Notes: generated from the sequence alone by a model not told the origin. A stretch of DNA of 45,645 nucleotides from a virus (IMGVR_UViG_3300017739_002423:1-45645); one strand, 5' to 3'; shown: positions 1 through 45,645, counted from the stretch's first letter. Numbers and translations: made by a program.

Positions 1-643
1 GAGGAAAGAGTGTACCAATGCCTGTAATTACCATTGTACTACGTGGTGTAACACCTGCGTTAGCCGTACAATGTGGTACGTTTACATGATCCCATGTATA
101 AATTTCGCCTGCTCTATACTTTGTAAGTATTTCATTACCATACTGTACAAAGTGTCCAAACTCGTAATCGTGTAGGAATATCATAAATCTAAATATATTA
201 GACAATGGTTCCTCTTCACTCCATTTCTGTAGTCTATCAACATGGGCTGTCCAGGTTTGCCCTGGTACTTGTACATGTACACGAGTTTGTAAGGGACGAT
301 CCTTACCATCTACTAGATGTAAAGCATCTGTCATTGCTTGAAAACTTGGATATAAATGAACATCATCTTCTAAACTTGTAATTTCAGTATCTGCTTTGCC
401 ACCTGCATTTACAATATCAGCTTCAGTTCTATCAATACCTACACCACCACGTGGATTGTCTTTAGGATCTCTACTACGCCATGTGATTGCTTTTGCGTTC
501 TCTACTGCTTTAGCAAGTTCTTCAGACCAGTCGCCCTCAAATCTGCCAACATAACGCATTCTATCTGCTTGTGATGTATGTGAAAAAGGATCAAAGTGAT
601 AGTTTGATTCCTCTTTACATTTTGCCCAATTACCTTGTTCCAT
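1..643 (-). CDS. 2-oxoglutarate/Fe(II)-dependent oxygenase-like protein (partial, C-terminus outside window)
   Basis: The frame starts with ATG at 643 and stays open to the window edge, so at least 214 residues are present and the C-terminus is missing. The product begins MEQGNWAKCKEESNYHF. It has an H-x-D pair (AHVDRLQKW, near residue 133) followed about 60 residues later by HCTANAG and an arginine (TPRSTM). That is the H-x-D...H...R layout of cupin-fold 2-oxoglutarate oxygenases of the aspartyl/asparaginyl hydroxylase type. The substrate cannot be read from the sequence. It lies just downstream of the polymerase gene, and a late-promoter-like octamer sits 4 bases before its start. It is one of four such oxygenases in the window. 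Confidence 0.7.
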   Translation of the reverse strand, partial: MEQGNWAKCKEESNYHFDPFSHTSQADRMRYVGRFEGDWSEELAKAVENAKAITWRSRDPKDNPRGGVGIDRTEADIVNAGGKADTEITSLEDDVHLYPSFQAMTDALHLVDGKDRPLQTRVHVQVPGQTWTAHVDRLQKWSEEEPLSNIFRFMIFLHDYEFGHFVQYGNEILTKYRAGEIYTWDHVNVPHCTANAGVTPRSTMVITGIGTLFP

Positions 644-647
644 AATA

Positions 648-655
648 ATATTTAC
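648..655 (-). promoter_or_regulatory. Late-promoter-like octamer GTAAATAT
   Basis: Minus strand reads GTAAATAT, then TATT, then the ATG at 643. It resembles the T4 late promoter TATAAATA but differs from the ATAAATAC form seen elsewhere here. The 4-base gap to the start codon would leave almost no leader, so it is either a leaderless promoter or chance. Confidence 0.3.
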
Positions 656-3310
656 CTAGAACTCAAATAAATCATTAAACGTTGTCTTTGCTTGTGCAGA
701 ATCTAAATCCCAACCAAGCTCGCCTAACAAGTTGTCTACTTTTTTACTAATGATTGCATTTTCCATTGCATCATCATCAAACGGAAGATCCTTGAACCAT
801 TCAGGAATACGCCCTTCGTCTGTAGGATAACCTACACTTTTTAATTGAAGTGGATTATCTTTTAGTTTACAAACAATAGTTTTCATACCATCAGTAATTT
901 CCATACTGTATGCATCACTATTCATTTTACGTAACTTATTCCAGTTAATAGCCGCTGATACATGCCCTATACTACACTTGCCTGTCTTTTCATATACGGC
1001 TGTATGTCTTGTAAGGTTGTTAACACGTTTGGGTGTGCCTTTATGCCAACTAGGTTTCTCTCTAAACTCTTTACGGAATTCAATAATTCTATCAATTACA
1101 GACTTCTCTTCACCACCTGTAAGCACCATCATCAACAGTTCTTCTAAGAAGGTTTGCATATAATCAGGAGTATCACTACGTTTTAAGTCAAGACCCATAG
1201 CCTTAATTTTACCTGGTTTGCCGTCTTTATCCTCACGTTTACCTTCATTGTCGTACACAAGAATCGCATAACGTTTCTTTGTAATGAATATACCTGCTTC
1301 ACCAACTACTTCTTTACCTGCGGCAATAATCTTACCTAGGTTGTGTGTTGTATGAAAACTATTATGCATATAGTCTGGAAACGTTTTGTTTACTTCTTCT
1401 GCCACTGCATCATAATATTCAATAATTGTATCTTTATCCCACGCAATCTCACCTTTATCAATCTGATCTTTTAGTACAGGGTATGCACTGAAGTATGTAG
1501 AATCTGTATCACCATAAACAATGGATCTACCTGTGTGATCATACTCACCATCCATAACCCTGTTAAGTTCACTAGCCATATGCTTTGCAATACAACGCCC
1601 TGTTAGTGTTGTGCTTTGCCCTAAACGCTCATCAAAGAACCTACTGCCAGGATTAAGTAAAGCACCATACAAACTGTTTAGATTAATTTTTTTAACTAAC
1701 TGTCGCTTATCCCAATATTCAAATTCATGCCCACCTTTTTCACGAGCTTCACGTGCTTTCGCTTGTAACTCTTTACGTTCTGCATACCATTGTTCCAATA
1801 GTCCTGGAATAATACCCTGGTTATCATAACGGAATATAGTTGCATTAGCAGTAATAAGCCATGTTTCACCATTGTTAAAAATGAGATCATATATCTCTTT
1901 ACCAGTTGCTTCTATTGAATCACCATTTTCAAAGTCAACCCATAACAGTTGATCAGCATCCTTAGCCATTACAAGTTCATATTCTTCAGTTGCAAACTTG
2001 CCTTCCCATGCTCTCGCAACAAATCCATCACGACCATTGTTAAAGGATTCAATCATAGGGCCAGTAAGACTATGACGTACTTGCCCAACAATAGTTTCTG
2101 GACTCATGTTACAGGCACGTAAAATACTAGGATATAGACTGTTCAAGTCAACTGAACCAACCCACTTATGCATACCTTTTTTAGGTGTTGCAACGTATGC
2201 GCCTGCGGCTGGTAACGGCTTTTCACCTCTGTTTTTATCAGGAACAATATAACCACGTGCATGGGAAAAGTTGATAATAGCCATATCTGTTTGTGCAACC
2301 GCACCCAATGCACTAATTATCGGTACTGTGTTTGCATGGCTCAATACATTTGCTAAATCAATAAACTGTAGTTTCTTATCCATACGTACAAGCAAGTCAA
2401 CATCTTGTCTTGAATACGAAATAAATGTTTCAAAGTCGTTGTTGTATAGTTGATCTAATGTACCATCATATGCAACTTTACGTTCTTGTAATTCATATTC
2501 ACCAATAGCATCCAAACTGTATGAATGCATTTCATGATATGTAAACTTACGATATAGTTCCAAGTAATCTAAATGTACACGCCCTGTAAGCTCATATGCT
2601 TGTTGCTCTTTACCAAACTTAACAAGGGTACGTTCACGTGGCATTCTTTCCCATAGGCAAAATTTACGTGTATGACTTTTACTTAGTACACGAGTAATTC
2701 TATTCACCAAATACGGAATATCAAAGCCTTCTGAATTCCAACCACTTAGTACATCAGCATCTTCAACAAGATCCAAAAATGTATTAAGAAGTTCCTCTTC
2801 AGTTTCCATAAGGAAAGTATCTTCAAACTTATCGCATATTTCCGTTGCTTGTTCTGTTGTTAATGTTTCAGGCTTTATTGCAATGCAAATTGTTTTCTGC
2901 ATCCAACTTAGATGTACACTAATCGCTGTCACTGAATTAAAAGGATCTTCTGGAGGAGCAAAGCCTTTATCCTTATTGAAATCAACCTCAATATCGAAAA
3001 ATGCTAAATTTAAATCAGGCGTGTCTTTATCTAAATAGTTGTCTGCTAAACAACGAAAAAGAGGATTTACATCACTCTCAAATAGTTCTTTATGCTGATG
3101 TATCTTTTTCTCTGTATTGAACTTCTTACTTGTGTTTACTTGTACTCTAGTAAGTTTGTCACCAAATACACTTGTATACTTGCCACGTGGATCTTTATAA
3201 TAGAAAGTATACTTTGCAGGATACTCTCTAAACTCACGTCTGCCGTTCACACGTTCAACGACTTTAATAATATCCTTATCTCTATCAAGAAATGCGTCTA
3301 CGTAACTCAT
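656..3310 (-). CDS. 43: DNA polymerase, family B, T4 gp43-like
   Basis: This is the replicative phage DNA polymerase, with a 3'-5' proofreading domain and a polymerase domain. At 884 residues it is close to T4 gp43 (898). Proofreading motifs are FFDIEVD (Exo I, D106 and E108), NSEGFDIPYL (Exo II) and YSRQDVDLL (Exo III). Polymerase motifs follow in the usual order: DLNSLYPS (motif A), KKINLNSLYG (motif B) and YGDTDS (motif C). All catalytic carboxylates are visible, so the enzyme should be active. Its start overlaps the stop of the upstream gene as ATGA, which implies translational coupling. It anchors the window as T4-like. Confidence 0.97.
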   Translation of the reverse strand: MSYVDAFLDRDKDIIKVVERVNGRREFREYPAKYTFYYKDPRGKYTSVFGDKLTRVQVNTSKKFNTEKKIHQHKELFESDVNPLFRCLADNYLDKDTPDLNLAFFDIEVDFNKDKGFAPPEDPFNSVTAISVHLSWMQKTICIAIKPETLTTEQATEICDKFEDTFLMETEEELLNTFLDLVEDADVLSGWNSEGFDIPYLVNRITRVLSKSHTRKFCLWERMPRERTLVKFGKEQQAYELTGRVHLDYLELYRKFTYHEMHSYSLDAIGEYELQERKVAYDGTLDQLYNNDFETFISYSRQDVDLLVRMDKKLQFIDLANVLSHANTVPIISALGAVAQTDMAIINFSHARGYIVPDKNRGEKPLPAAGAYVATPKKGMHKWVGSVDLNSLYPSILRACNMSPETIVGQVRHSLTGPMIESFNNGRDGFVARAWEGKFATEEYELVMAKDADQLLWVDFENGDSIEATGKEIYDLIFNNGETWLITANATIFRYDNQGIIPGLLEQWYAERKELQAKAREAREKGGHEFEYWDKRQLVKKINLNSLYGALLNPGSRFFDERLGQSTTLTGRCIAKHMASELNRVMDGEYDHTGRSIVYGDTDSTYFSAYPVLKDQIDKGEIAWDKDTIIEYYDAVAEEVNKTFPDYMHNSFHTTHNLGKIIAAGKEVVGEAGIFITKKRYAILVYDNEGKREDKDGKPGKIKAMGLDLKRSDTPDYMQTFLEELLMMVLTGGEEKSVIDRIIEFRKEFREKPSWHKGTPKRVNNLTRHTAVYEKTGKCSIGHVSAAINWNKLRKMNSDAYSMEITDGMKTIVCKLKDNPLQLKSVGYPTDEGRIPEWFKDLPFDDDAMENAIISKKVDNLLGELGWDLDSAQAKTTFNDLFEF

Positions 3311-4020
3311 TTAATAATGTCCCAGTACTTTAGTACAAATTGTTTTTTAGGTTGTTTTGACATGTATTCATCATAGAACGCTTCTGCTCTATCATTTATC
3401 TTTTCACCACTTATGTACTCTAACATGGCTATTGTACCTTGTCTATCATTATATAGCACATCTAAAGGAAAAGTAAAGTACCTTCCTGGAAACCTAGCCA
3501 TCTTGGCTTGTGCTTGTATTGGATAATGAGCAGGGTCTAAAAACTTTTTATATAAGGCATCTACACCAGCCTTGTTAATCTCTGTTTTTAGTTTTATGTT
3601 TTGCCCTGACATTTTGTTGTAACTATCACAACCATATTTGTCCCATTCTGCTAGAACCGCTTTCCACAGAAAGTTTGAAAATCCTTGATATCCTCTAGGA
3701 TGATCCTGTGTCATTGCAATAACTTTACTATTAGGATAGCGTTCTAGTAAAAGATCACTATCTTCAATATTAATATGTGCTTTTACAAGCCAAGTAGGAT
3801 ACTCTTCTTCCTGTAAAAGTTTTTCAAGTTTTTCTCTATTCCTACATACAACCTCAGGTTCATCACGTCTATTAAGATGACATGAACCTGCATGTGTTAC
3901 AGTAAGTCTATCAAACTCATTTGGATCTCGCATGCCAGTAAGCATTGAGATGATAAATTCACCACAAAGCCCACTAGCAAATACTACAAATATTTTATTG
4001 GTTTCGTCCGACTGATTCAA
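3307..4020 (-). CDS. Unknown protein, possibly sulfotransferase-like
   Basis: This 237-residue protein has an N-terminal segment (FVVFASGLCGEFIISMLTG) that could be a degenerate phosphate-binding loop after a beta strand. A middle part reads LVKAHINIEDSDLLLERYP followed by SKVIAMTQDHPRG. The K-x-H and then R/Q-D-P layout, and a C-terminal GTIAMLEYISGEK helix, resemble PAPS-dependent sulfotransferases. The match is by eye only and the loop is not canonical, so the function is tentative. The stop overlaps the polymerase start (ATGA). Its own start lies 26 bases inside the upstream dsbA-like gene, so the three genes are probably co-translated. Confidence 0.6.
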   Translation of the reverse strand: MNQSDETNKIFVVFASGLCGEFIISMLTGMRDPNEFDRLTVTHAGSCHLNRRDEPEVVCRNREKLEKLLQEEEYPTWLVKAHINIEDSDLLLERYPNSKVIAMTQDHPRGYQGFSNFLWKAVLAEWDKYGCDSYNKMSGQNIKLKTEINKAGVDALYKKFLDPAHYPIQAQAKMARFPGRYFTFPLDVLYNDRQGTIAMLEYISGEKINDRAEAFYDEYMSKQPKKQFVLKYWDIIK

Positions 4021-4249
4021 GAATTGCCTCTAGTTCTTCATATTCTTCTCTGTTTTTACCTGCCTCTGCTTTATAAGCAATACGAATTGCTTTATTAAGT
4101 ACACTAGGTTTGATACCTAGTTCTTCGGCAACAGCCTTTACAGTATCACGTAGCCCTTCTTTAAGGGTGTCTGTTTCCTGTGTTACATGAATTCCTTCTT
4201 GAATAATACGCTTTAGCTTGTCAACATCTTCACTAGAATACGCTGTCAT
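3995..4249 (-). CDS. dsbA: Double-stranded DNA-binding protein DsbA-like
   Basis: This 84-residue charged, helical protein resembles T4 DsbA, a small DNA-binding protein that binds T4 late promoter regions (not the disulfide isomerase of the same name). The shared region is LRDTVKAVAEELGIKPSVLN, followed by KAIRIAYK and an acidic C-terminal helix, and the length is close to T4 DsbA (89). A Shine-Dalgarno AGGAG precedes the ATG. A near-perfect sigma70 promoter (4279-4306) drives it, so it would be made early, before late transcription. The identification rests on pattern and size, not on an alignment. Confidence 0.65.
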   Translation of the reverse strand: MTAYSSEDVDKLKRIIQEGIHVTQETDTLKEGLRDTVKAVAEELGIKPSVLNKAIRIAYKAEAGKNREEYEELEAILESVGRNQ

Positions 4250-4278
4250 AATTAACTCCTATGTAATTGAATAAGTTG

Positions 4279-4306
4279 ATTATACACTATCTGTAAGTAT
4301 TGTCAA
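4279..4306 (-). promoter_or_regulatory. Sigma70-type promoter upstream of dsbA-like gene
   Basis: On the minus strand TTGACA is followed after 16 bases by TATAAT, both perfect consensus hexamers. The start of dsbA and an AGGAG ribosome site lie about 30 bases downstream. This looks like a strong early promoter for the dsbA, 237-residue protein and polymerase run. Confidence 0.85.
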
Positions 4307-4308
4307 GA

Positions 4309-4587
4309 CTATTTTTCAAGTTTTTTGATACGATTTTCTAGTTCTTCAATCTTACGTGATAGGTTTGGATTAAGTTTTTTCCATGCATTGGGATCTTGTT
4401 TAAACCAAGTCCACCCCCAACGCTCTACAAAGAAGTTAAGTAATGCTGACCACTTACCATATGCCCATAATGCAATACGTGTGTCAGTAGCCCAGGCAAC
4501 AAAAAGAGCACCGAAGATGCTTCCTGCTAATGCTGTATAAATCCACAGCCTATCGCTTGCCATACGTTCTATCATATCCCAAATCAT
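4309..4587 (-). CDS. Small membrane protein with C-terminal coiled coil
   Basis: This is a 92-residue protein of unknown function. One clear hydrophobic segment (ALAGSIFGALFVAWA, around residues 19-33) is followed by a Trp-rich amphipathic stretch. A charged C-terminal helix with heptad character ends in LEKS-type repeats (KIEELENRIKKLEK). That would place it in the inner membrane with a soluble coiled coil. Its start overlaps the stop of the next gene upstream (ATGA at 4584-4587). A holin-like or superinfection role is possible but nothing specific supports it. Confidence 0.7.
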   Translation of the reverse strand: MIWDMIERMASDRLWIYTALAGSIFGALFVAWATDTRIALWAYGKWSALLNFFVERWGWTWFKQDPNAWKKLNPNLSRKIEELENRIKKLEK

Positions 4588-5996
4588 TTTCCGCCCTTAA
4601 CCATTCTTTTTTCTAATTGTGCTATTGTTTTTAACAATGGACCCATTTCAACAATATTACGTACATAACCCTTGCCCTCAGATTTAAAGTTACTACGTAG
4701 GCGTAGGAACATTGCGTCACCACCTTGATCTCCTTTACCCCATACTTCAATCTTTGCAGGTTTACGTTGCCCTGGCGCTTCATACTTTAAGTAAAGGTCA
4801 ATGCCTTCCATTGCCTGTCTTAATGGTTCACCAAACTGTAGTTCTGTATAACCAGGTGCGTTTGGTGTTGTCTTTAGGATAACCATGTTTGTACCCTCTT
4901 CACCACTCATGGCGTGGTGTTTAATTCCGTTGTATAGTCTTTCAACAAAACGTGTTTCGTTTTGTGTGTTATCGCCTGATAGTTCACTGTTTATACTTTT
5001 AGCAACCTGATTATATACTTTATGTATTGCTTCAAAACTTGTTACAGGATCACCATCTGCAAATTCATTCTTTAATCTATTGTCAATATTAACACCAAAA
5101 CTAGTATTAAAAAATTGTTCTAGTTGATCAAAGTTGTATCCGCTTACTTGTCCAAATTGTTTGACGTCACCCGCTTTCAGACTTAATAGGTTTACTGTTG
5201 TACCATCTACTGTAAGGAAAAGATCTGCCTTTACGCTTTGATCTGAAACACCATCTGCATTCACTACTACCTGATTTTCGCCTTTATCAGCTTCGATCGC
5301 TGTAAGTGCTTCTTTAACCTTTGCATTGTTATTTGCAAACTCGACGGCGCTCCTTACTGCGCCTAAAATTTGTGCATGTGGTTTATCTGTATTACCAGCA
5401 CCTACTACTGCTTTGTAACTTGTTGTGTTAAGTGCAAGTTTGAAATGTACTTTATCATTACTACTATCACCACTTACACCACCTTTAAGATTATTTTTAC
5501 CTACAAGTTCACCACCTTCTAATTTTTTAAATATATCAAAGATGTCAGCTTCTGTAATACCTTGTGAACGTTTTACAAACACTGCATATACACCAGCGCC
5601 AAGTGCCGCCTCACCAATATCACCAGCATTAAAGTCTTTACCACTTTTATATTCAGGTGTTTTTTGCAGACTACTAATAGTAATCTCATCACCATTCTGT
5701 GCTTGTAGTATTACTTTACTTGGATCTGTTTTAGGAATAATATCTCCATTAGGTGCTAGATCCATTTGATCTGCATCAGGAAATTCTTTAGTACCAAAGT
5801 AAGCCATCATTAATTCATCGGCCGCCTTTTTATCGACGATAACTTTTTCGCCAAATCTTGCTTGCTTATCAGGAACAATCTCTAACGGATCTCCAGCCTT
5901 AATTTTATTAAGAAGCACTTGTAAATATTTTCCGCTGTGCTTACGTAATTGACTGTTTTCTAGTCCTGCTTCTACTAAGAATTCGTCTGCTCTCAT
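4584..5996 (-). CDS. Candidate internal-head protein with possible PD-(D/E)xK nuclease-like core
   Basis: This 470-residue protein is not firmly recognised. Its N-terminus, MRADEFLVEA, resembles the T4 internal-protein capsid-targeting peptide and contains LVE, an L-x-E prohead-protease-type site. In the middle, SVKADLFLTVDG followed by LLSLKAGDVKQFGQ has the D-(x)n-S-x-K arrangement found in many restriction-like nucleases, but the first acidic residue is uncertain. The C-terminus (LRLRSNFKSEGKGYVRN) is basic. A packaged nuclease injected with the DNA is one reading; a structural protein is another. It overlaps both neighbours by 4 bases. Confidence 0.6.
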   Translation of the reverse strand: MRADEFLVEAGLENSQLRKHSGKYLQVLLNKIKAGDPLEIVPDKQARFGEKVIVDKKAADELMMAYFGTKEFPDADQMDLAPNGDIIPKTDPSKVILQAQNGDEITISSLQKTPEYKSGKDFNAGDIGEAALGAGVYAVFVKRSQGITEADIFDIFKKLEGGELVGKNNLKGGVSGDSSNDKVHFKLALNTTSYKAVVGAGNTDKPHAQILGAVRSAVEFANNNAKVKEALTAIEADKGENQVVVNADGVSDQSVKADLFLTVDGTTVNLLSLKAGDVKQFGQVSGYNFDQLEQFFNTSFGVNIDNRLKNEFADGDPVTSFEAIHKVYNQVAKSINSELSGDNTQNETRFVERLYNGIKHHAMSGEEGTNMVILKTTPNAPGYTELQFGEPLRQAMEGIDLYLKYEAPGQRKPAKIEVWGKGDQGGDAMFLRLRSNFKSEGKGYVRNIVEMGPLLKTIAQLEKRMVKGGK

Positions 5997-6244
5997 TTTG
6001 TTCTAAATCCACTCTTCCAATGGTCTGTTGAAACCACTTTAATAAAACGTTTGTTTGTTTCATTTTTGTTTGGATTTTCTATAGTTAATACTACACGTTT
6101 TCCTTTTAAATGAGCCTCTAACTGGTTTTGCAATCTTTCAGGCGATTTCATATAATCCCTACGTACTGCTTTTGAAATAGAATTCCTATTTTGGTGTGTA
6201 ATACCCTTACTAACCTGTTTTGCTCTACTACGTTTCTTACCCAT
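5993..6244 (-). CDS. Small basic protein of unknown function
   Basis: About 83 residues, starting at ATG 6244; a GTG three bases upstream is also possible. The first third is very basic (KKRSRAKQVSK, then KAVRRDYMKSPER), which suggests nucleic-acid or ribosome contact. The second half contains a predicted strand-rich piece (KRVVLTIENPNKNET). Its start overlaps the stop of the upstream membrane-protein gene by 8 bases, and its end overlaps the next gene. No family is recognised. Confidence 0.65.
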   Translation of the reverse strand: MGKKRSRAKQVSKGITHQNRNSISKAVRRDYMKSPERLQNQLEAHLKGKRVVLTIENPNKNETNKRFIKVVSTDHWKSGFRTK

Positions 6245-6434
6245 CACTACCTACCATATCAAATAATGCAGGACCATATGTGCCTCCTGCCCATGCTAGG
6301 ACAACTACTGTTAACACTCCATATACTAACCACTTCATTTTGAAGTCGTCTACTGTCATTTTTAGTGCAACTAATTCATTGCCAAGGATTCGAACTGCTA
6401 TCTCGAGTTTACCTGTATCGTCTTTACTGCTCAT
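6237..6434 (-). CDS. Small single-span membrane protein
   Basis: A 65-residue protein with a soluble N-terminal half, then MKWLVYGVLTVVVLAWAGG, a clear transmembrane helix at about residues 33-51, and a short tail. The layout (about 30 polar residues, then one helix) resembles small phage envelope proteins such as holin accessory or Rz-like proteins, but no family can be named. A GGGAG ribosome site precedes the ATG and a late promoter octamer lies 23 bases upstream, so it is probably a late gene. Confidence 0.7.
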   Translation of the reverse strand: MSSKDDTGKLEIAVRILGNELVALKMTVDDFKMKWLVYGVLTVVVLAWAGGTYGPALFDMVGSDG

Positions 6435-6456
6435 GGTTTTCTCCCTTGCTTATATT

Positions 6457-6464
6457 GTATTTAT
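6457..6464 (-). promoter_or_regulatory. T4-like late promoter octamer ATAAATAC
   Basis: Minus strand reads AATAAATAC, then about 22 bases with a GGGAG ribosome site, then the ATG at 6434. It matches the T4 late promoter core TATAAATA except for the first base. Confidence 0.6.
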
Positions 6465-7234
6465 TTAAAAACATCTAAAACTTCTTGTTCAATAATGTCT
6501 ACTAAGTGTTCATGTACTGGTAATTTAAAATGTTCACATTCACATCTATGTTGTTGAGTCCAATCACCAGCGTGTTCAATAAATGTTTTTCCGTCTTTAA
6601 AAAAGTCAAATGTACCTAATCCAGACATATCAAATTTGCTTTCACTTAAATCTGCATAATTACTTGCAGTCCAAACAAACATTTTTAGAGGTATGTTATG
6701 ATTATCACATACACTTTGTAAGTGATAAAAATTACTTAGAGCTTGACGCTTATACTGATCTTCCATAATGTTATGTAGGAAACTGACTTTTATCCAACCC
6801 TTAACATCTTGAAGTTCTTGTTCACTTAAATTACTAGTAAATTCTGGAAAACGTTTTTCAATGTACTCTACATGTTTTGCCCAACCATAATGTATTTCCC
6901 TATATAGTTCACCATACTTGTCAGTATCACCACCACCATTATACCTTGTTTTTGCAAATAGATCTACAGATGCTTTTTCTGGTTTGTGCTTCTCATACAT
7001 AAGTGGATGAGTTGTCCATCTTAGTTCTGCAATAATTAATTCAGGCTTGTCATTTTTACAAATATATTCTGCCATTTCTATAAGTTGTAAATTGTTTACT
7101 CCTGATCTACCATAATTGATAACAGGTTTTCCTACTCGTTCCTGTAGTACATCACACCATGTTTTTTCAAGAACACCATTCTCTATACCTCTACACATTC
7201 CATATGTGTGACTTGTACCTATTGCGTATATCAT
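6461..7234 (-). CDS. SGNH/GDSL-hydrolase-like protein
   Basis: This 257-residue protein opens with MIYAIGTSHTYGMCRG, where G-T-S-H replaces the G-D-S block I of SGNH hydrolases. It continues with VINYGRSGVNNLQL, which fits the block II glycine and block III G-x-N region. A C-terminal histidine pair (HFKLPVHEH) lies where the catalytic D-x-x-H is expected. The family includes esterases and acyltransferases acting on lipids, peptidoglycan or sugars. A second, shorter homologue occurs at 14372-14965 (MIYANGCSFVMG). It sits directly downstream of an adenylating enzyme with a 2-base gap, so an acyl-transfer role is possible. Confidence 0.65.
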   Translation of the reverse strand: MIYAIGTSHTYGMCRGIENGVLEKTWCDVLQERVGKPVINYGRSGVNNLQLIEMAEYICKNDKPELIIAELRWTTHPLMYEKHKPEKASVDLFAKTRYNGGGDTDKYGELYREIHYGWAKHVEYIEKRFPEFTSNLSEQELQDVKGWIKVSFLHNIMEDQYKRQALSNFYHLQSVCDNHNIPLKMFVWTASNYADLSESKFDMSGLGTFDFFKDGKTFIEHAGDWTQQHRCECEHFKLPVHEHLVDIIEQEVLDVFK

Positions 7235-7236
7235 TC

Positions 7237-8298
7237 TTAATCCTTAAACTTCTGTGTTCTGATTATTTTTCTTAGATTATCGTCTACCTTAATCTCATCG
7301 ACTTTCTTCATTCTAAATCGGGGTATGTCCATGTAACGTTCCTCTACTGCCCGTTCATCCATACTACCTGTATAATGCAGAACACATCTGTTTTTCACTT
7401 GTTGACATAAGGCTAAATCTGCACCTAGTGCTACTGCTGTTTTTTCAAGTTGTTCAGGATATACCCTGTATACATCTTGCTTAAACATATTAGGAACTCT
7501 GCCATTTAAAACAAAACTATCCATATCACCTTCTACACAATCACCACTTATCCAATACTCGTCCTGTGTACTCCACTTAGCACAAATTTGTGTGTTATGT
7601 AGTTTTACACTACAACCTTCTGGAATACTATCTTTGCTATATGTATTTTCATCTTCACTGTAAAGAACTATAGGAGGCACTTCCGTGCTTCCGTAAACAT
7701 TGTAAACAATATTTGGGTTGTGTTGTCTAAGTTCATTCATGCAACCTTCTGGAGTAAAATCACTTCCAATAATTAACCTATCCACACTGCTATAGTCTAA
7801 GTCTTGCCACTTAGGATGTCCATGTAGAGCCTTCCATGCATTAGGTAACAATAGTGTATGTGTAGGTCTAGTTTTATGAATTCTGTCTATATAACTTATA
7901 CCTTTAAAACTTTCTATGTATAACGTGCAATCTAATTTTGCCGCCAAATACAAATTTAAAACAGTCCAAGCGATACCTCGTGGACTGTACAAACTATAAA
8001 TTATACTATTTTTATTTAAGTTGAGTAGTTTTATATTTGCTTCAACTACTTGTTCTATTGTATCTCGTGTGTGGCTAATTCGTTGTGGGTATCCAGTCGT
8101 GCCACTTGTTGTAACATTTACAAATCCTGGACCTTCATCTCCATATCCGTAACCTAGACTATATCTCCAATTATGTAAACCTGCTAAAATATTTTCCTTA
8201 TATTCTGCTGTTAACGTTTTTTGGTAACTTGGATGTTCATTAAGTTTTCGTCTAAGCTCAACGGAAGATAGTTCATCACCGTCAATATATATTTTCAT
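7237..8298 (-). CDS. ANL-superfamily adenylating enzyme (AMP-binding, acyl-CoA synthetase-like), shortened
   Basis: ANL enzymes activate a carboxylate with ATP to an acyl-adenylate. This 353-residue copy has the phosphate loop TSGTTGYPQ (64-72), the adenine motif YGSTE (202-206), the GD pair (252-253), the hinge-like segment NGRVPNMFK (266-273) and a C-terminal NLRKIIR that aligns with the usual catalytic-lysine motif SGKxxR. Family members are about 500 residues, so about 150 N-terminal residues before the phosphate loop are missing. The enzyme may still be active. Neighbours are an SGNH-like protein, a membrane protein and an unknown protein. An acyl-modification pathway is inferred. Confidence 0.85.
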   Translation of the reverse strand: MKIYIDGDELSSVELRRKLNEHPSYQKTLTAEYKENILAGLHNWRYSLGYGYGDEGPGFVNVTTSGTTGYPQRISHTRDTIEQVVEANIKLLNLNKNSIIYSLYSPRGIAWTVLNLYLAAKLDCTLYIESFKGISYIDRIHKTRPTHTLLLPNAWKALHGHPKWQDLDYSSVDRLIIGSDFTPEGCMNELRQHNPNIVYNVYGSTEVPPIVLYSEDENTYSKDSIPEGCSVKLHNTQICAKWSTQDEYWISGDCVEGDMDSFVLNGRVPNMFKQDVYRVYPEQLEKTAVALGADLALCQQVKNRCVLHYTGSMDERAVEERYMDIPRFRMKKVDEIKVDDNLRKIIRTQKFKD

Positions 8299-8299
8299 A

Positions 8300-8530
8300 C
8301 TATTTCTTTTTTTCTTCTAAGTCTATTATACAGGCTGGAAAGTTTTTCTCTGCGCCATCAGTAATCTTTTTTGCCAGTCTGTATGGTAAAAACCCAAATG
8401 CTGGAGGAAAGATTGCATGTATTATACCAAATATTCCTACTAGGAATGCAATACCACTATAATACATAGCCATATAGAAATGTCTAAACCAACTTGCACC
8501 TGCCTTTGTTAAATGATCCCATTCAAACAT
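8300..8530 (-). CDS. Small membrane protein (DUF6356-like)
   Basis: A 76-residue protein with two hydrophobic parts, roughly residues 19-43 (AMYYSGIAFLVGIFGIIHAI) and 44-52 (PPAFGFLPYRLA), then a charged tail ending EEKKK. The layout HLTKAGASWFRHFYMAM followed by a long hydrophobic helix recalls small DUF6356 proteins found in marine bacteria and phages; this is a recollection of the pattern, not a search result. A GGAGA ribosome site precedes the ATG. It is next to the adenylating enzyme and may localise it to the membrane. Confidence 0.7.
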   Translation of the reverse strand: MFEWDHLTKAGASWFRHFYMAMYYSGIAFLVGIFGIIHAIFPPAFGFLPYRLAKKITDGAEKNFPACIIDLEEKKK

Positions 8531-8547
8531 TTTTATCTCCTATACTA

Positions 8548-9201
8548 TTACTTATAATAAAAACCAACTCGGGGATTATCTAGATGGCCATCTGCATCAT
8601 CTGGATTATCTATATATGTATAACCTGCAGACATCCAAGTATGATGTTCTTGCTGGTCTGAGTCTTTCCAAATTGGTATAATCGTTGTTGCATTTTCCGG
8701 AAAATCCGTTCCATGCCTAAGATGTACTTCAATAATTTTTCCATCTATAAATTCTACATTACAGTGATTTGGATTTAATGTACTATCTAACCAAGTTGGT
8801 ATGTCACACTCTTCTGGTAATTTTTCTAATTTGTCCCATCGAGTAAACTTGTATAATTCTTTTTTACTATTAAATCCTTCACTAACAAATTTTGTAAATC
8901 TTTCGCCTTTTCTATATAAAAAGTCTGCACTAATATGTCTGCCTTTAAACACTTCACACCAAAATAATCCTGGCTCCCATGTAGGTGTTTTGCCTTTTTT
9001 ACATTCAACTATTTTTGCTTTTATACCCATACCAGATAAATTCATTATTGGTCTTATAATATATTCTCCTGATTCTGGGACTTTAACTCCTGCTGGGCCA
9101 CATACATATCCTAATTTTTCGGATAGAGTCAATTTATTATACACCCAGTTTGAACCTGGATGTGAGGCGTATGCCTCTTCATCAAATATTTTCATTGTCA
9201 T
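8548..9201 (-). CDS. Unknown protein, possibly ATP-grasp-like
   Basis: This 217-residue protein contains SGEYIIRPIMNLSGMGIKAK, which looks like the strand-loop-lysine part of an ATP-grasp nucleotide-binding lobe. Near the end, CNVEFIDGKIIEVHLRHG resembles the metal-binding E-x-(N/H)-x-R strand of that fold. These two pieces in this order suggest an ATP-dependent ligase fold, but the middle is too divergent to be sure. It begins at an ATGA overlap with the upstream gene and belongs to the run with the adenylating enzyme. Confidence 0.6.
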   Translation of the reverse strand: MTMKIFDEEAYASHPGSNWVYNKLTLSEKLGYVCGPAGVKVPESGEYIIRPIMNLSGMGIKAKIVECKKGKTPTWEPGLFWCEVFKGRHISADFLYRKGERFTKFVSEGFNSKKELYKFTRWDKLEKLPEECDIPTWLDSTLNPNHCNVEFIDGKIIEVHLRHGTDFPENATTIIPIWKDSDQQEHHTWMSAGYTYIDNPDDADGHLDNPRVGFYYK

Positions 9202-9491
9202 TTGGCCTTAGTGGCTACCCTAATAGGCTTCTTTCCAGTACCTGAACCGGATTTCTTACCACCGCGACCTGCTTTGTTTTGTGCTGACCTTTTACGTCGC
9301 ACCGCGGATTCTTTATCTTTCTTGCTCATGCTTTTAGCTTTGGAAGAAGGAACGCACTTGGCATAACCACTTTTCTTTCCACTAGAACCACAAGGCGGGT
9401 GCTTGCCGGACTTGTCTTTCTTGCCAATATTCACCCACTTGTCCTTAAACCATTTACGTAAATCTTCGTTTGTTACTTCATTTATCAACAT
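9198..9491 (-). CDS. Basic Cys/Gly-rich phage protein with internal-head-type leader
   Basis: From ATG 9491 the product is 97 residues and begins MLINEVTNEDLRKWF; an ATG at 9506 would add five residues, but the 9491 start matches the leader of other proteins here. The middle reads WVNIGKKDKSGKHPPCGSS, then SGYAKCVPSSKAKSMSK, then a strongly basic tail. Similar small basic proteins with a W-V-x-I-G...C-G...C-P core recur in marine phages and are uncharacterised. The charge suggests binding to packaged DNA. It overlaps the upstream zinc-finger gene by 14 bases. Confidence 0.7.
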   Translation of the reverse strand: MLINEVTNEDLRKWFKDKWVNIGKKDKSGKHPPCGSSGKKSGYAKCVPSSKAKSMSKKDKESAVRRKRSAQNKAGRGGKKSGSGTGKKPIRVATKAK

Positions 9492-9657
9492 TTGAACATT
9501 TCTCACATCTGCAACTACTGCAAACCTTTATTTGGTAAGGCTCGTAATCTGTATTTCTTTCTCTTACTTCAGCATATCTTGCTGTACCACAATGACTTCC
9601 CCATCCACAATTTTGGCAGTTACTACCTGTACTATCTTGGTGGGAAGTTAATATCAC
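9478..9657 (-). CDS. Small Cys-rich, zinc-finger-like protein (GTG start)
   Basis: This is a 59-residue reading frame starting at GTG 9657, which overlaps the TGA of the upstream gene as GTGA. That fits the tight coupling used throughout the region. The product has paired cysteines NCQNCGWGSHCG near the start and VCSSCRCEKC at the end, a likely zinc ribbon. Without it there would be an unexplained 150-base gap. The function is unknown; zinc ribbons of this size are often nucleic-acid or protein adaptors. Confidence 0.65.
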   Translation of the reverse strand: MILTSHQDSTGSNCQNCGWGSHCGTARYAEVRERNTDYEPYQIKVCSSCRCEKCSNVDK

Positions 9658-10493
9658 TTTTTACTCTTATTTCCCCAATTGGCCGCTCCAACTTTACGAC
9701 ATTTTACTAGGGCACCACTTGCATATGCACTAGGCCATACTTTGTAGCGACTTTTTACTTTTCTATAACAAGCGTCCTTTTCACCGGCCGCTTCATCAAA
9801 TTCTGCTTCTGTTAGTTCTTTAGTAACTTCGCCTAACATTGATTTACTTTTTTTCATTTCACTATCCATTGCTATTTTTACATTACTATTATTGTTTCCA
9901 AACTTAATAGGCTTACCTTTAGTTATATAACTAGTGCCAGCACCTGATCTTTGATCTATTTTATCTTGCTTGGTGTAGGCTTGTTTAATATTATTTTGAG
10001 CTTTAGCAATCGTTTGATTTGTACCCTTACTACTCATTTTAGCACCTTTGTAAGTCATATCATCCATAGCTCTATCACTTGCAAATTTATCTATACGTTT
10101 ATCAGCAACACTTATATTTTTATCTGCTACTGGTGTATGAACAACACGAGTTGTATTGCCTTTGTAAATCTTTTGCCCTACGTCGTCAACTCCACGTTCT
10201 GACAAATCTGTTTCAGGTTCATGATCGCTTTTAATTTTATGCTTATGATAAGGCTTACGCTGTTTAGGCATAATACCTCTAACCTGTGTGTTGGGAGTCA
10301 TACCTTCTATACCTTCTGTTGCAGTTTTTGGTTTATCAGCAAGATGGGCATCAATGCCTGATGTGCCTTTTAAACCCCAATGTTCAGCCGCCTTTTTGGC
10401 CGCTCCATATGAGGACTCTGCTTCACATTCGTATTTGCCTTTTTTAGCATGTACACAAATGTATTTGGCTTCTAGTAGGTATGAGGCTCTCAT
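9654..10493 (-). CDS. Candidate internal-head protein with C-terminal WPSAYASGALVKCRK module
   Basis: This is a 279-residue protein. The N-terminus MRASYLLEAKYICVHAKKGK includes LLE, a possible prohead-protease L-x-E site. A Lys-, Thr- and Gly-rich, probably disordered middle follows. The C-terminal module has CYRKVKSRYKVWPSAYASG and then ALVKCRKVGAANWG, a compact basic module I recognise as recurrent in marine T4-like phages but not characterised. The basic module suggests DNA contact. The stop overlaps the next GTG start. A structural or injected role inside the capsid is inferred. Confidence 0.7.
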   Translation of the reverse strand: MRASYLLEAKYICVHAKKGKYECEAESSYGAAKKAAEHWGLKGTSGIDAHLADKPKTATEGIEGMTPNTQVRGIMPKQRKPYHKHKIKSDHEPETDLSERGVDDVGQKIYKGNTTRVVHTPVADKNISVADKRIDKFASDRAMDDMTYKGAKMSSKGTNQTIAKAQNNIKQAYTKQDKIDQRSGAGTSYITKGKPIKFGNNNSNVKIAMDSEMKKSKSMLGEVTKELTEAEFDEAAGEKDACYRKVKSRYKVWPSAYASGALVKCRKVGAANWGNKSKK

Positions 10494-10494
10494 T

Positions 10495-10881
10495 TTATGT
10501 CTCCTGGTTATTTGGATCTGCAGGTGTCTCTACCCATTCCATTGTACCATCTGGTTGTTCAATATAACCACCAACTTCAGTTGACGCTGGATCTGCATGT
10601 GTATGTTGTACGTCACCACCATCATGTGTATGTTCCATACCATCTTCATGTGTATGCATCATCGGATCAGTCCATTCTGTCATCATTGAACTGTTTGTAG
10701 ATGCGTTTGCCATTGCTTCACTTAATTGTGACCACATATCTCTGGCGTTATGGCGTCTGTCTAATTCGATGCCATGCATTCTTCCTTCTGATTCCATCAT
10801 CATTTTGATGGACTTTTCCATGTCTGAGGCATTTCTCATCATCTCTTCCATGCTTTGAATCATTGCTTCTGTTACGTACAT
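10495..10881 (-). CDS. Met- and His-rich protein with HTH-repeat metal-binding segment
   Basis: The start is set at ATG 10881 because GGGGGAA lies just before it; an upstream frame would run 58 bases into the preceding gene. The product (128 residues) is Met- and Ser-rich at first (MEEMMRNASDMEKSIKMMME) and then carries three H-T-H triplets spaced by acidic glycine-rich turns (MMHTHEDGMEHTHDGGD, then VQHTHADP). Such H-x-H repeats bind divalent metals in phage tail-tip and other proteins. The end is acidic and proline-rich. The function is unknown; a virion component is plausible because it lies between candidate packaged proteins. Confidence 0.7.
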   Translation of the reverse strand: MYVTEAMIQSMEEMMRNASDMEKSIKMMMESEGRMHGIELDRRHNARDMWSQLSEAMANASTNSSMMTEWTDPMMHTHEDGMEHTHDGGDVQHTHADPASTEVGGYIEQPDGTMEWVETPADPNNQET

Positions 10882-10891
10882 AAGTTCCCCC

Positions 10892-12586
10892 TTACTTTTT
10901 TTCAGCTTTACTAGCATGTACCGCTTTGCGTTGTGCATCGTTCTTGTACTTGCCTTCTAACTGTGCTCTTATATTTTTAACAAAGTTTTCTACATAATCA
11001 TTAGGCTCTGAGTTATCTGGCTTTGCATCTTGATATCTGGAGCCGTCTACATCACCTTCTTTTTTTAGTTTTGCATTACCCATTTTAACAATAGTAAGAG
11101 TCATATCTTTATCTAACATTGCTTTTTGTGCTAGTTGATCTAATGACTTTGCACCAAACCCACCTGCTACACCATAATGTTCAAGGTGTTCACCTACACG
11201 ACCTAAGTAGTTAAGTGTTTCCATTGGATCCTTAAGACCTAGTTGCTTTGTTAGATTATCAACATCTGCTTTGTGTGTTTTATAATCCATTGACATGTCT
11301 TCTAGTTTTCTACCAATTGCTTGAAAGTCAGTGCCTGCTTCTGTAATTGCTGGTTTGCCTTGATCAGCACTTGAAGTCATCTTTGTTAGGTAATCCATAC
11401 TTACGTCTGTATCCATATCAGGTCCATAATCGCCTCTCATAGCAACATTACCTGCTACCGCACCACCTGCTTTTGCTTTATTCTTTTTACTACGTAAAGC
11501 ACGTTTCATAATTTTGCCAGTTTTCTTTACACCACGTTGTGCAAGTTTTTTCGCAACGTTGCCTGCACCCTTACCTGCAATTTGTCTAATAACAAATGGA
11601 AGTGCTTTTTGTAATGCCATTCTTCCTAACTGCCCTGCAATAGGAATCAGTAATGGCACTGCTTCTGCTAACTGTTGTGCTTCGTCTTCTCTGCCTTCTG
11701 CTTTTAGTTGCATATAACGCATTATAGGAGTCAAGTCCTGTGGTTGCTCACATCCACAATCTTCCATGATGCTCTCTACCATACTCTCATCATACTGTTT
11801 CCACTCATCATATTCAATATACTGGTCAGTATCTGGGTCATAGTATTTTCCCATCTTGTTATCGTAATATAAAACCTTACCACTTTTTGTTGGAATTGGA
11901 CCTTCTAAACCATCACGAGCTTGGTATTTTTCTGTATCCATTGGAGGTAAAATTGTATAGCCTTCTTCCATGTCATCCATGTCATCGCCCATACCTGCCG
12001 CTTGTTTTTCTGCATTGTACTCTGTGTAACGACGAACAGCGTCAATTGCTTCTGCGGATTGTGCAATTTTACTTTGTACCCAACCTTCTAAATTATCTCT
12101 ATCATCAATCATTCCGTGTAGTGTAATGGCATCACGTGCCATGAAATACAGTTGTGAACGTGCCATAAAGCCGTCATCATCATCTGCATCTAATACACCT
12201 TCAACTAAGCCCATCTTTTTAGCAATCTTATAACGTAGCTCATCTGCATCGCCAGGCTCCATATCAGCACTACCTTGACGGCGTGCCTCTTGGTCAACTT
12301 TACTTGCATTTTCTCTGCCTAGTTTATCTAAGTCTTTAAAGCCCATTCTACCTTCTTCAACACTTTCTTCAGGAACATCTAAATGTCCTGTTGTGCCTTG
12401 GTGTCCATCTTCTAGACTTTCGTAAGCATTTGATAATGCCTCTCTAATATCTTTGAGCCATGCAACATCACCCTTGATGTCCATAACTGCTTTTTCTAAT
12501 AATCCACCTTCTCTAAAAACTTTTTCCAGACTATTAACTTGGTCCATAGCTCTCATAAAGGTGTTGTCAATTTTCTTCTCTGACAT
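10892..12586 (-). CDS. Large unknown, possibly internal virion protein
   Basis: A 564-residue protein with no recognised family. The N-terminal 200 residues are helical and acidic (GDVAWLKDIREALSNAYESL). A central segment (PLLIPIAGQLGRMALQKALP) is hydrophobic and amphipathic, followed by a strongly basic stretch (KRALRSKKNKAKAGG). The rest is acidic and helical again. An amphipathic plus basic centre would suit a protein that contacts membrane and DNA. AGAGGTAAC precedes the ATG. It lies between two candidate capsid-packaged genes, but its own N-terminus (MSEKKIDNTFM) lacks the shared leader. Confidence 0.7.
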   Translation of the reverse strand: MSEKKIDNTFMRAMDQVNSLEKVFREGGLLEKAVMDIKGDVAWLKDIREALSNAYESLEDGHQGTTGHLDVPEESVEEGRMGFKDLDKLGRENASKVDQEARRQGSADMEPGDADELRYKIAKKMGLVEGVLDADDDDGFMARSQLYFMARDAITLHGMIDDRDNLEGWVQSKIAQSAEAIDAVRRYTEYNAEKQAAGMGDDMDDMEEGYTILPPMDTEKYQARDGLEGPIPTKSGKVLYYDNKMGKYYDPDTDQYIEYDEWKQYDESMVESIMEDCGCEQPQDLTPIMRYMQLKAEGREDEAQQLAEAVPLLIPIAGQLGRMALQKALPFVIRQIAGKGAGNVAKKLAQRGVKKTGKIMKRALRSKKNKAKAGGAVAGNVAMRGDYGPDMDTDVSMDYLTKMTSSADQGKPAITEAGTDFQAIGRKLEDMSMDYKTHKADVDNLTKQLGLKDPMETLNYLGRVGEHLEHYGVAGGFGAKSLDQLAQKAMLDKDMTLTIVKMGNAKLKKEGDVDGSRYQDAKPDNSEPNDYVENFVKNIRAQLEGKYKNDAQRKAVHASKAEKK

Positions 12587-12590
12587 GTCG

Positions 12591-12989
12591 TTACCTCTTG
12601 GTTATTCCTCGTGATTGTGTTCCGCCTTTTTTACGGAGTGATTCTAAATCTTCTAACGCTTTTACTAAAGCATTAAGTTTTGGCATGAATGTGCCTCTTG
12701 TAATTTCATATTCTACACGTTCCCAATCATCACGCTCTGCAAATTCTGCTAATCCTGTTAGCATATCTGTGACGTCTCTTTTTAATCCGTTCATGCTAAG
12801 TCTACCATAGCCTTGCACTATTACTTCAGGATTGTTGGGTTCGTCTTTATTCATTGCATATACACTTTCCTTGGCTTTTTTCTTGATACGCTTTATTATA
12901 CCAGGACCACCATTCGCAAATCCGTTTCCACCACCCATACTGGTAGCAAAAGAACCTGACATGTTTTCTGCAATTTCATTTATATTCAT
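12591..12989 (-). CDS. Small protein with MNINEIAE capsid-targeting-like leader
   Basis: A 132-residue protein. It begins MNINEIAENMSGS, with I-A-E as a possible prohead-protease site, followed by a Gly/Ser/Asn-rich linker (MGGGNGFANGGPG) and a basic patch (IKRIKKKAKES). The C-terminal 80 residues look helical (DVTDMLTGLAEFAERDDWER). No family is recognised. The late promoter CTAAATAC lies 20 bases upstream, so it is probably made late with the virion proteins. The leader plus linker plus helical domain is the layout expected of a small internal-head protein. Confidence 0.7.
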   Translation of the reverse strand: MNINEIAENMSGSFATSMGGGNGFANGGPGIIKRIKKKAKESVYAMNKDEPNNPEVIVQGYGRLSMNGLKRDVTDMLTGLAEFAERDDWERVEYEITRGTFMPKLNALVKALEDLESLRKKGGTQSRGITKR

Positions 12990-13008
12990 CGCACATATAC
13001 CTTATACT

Positions 13009-13016
13009 GTATTTAG
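13009..13016 (-). promoter_or_regulatory. T4-like late promoter octamer CTAAATAC
   Basis: Minus strand GCTAAATACAGTATAAGG precedes the ATG at 12989 by about 19 bases. CTAAATAC is a one-base variant of the ATAAATAC form found at several late genes here. Confidence 0.55.
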
Positions 13017-13024
13017 CAAAATAC

Positions 13025-13786
13025 TTAGTAATTTTGTGTTACTGACATGAGTTTCATTACGTTCTCCCATGTCTTAGGCACGTTTACTACTAGGTGTAAA
13101 CTATTATTAAACCAACTGTGTGTGCGGTGTGTTTTACGTGTATCTACATAATATGCTTTTCCTGGTGTAATAGGCCACTTTTGACCAGCCATTTCCCATT
13201 CATAAGCATCATGTTGTGTAGCTCTACTTAGAAATGCCACAATTCTAAATGTACTTCTAGTTAATTGTGGATTATCCTTATGCGGAGGGAACCAACCACC
13301 TGCATGTGTGTTAACAATCATTGTACGTCCTAATGGTTGGAAAAACTCCAACATAGGATGCAAACTAGTTAAGTCATTATACAGTTCTGTTTTTGCATTG
13401 AAATCACATTCATCTAATTTTCTTCCATGCCTACGCCTTGCTTCAGGCATACTAAGACCATCATTATAGTCATCTCCTGGCATACCCATTAAACACAAAC
13501 CTTCTCTATTGTTTACAACACCTTCTCTGCGTAAATATGGAACCCATTTGTCCTCATACTTTGCCATTTGTTTTTTAAAGTGTCCTAAATCAAACTCATA
13601 CTTTAAAGGCTCCCATACATCTAATGCACTTAGTTGTAGTTCACATTTAAGGTCTTCTGGAGTAGGTTCGAACTTAGTTTTATCAGAGTCTAACCATTTC
13701 TGATAATAGTTTCCTTGCTGATTCTGGTTTGCCTTTTTAACTAATTCAATTGGCTTTCCATCCTTGTCTACTAAATTTTCATCCAT
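13025..13786 (-). CDS. 2-oxoglutarate/Fe(II) oxygenase, aspartyl/asparaginyl hydroxylase-like
   Basis: This 253-residue protein has a double-stranded beta-helix signature: MIVNTHAGGWFPPHKDNPQ gives the H-x-D metal pair. A second histidine follows in YVDTRKTHRTHSWFNNS, with downstream residues expected to hold 2-oxoglutarate. This matches small phage oxygenases related to aspartyl beta-hydroxylases. The substrate is unknown; in T4-like phages such genes are accessory. GAGGT precedes the ATG. The gene lies between late candidate virion genes and the GNAT, SGNH and oxygenase group. Confidence 0.75.
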   Translation of the reverse strand: MDENLVDKDGKPIELVKKANQNQQGNYYQKWLDSDKTKFEPTPEDLKCELQLSALDVWEPLKYEFDLGHFKKQMAKYEDKWVPYLRREGVVNNREGLCLMGMPGDDYNDGLSMPEARRRHGRKLDECDFNAKTELYNDLTSLHPMLEFFQPLGRTMIVNTHAGGWFPPHKDNPQLTRSTFRIVAFLSRATQHDAYEWEMAGQKWPITPGKAYYVDTRKTHRTHSWFNNSLHLVVNVPKTWENVMKLMSVTQNY

Positions 13787-13793
13787 TTTTACC

Positions 13794-14021
13794 TCATATA
13801 TTTTTTATTATACGTTTGCTATCACGCCTGTCTTGTTTTTTGGTGCTATTAACAAGTTTACGTTTTTTTGCTAAGACTTCTCGTTTTAGCTCTGCATCTA
13901 ATTTACTTAAATGCTTTACACCTTTAACTCCCACATATGCAAGAGCATCATCTTTACTAACTGAATTCATAGGTCCATGAGTGTCATTCAGGACTTTTGT
14001 GTTAAATTTTTTACTTGCCAT
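13794..14021 (-). CDS. Small basic protein of unknown function
   Basis: The likely start is ATG 14021 (MASKKFNTKVLNDTHG), 75 residues, with a short overlap with the upstream acetyltransferase gene. Upstream in-frame codons only duplicate that gene in another frame. The protein is highly basic at the C-terminus (KKRKLVNSTKKQDRRDSKR), and the middle contains a short helix (ALAYVGVKGVKHLSKLDAE). No family is recognised; the charge suggests nucleic-acid binding. Confidence 0.6.
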   Translation of the reverse strand: MASKKFNTKVLNDTHGPMNSVSKDDALAYVGVKGVKHLSKLDAELKREVLAKKRKLVNSTKKQDRRDSKRIIKNI

Positions 14022-14403
14022 GATATACATTGAACCCCAATTTCTCTGCTGTTCGTATGCTAGGTATATTGTCATCTTTAATTACGCAATACAATGTATT
14101 TAACTGAAAATCTTTCCTTGCTACACGCTTTGCTAATTTTAACATCTCGGTTGCCACGTTTTGTTTTCTGTAATCTTTGTGTACTAGATAACTTACTTCA
14201 CCATCTGACTTTAGTTCAAATGCACCTATGAGTTTACTATTACTCCAACAACCATATGTTCTGTATGTATTAACAAATATAAAAGCATTTGTCAACATAA
14301 AAGGTACCTGCAGATCAGTTAATTTTGCAGTGTCGTCATCTATTAATTCTTCTACTTCTTTTACGTCTTGTTCAGTAAGACGTCTTACTCTTAGTGATTT
14401 CAT
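14011..14403 (-). CDS. GNAT-family N-acetyltransferase
   Basis: A 130-residue protein with the GNAT fold: LIGAFELKSDGEVSYLVHKD (strands 4-5) leads into YRKQNVATEMLKLAKRVAR, where the acetyl-CoA loop and helix lie, and IPSIRTAEKLGFNVY is the typical C-terminal strand-helix. It is shorter than most family members, so it is a minimal GNAT. The substrate is unknown. It overlaps the SGNH-like gene upstream by 32 bases and is followed by a small basic protein, forming an accessory group with oxygenase and SGNH genes. Confidence 0.8.
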   Translation of the reverse strand: MKSLRVRRLTEQDVKEVEELIDDDTAKLTDLQVPFMLTNAFIFVNTYRTYGCWSNSKLIGAFELKSDGEVSYLVHKDYRKQNVATEMLKLAKRVARKDFQLNTLYCVIKDDNIPSIRTAEKLGFNVYHGK

Positions 14404-14965
14404 TTTTCAAATAATCTGCCATCCAGTCGTGCATTTTTTGATCGGGGTGTCTTTCAAAATTCACTTCTAAATTAAATTGATCATGATATACATTACGCCA
14501 ACTTAATCCGTCCCACAACATTGGTACGTCTGTTTTAAATTTGTCCATACTGTTAAAAAATATTGGAATTATATTATTTGACTTTAACCAATAGTATGTA
14601 CATTCTATTACATTTCTAGACCACTGTTTAAGCATTTCATCATTGTGATAATACTTTTCATGCATAGGAGCATCTTTTGTAGTGGGCTTTGCTGTAAACT
14701 GTCCTAGCCTGTCGTTTCTTGGATTATCACCCAGTGTTAATACTCTTGAATATGCAGTCCAACCTACTATTGCAATTTCAACTTTATTATTTTTACAATA
14801 GTCTAAAGTTCTGTTCATTATAGCATGGTTGCTACTACCGCTCCATGCATCATTATATGCACCCAATTTTGCTGGAAAAGCAGAGCGTTTATTTTCCATG
14901 TTTAATGAATGGTTATCTACTAGTTCTTGTCCCATTACAAAGGAACAACCATTTGCATAAATCAT
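14372..14965 (-). CDS. SGNH-hydrolase-like protein
   Basis: This 197-residue protein starts MIYANGCSFVMGQELVD, equivalent to SGNH block I with G-C-S instead of G-D-S, and continues with AYNDAWSGSSNHAIMNR, which fits the block II/III glycine and asparagine. A later segment, ERHPDQKMHDWMADYL, holds D and H where the catalytic D-x-x-H is expected. It is a shorter relative of the protein at 6461-7234. The start overlaps the upstream oxygenase stop as TAATG. The substrate is unknown; a sugar or lipid ester is possible. Confidence 0.65.
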   Translation of the reverse strand: MIYANGCSFVMGQELVDNHSLNMENKRSAFPAKLGAYNDAWSGSSNHAIMNRTLDYCKNNKVEIAIVGWTAYSRVLTLGDNPRNDRLGQFTAKPTTKDAPMHEKYYHNDEMLKQWSRNVIECTYYWLKSNNIIPIFFNSMDKFKTDVPMLWDGLSWRNVYHDQFNLEVNFERHPDQKMHDWMADYLKNEITKSKTSY

Positions 14966-15534
14966 TAGTAACTTATATATTTCATTAATACACTGTGTCT
15001 TGTCTTTGTTACATTAGGTACGCTATGCCATGAATCAGGGCTAGATACAAAAGTCCATGCTCTGTTTGGTTTATTTTCTATATGTTTAGTATCATTTAAA
15101 ACAACACCATTATCACTATCGTTTTCACTAATATAGATCTGCAAACTTAACAGCCTGTTATGGCCTTTTTTAACATCATTATGTCTTCCTAATTTAAATC
15201 CAGGTTCACACTTGTGTATATCACATCTCATATTATCAAAGTCTTCTTTAATATTGTATTTTTGTTTTAGTATATTTTTTACTTCACTACTATCAAATAC
15301 ATCATACCAATTATTCCAAAATTCTGGAAACTCTATAGTATCTCTTGTATCTATAATAATTTGGTTATCAACACTTGCACTTTCTTTTACACCGCTATGT
15401 GTATTGCTTACCACGTTTGCAAGCTCTTTAAAGGCATCTTCAGACAAAAAGTCATCTATTATCATATGTGGGAAGGGATCATTTATGACTTGTGTATTAT
15501 TTAATACTTCACTGACCGTTGTCTTTTCCACCAT
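14965..15534 (-). CDS. 2-oxoglutarate/Fe(II) oxygenase, prolyl 4-hydroxylase-like
   Basis: This 189-residue protein has the family layout: DPFPHMIIDDFLSEDAFKEL near the N-terminus, the metal pair in LGRHNDVKKGHNRLLSLQIY (H-x-D), and SWHSVPNVTKTRHSVLM near the end, with the distal histidine and the arginine that binds 2-oxoglutarate. That is the pattern of phage P4H-like enzymes. All three metal ligands are visible, so it is likely active. It follows a candidate packaged protein and overlaps the next SGNH-like gene by one base. Confidence 0.85.
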   Translation of the reverse strand: MVEKTTVSEVLNNTQVINDPFPHMIIDDFLSEDAFKELANVVSNTHSGVKESASVDNQIIIDTRDTIEFPEFWNNWYDVFDSSEVKNILKQKYNIKEDFDNMRCDIHKCEPGFKLGRHNDVKKGHNRLLSLQIYISENDSDNGVVLNDTKHIENKPNRAWTFVSSPDSWHSVPNVTKTRHSVLMKYISY

Positions 15535-15535
15535 G

Positions 15536-16165
15536 TTATTTTTTAAGACCTGGAATAGGTTTTAATGCTCCGCCTTGTTTTGAATTTGCGCCAGTACCCG
15601 GTCCATCTTGTCTTCCATATGGCATGCCCTGTTTCATTGCGGCTGTTTTACGTTGCTGATTGCCTTTTTTATAATCTTTATATTGTTTTGTCTTTGCAAT
15701 ACTAGGCGTGTTAGCCAGTTTAGCATCTATTTTGTTGTGCATTCTAACTGTATTTCTAGCCGCTGTCTCAGCATCAGAAGCGCCTTTTTTAAAAACATTA
15801 GCATCATCTTTTAATGACTGAGGCCTATGTTTAAAAATACTATCATAGCCTTTGTTTTTAGTAACAGTTTTATTACCCTTAGCATCTGTTTTAGTTGTAG
15901 TAGTACTAAATGTATTATCTGGCCTTACTAAAGTTTTTGACGAATGTTTACTTCTAGTATTATCAGGGTTTGTAGTTGTTACTGATCTTTTGAATACATC
16001 AGTTGTTCCGGTATTTTGAGTATTACGAATATTTCGAGTTGATACTTTTTCACTAGATCTTCCTGAAGGTGCTTGTGTTGTTCGTGTAGTAATATTTTGT
16101 TTAGTGGAGATTTTATCAGTACCCTTTGGAACTGCTCCGTAATTTGTAATTTCATTTATACGCAT
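15536..16165 (-). CDS. Thr/Lys-rich protein with MRINEIT leader
   Basis: The start is set at ATG 16165 (MRINEITNYGAVPKG), two bases after the stop of the upstream fusion gene and matching the leader of other proteins here; an upstream frame start would run into that gene. The product is 209 residues, low complexity, rich in Thr, Lys, Asn and Ser (GRSSEKVSTRNIRNTQNTG), and probably unstructured. A similar composition occurs in the 413-residue protein at 20751. A short basic tail ends KPIPGLKK. The function is unknown; packaged internal protein is the working idea. Confidence 0.7.
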   Translation of the reverse strand: MRINEITNYGAVPKGTDKISTKQNITTRTTQAPSGRSSEKVSTRNIRNTQNTGTTDVFKRSVTTTNPDNTRSKHSSKTLVRPDNTFSTTTTKTDAKGNKTVTKNKGYDSIFKHRPQSLKDDANVFKKGASDAETAARNTVRMHNKIDAKLANTPSIAKTKQYKDYKKGNQQRKTAAMKQGMPYGRQDGPGTGANSKQGGALKPIPGLKK

Positions 16166-16166
16166 A

Positions 16167-19100
16167 TCATTTACCCTTCGCCATCTTTGTTGCTGTGGCA
16201 TACATTACTGCTTCTGCTTCATCGCCGTAACGATCTTTAAATTCTTTTTTTCTTTTCTTCATACCTTTGACGTACTTTTCTTTTTTCTTTTCTTCGCCTT
16301 TGGTAAGACTACGTTCATTTACATCATCAGTAACAAAATGTTTTTGTCCGTTTGTTGTTTTACGTTTCATACCATATGCTTTCATTGTTGAATACATAGG
16401 TACAAAACCATGTTCTTCTAAATTATTATAAATTTTTTCTAATGCTTGAATAGTTGATTGTGGACTACTATTAGCATGTTTAATTGCAATACCGCCTCTG
16501 CTTGTCCACCTATCAATGTACTTTCCATGATCATCAATTAATACATTTGGTTTTTTAGTTTGTTTATTAATTGCATATGATTCTTTTCTACCTGTAAAAA
16601 TTTCCTGTTGAGAACCTGGATTGTGTCTTGCTAACCAAGACTTCTTACCTGCAATACTGGCATTGTTATTGCCACGTAAAGGAGCACTCAATATAGAATA
16701 AGGAATATTATTTTTCTTTATCCAATTTAACACACTTGAAAACCCTTGTAATGGTTCTAAGTTTGCAAAGAATTGTTCTACAAATTCAGGACCTTGATTT
16801 GTAAGTTCCATTATACTCGCTAGTTGTGCTTCAGCATCTCCAATATCTTTATAACTTGTAACTTGTTTGCCAGTCTTATTGCTGTACCATTTTGCCCAAG
16901 CACCAAAAAAGTCTGCTTGTACTCCATCCATATCCAAGTATAGATGTGGCTTCTCTTCATCTTCTCCGAAGACTGCTTTCTTTGCTTTAGTAAACCAATT
17001 CTGTGTCTTTTTAACTTTAGTATCTTTGTTTTTACCTCCCCAATTTATTTGGGAGGCAATACTACCAGGTGTGTTTTCTCCTAACAGTTGATCTTTAGTT
17101 GCTTTATACCCACTTTGTTTCCATTTGTCTTTAAGTGCATTAAGTGCTTTACCTAATTCAGGTCCTGACTTCATGCCTTTTGCAATTAAGTCATTACCAG
17201 TAACAGGAAACTCTGGTGCTTCAAAGTTACTTACATACTGTATCATGTCATCTTGATTATTATATCTAGCCAATGCGTCTAGTAATTTACGATCTGTACC
17301 AGCAATAATACTATCAGTATAAAAGTCTTTGTTAAACTTTTTGCCTTTATTACTAATAAGAAAATCTAACTTAGCCTTTTCCTCATTACTCATTTTCCAC
17401 TTTGCACTAATAGAACTATCATTTGTAATTCTAGCAAGATTAATTATTGGATCTCCACCGTCCATTAAGTCCTTGTGTATTTCTGCTTGCAATCCTATTG
17501 ATTGTGAAACGCCTGTGTTATTCATTGCAGTAAGTACTTCTTTAATATTATTACCGCCAAGTATTTTGCCAACCTCGCTCCATACTCGTTCTACACTTAG
17601 TTTCTTTAAACCTTCTTTGTTTGCTGTAATTGCTTTTAGTGTATCCTCATCAAACTTTGGATTATCTAAACGTCCTTGGAATCTAAAATAACGTAAAGCA
17701 CGTAGGTAATCTTCCTGTATACGTTCTGCAGGATCACCAACAAATTTGCTTACTTTATCCTGTAGATCATCCATACCGCCATGATAATCGTATAAGTTAC
17801 CATCGAAGTCCATACTCATAGCATTGTATGTTAGGTCTCTACGTTTAGCATCTTCTTCCCAACTTTTAACAAATTCTACTTTTGCAAATCTGCCATCTGT
17901 TTCCTGATCACTACGAAGTGTAGTAATCTCAAAAGGCATGTCATTTATTACTGCTGTAATTGTACCATGTTCAACACCTGTTGGAATATGCTTAATACCC
18001 ACTGCATCAAACAAACTTTCCATTTCATCTGGTGTTGCATCTGTTGCTAAATCTATATCTTTAGGATCCTTGCCTAAAGCCATATCTCTAACAGCACCAC
18101 CTACAATTCTTAATTCATGTCCTTTTTTCTTAAATGCGTTATCTAGTTGTAAAAGCTCTTTGCTCATAATATTCTTTACTGGTAAAACTTCTTCATTAAA
18201 TGCTTTGGTTGTAAGTTTCTTTGCTAAATCTCCTTGTGGATGATTAGGATTTATACTTACTACTTCTCCATTCATTAACTCACTTATATTAACAGCCTTG
18301 CCAATTTTGTCAATAAGTTTGTGAAGTTTATCATTTGCATCATGTTTAATTTCATAACCAGGCTTGCCACGAACTTCAGTACGCTGTCTTGTTTTTGTAT
18401 CATAAATGTGTAAAACATCCATGTCTTTACCACGTTCTAACTGTAATTTATAACCTTCAGTTAAACTTTCATTCATTTGTACAGTAAATGCCGTACTAGG
18501 AATAATGCCTTTGTATGCCAGTGTGCTATCATCATCTTGTACATTTGGATCATTTTCTAGGTTATTCTGGTCTAGTTGACTAGCATCTATACTCAACACA
18601 ACAATGTCGTCAATGTATTCGTCTGGCACTTCTTCGTTTGCTTCAGCATGACTACGAGCAACTTCAGGATCTTTGGCAAGGTATACATACCCAGGCTTAC
18701 TATCTTCCCACTGTGCTTGTGCACCTTTACCACCTAATCCGTTCTTCATAATACTGTCCAAAAACGGTTTGTATGTTGCATGGTATAACATTGTAGTGTC
18801 TTCATTCTTTTGTTTACCACGTCGCATATTTCTAAGATAGTGAGCTCGCTCTCTCTTTGCACCAGTTGCAGTACTAGCAATTTTATCTAACTGTGCTAGT
18901 GTAGCACCTTTAGGAATACCCAATGCTTGAGATGACTTTTCTGTATAGATATCTTTGTAAGTTGTTTTACTAAAATCTTTTACAAGTTTTAATAATTCTT
19001 TTGCTGGCATATTAACACGAATAATATCTACATCTTGTCCTGTATTAAGTGCCGCCACCCATCGATGATGTCCATCAATAATATAGTTATCACTGCTAAC

Positions 19101-19601
19101 TATACTAGCCTTTTTTAATTTACTTTTACGTAGAGCTTTTTCTACTCCCTGATCACTGAATTCACCTTGTACTGCTTTTAGTGATTTTGCAGATACTGTT
19201 TCTTTTCTAAATTCTGCACCATTGTCCTTGAGGTAATCCATGAATTCAGGATAGTCTTTTGTTGCTACTTGTGGCATTTCAGTACGTTTAATACCCATAG
19301 TATCTTTCGGATCAGGTTTTACTATTTTAAATTCTTTTACAAGTTTAGGAAATTCATCGCCATATCTTTGTTTAAATATTTTCATTAAGTTTCTAGTATC
19401 AATATCTTTGAAACTTTTGCCTATTTGCTGTGCATAATAACCAAACGCATGTCTCCAGTTACCTTGATTTTCTTCCTGCTTGCGTTTTAAAACCTTGTAT
19501 AGATAATTAGCCGCCTTGTCATAGTGGCCTGGATAGGCATTTCTATGCACAAAACGTTTCAAATCGCCAATAGGGCTTTCATCTATATCATGGATTTTCA
19601 T
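16167..19601 (-). CDS. Giant multidomain fusion: ParB-like, ADP-ribosyltransferase-like, CCA-adding-type nucleotidyltransferase, HAD
   Basis: From ATG 19601 the product is 1144 residues and begins MKIHDIDESPIGD. Domains in order: a ParB-like domain (about 100-220, with DNYIIDGHHRWVAAL); an ADP-ribosyltransferase-like fold (about 268-375, from MLYHATYKPF through GYVYLAKDPEVA); a class II CCA-adding or poly(A)-polymerase-type nucleotidyltransferase (about 490-850, LRIVGGAVRD, DIDLAT, RRDLTYNAM); a HAD nucleotidase-like domain (about 885-1060, LYLDMDGVQADFF, VLIDDHG); and a tail with VMYATATKMAK. T4 Alt is a packaged ADP-ribosyltransferase, so an injected multi-enzyme is a reasonable idea. The leader contains I-D-E. 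Confidence 0.85.
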   Translation of the reverse strand: MKIHDIDESPIGDLKRFVHRNAYPGHYDKAANYLYKVLKRKQEENQGNWRHAFGYYAQQIGKSFKDIDTRNLMKIFKQRYGDEFPKLVKEFKIVKPDPKDTMGIKRTEMPQVATKDYPEFMDYLKDNGAEFRKETVSAKSLKAVQGEFSDQGVEKALRKSKLKKASIVSSDNYIIDGHHRWVAALNTGQDVDIIRVNMPAKELLKLVKDFSKTTYKDIYTEKSSQALGIPKGATLAQLDKIASTATGAKRERAHYLRNMRRGKQKNEDTTMLYHATYKPFLDSIMKNGLGGKGAQAQWEDSKPGYVYLAKDPEVARSHAEANEEVPDEYIDDIVVLSIDASQLDQNNLENDPNVQDDDSTLAYKGIIPSTAFTVQMNESLTEGYKLQLERGKDMDVLHIYDTKTRQRTEVRGKPGYEIKHDANDKLHKLIDKIGKAVNISELMNGEVVSINPNHPQGDLAKKLTTKAFNEEVLPVKNIMSKELLQLDNAFKKKGHELRIVGGAVRDMALGKDPKDIDLATDATPDEMESLFDAVGIKHIPTGVEHGTITAVINDMPFEITTLRSDQETDGRFAKVEFVKSWEEDAKRRDLTYNAMSMDFDGNLYDYHGGMDDLQDKVSKFVGDPAERIQEDYLRALRYFRFQGRLDNPKFDEDTLKAITANKEGLKKLSVERVWSEVGKILGGNNIKEVLTAMNNTGVSQSIGLQAEIHKDLMDGGDPIINLARITNDSSISAKWKMSNEEKAKLDFLISNKGKKFNKDFYTDSIIAGTDRKLLDALARYNNQDDMIQYVSNFEAPEFPVTGNDLIAKGMKSGPELGKALNALKDKWKQSGYKATKDQLLGENTPGSIASQINWGGKNKDTKVKKTQNWFTKAKKAVFGEDEEKPHLYLDMDGVQADFFGAWAKWYSNKTGKQVTSYKDIGDAEAQLASIMELTNQGPEFVEQFFANLEPLQGFSSVLNWIKKNNIPYSILSAPLRGNNNASIAGKKSWLARHNPGSQQEIFTGRKESYAINKQTKKPNVLIDDHGKYIDRWTSRGGIAIKHANSSPQSTIQALEKIYNNLEEHGFVPMYSTMKAYGMKRKTTNGQKHFVTDDVNERSLTKGEEKKKEKYVKGMKKRKKEFKDRYGDEAEAVMYATATKMAKGK

Positions 19602-20751
19602 ATAAGTATTTAGCCAAATCAGGATCAAAGTCCTCTAACTTAACTTGTCCTCTATTATCCCAAAATTGTACAACTTGTTTCATTTTTTCATTATATGGTT
19701 CATAGGGTTTTCTTAGTTCACTTATTATATGGTCACTTCCCCAAGCAATATCCTTATGTTCTAGAAACCAATCTAATATATTTGCCCTGAAACCACTAGG
19801 TAATCTCCATAAATGTAATGGATTGTTACCATATGCAGGCCTAATGTTTATCTGCGTATCAGGAAACTCTGCTTTTAGATATAAAATCAATCTATGTACA
19901 ACTCTTACACTTAAACTGTTAACAGTAATATCCCAACATTCAATGTTAAAATGTTTATGATATTGATGCATTACTGCTAGTTTATGGCTAAAGTCTGTAC
20001 CCTGTCTTACATATTCATCTACTTGACCCATGCCATCTATACTAACACGCATATGTAAATTATACTTTTTAAAACGTTCTATATCTTTGTCTTTTAATAA
20101 CCTTGTACCATTTGTGTTAATAACGTACTTTGCATTAGGTGCATAGCCCATCATATTGTGTAACATATCTTCAAAATCGTTGACGTAAAATGGTTCACCA
20201 CCAGCCATATATACATGCTGTAGGTTTTCATCTATACCTTTAAATATGTTTTGCCATGCTTTTTCATCATTGCACCAGTCCATTGTTTTTGGATCATGAT
20301 CTATCATAATCCTATCAACTGTACCCTGATCCCAATTATAATGCTTGCCCATTTCAGGCACTAGTTTATAAAGTTGTACTGAACTATAACTGTTACACAT
20401 AATACATTTTAGATTGCATGTATTTCCCATACGTAGATCAAGTCCACGTATTACAGTATCTTCAAAAGGATCATTTGTACCAAACGTTCCTCTTAATGCT
20501 TTTTGTCTAAAACTACGTACACCTTCTGATTCAGGTTTAAAACAATGTTCACAACCACTAGGACATTTGCCCGTAGTGAATTGGTCTCTTACTTTTTGGA
20601 TTGCTTTACTGTTCCAAATAGTTTTAAGACTATTTCTTTTTATATTGTAGGGTAATCTGTATTCTCCATTATTACAACACAGGGCAGGAATACCTTTGTG
20701 CCCTATATGTGCATAATTAAAAGGATACACACAATAATTGTAAGGGTGCAT
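19588..20751 (-). CDS. Radical SAM protein with N-terminal SPASM/twitch-like cysteine cluster (copy 1)
   Basis: This 387-residue enzyme has the radical SAM cluster motif C-x3-C-x2-C in GNTCNLKCIMCNSYSS (C112, C116, C119), then VYMAGGEPF and INTNGT, typical glycine and strand motifs. Before the core lies a second cysteine set (C7, C25, C26, C63, C67, C70; TGKCPSGCEHC). That fits an auxiliary Fe-S cluster like SPASM, but placed N-terminal instead of C-terminal. Such enzymes usually modify peptides or sugars. A paralogue is at 22508-23722. The start overlaps the upstream Cys-rich protein by one base. Confidence 0.9.
   Translation of the reverse strand: MHPYNYCVYPFNYAHIGHKGIPALCCNNGEYRLPYNIKRNSLKTIWNSKAIQKVRDQFTTGKCPSGCEHCFKPESEGVRSFRQKALRGTFGTNDPFEDTVIRGLDLRMGNTCNLKCIMCNSYSSVQLYKLVPEMGKHYNWDQGTVDRIMIDHDPKTMDWCNDEKAWQNIFKGIDENLQHVYMAGGEPFYVNDFEDMLHNMMGYAPNAKYVINTNGTRLLKDKDIERFKKYNLHMRVSIDGMGQVDEYVRQGTDFSHKLAVMHQYHKHFNIECWDITVNSLSVRVVHRLILYLKAEFPDTQINIRPAYGNNPLHLWRLPSGFRANILDWFLEHKDIAWGSDHIISELRKPYEPYNEKMKQVVQFWDNRGQVKLEDFDPDLAKYLYENP
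19606..19613 (-). promoter_or_regulatory. Late-promoter-like octamer CTAAATAC close to a start codon
   Basis: Minus strand CTAAATAC, then TTAT, then ATG at 19601. The 4-base spacing would leave almost no leader, as in three other genes of this window. It overlaps the end of the radical SAM gene. Confidence 0.35.
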
Positions 20752-21992
20752 TAGGTTCTAGGCTTTTTTGGAGTAGTTCTAGGCGGCAGTACTTCTGGAC
20801 TAAACTTTGGTTTACTAACTGGCACGTCGAAACTTGCACCTGGGCCACCAGTTCTATCTGCGTTGGCTTGAGCCGCTTTAGCCTTGTCATACATTTTCTT
20901 GTACGCAGGCGTGAATACTTTAAGTTCTTTTTTGTTTTGTTTTTGATAAGGATTTTCTAATCCGGTCATATGTGGTTGAGCTCTTAAACGTTGAGTTGAA
21001 CCTTGCTCTCTTACACCAGCAAGTTGTTTCAATCTATCAACATCAGCATTAAGTGCTTTTTGTGTTTGGCGTTTCATAGCAATAGCAACAGGGCGTTCAT
21101 ATCTACTTGTGTCCTGCACTGTTTTGCCATTTTTAGTTTTAAGAAAAGTTACTTGTCCAGTATCATCAGCATGAGATGAACTTGAAGTAGTGTTTACTTT
21201 ACCACCTTTTTCTACAGATGTACTTTTGTCCTGGTACCAATTTGTTTTTTTAGTATTATGGTCAGTACCCTGCATAGTCCTACTAAAATTAGTAGTAGTA
21301 CCCTGTGGACCAGAGGTAGTATTAGTACTAACTTTCCGTCCCACTGTGGCGGTTGCTTCATAAGCCTTTTCCACATGATCCTGTAATGCTCTGGAAGTTG
21401 TCATTGCAGGTGAACGACCCATTACTAGTTGTGCAAGTTCTTTAAAACCATTTTTAGTTCTTAGGAACCATTCAACTTTCTTTTTCTTGTCATCTTCTAA
21501 GTTATCGTATACATCAATAATACGTTTTGCAGTGTTTGGCGTTACGCCAATAGTTGAACCATCATACATTCTTACAGGAAATGCACTATTGTCTTTACGT
21601 GTTGCTACTTTATCTAAAACAATTAATGGGTCACTTTGTTTTACAACTTTTTCCCATACAATATCTGCGGATTCGTTTACAAGTCCCATATTATATAAGG
21701 TATGTATTGGATCTTTTGCATTTCTTTTCTTTAATAAATTTTTATTATGTCCAAAAAACTTTGCGGCTTGTCTTTCTGTTTCGCCAGGCTTTACATCTAC
21801 TGTAGTGTTAACACCTGGAACAATTACACCATCTTCTTTTAAATTATAACAGTTACATTTTTTACAACTTGAATCACAAGAACATTCACTGACAGGTGCT
21901 CCACAGCAATCTTTATTGCACATTAGCACACCATCTTTAATCCAAGTGCCTTTTTTAGTGTATTTGTCAGGTAGTATGTTTGTTATCTTCAT
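20751..21992 (-). CDS. Protein with N-terminal cysteine-rich domain between two radical SAM genes
   Basis: A 413-residue protein beginning MKITNILPDKYTKKG. Residues about 22-48 hold ten cysteines in a short span (LMCNKDCCGAPVSECSCD, then SCKKCNC), a likely metal- or cluster-binding knot. The middle is Thr/Ser/Lys-rich (STNTTSGPQGTTTNFSR) and similar in style to the packaged-type proteins. It also contains LKQLAGV, seen again as LKKLAGI in the 76-residue protein at 25023. It is flanked on each side by a radical SAM gene and overlaps one by a single base, so it could be a substrate or partner. The function is unknown. Confidence 0.7.
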   Translation of the reverse strand: MKITNILPDKYTKKGTWIKDGVLMCNKDCCGAPVSECSCDSSCKKCNCYNLKEDGVIVPGVNTTVDVKPGETERQAAKFFGHNKNLLKKRNAKDPIHTLYNMGLVNESADIVWEKVVKQSDPLIVLDKVATRKDNSAFPVRMYDGSTIGVTPNTAKRIIDVYDNLEDDKKKKVEWFLRTKNGFKELAQLVMGRSPAMTTSRALQDHVEKAYEATATVGRKVSTNTTSGPQGTTTNFSRTMQGTDHNTKKTNWYQDKSTSVEKGGKVNTTSSSSHADDTGQVTFLKTKNGKTVQDTSRYERPVAIAMKRQTQKALNADVDRLKQLAGVREQGSTQRLRAQPHMTGLENPYQKQNKKELKVFTPAYKKMYDKAKAAQANADRTGGPGASFDVPVSKPKFSPEVLPPRTTPKKPRT

Positions 21993-22134
21993 TTTTTAAC
22001 TGTTCTTCTAAGTCTTTAATCTTTTCTTCAAGTTGGGCAATTTTCTCATTTGCCTGTCTTATCTCTTCGAGGCCTCTATATCCGTATTCTGTATAGCCCT
22101 CATCGGGCAGTATTGCTCTCGCCCTGGTTACCAT
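21967..22134 (-). CDS. Small coiled-coil protein (55 residues)
   Basis: ATG at 22134 opens a 55-residue frame that overlaps the stop of the upstream basic protein by 7 bases and runs 26 bases into the next gene. The product starts MVTRARAILPDEGYTEYG and continues with a regular heptad helix (NEKIAQLEEKIKDLEEQ). Without it the 130 bases here would be unexplained, and both overlaps fit the gene style of the region. A small assembly or scaffolding role is possible; no family is recognised. Confidence 0.6.
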   Translation of the reverse strand: MVTRARAILPDEGYTEYGYRGLEEIRQANEKIAQLEEKIKDLEEQLKNEDNKHTT

Positions 22135-22487
22135 TTACGACAGCTCCAGTAACGTGCCTTATGGCGTGGTCCTGGATTAGCACAGTTATGTCTTGCTCTA
22201 AAGCTCTTACGTCTTGCTGGGTTTGACTTTTTAATTTTTACACCCTTTTGTCCAAAGTTAACTTTAACTACGTTACCTTTTGGATTCTTGACGTATACTT
22301 TAAACTTTTTAACATCACCTGCCATAGGCTTTCCAAGTTTGACTTTACGTCCCTGATATTCTGCTTCGTCAATAGGATCGTCATCGTCATTGTAATACAT
22401 GACGCCATAATCTTCAAAGAACATATCATCGTCATCATATGTGACTTCATCTAACATACGGTTTTCTGTGATTTGATTTATACGCAT
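22128..22487 (-). CDS. Conserved basic phage protein with MRINQITE leader and RRKSFRARHNC module
   Basis: Start at ATG 22487, with GAAGGTGAG before it; a GTG nine bases upstream is less likely. The product is 119 residues. MRINQITENRMLDEV contains I-T-E, then an acidic spacer (DDDDMFFEDYGVMYYNDDDD) that could be removed by the prohead protease. The C-terminal module (VKVNFGQKGVKIKKSNPARR, then KSFRARHNCANPGPRHKARY) is strongly basic and ends in WSCRKW. This module is widespread in T4-like marine phages by my recollection but has no known function. A late promoter lies 25 bases upstream. Confidence 0.8.
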   Translation of the reverse strand: MRINQITENRMLDEVTYDDDDMFFEDYGVMYYNDDDDPIDEAEYQGRKVKLGKPMAGDVKKFKVYVKNPKGNVVKVNFGQKGVKIKKSNPARRKSFRARHNCANPGPRHKARYWSCRKW

Positions 22488-22507
22488 GGTTCTCACCTTC
22501 TATTGTT

Positions 22508-23722
22508 TTAAGTATTTATCCATTCTGCTAATTCTGGATCAAAACTATCTAATGTTAAAGTACCATGTGTATCGTAATAATTTACGAAGCGTTTCATGGA
22601 CTTTCGTTTATTTTCATCTTCATTATGTGGCTTTTGCATCTCATGAATAACATGATCAATTCCTTCTAACTTGTCTTTATGTTTAATAAAGAAATCTAAA
22701 CTTTCCTGTCTAAAATGTGCAGGAATATTATCCATCATAAGTTCATACTTGTTGATAACAGGTCTAACTTGAACTTTACTATTTGGATATTTGCTCCACA
22801 AATAATCAATAAGTTTAGGAATATGTCTCACACTTAATGGATTAGCAGTAATGTCCCATACTTGTACACCAAATTCTTTATAATACTGGTCCATAACTTC
22901 TAACTTTTCTTCCCATACAGTATCCTGTCTGGTATACTCTTCTGCTGGTCCCCAACCATCTACACTAAGTCGTATCTTAATGCCCTGTATGTGTCTCAGT
23001 TTTGCTAAATCCTTTTCACGTAGTAAACGTGTACCATTTGTATTAATAGCAATTTTTGCATTTGGTGCTGTTTTCCATATACGTTCTACAGTGCTAGGAA
23101 AGTTTTTAAGATAAAATGGCTCACCACCTGCTAGATAAAGATGTCTTAAATTTTCGTCAATGCTACTTAAAATGTTATCCCATGCTTGTGGATCATCACT
23201 CCAATCATAATGTCTTTTATGAAACTTATCTAGTTGTGATTCTAATCTATCTTCTTGCCACTTAAAATGTTTGGCCATTTTAGGTAAGTGCTGATATATT
23301 CTGTTACTATTACCTGCAAAACACATTATACATGCTAGATTACATATGTTACCTAGACGTAAATCTAATGCACGTATTTTTGTGTCCTCAAATGGAACTC
23401 CTCTATTAATCATACCTAATGTTTTTTGTCTAAAACTACGTACACCATTACGTTCAGGATCAAAACATTTATTACAACCTAAAGGTTCCTTACCATCTGC
23501 TAACATCTTACGTACATCATTCATTTCAGGTGATTGCCATATTTCACTGAGTTTATAGTCTTTAATATTGTATGGTGATATTTTATACTTTAAGTTCTTA
23601 CAACATAAAGCAACATAGCCATCATTGTCAATGAAACTGTAATTACTAGTAAAAATACAGTATTTCATTGGGTCAATGGTATTAGGAATATATGAAGGTT
23701 TTTCAATTACGGGTTGAAGCAT
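22508..23722 (-). CDS. Radical SAM protein with N-terminal SPASM/twitch-like cysteine cluster (copy 2)
   Basis: This 404-residue paralogue of the 19588-20751 protein has the cluster motif in GNICNLACIMCFAGNSN (C127, C131, C134), then LYLAGGEPFYL and AINTNGTRLL. An N-terminal cysteine set (C22, C40, C41, C83, C86, as ALCCKNLKY and LGCNKC) again precedes the core. The shared block GVRSFRQK just before the core, followed by VPFEDT here and DPFEDT in copy 1, marks both as one family. It probably works on a peptide or another phage product. The four-base gap to the next gene suggests one transcript. Confidence 0.9.
   Translation of the reverse strand: MLQPVIEKPSYIPNTIDPMKYCIFTSNYSFIDNDGYVALCCKNLKYKISPYNIKDYKLSEIWQSPEMNDVRKMLADGKEPLGCNKCFDPERNGVRSFRQKTLGMINRGVPFEDTKIRALDLRLGNICNLACIMCFAGNSNRIYQHLPKMAKHFKWQEDRLESQLDKFHKRHYDWSDDPQAWDNILSSIDENLRHLYLAGGEPFYLKNFPSTVERIWKTAPNAKIAINTNGTRLLREKDLAKLRHIQGIKIRLSVDGWGPAEEYTRQDTVWEEKLEVMDQYYKEFGVQVWDITANPLSVRHIPKLIDYLWSKYPNSKVQVRPVINKYELMMDNIPAHFRQESLDFFIKHKDKLEGIDHVIHEMQKPHNEDENKRKSMKRFVNYYDTHGTLTLDSFDPELAEWINT
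22512..22519 (-). promoter_or_regulatory. T4-like late promoter octamer ATAAATAC
   Basis: Minus strand GGATAAATACTTAAAAC lies 25 bases before the ATG at 22487, with a GAAGGTGAG ribosome site between. It sits at the 3' end of the radical SAM gene. Confidence 0.6.
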
Positions 23723-23725
23723 TTC

Positions 23726-25018
23726 TTAACTTTCGAGTTCGCTTGGAACGCCGATGTCTTGTACTGTTTTGTTAGTTTTAAAATTATCAATAATCCTCTG
23801 TACAATACTAGGATCATACTTTGCTTTGATAGCATCTAATAAGGTTTCAAAACTATTTAAATCTTTTGGTTCTACATTTAATGTATTAGCAATTTCATCT
23901 GCTGTCTTAAATGGCCCTTGTATAATTTTATTTGTGTTCTGTTTTGTATATCCTGTACCTGCTTTATTAGGTGTAGGTGTACGTTGTACTTTAATTAATC
24001 CATCTCTAGGTGACCACATCCAGCGTCTACTTTCTTTAGGTCTACCATCTTCTATCTTTTCTTGTGAATCCTGTCTATCAAATACTCCTGCAATAGCACC
24101 AATCATTAAGTTACGGAATACGCCTTTATATTTTGATTCCTCTTCTGTAGGAGAATGATAATATGTCTTTAACCAACCTGGATCACCTGGCATAAAATCT
24201 AATTGTACAAAACCTGTACGTCCTTCTGGTGGTCCCATATTTTTTCCTGTTTCAGGATCAATAAATGGCCTTTTTGCATCATAGTTTTGAATTTTAATCT
24301 TTGTTATCCATACACTTGTTTTTTCTACATACAAGAATACATTGGAATTCTTTTCTAATGTTTTAGTAAATTCATCTGTCTGATCAGGTGTTATATTTAA
24401 TGCTACATCAATATCACCACTGAACTGTTTTTTACCCACACTGCCTAATGCTTGATTTACTAGATTAACACCTAATAACTTAGATATAGGACCTAGTGTT
24501 GGTTCAATCTCATCTCTATGGATAGACCCAACTCCTGGAGCGGAACCACTTTCTTTTAGCGTTGTCGGGTGAGATTTCTCAGCACCCGACATTGCTCCCC
24601 CCTCGTTCGCTACCGGAGTAGCGAGCTTTTTGGACTCAACCGGAAACTCCTGATTAGGAGTACGGAAGTCCTTTTTCCTCATAACTGTTTTTGCAATTAA
24701 ATCCAGTTCTTGATTTCGGGGATCCCAACGCAATGCAAAGGGTATATTAATATCCGTTTTCATATCTTTCATTACTGCTTCAGCATCAGGGCCTAATTTT
24801 TTTATAGGATTTCCCCAACGCTTGTATTCTTGTTTGAATATACGAATGAGCTCGCTTACTGTAATTGGTTTAACGTTACGCTCATCATTAACTCTATCTA
24901 AGAAGTGACGTGTAAATTCCACATCAATACCTATTTTGCCAAACATTTTGTCTGCAAATCGTTCAACATTATCTAGTTCTGCTGATGAAATTTCATTGTC
25001 TACTTCTGTAATTCTCAT
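23726..25018 (-). CDS. Two-domain protein: N-terminal RelE/BECR-like domain and nucleotidyltransferase-like domain
   Basis: Start at ATG 25018 (MRITEVDNEISSAEL), giving 430 residues with I-T-E in the leader. The N-terminal domain has FTRHFLDRVNDERN, then LRWDPRNQELDLIAKTVMR, resembling small BECR/RelE-type RNases with conserved His and Arg; this is tentative. The second half has GSVGKKQFSGDIDVALNI, the G-S...D-x-D core of nucleotidyltransferases, and later GFVQLDFMPGDPGW, the third acidic strand. A hairpin-rich, GC-rich linker joins the halves. It could be a packaged tRNA- or RNA-modifying enzyme like the 1144-residue fusion. Confidence 0.7.
   Translation of the reverse strand: MRITEVDNEISSAELDNVERFADKMFGKIGIDVEFTRHFLDRVNDERNVKPITVSELIRIFKQEYKRWGNPIKKLGPDAEAVMKDMKTDINIPFALRWDPRNQELDLIAKTVMRKKDFRTPNQEFPVESKKLATPVANEGGAMSGAEKSHPTTLKESGSAPGVGSIHRDEIEPTLGPISKLLGVNLVNQALGSVGKKQFSGDIDVALNITPDQTDEFTKTLEKNSNVFLYVEKTSVWITKIKIQNYDAKRPFIDPETGKNMGPPEGRTGFVQLDFMPGDPGWLKTYYHSPTEEESKYKGVFRNLMIGAIAGVFDRQDSQEKIEDGRPKESRRWMWSPRDGLIKVQRTPTPNKAGTGYTKQNTNKIIQGPFKTADEIANTLNVEPKDLNSFETLLDAIKAKYDPSIVQRIIDNFKTNKTVQDIGVPSELES
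24552..24635. repeat. Paired inverted repeats inside the linker of the 430-residue gene
   Basis: Two perfect inverted repeats occur here: GTCGGGTG paired with CACCCGAC across 11 bases, and TCGCTAC paired with GTAGCGA across 4 bases. They flank a C-run that on the minus strand is GAGGGGGGAG just before an in-frame ATG. The base composition is clearly less AT-rich than the surroundings. Confidence 0.75.
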
Positions 25019-25022
25019 ACTA

Positions 25023-25253
25023 TTATTTACCTGCTTTTGGTGTAGGGTTCTCACCAGTTAGTTTTGGCTTTGCAAACCACAACTTAAACCATTCAGCACT
25101 ACCGGGTACAATGTTATGCTTTCGCATATACTGTCCCTTTTCAGTACCAGTTACACTGATATTACTCTCATCATCACTATCCACACGGTCACCTTCTTTG
25201 TCCATGTGAATACCTGCTAGTTTTTTAAGTCGTGTGATCTCATCTATTTGCAT
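25023..25253 (-). CDS. Small protein with MQIDEIT leader
   Basis: A 76-residue protein that begins MQIDEITRLKKLAGIHMD; I-D-E fits the leader pattern and LKKLAGI recurs as LKQLAGV in the 413-residue protein. An acidic middle (DRVDSDDESNISVTG) follows, then a helical, Trp-containing segment (GSAEWFKLWFAKPKL) and a short basic end. No family is recognised. Its start overlaps the end of the oxygenase gene by 14 bases. A late-promoter-like octamer lies four bases before the ATG. Confidence 0.7.
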   Translation of the reverse strand: MQIDEITRLKKLAGIHMDKEGDRVDSDDESNISVTGTEKGQYMRKHNIVPGSAEWFKLWFAKPKLTGENPTPKAGK

Positions 25254-25740
25254 GTATGTATTTATTCTTTATCTCTTCAAATGTTCCATTAACATTCCAA
25301 CTTATACTTATACGTCTATCAGATCCTGTAACTTCTACCTTGTGTGGCATTGTGGTATTAAACAATACAGGTTCTGTTAGTGTAAACCTATGTACTTCTC
25401 TAACATCTGATTCTGAAATATTATATAGTTTACGTTTCTCATCATAATCACCAAACCTTTCATTAATCCATTCATATACTATTGTTTCACTATTATCACA
25501 ACGTACAGGAATATTAATGGCACAAGTTCTATTACTATCTACATGTAGTTGCATTTGTTTTTTAGGTTTGTACACATGATAAGACTTACTCAGCCAAGGG
25601 TATTGTTCCCTCAACTGAGCCATATAAGGTTCATCATCTGCTAATCTTCTGTGGGTATTGCCTTCTAAGTTTCTATATGCTATCTCGCTTATAGCATCAA
25701 GATCAAACATATCAGGCATTGGAAATACAATGTTGTCCAT
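25240..25740 (-). CDS. 2-oxoglutarate/Fe(II) oxygenase-like protein
   Basis: A 166-residue protein with KKQMQLHVDSNRTCAINIPV, giving the H-x-D metal pair. About 70 residues later come TMPHKVEVTGSDRRISISWN, a distal histidine and an arginine suitable for 2-oxoglutarate. The spacing is that of small phage oxygenases. The substrate is unknown. The gene follows the lyase gene by 24 bases, has a late-like octamer four bases before the ATG, and precedes the group of candidate packaged proteins. Confidence 0.7.
   Translation of the reverse strand: MDNIVFPMPDMFDLDAISEIAYRNLEGNTHRRLADDEPYMAQLREQYPWLSKSYHVYKPKKQMQLHVDSNRTCAINIPVRCDNSETIVYEWINERFGDYDEKRKLYNISESDVREVHRFTLTEPVLFNTTMPHKVEVTGSDRRISISWNVNGTFEEIKNKYIHANR
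25258..25265 (-). promoter_or_regulatory. Late-promoter-like octamer ATAAATAC close to a start codon
   Basis: Minus strand AATAAATAC, then ATAC, then ATG at 25253. It has the same four-base spacing as the octamers at 25745, 19606 and 648. Confidence 0.4.
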
Positions 25741-25744
25741 AATA

Positions 25745-25752
25745 GTATTTAT
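25745..25752 (-). promoter_or_regulatory. Late-promoter-like octamer ATAAATAC close to a start codon
   Basis: Minus strand CATAAATAC, then TATT, then ATG at 25740. It closely matches the T4 late promoter core; the transcript would start at or next to the start codon. Confidence 0.45.
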
Positions 25753-25763
25753 GGCATTGTAAT

Positions 25764-26696
25764 TTACTTAATTTTTTGGATTACCATGTCTTTCATGTAA
25801 ACAACAGTGTTTACATTTTTAGTAGGATCAATTCGCTTTGTATCGTATGCAAACTGGTATGCACCAAACTGAAACATAAGTCCGTCTTTTGCATGGTTAT
25901 CGAATGCCCAGTCATCTTCATAAAACTGGTCATGCTTTTCATTAGGCATTGCATCACAACTTGTACAATCAATAATTGTTTTACCGTTGAAAACAAACTT
26001 AAAAGTACCGTTATCATCTACATGTGTAGTAATTTCTACAGTATGCCACTTACCCTGCCATTCACCTTTTTTAGCAAGTGTAATTGCACTAGACTTATAG
26101 TGCTTACTATCATTATCTAGGATACCACGGTATGTAAAAATGAGGTCCTCAGGCTGTACTGCTGGAGCATATTCACTTTTCTTATACCAGTCATCAAACA
26201 AATTTACTGCACCACTGGCTGGAGCAGTAGTTATACCATATACAATTACGCCAGCCTTAAAATTTTTCCACTGACCTGTAAAATGTGTACGTTGTCCACT
26301 GAGTTTAATTTCCTCAGGAACATAAAAACTATATTTGTAAGTTACTGTGTCACCTTCACGAAAAGCATACTTGTCTTTTACTTTATATTCAGCACGTGAC
26401 TTTTTGTAATTTTCCTGACCTGCTTGGTCCTGGGCACCTTCGTTCTGCACACCAAACTTTGTTTGGAAACGATACACAGTTTCACCATCAATTTTACCTG
26501 TAAGAACACTTTTGTTCCAAGCAATATTGTTAGGCTCTAAAATCTTATTCTTAATACCTGTAGTGCTAGGCTTAAACACATTATCCATAGCAATAGGAAC
26601 ATCTGTATCAGGGAGTGATGTTTGAAAAGCCATCGCTTGATTCATACCTGTTAAAATACCAAAAGTAATAACAGTTCCTGCAACCCAATATTTCAT
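25764..26696 (-). CDS. Secreted polysaccharide-lyase-like protein (heparin-lyase I / PL20 type)
   Basis: A 310-residue protein with a clear Sec signal peptide (MKYWVAGTVITFGILTGMNQ then AMAF, cleavage after about residue 24). The mature part is strand-rich: THFTGQWKNFKAGVIVYG, GEWQGKWHTVEITTHVDDNG, KFVFNGKTI, and a final GLMFQFGAYQFAYDTKR with the tyrosine pattern of beta-jelly-roll lyases. Two cysteines (DCTSCD) may form a disulfide after export. The product could degrade polysaccharide outside the cell or in the periplasm. A strong sigma70-type promoter precedes it, so it is likely an early gene, unusual for a depolymerase. Confidence 0.75.
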   Translation of the reverse strand: MKYWVAGTVITFGILTGMNQAMAFQTSLPDTDVPIAMDNVFKPSTTGIKNKILEPNNIAWNKSVLTGKIDGETVYRFQTKFGVQNEGAQDQAGQENYKKSRAEYKVKDKYAFREGDTVTYKYSFYVPEEIKLSGQRTHFTGQWKNFKAGVIVYGITTAPASGAVNLFDDWYKKSEYAPAVQPEDLIFTYRGILDNDSKHYKSSAITLAKKGEWQGKWHTVEITTHVDDNGTFKFVFNGKTIIDCTSCDAMPNEKHDQFYEDDWAFDNHAKDGLMFQFGAYQFAYDTKRIDPTKNVNTVVYMKDMVIQKIK

Positions 26697-26728
26697 AATG
26701 TACCTCGTTTGTTTCTAACTATACTCTT

Positions 26729-26759
26729 ACTATACACTAAGATGTCTTACTTGTCAAGT
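26729..26759 (-). promoter_or_regulatory. Sigma70-type promoter for lyase gene
   Basis: On the minus strand TTGACA is followed after 17 bases by TATAGT (position good to about two bases). The spacer holds GTAAGACATCTT, an element shared with two other promoters. The -35 hexamer overlaps the stop region of the upstream GNAT gene. Confidence 0.8.
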
Positions 26760-27241
26760 AAAAAAGTCATAAAATTTTGCTTTTTTCCAAAGCCTAGAAA
26801 TACTTCTTCGTCATATACATGGGTAAAACCAAGTTTCTCTGTAGCTCTTATATTACGTTTATTGTCATGCGTCATATGTATATGAACTTTATCATAATAC
26901 TCAAATGCATAATCAATTAGCATATATCTAAATTTCCAGTTATAATCGCCTCCCCAACAATCTCTTATTAAGAATGTACTTCCCATAAAGAGTCTATCTT
27001 CAGGCATAATATAGTAACGTGTGGCACCAATGATTTTGTCCTGTTCTCGTATAGTAAGAGAACCAACATCAACCATAAATTCAAACCATTTTGTAAAGGG
27101 AGTCTTTTTCCATCTATTTTTTGCGGGCATGCCAGCCCAGATGGCAGGATCACTGGCGGCAGAATACATCTCTTCGTAATCTGCACTAACCAGTGGTTTA
27201 ATGTTTAGATTGTCTTTGTAAAGTGTTGGTTGTAAATTCAA
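26747..27241 (-). CDS. GNAT-family N-acetyltransferase (TTG start)
   Basis: A 164-residue protein of the RimJ/RimL-like GNAT type: an N-terminal strand (IKPLVSADYEEMYSAASDP), then GSLTIREQDKIIGATRYYIM, and DCWGGDYNWKFRYMLIDYAF, the acetyl-CoA-binding region. It ends with THDNKRNIRATEKLGFTHVY, the classic C-terminal motif. The start is TTG at 27241, overlapping the upstream TGA as TTGA, so it is translationally coupled. The substrate may be a protein N-terminus or a small molecule. The promoter of the lyase gene begins within its last codons. Confidence 0.88.
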   Translation of the reverse strand: MNLQPTLYKDNLNIKPLVSADYEEMYSAASDPAIWAGMPAKNRWKKTPFTKWFEFMVDVGSLTIREQDKIIGATRYYIMPEDRLFMGSTFLIRDCWGGDYNWKFRYMLIDYAFEYYDKVHIHMTHDNKRNIRATEKLGFTHVYDEEVFLGFGKKQNFMTFLLDK

Positions 27242-27618
27242 GCCGCTTCTAATTCCAATTTTCCAGTATTAGCATTAGGAACAAGTTCCATTTCAATGCC
27301 CTGTTCAACAGCCGCCAACATAATCTTCTTTTCCATAATTGGCTCTACGATTTCTTTAATCCTAGTCCAATTAGCACGTTGTATACATTCACCACCTCTG
27401 TAATAATCTAGTGGGAGATCATACATCTTAAGTCCTAATGCCTTTAGACTTCTACCTTTGTTGCCAAGTCCATTGTTAAAGATATCATATGTTACGTTTT
27501 GTGCAACCCTGTACTGTTCTAATTTTCTATTCTTAACAGGATTGGTTACTGAACCTTCCATTGGAATCAAATCATTTAATGCTTCTACAACACTAGTAAG
27601 ATTCTCATTACAAAACAT
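27238..27618 (-). CDS. Unknown early protein
   Basis: Start set at ATG 27618 (MFCNENLTSVVEALND), because AAGGAG lies seven bases before it; an ATG six bases upstream touches the ribosome site. The product has 126 residues with an N-terminal helix and a mixed middle (VAQNVTYDIFNNGLGNKG). The second half, RANWTRIKEIVEPIMEKKIM, is helical and ends acidic. No family is recognised. It has its own sigma70 promoter and forms an early unit with the GNAT and possibly the lyase gene, so a takeover function is possible but unproven. Confidence 0.7.
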   Translation of the reverse strand: MFCNENLTSVVEALNDLIPMEGSVTNPVKNRKLEQYRVAQNVTYDIFNNGLGNKGRSLKALGLKMYDLPLDYYRGGECIQRANWTRIKEIVEPIMEKKIMLAAVEQGIEMELVPNANTGKLELEAA

Positions 27619-27652
27619 AAACATTCTCCTTAATTTTTTAGCTTATATATAG

Positions 27653-27681
27653 AGTATAGCACCAAGATGCCTTACTGTCAA
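27653..27681 (-). promoter_or_regulatory. Sigma70-type promoter
   Basis: On the minus strand TTGACA, a 17-base spacer, then TATACT. The spacer begins GTAAGGCATCTT, an element shared with the promoters near 26740 and 44140. It drives the 126-residue early gene; the TGA stop of the upstream gene lies within TTGACA. Confidence 0.82.
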
Positions 27682-27866
27682 CCTAAAAATGTTATTTCTT
27701 CTGGAAAATATTCGATTATTTGGCATACATTGTATACCTTACTTGCTTCTTTTGCTTGTTCATATGTGTCATATACACAGGGTAAAATGTTATCATCCTG
27801 TCCAAAATAGGTTACAGTCATCCATTCATCCCCTACGGGTACTTGTATTACCCAGCCATCTGGCAT
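27678..27866 (-). CDS. Small hypothetical protein
   Basis: A 62-residue protein (MPDGWVIQVPVGDEWMTVTY then FGQDDNILPCVYDTYEQAKE) with alternating strands and a short helix. It overlaps the end of the UV endonuclease gene by 19 bases and ends within the next promoter, so it is probably translated from the endonuclease transcript. The fold looks like a small alpha/beta domain; no function can be given. Confidence 0.65.
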   Translation of the reverse strand: MPDGWVIQVPVGDEWMTVTYFGQDDNILPCVYDTYEQAKEASKVYNVCQIIEYFPEEITFLG

Positions 27867-28870
27867 TTATACTCCCATAGTTTTCTGCTTGCAAGTTGTT
27901 TGCATTTGCTTTCTACCATAATATCTGCATATGGAAGAAACTCTAAGGCCCAATCATTTACTGCTGAATTCCACATGTAATCACTGTGGGCACGTAGTTT
28001 TGCTTTCTTGTAACCCTGTTCAAGAAGTAATTCTTTGTTTGGAAGTGTGTCTGTAGCATGTTCTGGAATATAATCTTCACGTGATACACTGTAATGAATA
28101 ACAGGTGTAACACCACGCCATGTATCCACTATGCGAGAAAATCTATCGTCGGTGGGACGTATATATTCACCTTCTTTGCACCAGTGATGGTGTATGTCGA
28201 GTACGAGTGGAATGCAGTCTGGGAGTTGAAGACTTGCGTCGAGTCCCCACGAGTTTTCGTCGTTTTCGATTGTAATTGTGTTTTTCGCTTCCTCAGATAG
28301 TCTTGGGTAGATGTCGGCGATGCCGGCAGGACCCTTGCGACCTGAGATGTGTACGTTGATCTTGAAGTCTTGAAATTCTCGGCCGAAGCCCATCCACCTG
28401 GCGACGTCAACATGATACTCAAACTCCTCTAAACTACGCTCTACAACATCCGGATTATCACTTGCTAGGACTGTAAATGGTCCTGGGTGCATTGAACAAC
28501 GGACATCGAGGGCTCTTGCTTTTTCACCAACTTTTGCGAATTCTCTTTCGCAGTATTCACGTACATCACTAATACGCCAAAAATAACCCCAAGTAGGCTC
28601 GGTATAAACAGGAAGTACATCGCTACCCAGTCTGACCATACGAAGCTCATTTGGAAGTTCTCCTACATAACTGATAAGATTATCGTAGCTCTTAATGTTG
28701 TGTACCATAAGGTCCCACAAACGTTCTTCTGCGACATCCTTAGTTTGTCTATTAAGCCATTGCACTGTCGTACATCTATTGTTGTACTGACGCTCAATAG
28801 CTTCTAGTTCTTTTTTCTTTAGTGTTCTGTCATGGTGCATATATTTACATGCAAAGCCAATTCTAGCCAT
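27848..28870 (-). CDS. uvsE: UV DNA damage endonuclease (UvsE/UVDE-like)
   Basis: A 340-residue TIM-barrel endonuclease that nicks DNA 5' to UV photoproducts and other lesions. Signs are the N-terminal MARIGFACKYMHHD, RCSMHPGPFTVL, ITIENDENSWGLDA, the metal-binding PLVLDIHHHWC, TPVIHYSVSRED and LRAHSDYMW, all in the family order with histidines and acids in place. It would protect injected or replicating DNA in sunlit water. A sigma70-type promoter lies upstream. Codon use changes within the gene: roughly 28140-28420 is much less AT-rich than the rest, which could mark a recombined patch. Confidence 0.92.
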   Translation of the reverse strand: MARIGFACKYMHHDRTLKKKELEAIERQYNNRCTTVQWLNRQTKDVAEERLWDLMVHNIKSYDNLISYVGELPNELRMVRLGSDVLPVYTEPTWGYFWRISDVREYCEREFAKVGEKARALDVRCSMHPGPFTVLASDNPDVVERSLEEFEYHVDVARWMGFGREFQDFKINVHISGRKGPAGIADIYPRLSEEAKNTITIENDENSWGLDASLQLPDCIPLVLDIHHHWCKEGEYIRPTDDRFSRIVDTWRGVTPVIHYSVSREDYIPEHATDTLPNKELLLEQGYKKAKLRAHSDYMWNSAVNDWALEFLPYADIMVESKCKQLASRKLWEYKCQMAG

Positions 28871-28901
28871 AAAATAATCCTAACAAAATAAACATAGTGC
28901 T

Positions 28902-28930
28902 ACTATAACACCTAAATCCATATATGTCAA
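28902..28930 (-). promoter_or_regulatory. Sigma70-type promoter for uvsE
   Basis: On the minus strand TTGACA, a 17-base spacer, then TATAGT, about 30 bases before the uvsE start. The -35 hexamer overlaps the stop of the upstream RyR-domain gene. Confidence 0.8.
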
Positions 28931-29496
28931 ATAATTTTATTCTGTTTTAACCATTCCATGATATCTGTGCTTTCATAGTCTGGTATACGCCTATGACTTT
29001 CAGGTAGGGTATCCCAATCTTTTAAAGCAGGGTGTGTTTTATTAGTGCTTGAGTAGTGAGAACCCCAACGCCAACCTTCATTTACCTTATTACTAACCCA
29101 ACGATTATGATTAAATTTACTCATATCATAGGTTACTTGTTCTGTAATCTCAGGTTGTATATCAAGGCTGTTAACAAAATTACCAAAACCTTGTTGCCTA
29201 TATTGATTGCTAGTTTCAATATCAAAATCACCTTCACCCGCCATTGCAGTCCATGCTTCAACTATAAACATTGCTTCATCTGGTGTAAGGTCTCTTTCAA
29301 GTGGAACTATTAGTTGGTGTGGGAACTCTTCACCTTCTGCTGTACCATATTCCATTGCTACCCAATTACCATTATGCTGATATGTTAGTGTAATATTATC
29401 AGGTCCATACTCTTTTACAGTTTGATACCATAGTATTGCACTTGCACCTGGTAGTTGATTAGCCGTGTTTAATTGTATATGGTGTTGATACTTCAT
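28927..29496 (-). CDS. RyR-domain protein
   Basis: A 189-residue protein. The C-terminal 60 residues match the RyR repeat: KFNHNRWVSNKVNEGWRWG, then NKTHPALKDWDTLPESHRR, with the H-x-x-W...GW-x-x-G...HP-x-L...LPE pattern. The first 120 residues are unrecognised (QLPGASAILWYQTVKEYGPD). In ryanodine receptors RyR domains have been implicated in ligand and protein contacts; in prokaryotes and phages they are rare and their role is not established. It lies between uvsE and the EF-hand membrane gene. Confidence 0.78.
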   Translation of the reverse strand: MKYQHHIQLNTANQLPGASAILWYQTVKEYGPDNITLTYQHNGNWVAMEYGTAEGEEFPHQLIVPLERDLTPDEAMFIVEAWTAMAGEGDFDIETSNQYRQQGFGNFVNSLDIQPEITEQVTYDMSKFNHNRWVSNKVNEGWRWGSHYSSTNKTHPALKDWDTLPESHRRIPDYESTDIMEWLKQNKII

Positions 29497-29498
29497 GT

Positions 29499-29849
29499 TT
29501 AGCCTTCCGCTTCGTTGCTTTGTGGCATAATTACTGGTTCTTCTTTTTTACGTGTTGATGGACTTGCTTTTATACTGCCTGTTTGTTCTGGAACTTTAAC
29601 CACAGCATCACTTTTGCTGTTTACGTACAGTCCAAACCAAGCCGCACCTGCGCCTGTTACAACGCTTACTAAACCTGCTTGTGCCATATTAGGATCTTCT
29701 AATCCCATGAACCACATTGTTACTTGATAAAACATGTAAATGTATATTGAAATGAATAATCTAGGAAATACTCTTAGTCTATCAAACCAATAAGGAAAAT
29801 ATTCCCATTTACTTACTTTACCGTCTCCATCTAGATCCATATTGTTCAT
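29499..29849 (-). CDS. Membrane protein with EF-hand-like loop
   Basis: A 116-residue protein. The N-terminal MDLDGDGKVSKWEYF is a calcium-binding loop pattern D-x-D-x-D-G. It is followed by two hydrophobic segments (RLFISIYIYMFYQVTMWFMG, and GLVSVVTGAGAAWFGLYV) and a polar, lysine-rich tail (KVPEQTGSIKASPSTRKKEE). Similar small membrane proteins with this loop are found in marine T4-like phages. It may sit in the host inner membrane; a calcium-linked role is inferred from the loop only. It is two bases from the RyR-domain gene. Confidence 0.75.
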   Translation of the reverse strand: MNNMDLDGDGKVSKWEYFPYWFDRLRVFPRLFISIYIYMFYQVTMWFMGLEDPNMAQAGLVSVVTGAGAAWFGLYVNSKSDAVVKVPEQTGSIKASPSTRKKEEPVIMPQSNEAEG

Positions 29850-29871
29850 CCTAATCCCCCCGGAATTGTTG

Positions 29872-30177
29872 TTATAATGTGCCGTCTGTTACTGTGGCAC
29901 TAGCCATTGTTCCTCCAATGGCCTGTATTTCTGTTTGTAAGTCAGCCGCTGACCAGCCAGATTGTTCTAAGTAAATCTTAAATGCACCGCCACTAAACGC
30001 ACCGATAGCAAAAAAGTTACTAAACTTCTGTACTGCTTCAACGAACTTTTCCATATCTTGACCTGGTGCAATTTGTGCATCTGCGCCTGTGGCTCCAGCG
30101 ATATCAAACACTGTAAGTGTTGTACCTCCAAACTGTGTACCAAAATCAATGGTATTATTCGCATTTCTAGTTGCCAT
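29872..30177 (-). CDS. Small late protein, probably virion-associated
   Basis: A 101-residue protein, MATRNANNTIDFGTQFGGTT, rich in Gly, Ala and Thr, with an N-terminal strand region and a C-terminal helix (SAADLQTEIQAIGGTMAS). A late promoter (30198) and an AGGAGGT ribosome site precede the ATG, so it is strongly expressed late. The neighbouring 85-residue protein has a similar style, and both lie next to tail-fibre genes, which suggests small structural or fibre-tip proteins. No family is recognised. Confidence 0.75.
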   Translation of the reverse strand: MATRNANNTIDFGTQFGGTTLTVFDIAGATGADAQIAPGQDMEKFVEAVQKFSNFFAIGAFSGGAFKIYLEQSGWSAADLQTEIQAIGGTMASATVTDGTL

Positions 30178-30197
30178 AGTTACCTCCTATTGTATAT

Positions 30198-30205
30198 GTA
30201 TTTAT
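30198..30205 (-). promoter_or_regulatory. T4-like late promoter octamer ATAAATAC
   Basis: Minus strand CATAAATACATATACAATAG leads to an AGGAGGT ribosome site and the ATG at 30177. It is the clearest late promoter in the window because it follows a terminator. Confidence 0.7.
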
Positions 30206-30217
30206 GCTCAGATAAAA

Positions 30218-30243
30218 AAAGCGGTACTCGAAAGTACCGCTTT
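30218..30243 (-). terminator. Rho-independent terminator
   Basis: A perfect 11-base stem, AAAGCGGTACT paired with AGTACCGCTTT around a four-base loop. On the minus strand it is followed by TTTTT. It lies 20 bases after the stop of the 85-residue gene and just before the next late promoter. Confidence 0.9.
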
Positions 30244-30262
30244 GAATTACTATAGTCTAGAC

Positions 30263-30520
30263 TTATGTAAAGTCTGCTACTACTGTAAGTGTGATGTCTG
30301 TTTGGTATGCACCAGCCGCCGCGTCAACGTCTGCTGTACCCTGTACTGCAATGTGTACTGGATCTGTACCAATTGTACCTGCCACACCTGCGATTGTGTG
30401 AGTTAGACCTAATGCCTTTTCAACTGCATCTAGATCTGCTTGATCGTGGTCGCCGGAACCTTTTGCCATTGAGCAAATTTGTGTTCTTGGGCCTAGACCG
30501 TTTCCTAATGTTGTAGCCAT
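30263..30520 (-). CDS. Small late protein, probably virion-associated
   Basis: An 85-residue protein beginning MATTLGNGLGPRTQICSMAK with a Gly-Ser-Asp turn (KGSGDHDQADLDAVEKALG), a small helix and a strand-rich, Ala/Gly/Thr C-terminus. A terminator follows it, and a late-type octamer lies about 50 bases upstream with AAAGGAG as the ribosome site. It is located between a small late gene and the giant fibre genes, so a fibre-tip or chaperone role is possible. No family is recognised. Confidence 0.72.
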   Translation of the reverse strand: MATTLGNGLGPRTQICSMAKGSGDHDQADLDAVEKALGLTHTIAGVAGTIGTDPVHIAVQGTADVDAAAGAYQTDITLTVVADFT

Positions 30521-30570
30521 CTTAGACTCCTTTAATGTTTATAAAATCATGTGCTTCTTTGCACTACATT

Positions 30571-30578
30571 TATTTATC
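30571..30578 (-). promoter_or_regulatory. Late promoter-like octamer GATAAATA
   Basis: Minus strand AAGATAAATAAATG overlaps the stop of the fibre gene and precedes the ATG at 30520 by about 50 bases. Confidence 0.5.
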
Positions 30579-33498
30579 TTTTTGCTTCCGAAATTTCTAG
30601 AAATACTGTCCAATCTATAGTTTTTGACGCTTCTCCAGTAACTTCAACCTTTAATTTATCGTTTGCATCGTCTGCTGTGACTTCAATATCCCAATTATTA
30701 CCAGAATCTTCAGCAAAAGTTTCAGTAATTACTGTTCCAATTAGGCTTGTTGTACCAGAAACATTCTGGATTAGCCCTGTTTTTGTTAATGCCACAGTAT
30801 CTGTACCGTCTGTTGCAACAATAGTTGCTTTAAACTTAGCAGTAACACCACTTTCAATTTCTACTTCGCTTGATCCATCATTAAGGAATATCTCTGTAGC
30901 AGTTGCATCTGTAGTTTGTCCTGCTAGAACTAGCTCTTTTTGTGTTACTGCTACACTATTACTTGTTACAATCTTAATATGTGATTCTTCAGTTGCTGTA
31001 ACTTTAGCAAATTCTACATCATCAGTTGTACCTACTGCCTGTCCAATACCAATAGTAAGTGTATCTGATGCAACGCTTGTATCTACACCAGTACCACCTG
31101 TAAATGTAAGAGTATCTGTTAGTAGACTTAATGTATCTGTACCAGTATCACCAGCAATAGGAAGGTCACTGCTAACTGTTGCAATATTGGCACCTGTAAT
31201 TCTACCCTGATCATCAATAGTAATTACTGGTATTTCTGTACCACTACCATAATTACCTGCTGTAACTGCTGTATCATCTAAGTCAAATGTTACTGTATTG
31301 TTTGTAACAGTACTTGTAAGCCCTGTGCCGCCTGCTAGTGTAAAGGTGTCTGTAAGCAAACTAATTGTATCAGTGCCTGAATCACCTGCTATTGGTAAAT
31401 CACTGCTAACTGCTACTACGCTTGCTGATGTAATTCTACCTTTTGCATCAACAACAATACTTGGTATTTCAGTTGTACTTCCATAAGTGCCTGCTGTTAC
31501 GCCACTATTTCCTAGTGTGGTTGTAAGTAAAATATTACCTGTACCATCAAATGATACCGCTGGTGCAGTTGTATCACCACCTATTGTAAACGTTCTACCA
31601 GTTGCTAACGCTGTTGCTGTATCTGCGTTACCTGTAACATCACCTGTTACATTGCCTATAAGGTTACCATATACTGTAGCAACATTAAGGGCTTTGTTAA
31701 GATTCCAACGATCATCAGCACTTGTATATGTAAATGTTGCACCTGCTCCATCTACTGTCAATCCAGCTAAGTTGGCATCTGCGGCAGTAGCCGCTCCTTT
31801 TGCTACTGTAATGTTAATATCATCAACATCAAGTGTTGTACTGTTTAATGAAGTCGTAGTACCTTGTACTGTAAGGTTACCAGTTATTGTTGCATCACCA
31901 GCAATAGATATTGTACCACTTGTAATATCATCACTTGTAAGTGTTCCACTTACTGTAACATCATTAAATGTTACGTTATCAGTTGTACCTACTGCCTGTC
32001 CGATATCTATTGTAAGTAAGTTGCCTGAGTCATTATATGTGCTTGTTAAACCTACACCAGCACTAATAAGTGCATTAACTCTATCATCTACACGTTCATC
32101 ATTAAAATAAAGATTTGTGCTACCTTCAGTAACATTATCAGAACTTAATCCTGCAACATAATTTTGTACATATACCTGTGTTGCGTAACCTGCTAAACTT
32201 GGTATTGCGGGTGCATTTGTAAGATCCAGGTAACTACCACTAAACAAACTCGGTAAGTCATCTAAATCATTATAACTTAATCCGCCTGTAATAGTATTAA
32301 GATTAATACTATCAATAATACTATTATCGTCACCATTTACAAGGTTAAGAGTTGTTGTACCTGTTAAACTTAGTTCTAGGTTATCACTTGTGGCAGGAGT
32401 GTTTGTTAAGTCTGTATAACTTCCGCTGAATAATGATGGAAGTCCTTGTAGGTCTGAATAGTTACCACTAAACGTACTGTATGTACTTAGATCAGGTGGA
32501 GTAAAGATAAACACACCTGTTGATGTATTATATGTTAAATTACCACTACCAAAATTACTTGCAGATGAAACGCTTAGATCAGTAAGTGCAATACCACCAC
32601 TGCCACCTGATGATGTTAAATCTGTAGCAGGAGCCCATTCAGTACCACTCCATTTAAGTACTTGACCTGAACTAGGTGCTGTACTACTAACATCTGTTAA
32701 TCCACCCAGTGTAGTAGCACCACCGCCACCACCACCTGTTTGGTTTACAAAAGTAAAGTTTCCACTACCGTCTGTAGATAATACCTGTCCGCTCGTTCCG
32801 TCTGTTATTCCTAAATCAGTTAAGTCTGCTGGAATTGTAGGAGCATTAGTTAAATTTCCATAATCACCATCAAAGGCATCTGTAATGCCGTACCCAGCTA
32901 TTGTGGTTGGTGTGCCTGTTAGATCACTAAATGCTACTGTTGTTAAAAATGTACTTAAATCAGGTGGTGTATAATCAAACACACCTGTTGCGTTATTGTA
33001 TGCTAGGTTTGCTGTGCCTGCTGTACCAACGCTAACACTTAAATCTGTAAGCGAGATACCAGCACCTCCACCACCGCCCTGGTCACTTGCTGGTGCCCAT
33101 TCAGTACCACTCCATTTTAGTACTTGACCTGCTGAAGGTGCAGTACTACTTACATTTGCAATATCACCAATAGCACTAATGCTACCACCAAATGTAACTT
33201 CAGTCCAGTTACCTGCCGCATTGGGCATATCACCTGTTGATAAGTTTCTACTTTCACCTGAAAGTAAACTATACTGATAAAATTTACCACCATCAACACT
33301 ACCATAAGTATTTTTAACATATACAAGCATGCCTTCCTGTAGGCGTTGTCCTGTAATATCTGTTAATTGATCTCCAGCATCTCCACTCACATAGCGTAAA
33401 CCACCACGTATTTCTGTATCGAGTACAATAGGATGATCACCTGATGGAGACCACGTACCCGTCCATGCGTTTCTTGTCAAACCATTATAATCTGCCAT
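30574..33498 (-). CDS. Tail-fibre-like virion protein with internal repeats
   Basis: A 974-residue low-complexity, Thr/Ser/Gly/Asp-rich protein. The first half holds repeats such as VLKWSGTEWAPA (twice), GQVLSTDGSGNFTFV and SGSYTDLTNTP. The middle has a stretch like GNLTVQGTTTSLNSTTLDVD. The second half has two copies of SSDLPIAGD(S/T)GTDT(I/L)SLL. Such repeats form extended trimeric fibres. It begins directly after the stop of the larger fibre gene (TAA then ATG), so the two are co-expressed. It probably contacts the host surface or forms the fibre shaft. Confidence 0.85.
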   Translation of the reverse strand: MADYNGLTRNAWTGTWSPSGDHPIVLDTEIRGGLRYVSGDAGDQLTDITGQRLQEGMLVYVKNTYGSVDGGKFYQYSLLSGESRNLSTGDMPNAAGNWTEVTFGGSISAIGDIANVSSTAPSAGQVLKWSGTEWAPASDQGGGGGAGISLTDLSVSVGTAGTANLAYNNATGVFDYTPPDLSTFLTTVAFSDLTGTPTTIAGYGITDAFDGDYGNLTNAPTIPADLTDLGITDGTSGQVLSTDGSGNFTFVNQTGGGGGGATTLGGLTDVSSTAPSSGQVLKWSGTEWAPATDLTSSGGSGGIALTDLSVSSASNFGSGNLTYNTSTGVFIFTPPDLSTYSTFSGNYSDLQGLPSLFSGSYTDLTNTPATSDNLELSLTGTTTLNLVNGDDNSIIDSINLNTITGGLSYNDLDDLPSLFSGSYLDLTNAPAIPSLAGYATQVYVQNYVAGLSSDNVTEGSTNLYFNDERVDDRVNALISAGVGLTSTYNDSGNLLTIDIGQAVGTTDNVTFNDVTVSGTLTSDDITSGTISIAGDATITGNLTVQGTTTSLNSTTLDVDDINITVAKGAATAADANLAGLTVDGAGATFTYTSADDRWNLNKALNVATVYGNLIGNVTGDVTGNADTATALATGRTFTIGGDTTAPAVSFDGTGNILLTTTLGNSGVTAGTYGSTTEIPSIVVDAKGRITSASVVAVSSDLPIAGDSGTDTISLLTDTFTLAGGTGLTSTVTNNTVTFDLDDTAVTAGNYGSGTEIPVITIDDQGRITGANIATVSSDLPIAGDTGTDTLSLLTDTLTFTGGTGVDTSVASDTLTIGIGQAVGTTDDVEFAKVTATEESHIKIVTSNSVAVTQKELVLAGQTTDATATEIFLNDGSSEVEIESGVTAKFKATIVATDGTDTVALTKTGLIQNVSGTTSLIGTVITETFAEDSGNNWDIEVTADDANDKLKVEVTGEASKTIDWTVFLEISEAKR

Positions 33499-36135
33499 TT
33501 ATGTTATCCTCACATACGTTTGTCCTGGCTGAAGTGTTATGCCATAGAGTGTATAAGATTCACCAGTATATCCTGTTGGAACTGAAGTTGGTTGTAATGT
33601 TACTGTGTTTCCTGTTGCAACATTTGTATCACTTAATAATGAGCTACTTGGTCCTGTTTGGAATGTAGTAGGTTGTGATGCACTTGTTCTAACACCAAAC
33701 CAAAATGCTCTAGGGTTTGCATCTGTATTATTAATTGTTGTATTAATATCTTTTATCTGATTTCCTAATTCGTTTACATCAGCATGGAAATCACTTCCAT
33801 CTACAATATCTGTATTTGTAGGAATAGTTGAAACATCAGTTTGCCAAATATAAAAACTAGGATATGTAAAGTTTGCACTAATAGTTGTATCACTATAGGT
33901 ATCATTTACAGTGTAGCCTGAACCAGTAACACCTGCAGGTCTTGTAAATGCTGTTGTTACTGAAATGCTTCTACCTGTGTTATTATCTTTATGTAGTGAA
34001 TCTGTAAATGTAAACGTACCACTACCAGATGCATTACTTAACGTACCACCTGTTGGTGTAACTGTTGTACTTGCATTACCTGCATCATATAAACCATTAA
34101 CAGTAATTGTGTAATTTACTGTATTGTAACTTTCAAGGAAGTTTTTGCCTGTCAAACTAGCAAAGTTTCCTGTTACACTTGCATTTTGCCAATTATAACT
34201 GATTGTATCTGTATTAGCCCAAGGAACACCAGCATTATCTGCAAACTCTATAGTTGCACTTGCAGAGCCACCAGTTAAACCTGTACCGTTTGATACAATA
34301 GTCGCTGTTGCATTTGTTGAAAATGTTTGTGTCCAATCAACACCACCTGCTGGCGCTTGACTTTTTGCGCCTGCTGTATAATCAGATAATGTTGCGTGTA
34401 CGCCTGTAGCTGACCCAATGCTGTTTACAGCATCAATATATCTGCTTGTAAAATCTGTAGGGTTATCAATGCTAATACTAAACTGTGTAGCAGTTTGATC
34501 CCATGATAAACTCTGCCCTGATGCACTTACTGTAGGACTAAATGTTGCAAGTTCTACTTCTAGTAAGTTATCATTATTAATACTTACGCTTCTAACAGAG
34601 TATGTATTGCCTGTTTCTAACCACTGTTCACTAATTCTAAGTTCATTGTCAGTACCAGATGTCGTCCACTGAATGTGTTCAGCGGCTCCACCACCACCTG
34701 ATTGAGTAGTCCATACATAATCAGTTCCATTCCATGCTAGAACTTGACCAGTTGTTGCTGTACTTACGTTTAAGTGTGTGTCAACATCTGAGTCTGTGTA
34801 ATGACTACCCTGACTCATTCCACTTAGATCAGGAGGAGTAAATGTAAACACACCAGTTGAATCATCATATGCTAAAGAGCCACTACCACTTGCTGTTGCT
34901 GTAGTAACACTAAAATCTGTAAGATCTAAAACATTTGCTAGTTGAGAATTAAGACTTGATTGTGTAACATAACTACCTAGTTGTGTTGATAGTTGTGATT
35001 GATTTATGTATGTACTTAGATCAGCTGGTCTAAATGTAAAGCGACCATTACTTGCACTGTATGAAAGAGAGCCAGCGCCTGAAGCACCTTGTGTTTGTAC
35101 GGATAGATCAGTAAGTTCAATACCGCCTCCGCCTCCTCCACCGCCGGTTTCGTCTGCAAAAAAGAAAGCACCTTGGCCGTCTGTTTTAAGGACTTGTCCT
35201 GCTGTACCATCTGTAATATTTAAATCTAATAAGTCGTTTGGAAAGTTAGGTCTATTTGTTAAACTATTATAATCACCATCAAAAAATCTGCCAGTGTTAT
35301 CTAGTAAATCGCTTGCATCTAAACTTATTGTAATAAATGATGTACCGTTCCATCTTAAAAACTGATTGTTTTGTATATTGCTAATATCTATATCGACTAA
35401 ATCGCCAATACTGCTAGATGAAATGCCACTGAATGTTGATAAGTCAACCACATTACCATTTGTACCACTAATTGTAAGAGTGGTTCCACTAAGACTTAAT
35501 GTTTGTTGTAATGTGCTGACATCAATCGTATTGCCGCTACTGATAGACAAGTCCGTCCCAGACAACGCAAGCGTCTGAGAGTCACTATCTACTATGTTTG
35601 AAATCTGTGTATTAACGTATGTTTCGGTGGCTAGTCCGGATATATCAGGAATAGCAGGTTGATTAACAAGATCATTATAGTTTCCACTAAAAATTGTAGG
35701 CTTGTTAATTAAGTCATCATAGTCTCCACTAAAGATGTTTGGGGCATTCGTTAAATCATTATAATCACCACTGAAGTTTATAATAGTTGGTAGGTTGGTT
35801 AGACTATTATAATCTCCATCGAATAAATTTATATTACTGATTTGATTGTTGACATAGGCTTGTGTTGCGTAAAGTGTTAAATCTACACTACCGCCTGTGT
35901 TTATGTTTGCTATTTGTTGGGTAAGTTGTGCCTGAGTAACAAACCCTGGGCCATTTGTAAAGTCGTCTAGGTCTGTTGGTATATTAAGGTTAGTTGAAGT
36001 CGGTCTAGCGTTAACAAAATAGTTACCGGCGCTATCCCATATAATGATATCACCGTCTGTTAACGTATTCTCATCTAAGTTAATATTTGTTGCTGATACT
36101 GTGTTTACACCAGCCTGGAAAGCATTAATAGCCAT
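33499..36135 (-). CDS. Tail-fibre-like virion protein with SGDYNDLTN repeats
   Basis: An 878-residue protein. The first 270 residues hold at least six repeats of the type SGDYNDLTNAPNIF, FSGDYDDLINKP and SGNYNDLVNQP, each a predicted strand-turn unit. Gly-rich linkers follow (DETGGGGGGGGIELTDLSVQ). The C-terminal 350 residues are less repetitive and strand-rich, ending GITLQPGQTYVRIT, and may form the receptor-binding or trimer-capping part. A late promoter and AGAGGGTAG ribosome site precede it. The two fibre genes are paralogous in style and are probably the main host-recognition genes of the window. Confidence 0.88.
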   Translation of the reverse strand: MAINAFQAGVNTVSATNINLDENTLTDGDIIIWDSAGNYFVNARPTSTNLNIPTDLDDFTNGPGFVTQAQLTQQIANINTGGSVDLTLYATQAYVNNQISNINLFDGDYNSLTNLPTIINFSGDYNDLTNAPNIFSGDYDDLINKPTIFSGNYNDLVNQPAIPDISGLATETYVNTQISNIVDSDSQTLALSGTDLSISSGNTIDVSTLQQTLSLSGTTLTISGTNGNVVDLSTFSGISSSSIGDLVDIDISNIQNNQFLRWNGTSFITISLDASDLLDNTGRFFDGDYNSLTNRPNFPNDLLDLNITDGTAGQVLKTDGQGAFFFADETGGGGGGGGIELTDLSVQTQGASGAGSLSYSASNGRFTFRPADLSTYINQSQLSTQLGSYVTQSSLNSQLANVLDLTDFSVTTATASGSGSLAYDDSTGVFTFTPPDLSGMSQGSHYTDSDVDTHLNVSTATTGQVLAWNGTDYVWTTQSGGGGAAEHIQWTTSGTDNELRISEQWLETGNTYSVRSVSINNDNLLEVELATFSPTVSASGQSLSWDQTATQFSISIDNPTDFTSRYIDAVNSIGSATGVHATLSDYTAGAKSQAPAGGVDWTQTFSTNATATIVSNGTGLTGGSASATIEFADNAGVPWANTDTISYNWQNASVTGNFASLTGKNFLESYNTVNYTITVNGLYDAGNASTTVTPTGGTLSNASGSGTFTFTDSLHKDNNTGRSISVTTAFTRPAGVTGSGYTVNDTYSDTTISANFTYPSFYIWQTDVSTIPTNTDIVDGSDFHADVNELGNQIKDINTTINNTDANPRAFWFGVRTSASQPTTFQTGPSSSLLSDTNVATGNTVTLQPTSVPTGYTGESYTLYGITLQPGQTYVRIT

Positions 36136-36165
36136 AAGTGTCTACCCTCTTTAGTTTAGCTATAC

Positions 36166-36173
36166 GTATTTAG
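36166..36173 (-). promoter_or_regulatory. T4-like late promoter octamer CTAAATAC
   Basis: Minus strand AGCTAAATACGTATAGC lies about 30 bases before the fibre ATG at 36135, with AGAGGG between. Confidence 0.6.
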
Positions 36174-36177
36174 CTAA

Positions 36178-36552
36178 TTAAATGAGGAGGATGACTTTAT
36201 CGATACTGCCGTGTTGTGCTTTATTATATACAGTAGCGGTTAGATGTGATCTGTCCACTCTTGCTCTAAGGTATACGAAATTACCATGCACTGTAACGCC
36301 AACAGTATCAGTTGTTGCAGTTGAGCTTTCAATGTACTTTGTATTAATAGTCAAGTCAATTGGAAACCAATCGCCTTCTGCTGGGTTTTCTGAAAGGGTT
36401 GCGTCACAGAATATTCTGCCTACAAATGCAGACATGTGAAAGCTAATAGTATGCAGACCATCTGCATACCCATAAAAACCATCACCTTTGAACTTTTCAC
36501 CTGTAAAGTTTAATTCTTGTTCGTTTGTTAATATAACTTGACTAACTGCCAT
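36178..36552 (-). CDS. Small virion-like protein
   Basis: A 124-residue, strand-rich protein: MAVSQVILTNEQELNFTGEK then FKGDGFYGYADGLHTISFHM, then ENPAEGDWFPIDLTINTKYI, and VHGNFVYLRARVDRSHLTAT. It reads as one compact beta-sandwich of the sort found in small phage fibre or tail accessory proteins. The start overlaps the upstream stop as TAATG. It lies between the small 54-residue gene and the fibre gene, so it is likely late. The exact family is not known. Confidence 0.75.
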   Translation of the reverse strand: MAVSQVILTNEQELNFTGEKFKGDGFYGYADGLHTISFHMSAFVGRIFCDATLSENPAEGDWFPIDLTINTKYIESSTATTDTVGVTVHGNFVYLRARVDRSHLTATVYNKAQHGSIDKVILLI

Positions 36553-36716
36553 TAGGATCTCTCAATTTCAACTAAAGTCTGAGGACCAGCCAACTCTTGT
36601 ATTACTGCATGAAGTTGAGTTACCATATCTTCATTTAGTGGATTTGGCTTCTCTTCATTGTCTTTGACTAGTTCACTGACCTTAATTACAACTATTGATT
36701 CGTTTATCTTCGCCAT
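36552..36716 (-). CDS. Small 54-residue protein
   Basis: A short gene with ATG at 36716, AAGGAGGAATT before it and a late promoter 20 bases further up, all well placed, so it is likely real. The product is MAKINESIVVIKVSELVKDN then EEKPNPLNEDMVTQL and a helical tail. It ends with TAA overlapping the next ATG. The first strand and helix suggest a small dimerising domain. Function unknown. Confidence 0.75.
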   Translation of the reverse strand: MAKINESIVVIKVSELVKDNEEKPNPLNEDMVTQLHAVIQELAGPQTLVEIERS

Positions 36717-36737
36717 TGTGAATTCCTCCTTACAAAG

Positions 36738-36745
36738 TATTTATC
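36738..36745 (-). promoter_or_regulatory. T4-like late promoter octamer ATAAATAC
   Basis: Minus strand TGATAAATACTTTG lies 21 bases before the ATG at 36716, with AAGGAGG between. It overlaps the end of the upstream gene. Confidence 0.65.
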
Positions 36746-37355
36746 ATTTTAATTCATCTATGAGTTTTACTTCTTGAACATGTATCCTAAGACTATCATT
36801 ATAGGCTAATTTTAATAGCATAATGCTATTTAAATCATTTGTATAAAGATTAGGAACATTATAGGAGTTGTAATGCATTGTACTACGTTTCTTTGTAATA
36901 TCAAAGTTAAATGATTCATTTATAAAATCATGTGCCGCTTTAAGATTTTCTTCTTTAAAGCTCTTATCACGCCAATTACGATAAACTTCAACCCTATACC
37001 TGTACTTATTATACCAAAGTCTCTCACGTATAATAATTTTATTGTCCTTTGATGATTGTAGTAATTTCGCATGTTCATTATTTGCAGGAGTGCGAATAGA
37101 CTTATAGTCATAACTTGCTTCCAATGATGATACTAAATCTAGATCATCTGTATACACACTATTATACACATCATATGAATCAGACTCTTTATTGAATACA
37201 TACTGTATTTTGCACCTATGTGGTTTATCAACATGTACAGTATCTTCCCAATCAGTAAAGGGACCTAACATTATTTTACAAGTATATTTCCTAAAGTATA
37301 GGCTAATAGATGGTTCCCATTTAGGAAGTTTACTAAGACGGTTTAATATAGACAT
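36744..37355 (-). CDS. Unknown protein
   Basis: A 203-residue protein starting MSILNRLSKLPKWEPSISLY. It is rich in Tyr, Asn and Lys (LWYNKYRYRVEVYRNWRDKS) with probable mixed strands, and has no recognised motif. Its start lies 23 bases inside the end of the ClpA-like gene, so the two are likely co-translated. The position after clpA could mean a substrate adaptor, but nothing in the sequence shows this. Similar genes with Tyr-rich strands in T4-like phages are unassigned. Confidence 0.65.
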   Translation of the reverse strand: MSILNRLSKLPKWEPSISLYFRKYTCKIMLGPFTDWEDTVHVDKPHRCKIQYVFNKESDSYDVYNSVYTDDLDLVSSLEASYDYKSIRTPANNEHAKLLQSSKDNKIIIRERLWYNKYRYRVEVYRNWRDKSFKEENLKAAHDFINESFNFDITKKRSTMHYNSYNVPNLYTNDLNSIMLLKLAYNDSLRIHVQEVKLIDELK

Positions 37356-39579
37356 TCTTTTTCACTAAATCATATGTTACTTTTACTTGAGTTGTAGTAT
37401 TATTTTCTAACAAGTGCTTTGCTATTGGTAATTTTACCTTTTCATTTATTAGACGCCCTAATGGTCTTGCACCCATTTTAGGATCAAAGCCTTCTTCTTT
37501 GAGATATGTAATTAAGGATTTATCCCATATTAATTTAATATGTCTACCTTCAACATAACCTTCTATTTGTGCTAGGAATTTGTGTACAATTTTTTCCATC
37601 ATATCTAATCCTAATGATTCAAACTGTACAATGCCATCTAATCTATTTCTAAACTCTGGAGCAAAGAAGTTATTGATTGCTTCATTTACTGCTTTACTAT
37701 TAAATTCACTTTCGCCAAATCCAATGCTTTTTGTTTGTCCTTCTCTTGCACCTAAATTACTTGTCATAATTATAATACAATTTTTACCGGATACTTTTTT
37801 ACCTGTTGAACCTGTAATCACTCCATCATCCATTAGTGCAAGCATGACACTCATAATATCTGGGTGTGCTTTTTCTACTTCGTCTAACAGTAATACACAA
37901 TTAGGAGAATCCTCTAAGTCATTTACAAGCATACCATCACCTGCCTTACCATCGCCATGTCCTACATAGCCAGGAGGTGAACCAATAAGTTTTGCTACTG
38001 TGTGTCTTTCCTGATACTCTGCCATATCATAGCGTACAAGTTTCATACCCATTGCTTGTGCTAAACGCTTTGCTGTTTCTGTTTTACCAACACCCGTTGG
38101 TCCTGTAAACAAGTAACTTGCAATAGGTTTATTTGGATCTTTTAATCCTGCAAGTGATACAGTAATACTGTCTGTGACTTTTCTTACTGCCACATCTTGT
38201 CCAAATACTGTACTGTTTAAGTACTCTTCAACTTCGCCATGCTTTTTAGCAGTATGCTCTTCGTTACTTGTACCCAAGTGTTCTGCAGGAATATCTGTAA
38301 ATCTACTTACTTCATGCCTAACTTCTTCAAGATCAATCATATCATGTTGTTGATCTTCTGGTAAAATTTTATTATATGCACATGCCCTATCTAAAATATC
38401 TATGGCTTTATCAGGAAGTTTTTTGTTAAAGATATATTCATTTGCTAATTCTACTGCTAGATCTGCCGCCTCTGGTACAATGTGTATTCCATGGTATTGT
38501 TCATAACTAGGAATACTGTTACGTAAAATTTCTTTTGCTTCTTCAACTGTAGGTTCATCAATTTGTATTTTTGTAAATCTACGAGCAAGGGCCGCCTCTT
38601 TCTCAAAGTTACTGCGATACTCATCATCTGTAGTAGCACCAATAACTTTTAGTTTGCCACTTGTTAATGCAGGCTTTAGCATATTGCCAGCATCCATACT
38701 TCCACCACCAGTTGAGCCAGCACCAACAACCATGTGTATCTCATCAATGAATAGAATTACATTATCAATAACTTCTAGTGCTTCACCAAGACGTTTCATA
38801 CGTTCTTCAAAATCGCCTCTGTATTTTGTGCCTGCAACTAATTTTGTCATATCCAAACTTAACACAGTCTTGTCTTGAATTGTTTCAGGCACATTACCCT
38901 CTACAATTAGTTTTGCCAAACCTTCAACAATAGCAGTTTTACCTACACCACTAGGACCAACCAATACAGCATTTGATTTCTTTTTACGAGCCAGTGTTTG
39001 TACTAGATCACGAAGTTCTTCTCTACGTCCTACTACGTCATCATAATCACCTGAAGTTTCGTTCATGTTAATACAAAATTCACGTAGTATTTCATTTGCA
39101 AATTGCTTTTGTTGTTTCTTAGTAGCCGCCTTTATACTAGGCTGTTGTTGTGTAATAGAACTTTGTTGTAGCCAGGACACAACTTTATCTCTGTCAAGTC
39201 CTAATTGATCTGCAAAATTTACTGCAACACTCTGCTGTTCTGCAAGTATTGAAAGTATAAGATCAATTTGGTTAATACCTCTTTTACCCTGAAATAATGC
39301 TTGTGTCAATGCACGATTAAACACACGCTCTAACATATGTGTTTTGCGAGGCTGTGCTTCTGATTCATTATCCACTGCTAGTTCAGGTGAATCCTCATTA
39401 AGATAAAGCATTAGTGCTTCTTGTATTGCTTGGCTATCCGCCTGCAACTCATAACACATGCTACGAATAACCTTATCGTCTAATACAACAGTAGTTAAAT
39501 GTTCTAATGTAACATACTCGTGATTAAACTGTTTTGCTAAATTAATTGCCTGTGCTACTAAACTTTCAATCTCATTCAT
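37333..39579 (-). CDS. clpA: ClpA-like AAA+ protein unfoldase
   Basis: A 748-residue Hsp100 protein, close to E. coli ClpA (758). An N-terminal Clp-repeat domain (about 1-150) is followed by AAA1 with Walker A GPSGVGKT (208-215) and Walker B LFIDE (276-280). AAA2 has Walker A GPTGVGKT (493-500), Walker B LLLDE (563-567) and an arginine finger region (APEFRNRLDG). It lacks the middle coiled coil of ClpB. The loop SIGFGESEF (IGF 619-621) matches the ClpP-docking IGL/IGF loop, so it could work with host ClpP. It neighbours a DnaJ-like gene and IF-1. Confidence 0.95.
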   Translation of the reverse strand: MNEIESLVAQAINLAKQFNHEYVTLEHLTTVVLDDKVIRSMCYELQADSQAIQEALMLYLNEDSPELAVDNESEAQPRKTHMLERVFNRALTQALFQGKRGINQIDLILSILAEQQSVAVNFADQLGLDRDKVVSWLQQSSITQQQPSIKAATKKQQKQFANEILREFCINMNETSGDYDDVVGRREELRDLVQTLARKKKSNAVLVGPSGVGKTAIVEGLAKLIVEGNVPETIQDKTVLSLDMTKLVAGTKYRGDFEERMKRLGEALEVIDNVILFIDEIHMVVGAGSTGGGSMDAGNMLKPALTSGKLKVIGATTDDEYRSNFEKEAALARRFTKIQIDEPTVEEAKEILRNSIPSYEQYHGIHIVPEAADLAVELANEYIFNKKLPDKAIDILDRACAYNKILPEDQQHDMIDLEEVRHEVSRFTDIPAEHLGTSNEEHTAKKHGEVEEYLNSTVFGQDVAVRKVTDSITVSLAGLKDPNKPIASYLFTGPTGVGKTETAKRLAQAMGMKLVRYDMAEYQERHTVAKLIGSPPGYVGHGDGKAGDGMLVNDLEDSPNCVLLLDEVEKAHPDIMSVMLALMDDGVITGSTGKKVSGKNCIIIMTSNLGAREGQTKSIGFGESEFNSKAVNEAINNFFAPEFRNRLDGIVQFESLGLDMMEKIVHKFLAQIEGYVEGRHIKLIWDKSLITYLKEEGFDPKMGARPLGRLINEKVKLPIAKHLLENNTTTQVKVTYDLVKKNVYIKPS

Positions 39580-40243
39580 TACGTAATCTTTCTATAAAAT
39601 CGTTAAGTTTGTCTTCCGTATCTAAGATAGGGAGATATGTTTCTGTGTATATATGTAAGTCTCCACGCTTTTTTGTACGTGGATTTAATAGTCCTAGTCC
39701 TTCTAAGACAAATAATGTATCTGTTTTTGTACCTGCTTTTATGTAAACTTCTTTTGTATTATTACATGGGTCAAGGAATGTGCAGGTTCCACCCTTCATT
39801 GCTTTTACAGCATCAACTTGTAATGACATAATAACATTAAAACCTTGTCTTGTAAAGTTTTCATGTCGTAATTCTTGAACATTTATTATATAATTTTTGC
39901 CTTGACTTCTTACTTTGTACTTGTCTCCATCACAAGCACCTGGTGGAATCTTTACTTCTAATATGCCATATTTAGATTCTATCATTCCTTGCATTCCATT
40001 AATCTGCTGTTCAATGGTTAGATTAATGTTTACTAATTTTGTATTTGGTTTAGATAAAATTGGTATGTGTTTTCTGTCTTTAAGTGTTTCATACGCACTT
40101 TGTATACGAGCAAAATCTGAATCTTTTCCACCTTTGTCAGGATGATATTGCATGGCAAGTCTTTTGTATGCTAGTTTTACATCATCTAAACTAGCACTTT
40201 GCTCAATGCCTAAAATATCCCAGGGGTTATTCCTCGTCTTCAT
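39572..40243 (-). CDS. DnaJ-like co-chaperone
   Basis: A 223-residue protein. The J domain is at residues 6-60 with HPDKGG (34-39) preceded by LGIEQSASLDDVKLAYKRLA. It lacks the zinc-finger and G/F-rich parts and has a C-terminal peptide-binding-type domain (LEVKIPPGACDGDKYKVR, then RQGFNVIMSLQVDAVKAMKG), so it resembles class B (CbpA-like) J proteins. It should stimulate host DnaK. Its last eight bases overlap the ClpA-like start, which suggests a joint chaperone function in proteolysis or virion assembly. Confidence 0.93.
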   Translation of the reverse strand: MKTRNNPWDILGIEQSASLDDVKLAYKRLAMQYHPDKGGKDSDFARIQSAYETLKDRKHIPILSKPNTKLVNINLTIEQQINGMQGMIESKYGILEVKIPPGACDGDKYKVRSQGKNYIINVQELRHENFTRQGFNVIMSLQVDAVKAMKGGTCTFLDPCNNTKEVYIKAGTKTDTLFVLEGLGLLNPRTKKRGDLHIYTETYLPILDTEDKLNDFIERLRNE

Positions 40244-40589
40244 AGTATGTTTCGTAAGCGGTAATTACGGCCTTTTGTTGTTTTACTAACTTGAGTAAGT
40301 CAGTAACATTTAAACTAAGAGCTTCGTAACCTTTTTCATCTACGGCAAACACGACTATTTGTTTTTTATCGTTCTTTAATTTTTCAAAGATTGATTGAGC
40401 ATTATCAGGAGTCACAACAACCCAGTTTATAGGACGCTGTGTAAAGCGATCTACACTAGGTAATTCTAGTTTTGGTTTTTCAACCGGTTTTGTAAATATA
40501 TCAATGGTCTTTGGGACTTGACTACAACTACTTAGAAGCAGTACTGTCGCTATTCCCATCAACACACTTAACATACTTCGCTTGTGCAT
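40227..40589 (-). CDS. Lipoprotein, probable outer-membrane spanin subunit
   Basis: A 120-residue protein with a lipoprotein signal (MHKRSMLSVLMGIATVLLLS then SC, cysteine at residue 22). The mature part has a proline-rich beginning (KPVEKPKLELPSVDRF) and a mixed region ending in an acidic helix. It overlaps the gene of a membrane-anchored coiled-coil protein by 62 bases in another frame, an arrangement of Rz/Rz1-type spanins. Those fuse inner and outer membranes at lysis. It is longer than lambda Rz1, so the spanin assignment is moderate. A GGAG ribosome site precedes the ATG. Confidence 0.65.
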   Translation of the reverse strand: MHKRSMLSVLMGIATVLLLSSCSQVPKTIDIFTKPVEKPKLELPSVDRFTQRPINWVVVTPDNAQSIFEKLKNDKKQIVVFAVDEKGYEALSLNVTDLLKLVKQQKAVITAYETYYEDEE

Positions 40590-41001
40590 CTTGATCTCCT
40601 AATGGTGCTCCTGTAAGAATTTCGAAGCATCTAAACAACTCTGTTGTACCTGTATTTAACTGTTCTTCAATGTACTCAGGATTTTCTAGGGCTCTTTCGC
40701 CAACTGACATATCCCTACCATCTGTGCCTTCTTCGAACAGTTTCTCAACATCTCTTACTTGTTGTCTAGCTTCTTCAAATTCTTCGGATAATGTATTGAA
40801 TGCTTTTTGCATATTTGCCATATCAGACCTTAAGGCTTCATTGGCGGCACTTTGTTGTTGAATAGCACCTTCTAACTTACCTTGATTCTCTGCATATGTA
40901 CGAAGTGCGGCCTGCGTATCTTGATAATACCAGTATGCCACTCCTGCAAAGGCGGCAAAAGCCGCGAACATAATTAGATAAACTTTTAGTTTTGCAAACA
41001 T
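40528..41001 (-). CDS. Membrane-anchored coiled-coil protein, probable inner-membrane spanin subunit
   Basis: A 157-residue protein with an N-terminal hydrophobic helix (YLIMFAAFAAFAGVAYWYYQ, about residues 8-27) and then a long coiled coil (NEALRSDMANMQKAFNTLSE then EFEEARQQVRDVEKL). Two cysteines near the end (RCFEILTG and KYVKCVDG) could form disulfides. The N-in, C-out layout, coiled coil and overlap with a lipoprotein gene fit a Rz-type spanin. The start overlaps the stop of IF-1 by one base (TAATG). A general periplasmic structural protein remains possible. Confidence 0.65.
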   Translation of the reverse strand: MFAKLKVYLIMFAAFAAFAGVAYWYYQDTQAALRTYAENQGKLEGAIQQQSAANEALRSDMANMQKAFNTLSEEFEEARQQVRDVEKLFEEGTDGRDMSVGERALENPEYIEEQLNTGTTELFRCFEILTGAPLGDQDAQAKYVKCVDGNSDSTASK

Positions 41002-41219
41002 TATTTGTACCTATATGTTATTCTTCCTTTTGTAAGATCATAATGGCTCATTTCTATATCAACTTTATCATTTAAGAGAATGTTAATATTGTGCTTTCTA
41101 ATCTTACCACTTATGCTACAAATAATAGTGTGACCATTTTCTATCTCAACTTGAAATAGTGCATTTGGTAAACACTGCATAACCTTACCTTCTAGTTTTA
41201 TTGGTTCTTCTTTGGCCAT
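41001..41219 (-). CDS. infA: Translation initiation factor IF-1
   Basis: A 72-residue protein, the same length as E. coli IF-1 and alike along its length: [57 protein letters not shown], and [13 protein letters not shown]. The LPN-x-x-F-x-V-E-x-ENGH core, ISGK-x-RK and YDL-x-KGRI blocks are the IF-1 hallmarks of the OB fold. IF-1 binds the 30S A site and helps select the start codon. It starts at a TAATG overlap with the upstream unknown gene, so it is part of a long operon. A phage-borne IF-1 is rare. Confidence 0.93.
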
Positions 41220-42163
41220 TAATACTTTGTTAGGAACTTCATACGCTCTGCAATTTCTTTTGCTTCTGGATTATGTTGTAATTGATAATCACGGGCATCA
41301 GTAATTACTGCATGTTCAAAATTATCCTTGGTAAAGGGTTGGCTTTCTTTGTTTTCATAAGCCTTAAATGTTACATTTAGAAAATCTTTATCTACTTTTG
41401 TAACATCTCGTAAAATGCTTTCAATAATGTCATAAGCATTATTGTGTCTTGTAATTTCTACAAACACTGTATAATCACCATCCTCATTAGGACCTGGTGA
41501 AACTTCTACATCTAATACGTCTTCATTCAATTTACTTTCAATAAATTGACTTAAATCTTGTGCTGGATCTTTATCTTTTACTTTAATGCCTAGTACAATA
41601 ACTTTTTCATCTTTGCCAAGTTTACTTTTGTATTGATCAATACTAACTTCATTGTGTACTAAACTTCTTAAATCATTTTCCTTAACACTTTCATACATTG
41701 TGCTACTACCGCCCATGCGTTCACCTTGTGTTGCACTTGTGTTGTGTGGCATCATCATACGTGCTGGGATCTTTTCTTTTGCAATCTTTTTAGCATATTT
41801 TAGATCTTCTTTATCTACTGGACCTTTGAATCCGTATGATTTATCGTAAATGTGTTCCCAACCACTGCCATCATTCTTAATATAAGAAATTGCTGTGTCA
41901 GGATATCTTACAATACCATATTTTGTTTGTTCGTCTTCTTTAAGATCATTTTTACTAATTACGTCTATTAATTTTTGTTCAACACCTTTAATTAATTTCA
42001 TATGCTCTTTGTCAGCCATATCACCGTCTTTTTCATTCTTTTCAACGTCTGCTAACAAAGCACTAAGTAAATCGTCTGCATGTGGATACCTAGCTCTTAA
42101 TTTTTGAATTGCATATTGTGTTTTAGGATCAAATCCTGATAAACTTTTATCCTGTTGGGGCAT
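41219..42163 (-). CDS. Unknown protein
   Basis: A 314-residue protein, [20 protein letters not shown]. The N-terminal 90 residues are helical and acidic ([20 protein letters not shown]). The middle includes [20 protein letters not shown]. The C-terminal part alternates strands and helices ([39 protein letters not shown]), suggesting an alpha/beta domain. No family is recognised. It overlaps both IF-1 (one base) and the upstream 175-residue gene (17 bases) and is therefore part of the same transcript. Confidence 0.7.
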
Positions 42164-42674
42164 TTGGATCTCCCTCTGGTTGTGTTAAGTCATTATTTGG
42201 TTCTGCCAATGGCTCAGTATTAACTTCCGCTTTTTCATTGTTTAATCTATCTGATGTCATTTGATCCATATACTGTCTTGGAATTTCTAATGTAACAAGC
42301 CAAACCGGACGCTCTACCTTTTTTGCCGCCGGCATACCTGGACGGCGTGGATCAGGAACATCTGATCTATCTTCAGGAGTAACTAATTTGGCGGCAGTTA
42401 CTAAGTTATCTTTTGCATAATAAACTTTACCACCGGATGCAAGAATACGTTCTGCTCCCTCTGGGTCTGGCATTAGTTTATGTGGATACATTAACGTAAC
42501 TGTTACCCAATACTTTTCAATTTCAGGACCTTCTACAATTTCGCCCTTAAACCAGTTAGGATAAGCATATACATTTAATGTATCTAAATATTCATCAACT
42601 TGCATAAGAACATCTAATGCAGAGTTTCTACTCACGTTGCTTTCCAACGCTTTCATTATATCCATTTGATCCAT
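42147..42674 (-). CDS. Unknown conserved-type phage protein
   Basis: A 175-residue protein beginning MDQMDIMKALESNVSRNSAL then DVLMQVDEYLDTLNVYAYPN. The middle is strand-rich (KYWVTVTLMYPHKLMPDPEG, then GKVYYAKDNLVTAAKLVTPE), and the end is acidic, proline-rich and likely disordered ([18 protein letters not shown]). Proteins of this style occur in T4-like marine phages, but I cannot name a function. A late-type octamer and an AAAGGAAT ribosome site precede the ATG. It heads the operon that includes IF-1, the probable spanins, DnaJ-like and ClpA-like genes. Confidence 0.72.
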   Translation of the reverse strand: MDQMDIMKALESNVSRNSALDVLMQVDEYLDTLNVYAYPNWFKGEIVEGPEIEKYWVTVTLMYPHKLMPDPEGAERILASGGKVYYAKDNLVTAAKLVTPEDRSDVPDPRRPGMPAAKKVERPVWLVTLEIPRQYMDQMTSDRLNNEKAEVNTEPLAEPNNDLTQPEGDPNAPTG

Positions 42675-42693
42675 GTAATAATTCCTTTGTAAT

Positions 42694-42702
42694 ATTATTT
42701 AT
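42694..42702 (-). promoter_or_regulatory. Late promoter-like motif ATAAATAAT
   Basis: Minus strand AGATAAATAATATTAC lies 20 bases before the ATG at 42674. It would put the whole operon down to clpA under late control. Confidence 0.55.
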
Positions 42703-42743
42703 CTAAAAAGAGTTTTACTAACTGTTAATCCGTGTATCTCGTG

Positions 42744-42751
42744 GTAAATAC
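42744..42751 (+). promoter_or_regulatory. Late promoter-like octamer GTAAATAC
   Basis: Plus strand GGTAAATACTTGTACGGG lies about 40 bases before the phoH ATG. It forms a divergent pair with the minus-strand motif at 42694. Confidence 0.45.
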
Positions 42752-42792
42752 TTGTACGGGACGCTAACTGGACTATTAAGTTAGGAGAAGCA

Positions 42793-43521
42793 ATGGCTAA
42801 AAGAGCTCGTAAAACCAAAAACCAACAACATCAGGGTGATGTCATACAACTAAACGCATTTAGATCTAGAGAACGACAAGTAACAATGATTCCAAAGAAT
42901 CTTCGACAAGAAGATTACATTGAATTACTTGATAACCCAAACAAACATATAGTATTTGCAATGGGTCCAGCCGGCACGGGTAAAACCTTACTAGGCGTAT
43001 TAGCGGCTATTAAAGATCTCAGACAGGGTAAATGCGAAAAAATAATTGTAACACGCCCAGCAGTAAGTGTTGACGAACAACACGGATATTTACCAGGTAC
43101 ACTTGTAGAAAAAATGGCGCCATGGACTAGACCAATTTTTGATGTGTTTGAAGAATATTGGACACCTCAACAGATTGAACTAATGATAGCAGATGGCGTG
43201 ATAGAGATTGCACCTCTGGCCTATATGCGAGGCAGAACATTTAAACATGCTTGGATTATTGCAGATGAAATGCAAAACGCCACGCCAAGTCAAATGAAGA
43301 TGCTACTTACACGCATTGGTGATAATTCTCGTATCGTAGTAACAGGTGACCTTAACCAACATGATAGAGGTTACGAAAATAATGGCCTTAAAGATTTTAT
43401 CACACTATTGAAACAACAGGATGATAGCATGTTCGGCTTAGTCGAATTTGCAAAGCAGGATGTAGAGAGACATCCGGCTGTAACTGCTGTTTTGAACATT
43501 TACGGAGACGAATCCGTTTAA
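42793..43521 (+). CDS. phoH: PhoH-like P-loop ATPase
   Basis: A 242-residue protein and the only gene on the plus strand. FAMGPAGTGKTLLGVLAAI holds Walker A (58-65), and WIIADEMQNATPSQMKMLL is the Walker B region with a glutamine-rich helix, then RIVVTGDLNQHDRG, the family sensor. PhoH-like ATPases are common in marine phages; the cellular role (RNA-linked ATPase, phosphate stress) is uncertain. An AGGAG ribosome site precedes the ATG. Its stop overlaps the stop of the convergent HAD gene by two bases. Confidence 0.93.
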   Translation: MAKRARKTKNQQHQGDVIQLNAFRSRERQVTMIPKNLRQEDYIELLDNPNKHIVFAMGPAGTGKTLLGVLAAIKDLRQGKCEKIIVTRPAVSVDEQHGYLPGTLVEKMAPWTRPIFDVFEEYWTPQQIELMIADGVIEIAPLAYMRGRTFKHAWIIADEMQNATPSQMKMLLTRIGDNSRIVVTGDLNQHDRGYENNGLKDFITLLKQQDDSMFGLVEFAKQDVERHPAVTAVLNIYGDESV

Positions 43522-44096
43522 TCTAGGATTATATTACAAATTTCAGTCCAGTTAGCAACTCGTGTAATCCTAGAATCCTCACAAGATTGATTATGACCAT
43601 GATTAATTAGCATGGTTGTAAGTCCCATATCAGCACCAAGAACTGCGTTTGCAGTTTTATCCTCAATCCAATACATTCCTGTATCTTTATACGGTGCAAG
43701 AGCTTCATCTTTATCAGCACCAGTATCCAAACACACAACATTCTTACTAGTAAACACATCTTTACCAAAAATGTTCTGTAAATTCTTTACCCTTGCCTTT
43801 TTTGCATATTTGTCTAAACTTAGGCTTGTAATCACTTGTAGATCATATCCTGCTTCTACAAGTTTTGCAATTCCGCTTCGTGCATCTCGCAGAGCAGGCA
43901 AGTGACCCATCCATGCACTATTGTTAAAAGACTTAACTAGACTTTTACCATAATCTTTTTCTATCCCATATGCAGTTGCTACATCATATTCATCTGCATC
44001 TACCTTGTTGTGTCCGTTCTGTGCCATCCACGTTGTGAAACTGGCTTCCCAATTAAGTAGGACACCATCTACGTCTGTAAGTATTGTCTTATTCAA
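43518..44096 (-). CDS. HAD-family 5'-nucleotidase-like phosphatase (TTG start)
   Basis: A 192-residue HAD protein: ILTDVDGVLLNWEASF gives the D-x-D nucleophile motif I, LQVITSLSLDKYAKKA is motif II, and MYWIEDKTANAVLG is the motif IV acidic pair. It looks like the phage deoxynucleotidase or polynucleotide phosphatase group. The start is TTG at 44096, with AAAGGT seven bases before it. It is driven by its own sigma70-type promoter, so it is likely early. It might salvage nucleotides; the related C-terminal domain of the 1144-residue fusion is a distant relative. Confidence 0.85.
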   Translation of the reverse strand: MNKTILTDVDGVLLNWEASFTTWMAQNGHNKVDADEYDVATAYGIEKDYGKSLVKSFNNSAWMGHLPALRDARSGIAKLVEAGYDLQVITSLSLDKYAKKARVKNLQNIFGKDVFTSKNVVCLDTGADKDEALAPYKDTGMYWIEDKTANAVLGADMGLTTMLINHGHNQSCEDSRITRVANWTEICNIILD

Positions 44097-44129
44097 GTCT
44101 GTAACCTTTCTATCTTTACTTTCACTATT

Positions 44130-44158
44130 AATATAGCAAGATATCTTACCTTTGTCAA
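44130..44158 (-). promoter_or_regulatory. Sigma70-type promoter for HAD gene
   Basis: On the minus strand TTGACA, a 17-base spacer, then TATATT. The spacer contains GTAAGATATCTTGC, whose centre AAGATATCTT is palindromic and is shared in part with the promoters near 26740 and 27660. Confidence 0.83.
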
Positions 44159-44176
44159 CCTAAAAAGTCAAGGAAA

Positions 44177-44201
44177 AGGCGGAATAATTAATACTCCGCC
44201 T
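44177..44201 (-). terminator. Rho-independent terminator after the outer-membrane protein gene
   Basis: A seven-base stem, AGGCGGA paired with TCCGCCT, with an 11-base loop. On the minus strand it is followed by TTT. It lies just after the stop of the barrel gene. Confidence 0.7.
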
Positions 44202-44214
44202 CATTTTAATCCCA

Positions 44215-44802
44215 TTAGAATTTGACAGTTAAGCCCACTTTGAGATTCATTTTTCCATCTTTAGATTTAAAATCTGCATCTCTTGGATCTTTAACTGATA
44301 ACTTCAGTGAAACACCTTCTGACATTGCATAAGTTGTTCCAACTTCTACATAACTATCTTTCTGGTCAAAGTTCATAATATCATCGCTAGTTGAATTATA
44401 TGTATAACCAGCTTCAATATATGGACCTAATTTTTCAACTTTTGTTGTTAGTCCAACATATGGTGTTACATGCACTTCTTCTGCGGCTGAAAAACTATCG
44501 CCTAACCAGTAAGCAGTTTTTGTACCGAAATATGCATTCTTCTCATTCAACCACTTTTTGTTATGTTGTAGTTTCCAATCAGAAGTATCACCATTTTGTT
44601 TTAGTGTAATTCCTACATTACCAATTGAAAAGTCTTTTCCAATAGTAATTTGATCTGCGCCAGAGCGTGGTGTTTGCACACTTACCATATAATCTTTACT
44701 CTTTACAGTTAACTGTGTAGTTGGGTTATCCCAATCTTCAGCCATTGATGCTGTCGAAGAAATGGCGACCATAAAGGCCACCGCCGTTAGTATCTTTTTC
44801 AT
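44215..44802 (-). CDS. Outer-membrane beta-barrel protein
   Basis: A 195-residue protein with a Sec signal (MKKILTAVAFMVAISSTASM then AEDW). The mature chain is a run of alternating amphipathic strands (VGITLKQNGDTSDWKLQHNK, PYIEAGYTYNSTSD, SYVEVGTTYAMSEGVSLKLS) and ends with KVGLTVKF, the terminal phenylalanine of a barrel assembly signal. It therefore likely inserts in the host outer membrane. Phage-encoded porin-like proteins can alter receptors or permeability (superinfection exclusion), but that is inference. An AAGGAAG ribosome site precedes the ATG, and the tmRNA lies directly upstream. Confidence 0.83.
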   Translation of the reverse strand: MKKILTAVAFMVAISSTASMAEDWDNPTTQLTVKSKDYMVSVQTPRSGADQITIGKDFSIGNVGITLKQNGDTSDWKLQHNKKWLNEKNAYFGTKTAYWLGDSFSAAEEVHVTPYVGLTTKVEKLGPYIEAGYTYNSTSDDIMNFDQKDSYVEVGTTYAMSEGVSLKLSVKDPRDADFKSKDGKMNLKVGLTVKF

Positions 44803-44840
44803 TTAAGTCTTCCTTGTATTCAGGACTGAATGTCCTATAT

Positions 44841-45095
44841 TAGATGGCGGATTCTGTTCCGAGGCTCCGCCGGGCCTGTGATTTTATGCCGCGATGGCAA
44901 AATCAGGTGCAATATTATCGTTTGCATTTAGTTTAATTGATCTATACGCGATCATCCGGTAAACTCCACTTCACTTTCACACCTGTCGATCCTATTTCGC
45001 CCCCATAAAAAGACTCTCGTCTTAAAAGTATTTTGGTGGAGGCGCCGGGTACCGCCCCCGGGTCCAGTATGTGTCTACGTTGCTTCAACGTCTAC
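44841..45095 (-). ncRNA. ssrA: Permuted two-piece tmRNA (alphaproteobacterial type)
   Basis: On the minus strand the acceptor piece comes first. A hairpin (ACGTTG...CAACGT) is followed by CCGGGGGCGGTACCCGG and CGCCTCCACCA, ending at 45034. A 29-base spacer (45033-45005) follows. The coding piece begins GGGGGCGAAATAGGATCGAC at 45004. GGGGGCG (45004-44998) pairs with CGCCTCC of the acceptor piece over seven base pairs with one G-U. The tag frame, 44925-44887, gives ANDNIAPDFAIAA, then TAA (44884-44886). After the stop there is an H-type pseudoknot (AGGC...GCCT with GGCGGA...TCCGCC). A sigma70-type promoter precedes it. Confidence 0.93.
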
Positions 45096-45102
45096 AGTAT
45101 TA

Positions 45103-45131
45103 TTTATACTGTAATAGTATTGTTTTGTCAA
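45103..45131 (-). promoter_or_regulatory. Promoter of the tmRNA, sigma70-type with overlapping late-type octamer
   Basis: On the minus strand TTGACA, a 17-base spacer, then TATAAA. The -10 extends to TATAAATA, an exact match to the T4 late promoter. The RNA could be made early and late. An inverted repeat (ACAGTAT...ATACTGT) spans the -10. Confidence 0.8.
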
Positions 45132-45135
45132 CCTT

Positions 45136-45645
45136 TTATTTGAATTCCTTGTATCTGTGTGCTTTGAAACAACTATTCTGTGCTCCTGTAATAAACTCAT
45201 TAAGTGGGCTTGGATATTCTGCAAAATCTGGAATTACATATTCCCATACTGTTTCACCTTGTGGTGTTACTTCAAACAATCTACCAAATGCACTTTCACA
45301 AATAAATGTGTTGCCGTTCCATAAACGTTGAACACTACCCATGTAAGGTGAAAAGAAACTAGGAGGCATATCGTCTACATAACTCCAAACCATTTCTTTA
45401 CTTGCTAAGTCAAACTCTACAATTCTACTGTGATGTACGCTTGGTGGCCTAATATTTCCATTACAAAATGCAATAAGTGTTCCTTTGTCAGTAACAACAG
45501 GACAATGTTGTTGTGCTACATCGGGCCATTTCTTTTGCCATACAACCTGTTTACTGTTTATATTAACACCAATAATACCACTAGTGTTTCTCAAACTCAT
45601 ATAAACAATATTATCATGCAAATGAACACCATTAATCATGGGCCA
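45136..45645 (-). CDS. Arylsulfotransferase-like beta-propeller protein (partial, N-terminus outside window)
   Basis: The frame is open through the right end of the window. The ATG at 45639 is probably internal, because the reading frame continues beyond it. At least 167 C-terminal residues are present. They have propeller-blade repeats: NTSGIIGVNINSKQVVWQKK, SRIVEFDLASKEMVWSYVDD, and GNTFICESAFGRLFEVTPQG then ETVWEYV, the last typical of ASST-type arylsulfotransferases. The catalytic histidine-rich part cannot be fully judged. The tmRNA promoter lies just beyond its stop. Confidence 0.7.
   Translation of the reverse strand, partial: WPMINGVHLHDNIVYMSLRNTSGIIGVNINSKQVVWQKKWPDVAQQHCPVVTDKGTLIAFCNGNIRPPSVHHSRIVEFDLASKEMVWSYVDDMPPSFFSPYMGSVQRLWNGNTFICESAFGRLFEVTPQGETVWEYVIPDFAEYPSPLNEFITGAQNSCFKAHRYKEFK

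Follow-up and report, generated by a model that had tools for sequence, protein, structure and literature searches.

The window, which is the whole virus record analysed here (45.6 kb; 45,645 nucleotides), is judged from its sequence to be a piece of a larger phage genome, and carries genes recognized by eye as encoding a T4-like DNA polymerase, a ClpA-like protein, and a PhoH-like protein. An uninterrupted frame of 1144 codons occupies positions 16167-19601, with its ATG at 19601 and its stop codon at 16167-16169; the 1144-residue ORF originally predicted at these positions is thus real, and can now be assigned to the minus strand, which that prediction had not specified. A second IMG/VR contig encodes residues 404-1144 of the protein with 100% identity, so the fusion of its CCA-adding, HAD, and tail portions is not an error of one assembly. 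A DNA-level search of a phage collection with the region around the ORF returned no match. The protein, its modules, and neighbouring genes of the same mosaic set are listed below, with a slash marking predicted cuts.

16167-19601, minus strand: mosaic protein gene, 1144 aa, a single open frame, in part identical in the second contig
19578-19601, minus strand: leader MKIHDIDE, 8 residues, a predicted capsid-targeting propeptide with a predicted cut after E8 ([LI]xE statistics; T4 IPIII)
19362-19526, minus strand: helical module, residues 26-80 (module HMM matches in other mosaics)
18972-19295, minus strand: ParB/Srx-fold module, residues 103-210, with the motif IIDGHHRW (phrog_2859; structure model matches)
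18807-18932, minus strand: basic module, residues 224-265, a C-terminal tail in other mosaics (module comparison)
18474-18797, minus strand: ADP-ribosyltransferase (ART) module, residues 269-376, predicted Tpt1/KptA C-lobe type (structure model; standalone in locus L327)
18447-18467, minus strand: junction SLTE/GYK, residues 379-385, candidate prohead protease site (junction statistics; T4 gp23 LTE/A)
18237-18452, minus strand: YKLQLER module, residues 384-455 (40 module HMM matches among related ORFs)
17082-18164, minus strand: class II CCA-adding enzyme module, residues 480-840 (PF01743, TRNT1, module HMM)
16440-16943, minus strand: NT5C-type HAD phosphatase module, residues 887-1054 (PF06941, PHROG, module HMM)
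16176-16313, minus strand: basic C-tail RSLTKGEEKKK...MYATATKMAK, residues 1097-1142 (phrog_12788; 63 module HMM matches)
20751-21992, minus strand: neighbouring protein that carries VNTT, another module of the mosaic set
22128-22496, minus strand: leader-bearing neighbour (MRINQITE/N) with the ARYWSC tail module
23726-25054, minus strand: neighbouring protein with the FTRHFLDR module
9654-10493, minus strand: leader-bearing neighbour (MRASYLLE/A) with the KVWPSAYASG tail module

Two radical-SAM-like genes lie among the mosaic genes (19588-20751 and 22508-23722, both minus), the first overlapping the start of the 1144-aa ORF, and several more are found in two near-complete relatives, G001 and G002.

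The CCA-adding-type, HAD, and ParB-like domains of the original prediction were all borne out. Residues 477-841 match PF01743 with an E value of 3e-34 (118 bits against a cut-off of 23) and human TRNT1 with 1e-79, and the GGAVRD..DxD, RRD, and EDxxR motifs are intact when aligned with human TRNT1 (PolyA_pol head); the assignment as a class II CCA-adding enzyme holds, with a predicted activity of CTP/ATP addition to tRNA 3' ends. The HAD domain, at about residues 887-1054, is of the NT5C type, matching PF06941 (5e-8; 33.5 bits against a cut-off of 24.8) and a PHROG deoxyribonucleotidase (2e-18), and its DxD and DD motifs can be read in the sequence as LDMDG and LIDDH. A standalone HAD-like protein with no leader is encoded at 43518-44096 (minus), and the phage thus has both a mosaic HAD and a separate one. 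The ParB-like region (residues 81-223) matches phrog_2859 (1e-28; Pfam gave just 0.038), and in sequence it resembles the DarB-like proteins found in Burkholderia phages as well as hypothetical proteins from other phages. In an AlphaFold model, residues 103-210 adopt a ParB/sulfiredoxin fold, with pLDDT mostly >90 in this stretch, and the best structure matches were ParB, Noc, KorB, PadC, and sulfiredoxin (Z up to 7.7 to ParB/Noc). The G-x-x-R type motif is present as IIDGHHRW, of which DGHHR is nearly invariant in 34 sequences.

The fourth domain had been predicted as an ART with T4 Alt, an injected enzyme, as its precedent; the fold stood, but among the structure matches listed the nearest relative was another. 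Residues 269-376 give almost no profile signal (phrog_13493 only), and a structure model was built with ten homologues. While model pLDDT was only 72, the first fourteen structure-search matches were all Tpt1/KptA (Z 10.0-11.3, rmsd 2.1-3.5 over 84-94 residues), followed by the next family at Z 8.6 and other ARTs at Z 6-8; no Alt-type ART was among the structure matches listed for the model, and Tpt1/KptA was clearly on top. Foldseek gave 3e-5, identity to Tpt1/KptA is 27% over 88 residues, and weak sequence matches agree with Tpt1 (PTS_2-RNA, 0.077; PDB Tpt1, 0.38). The module shares the NAD-binding-lobe ART fold of the RNA 2'-phosphotransferase Tpt1/KptA, but the alignment spans Tpt1 chain residues 88-177 only, and the N-terminal winged-helix lobe, the RNA-binding lobe of Tpt1/KptA, is missing. 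Because only the NAD-binding lobe is represented, and because the module stands alone directly behind a leader in locus L327, we interpret it as an ART of the Tpt1 C-lobe type and not as a whole 2'-phosphotransferase; among the structure matches listed, it is closest to the NAD-binding lobe of Tpt1/KptA rather than to T4 Alt.

Although all four folds of the predicted four-domain fusion are present, that description missed four modules (residues 26-80, 224-265, 384-455, and 1097-1142), the last of which corresponds to what had been called a DNA-binding-style tail. Searches of 50,697 phage records by tblastn with the C-tail, YKLQLER, and CANMK modules gave no match; the shortness of the queries and low-complexity filtering may be part of the reason.

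A permuted, alphaproteobacterial-type tmRNA (tag ANDNIAPDFAIAA) was found at 44793-45148 (minus), adjoined by a gene identified by eye as encoding an outer-membrane-barrel-like protein with a signal peptide (44215-44802, minus). The tmRNA encodes its own acceptor CCA (GCCUCCACCA in the Rfam alignment), and its 3' maturation therefore does not need a CCA enzyme, which undercuts the suggestion that the CCA-adding domain acts on the tmRNA acceptor end and makes this substrate unlikely. Neither the window nor the relatives scanned yielded any tRNA gene. As to the host, Alphaproteobacteria are hinted at by the alpha-type tmRNA and by the similarities of the CCA enzyme, and a scan of host genomes with the VNTT module recovered one fragment only, on a Planctomycetota MAG contig.

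These data bear on whether the protein might be an unpackaged, intracellular multifunctional enzyme that combines tRNA processing with nucleotide metabolism in the host cytoplasm, as for the standalone CCA enzymes of jumbo phages, which have been described as RNA-repair enzymes (PMC7824862). The enzyme of the Agrobacterium phage Atu_ph07, described as serving tRNA maturation (PMC6102473), is 41% identical over the catalytic core; it is standalone and leaderless, whereas the CCA module here lies inside a leader-bearing mosaic. Leaderless standalone CCA enzymes, which also occur in the related contigs L233 and L234, agree with an intracellular role, as does the overlap of the gene with a radical SAM gene. 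However, the window contains no tRNA genes and a tmRNA with its own CCA, the enzyme is fused with basic tails, and the leader and junction statistics given below point elsewhere; we consider an intracellular enzyme improbable.

To survey module composition, 3201 distinct ORFs, taken from 308 sequences of related marine-phage loci, were searched with HMMs of the modules described here and of further ones. Among them, 177 complete proteins contained at least two modules and fell into 61 distinct architectures, and the 1144-aa protein has the most modules of the set (eight). No protein outside this virus and its near-identical contig showed exactly the same order of eight modules, as might be expected of a decaying or accidental fusion with no selected function as a unit; yet the 1144 codons are unbroken, the CCA motifs are conserved in this protein and in the mosaics of L053, L229, and L072, and dozens of analogous fusions exist in related phages, making such decay very improbable. 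The partners of the CCA module differ among the latter three mosaics. In L072 it follows directly behind the leader MKIQQVIE/D, and L229 (2823-6632) encodes a 1270-aa mosaic composed of a leader, a VNTT module, HD_4 (8.5e-16), the CCA enzyme, and a basic tail, so that in another phage the CCA module is paired with an HD hydrolase. When viral sequences were scanned with only the CCA domain in order to count CCA mosaics, just two contigs were recovered, because the search patterns were too specific.

Other mosaics extend the range of activities. An M78-type metallopeptidase is present in L325 and, weakly, in L053, and zeta/AAA_33 kinase modules are present in L230, L325, L330, and L331, where the Tpt1-like ART and the ParB module are paired with this type of kinase. 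A nucleotidyltransferase module named by eye as NadM-like had 113 matches in related loci; such modules are seen directly behind leaders (e.g. MFLRELFE/AP), and leader-borne copies are possibly head-packaged NAD+ synthesis enzymes. In the cultured Sinorhizobium phage Phosso (L321, 5971-6165), the VNTT module is a 64-aa standalone protein that begins with a leader, MRYAEILKLLE/DGKVVKGVNTT.

The capsid-targeting-like leader of the original prediction is supported both by its sequence, MKIHDIDE/S, and by statistics over hundreds of related proteins. An [LI]xE motif falls within the first 14 residues in 238 of 456 module proteins (52%), compared with 173 of 998 other ORFs of the same loci (17%) and with 8% of random internal windows, and control motifs differed little (odds ratios 1.1-1.9). 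The glutamate is at residue 8 in 156 of the 238 leader-bearing proteins. The leader of T4 IPIII, MKTYQEFIAE/A, likewise ends in hydrophobic-x-E; for T4 capsid-targeting sequences (CTS), the first ten residues are enough to direct targeting, and residues 8 and 10 govern processing (PMC9026906).

The same pattern recurs between modules. Among 141 distinct sequence contexts that precede three of the modules and have glutamate at P1, 76% have a hydrophobic P3, compared with 22% at adjacent positions. Across 46 architectures, the density of [LIVMF]xE is 5.4 per 100 residues in linkers against 0.64 per 100 in modules, an 8.5-fold ratio, while the corresponding ratios are 2.3 for glutamate alone, 1.6-3.1 for reversed or shifted motifs, and 0.7 with D/K instead of E. 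In the 1144-aa protein itself, 10 of the 17 [LIVMFY]xE sites lie in linker, which makes up 20% of residues (p 6e-4), and enrichment of the strict [LI]xE motif alone is not significant (p 0.06; linker sites E8 and E382 only, plus E842 and E1063); since rows in the leader and junction tests are related, p-values overstate independence, and it is the effect sizes and controls that carry the argument. A hydrophobic-x-E site is found at every junction of the protein except MRRGK-ART, which has no hydrophobic P3, and some such sites also fall within modules. The depletion of [LIVMF]xE inside modules is only suggestive, because module copies are related and because the leaderless enzymes of L233 and L234 are also site-poor.

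Module starts directly after a glutamate are common to leaders and internal junctions for the CANMK, ParB, VNTT, YKLQLER, and ART modules. Paired boundaries, N-terminal and internal respectively, include MRIFEVVE/NFADGKK and IIE/NFADGKK, MKKFRTYIAE/LKVERP and LDE/LKIQKP, MKIFEVTKVIVE/GYKLQ and LTE/GYKLQ (YKLQLER), and MLIKEIITE/ARATLYHATY and LGISE/DADVLYHATY (ART). The sequence SLTEGYK, correctly located in the original prediction at residues 379-385 but read there as the end of the ART region, marks instead the start of the next module (YKLQLER, residues 384-455). Its P3-P1 residues are identical to those of T4 gp23 at E65 (LTE/A), and the suggestion that the prohead protease might cut here gains support from the family statistics, LTE being one of about eight such junctions. 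An origin of the internal junctions from fossil leaders, by stop loss before a leader, was rejected, as junction logos have no conserved upstream Met.

An alternative is that the protein is packaged by means of its leader and, once this is lost, persists as a single chain, with the glutamate-containing linkers serving uncut as recombination joints or flexible linkers. Leader statistics and modular mosaicism need no internal cuts, linkers are generally rich in glutamate (2.3-fold), and the N4 virion RNA polymerase, a polyvalent protein, is packaged unprocessed (PMC5512222). It is important to note, however, that the hydrophobic-P3/E-P1 pattern of the junctions is that of the leaders, far above the shifted-motif controls, and that module starts are identical behind leaders and at internal junctions; we regard an uncut chain as rather unlikely.

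A protease able to cut such sites can be placed in related phages. Both gp21 (PF03420) and gp23 (PF07068) are encoded in three of the module-bearing records, in the gene order gp20, gp21, gp22, gp23 (gp20 and gp22 were assigned by eye and from their place in the order), and the candidate sites in gp23 (YLSE/S or YLAE/N) and gp22 (LLE/S or LFE/N) fit the rule seen in leaders and junctions. T4 gp21 and gp23 gave no match by single-sequence phmmer in G001 and G002, nor by profile in the first five records searched; given the profile matches in three other records, these earlier blanks may reflect incomplete records. As neither gp21 nor gp23 is present in the window record, we infer the protease from relatives. 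Both near-complete relatives have, in their structural region, a single ORF of about 4960 codons (G001, 24274-39153, locus L212; G002, 119255-134167).

Tailed phages are known to package and inject proteins, each cargo normally being regarded as a gene of its own. The 1144-aa protein is best explained as a modular relative of T4 internal proteins and polyvalent proteins; with moderate confidence, from sequence, we propose that a marine phage of the T4 superfamily targets it to the head as a cargo polyprotein, which could be cut by gp21 and delivered with the DNA. The late-made chain would be drawn into the prohead core by its 8-residue leader, which a gp21-type prohead protease would remove at IDE/S. 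The protease would probably also cut the junctions, at E90, E221, E378/E382, E470, E842/E880, and E1063/E1096, and basic tail modules may in part hold the released enzymes in the head. The ParB-like, ART, CCA-adding, and nucleotidase enzymes would then be ejected with the DNA and act before phage gene expression. The CCA enzyme would most likely restore tRNA 3' ends damaged by the host (through defences or collapse) or by infection; targets of the ART could be host RNA, DNA, or proteins, and those of the nucleotidase, nucleoside monophosphates; and the ParB-like domain could function as an NTP-regulated nuclease, a role already proposed in polyvalent proteins (PMC5512222).

At the level of sequence, the protein displays features of both CTS-bearing internal proteins and polyvalent proteins. 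It shares with T4 IPI-IPIII and Alt a short N-terminal leader ending in hydrophobic-x-E, and T4-type head genes are present in its relatives. The T4 internal proteins are late-made head cargo, to which the 1144-aa protein is likened as predicted cargo; however, T4 cargo consists of single proteins that lose a leader only, whereas here up to eight modules are joined with leader-like sites between them, and the ART, judged by the structure matches listed, is Tpt1-like rather than Alt-like. Polyvalent proteins (Iyer et al. 2017, PMC5512222; e.g. P1 DdrB and DarB) are, similarly, large chains of several disparate enzyme domains, with ParB-like and ART folds and predicted injection, and share the M78-type metallopeptidase with other mosaics of the set. 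Their processing is ascribed to built-in metallopeptidases, in contrast to the prohead protease proposed here to act at inter-module sites, and CCA is absent from the text of that paper (PMC5512222). In SPN3US/phiKZ-type giant phages, head and ejection proteins are cut by the prohead protease on the C-terminal side of glutamate (A-x-E), and long propeptides are cut several times, but these cuts remove propeptides, and separation of several enzymes of one chain is not described (PMC10052503). In the limited literature searched, we saw neither head packaging of a CCA enzyme described nor the cutting of an enzyme polyprotein by a prohead protease.

The analysis suggests that phages are able to bring a set of enzymes, cut apart from one another, into the cell. 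Tentatively, and as a possibility that falls somewhat short of likely, an uncultured marine T4-superfamily lineage may encode its early enzyme kit as true polyproteins, with prohead-protease sites between shufflable modules and cutting inside the capsid, a single gene thereby supplying several separate packaged enzymes. If so, the swapping of injected effectors in marine phages would be explained by a combinatorial cargo polyprotein whose modules are bordered by protease sites, and a leader together with hydrophobic-x-E junctions would provide a sequence rule for predicting injected proteins in uncultured phages. A CCA-adding enzyme would join the injected effectors, and injected tRNA repair would be directly testable.
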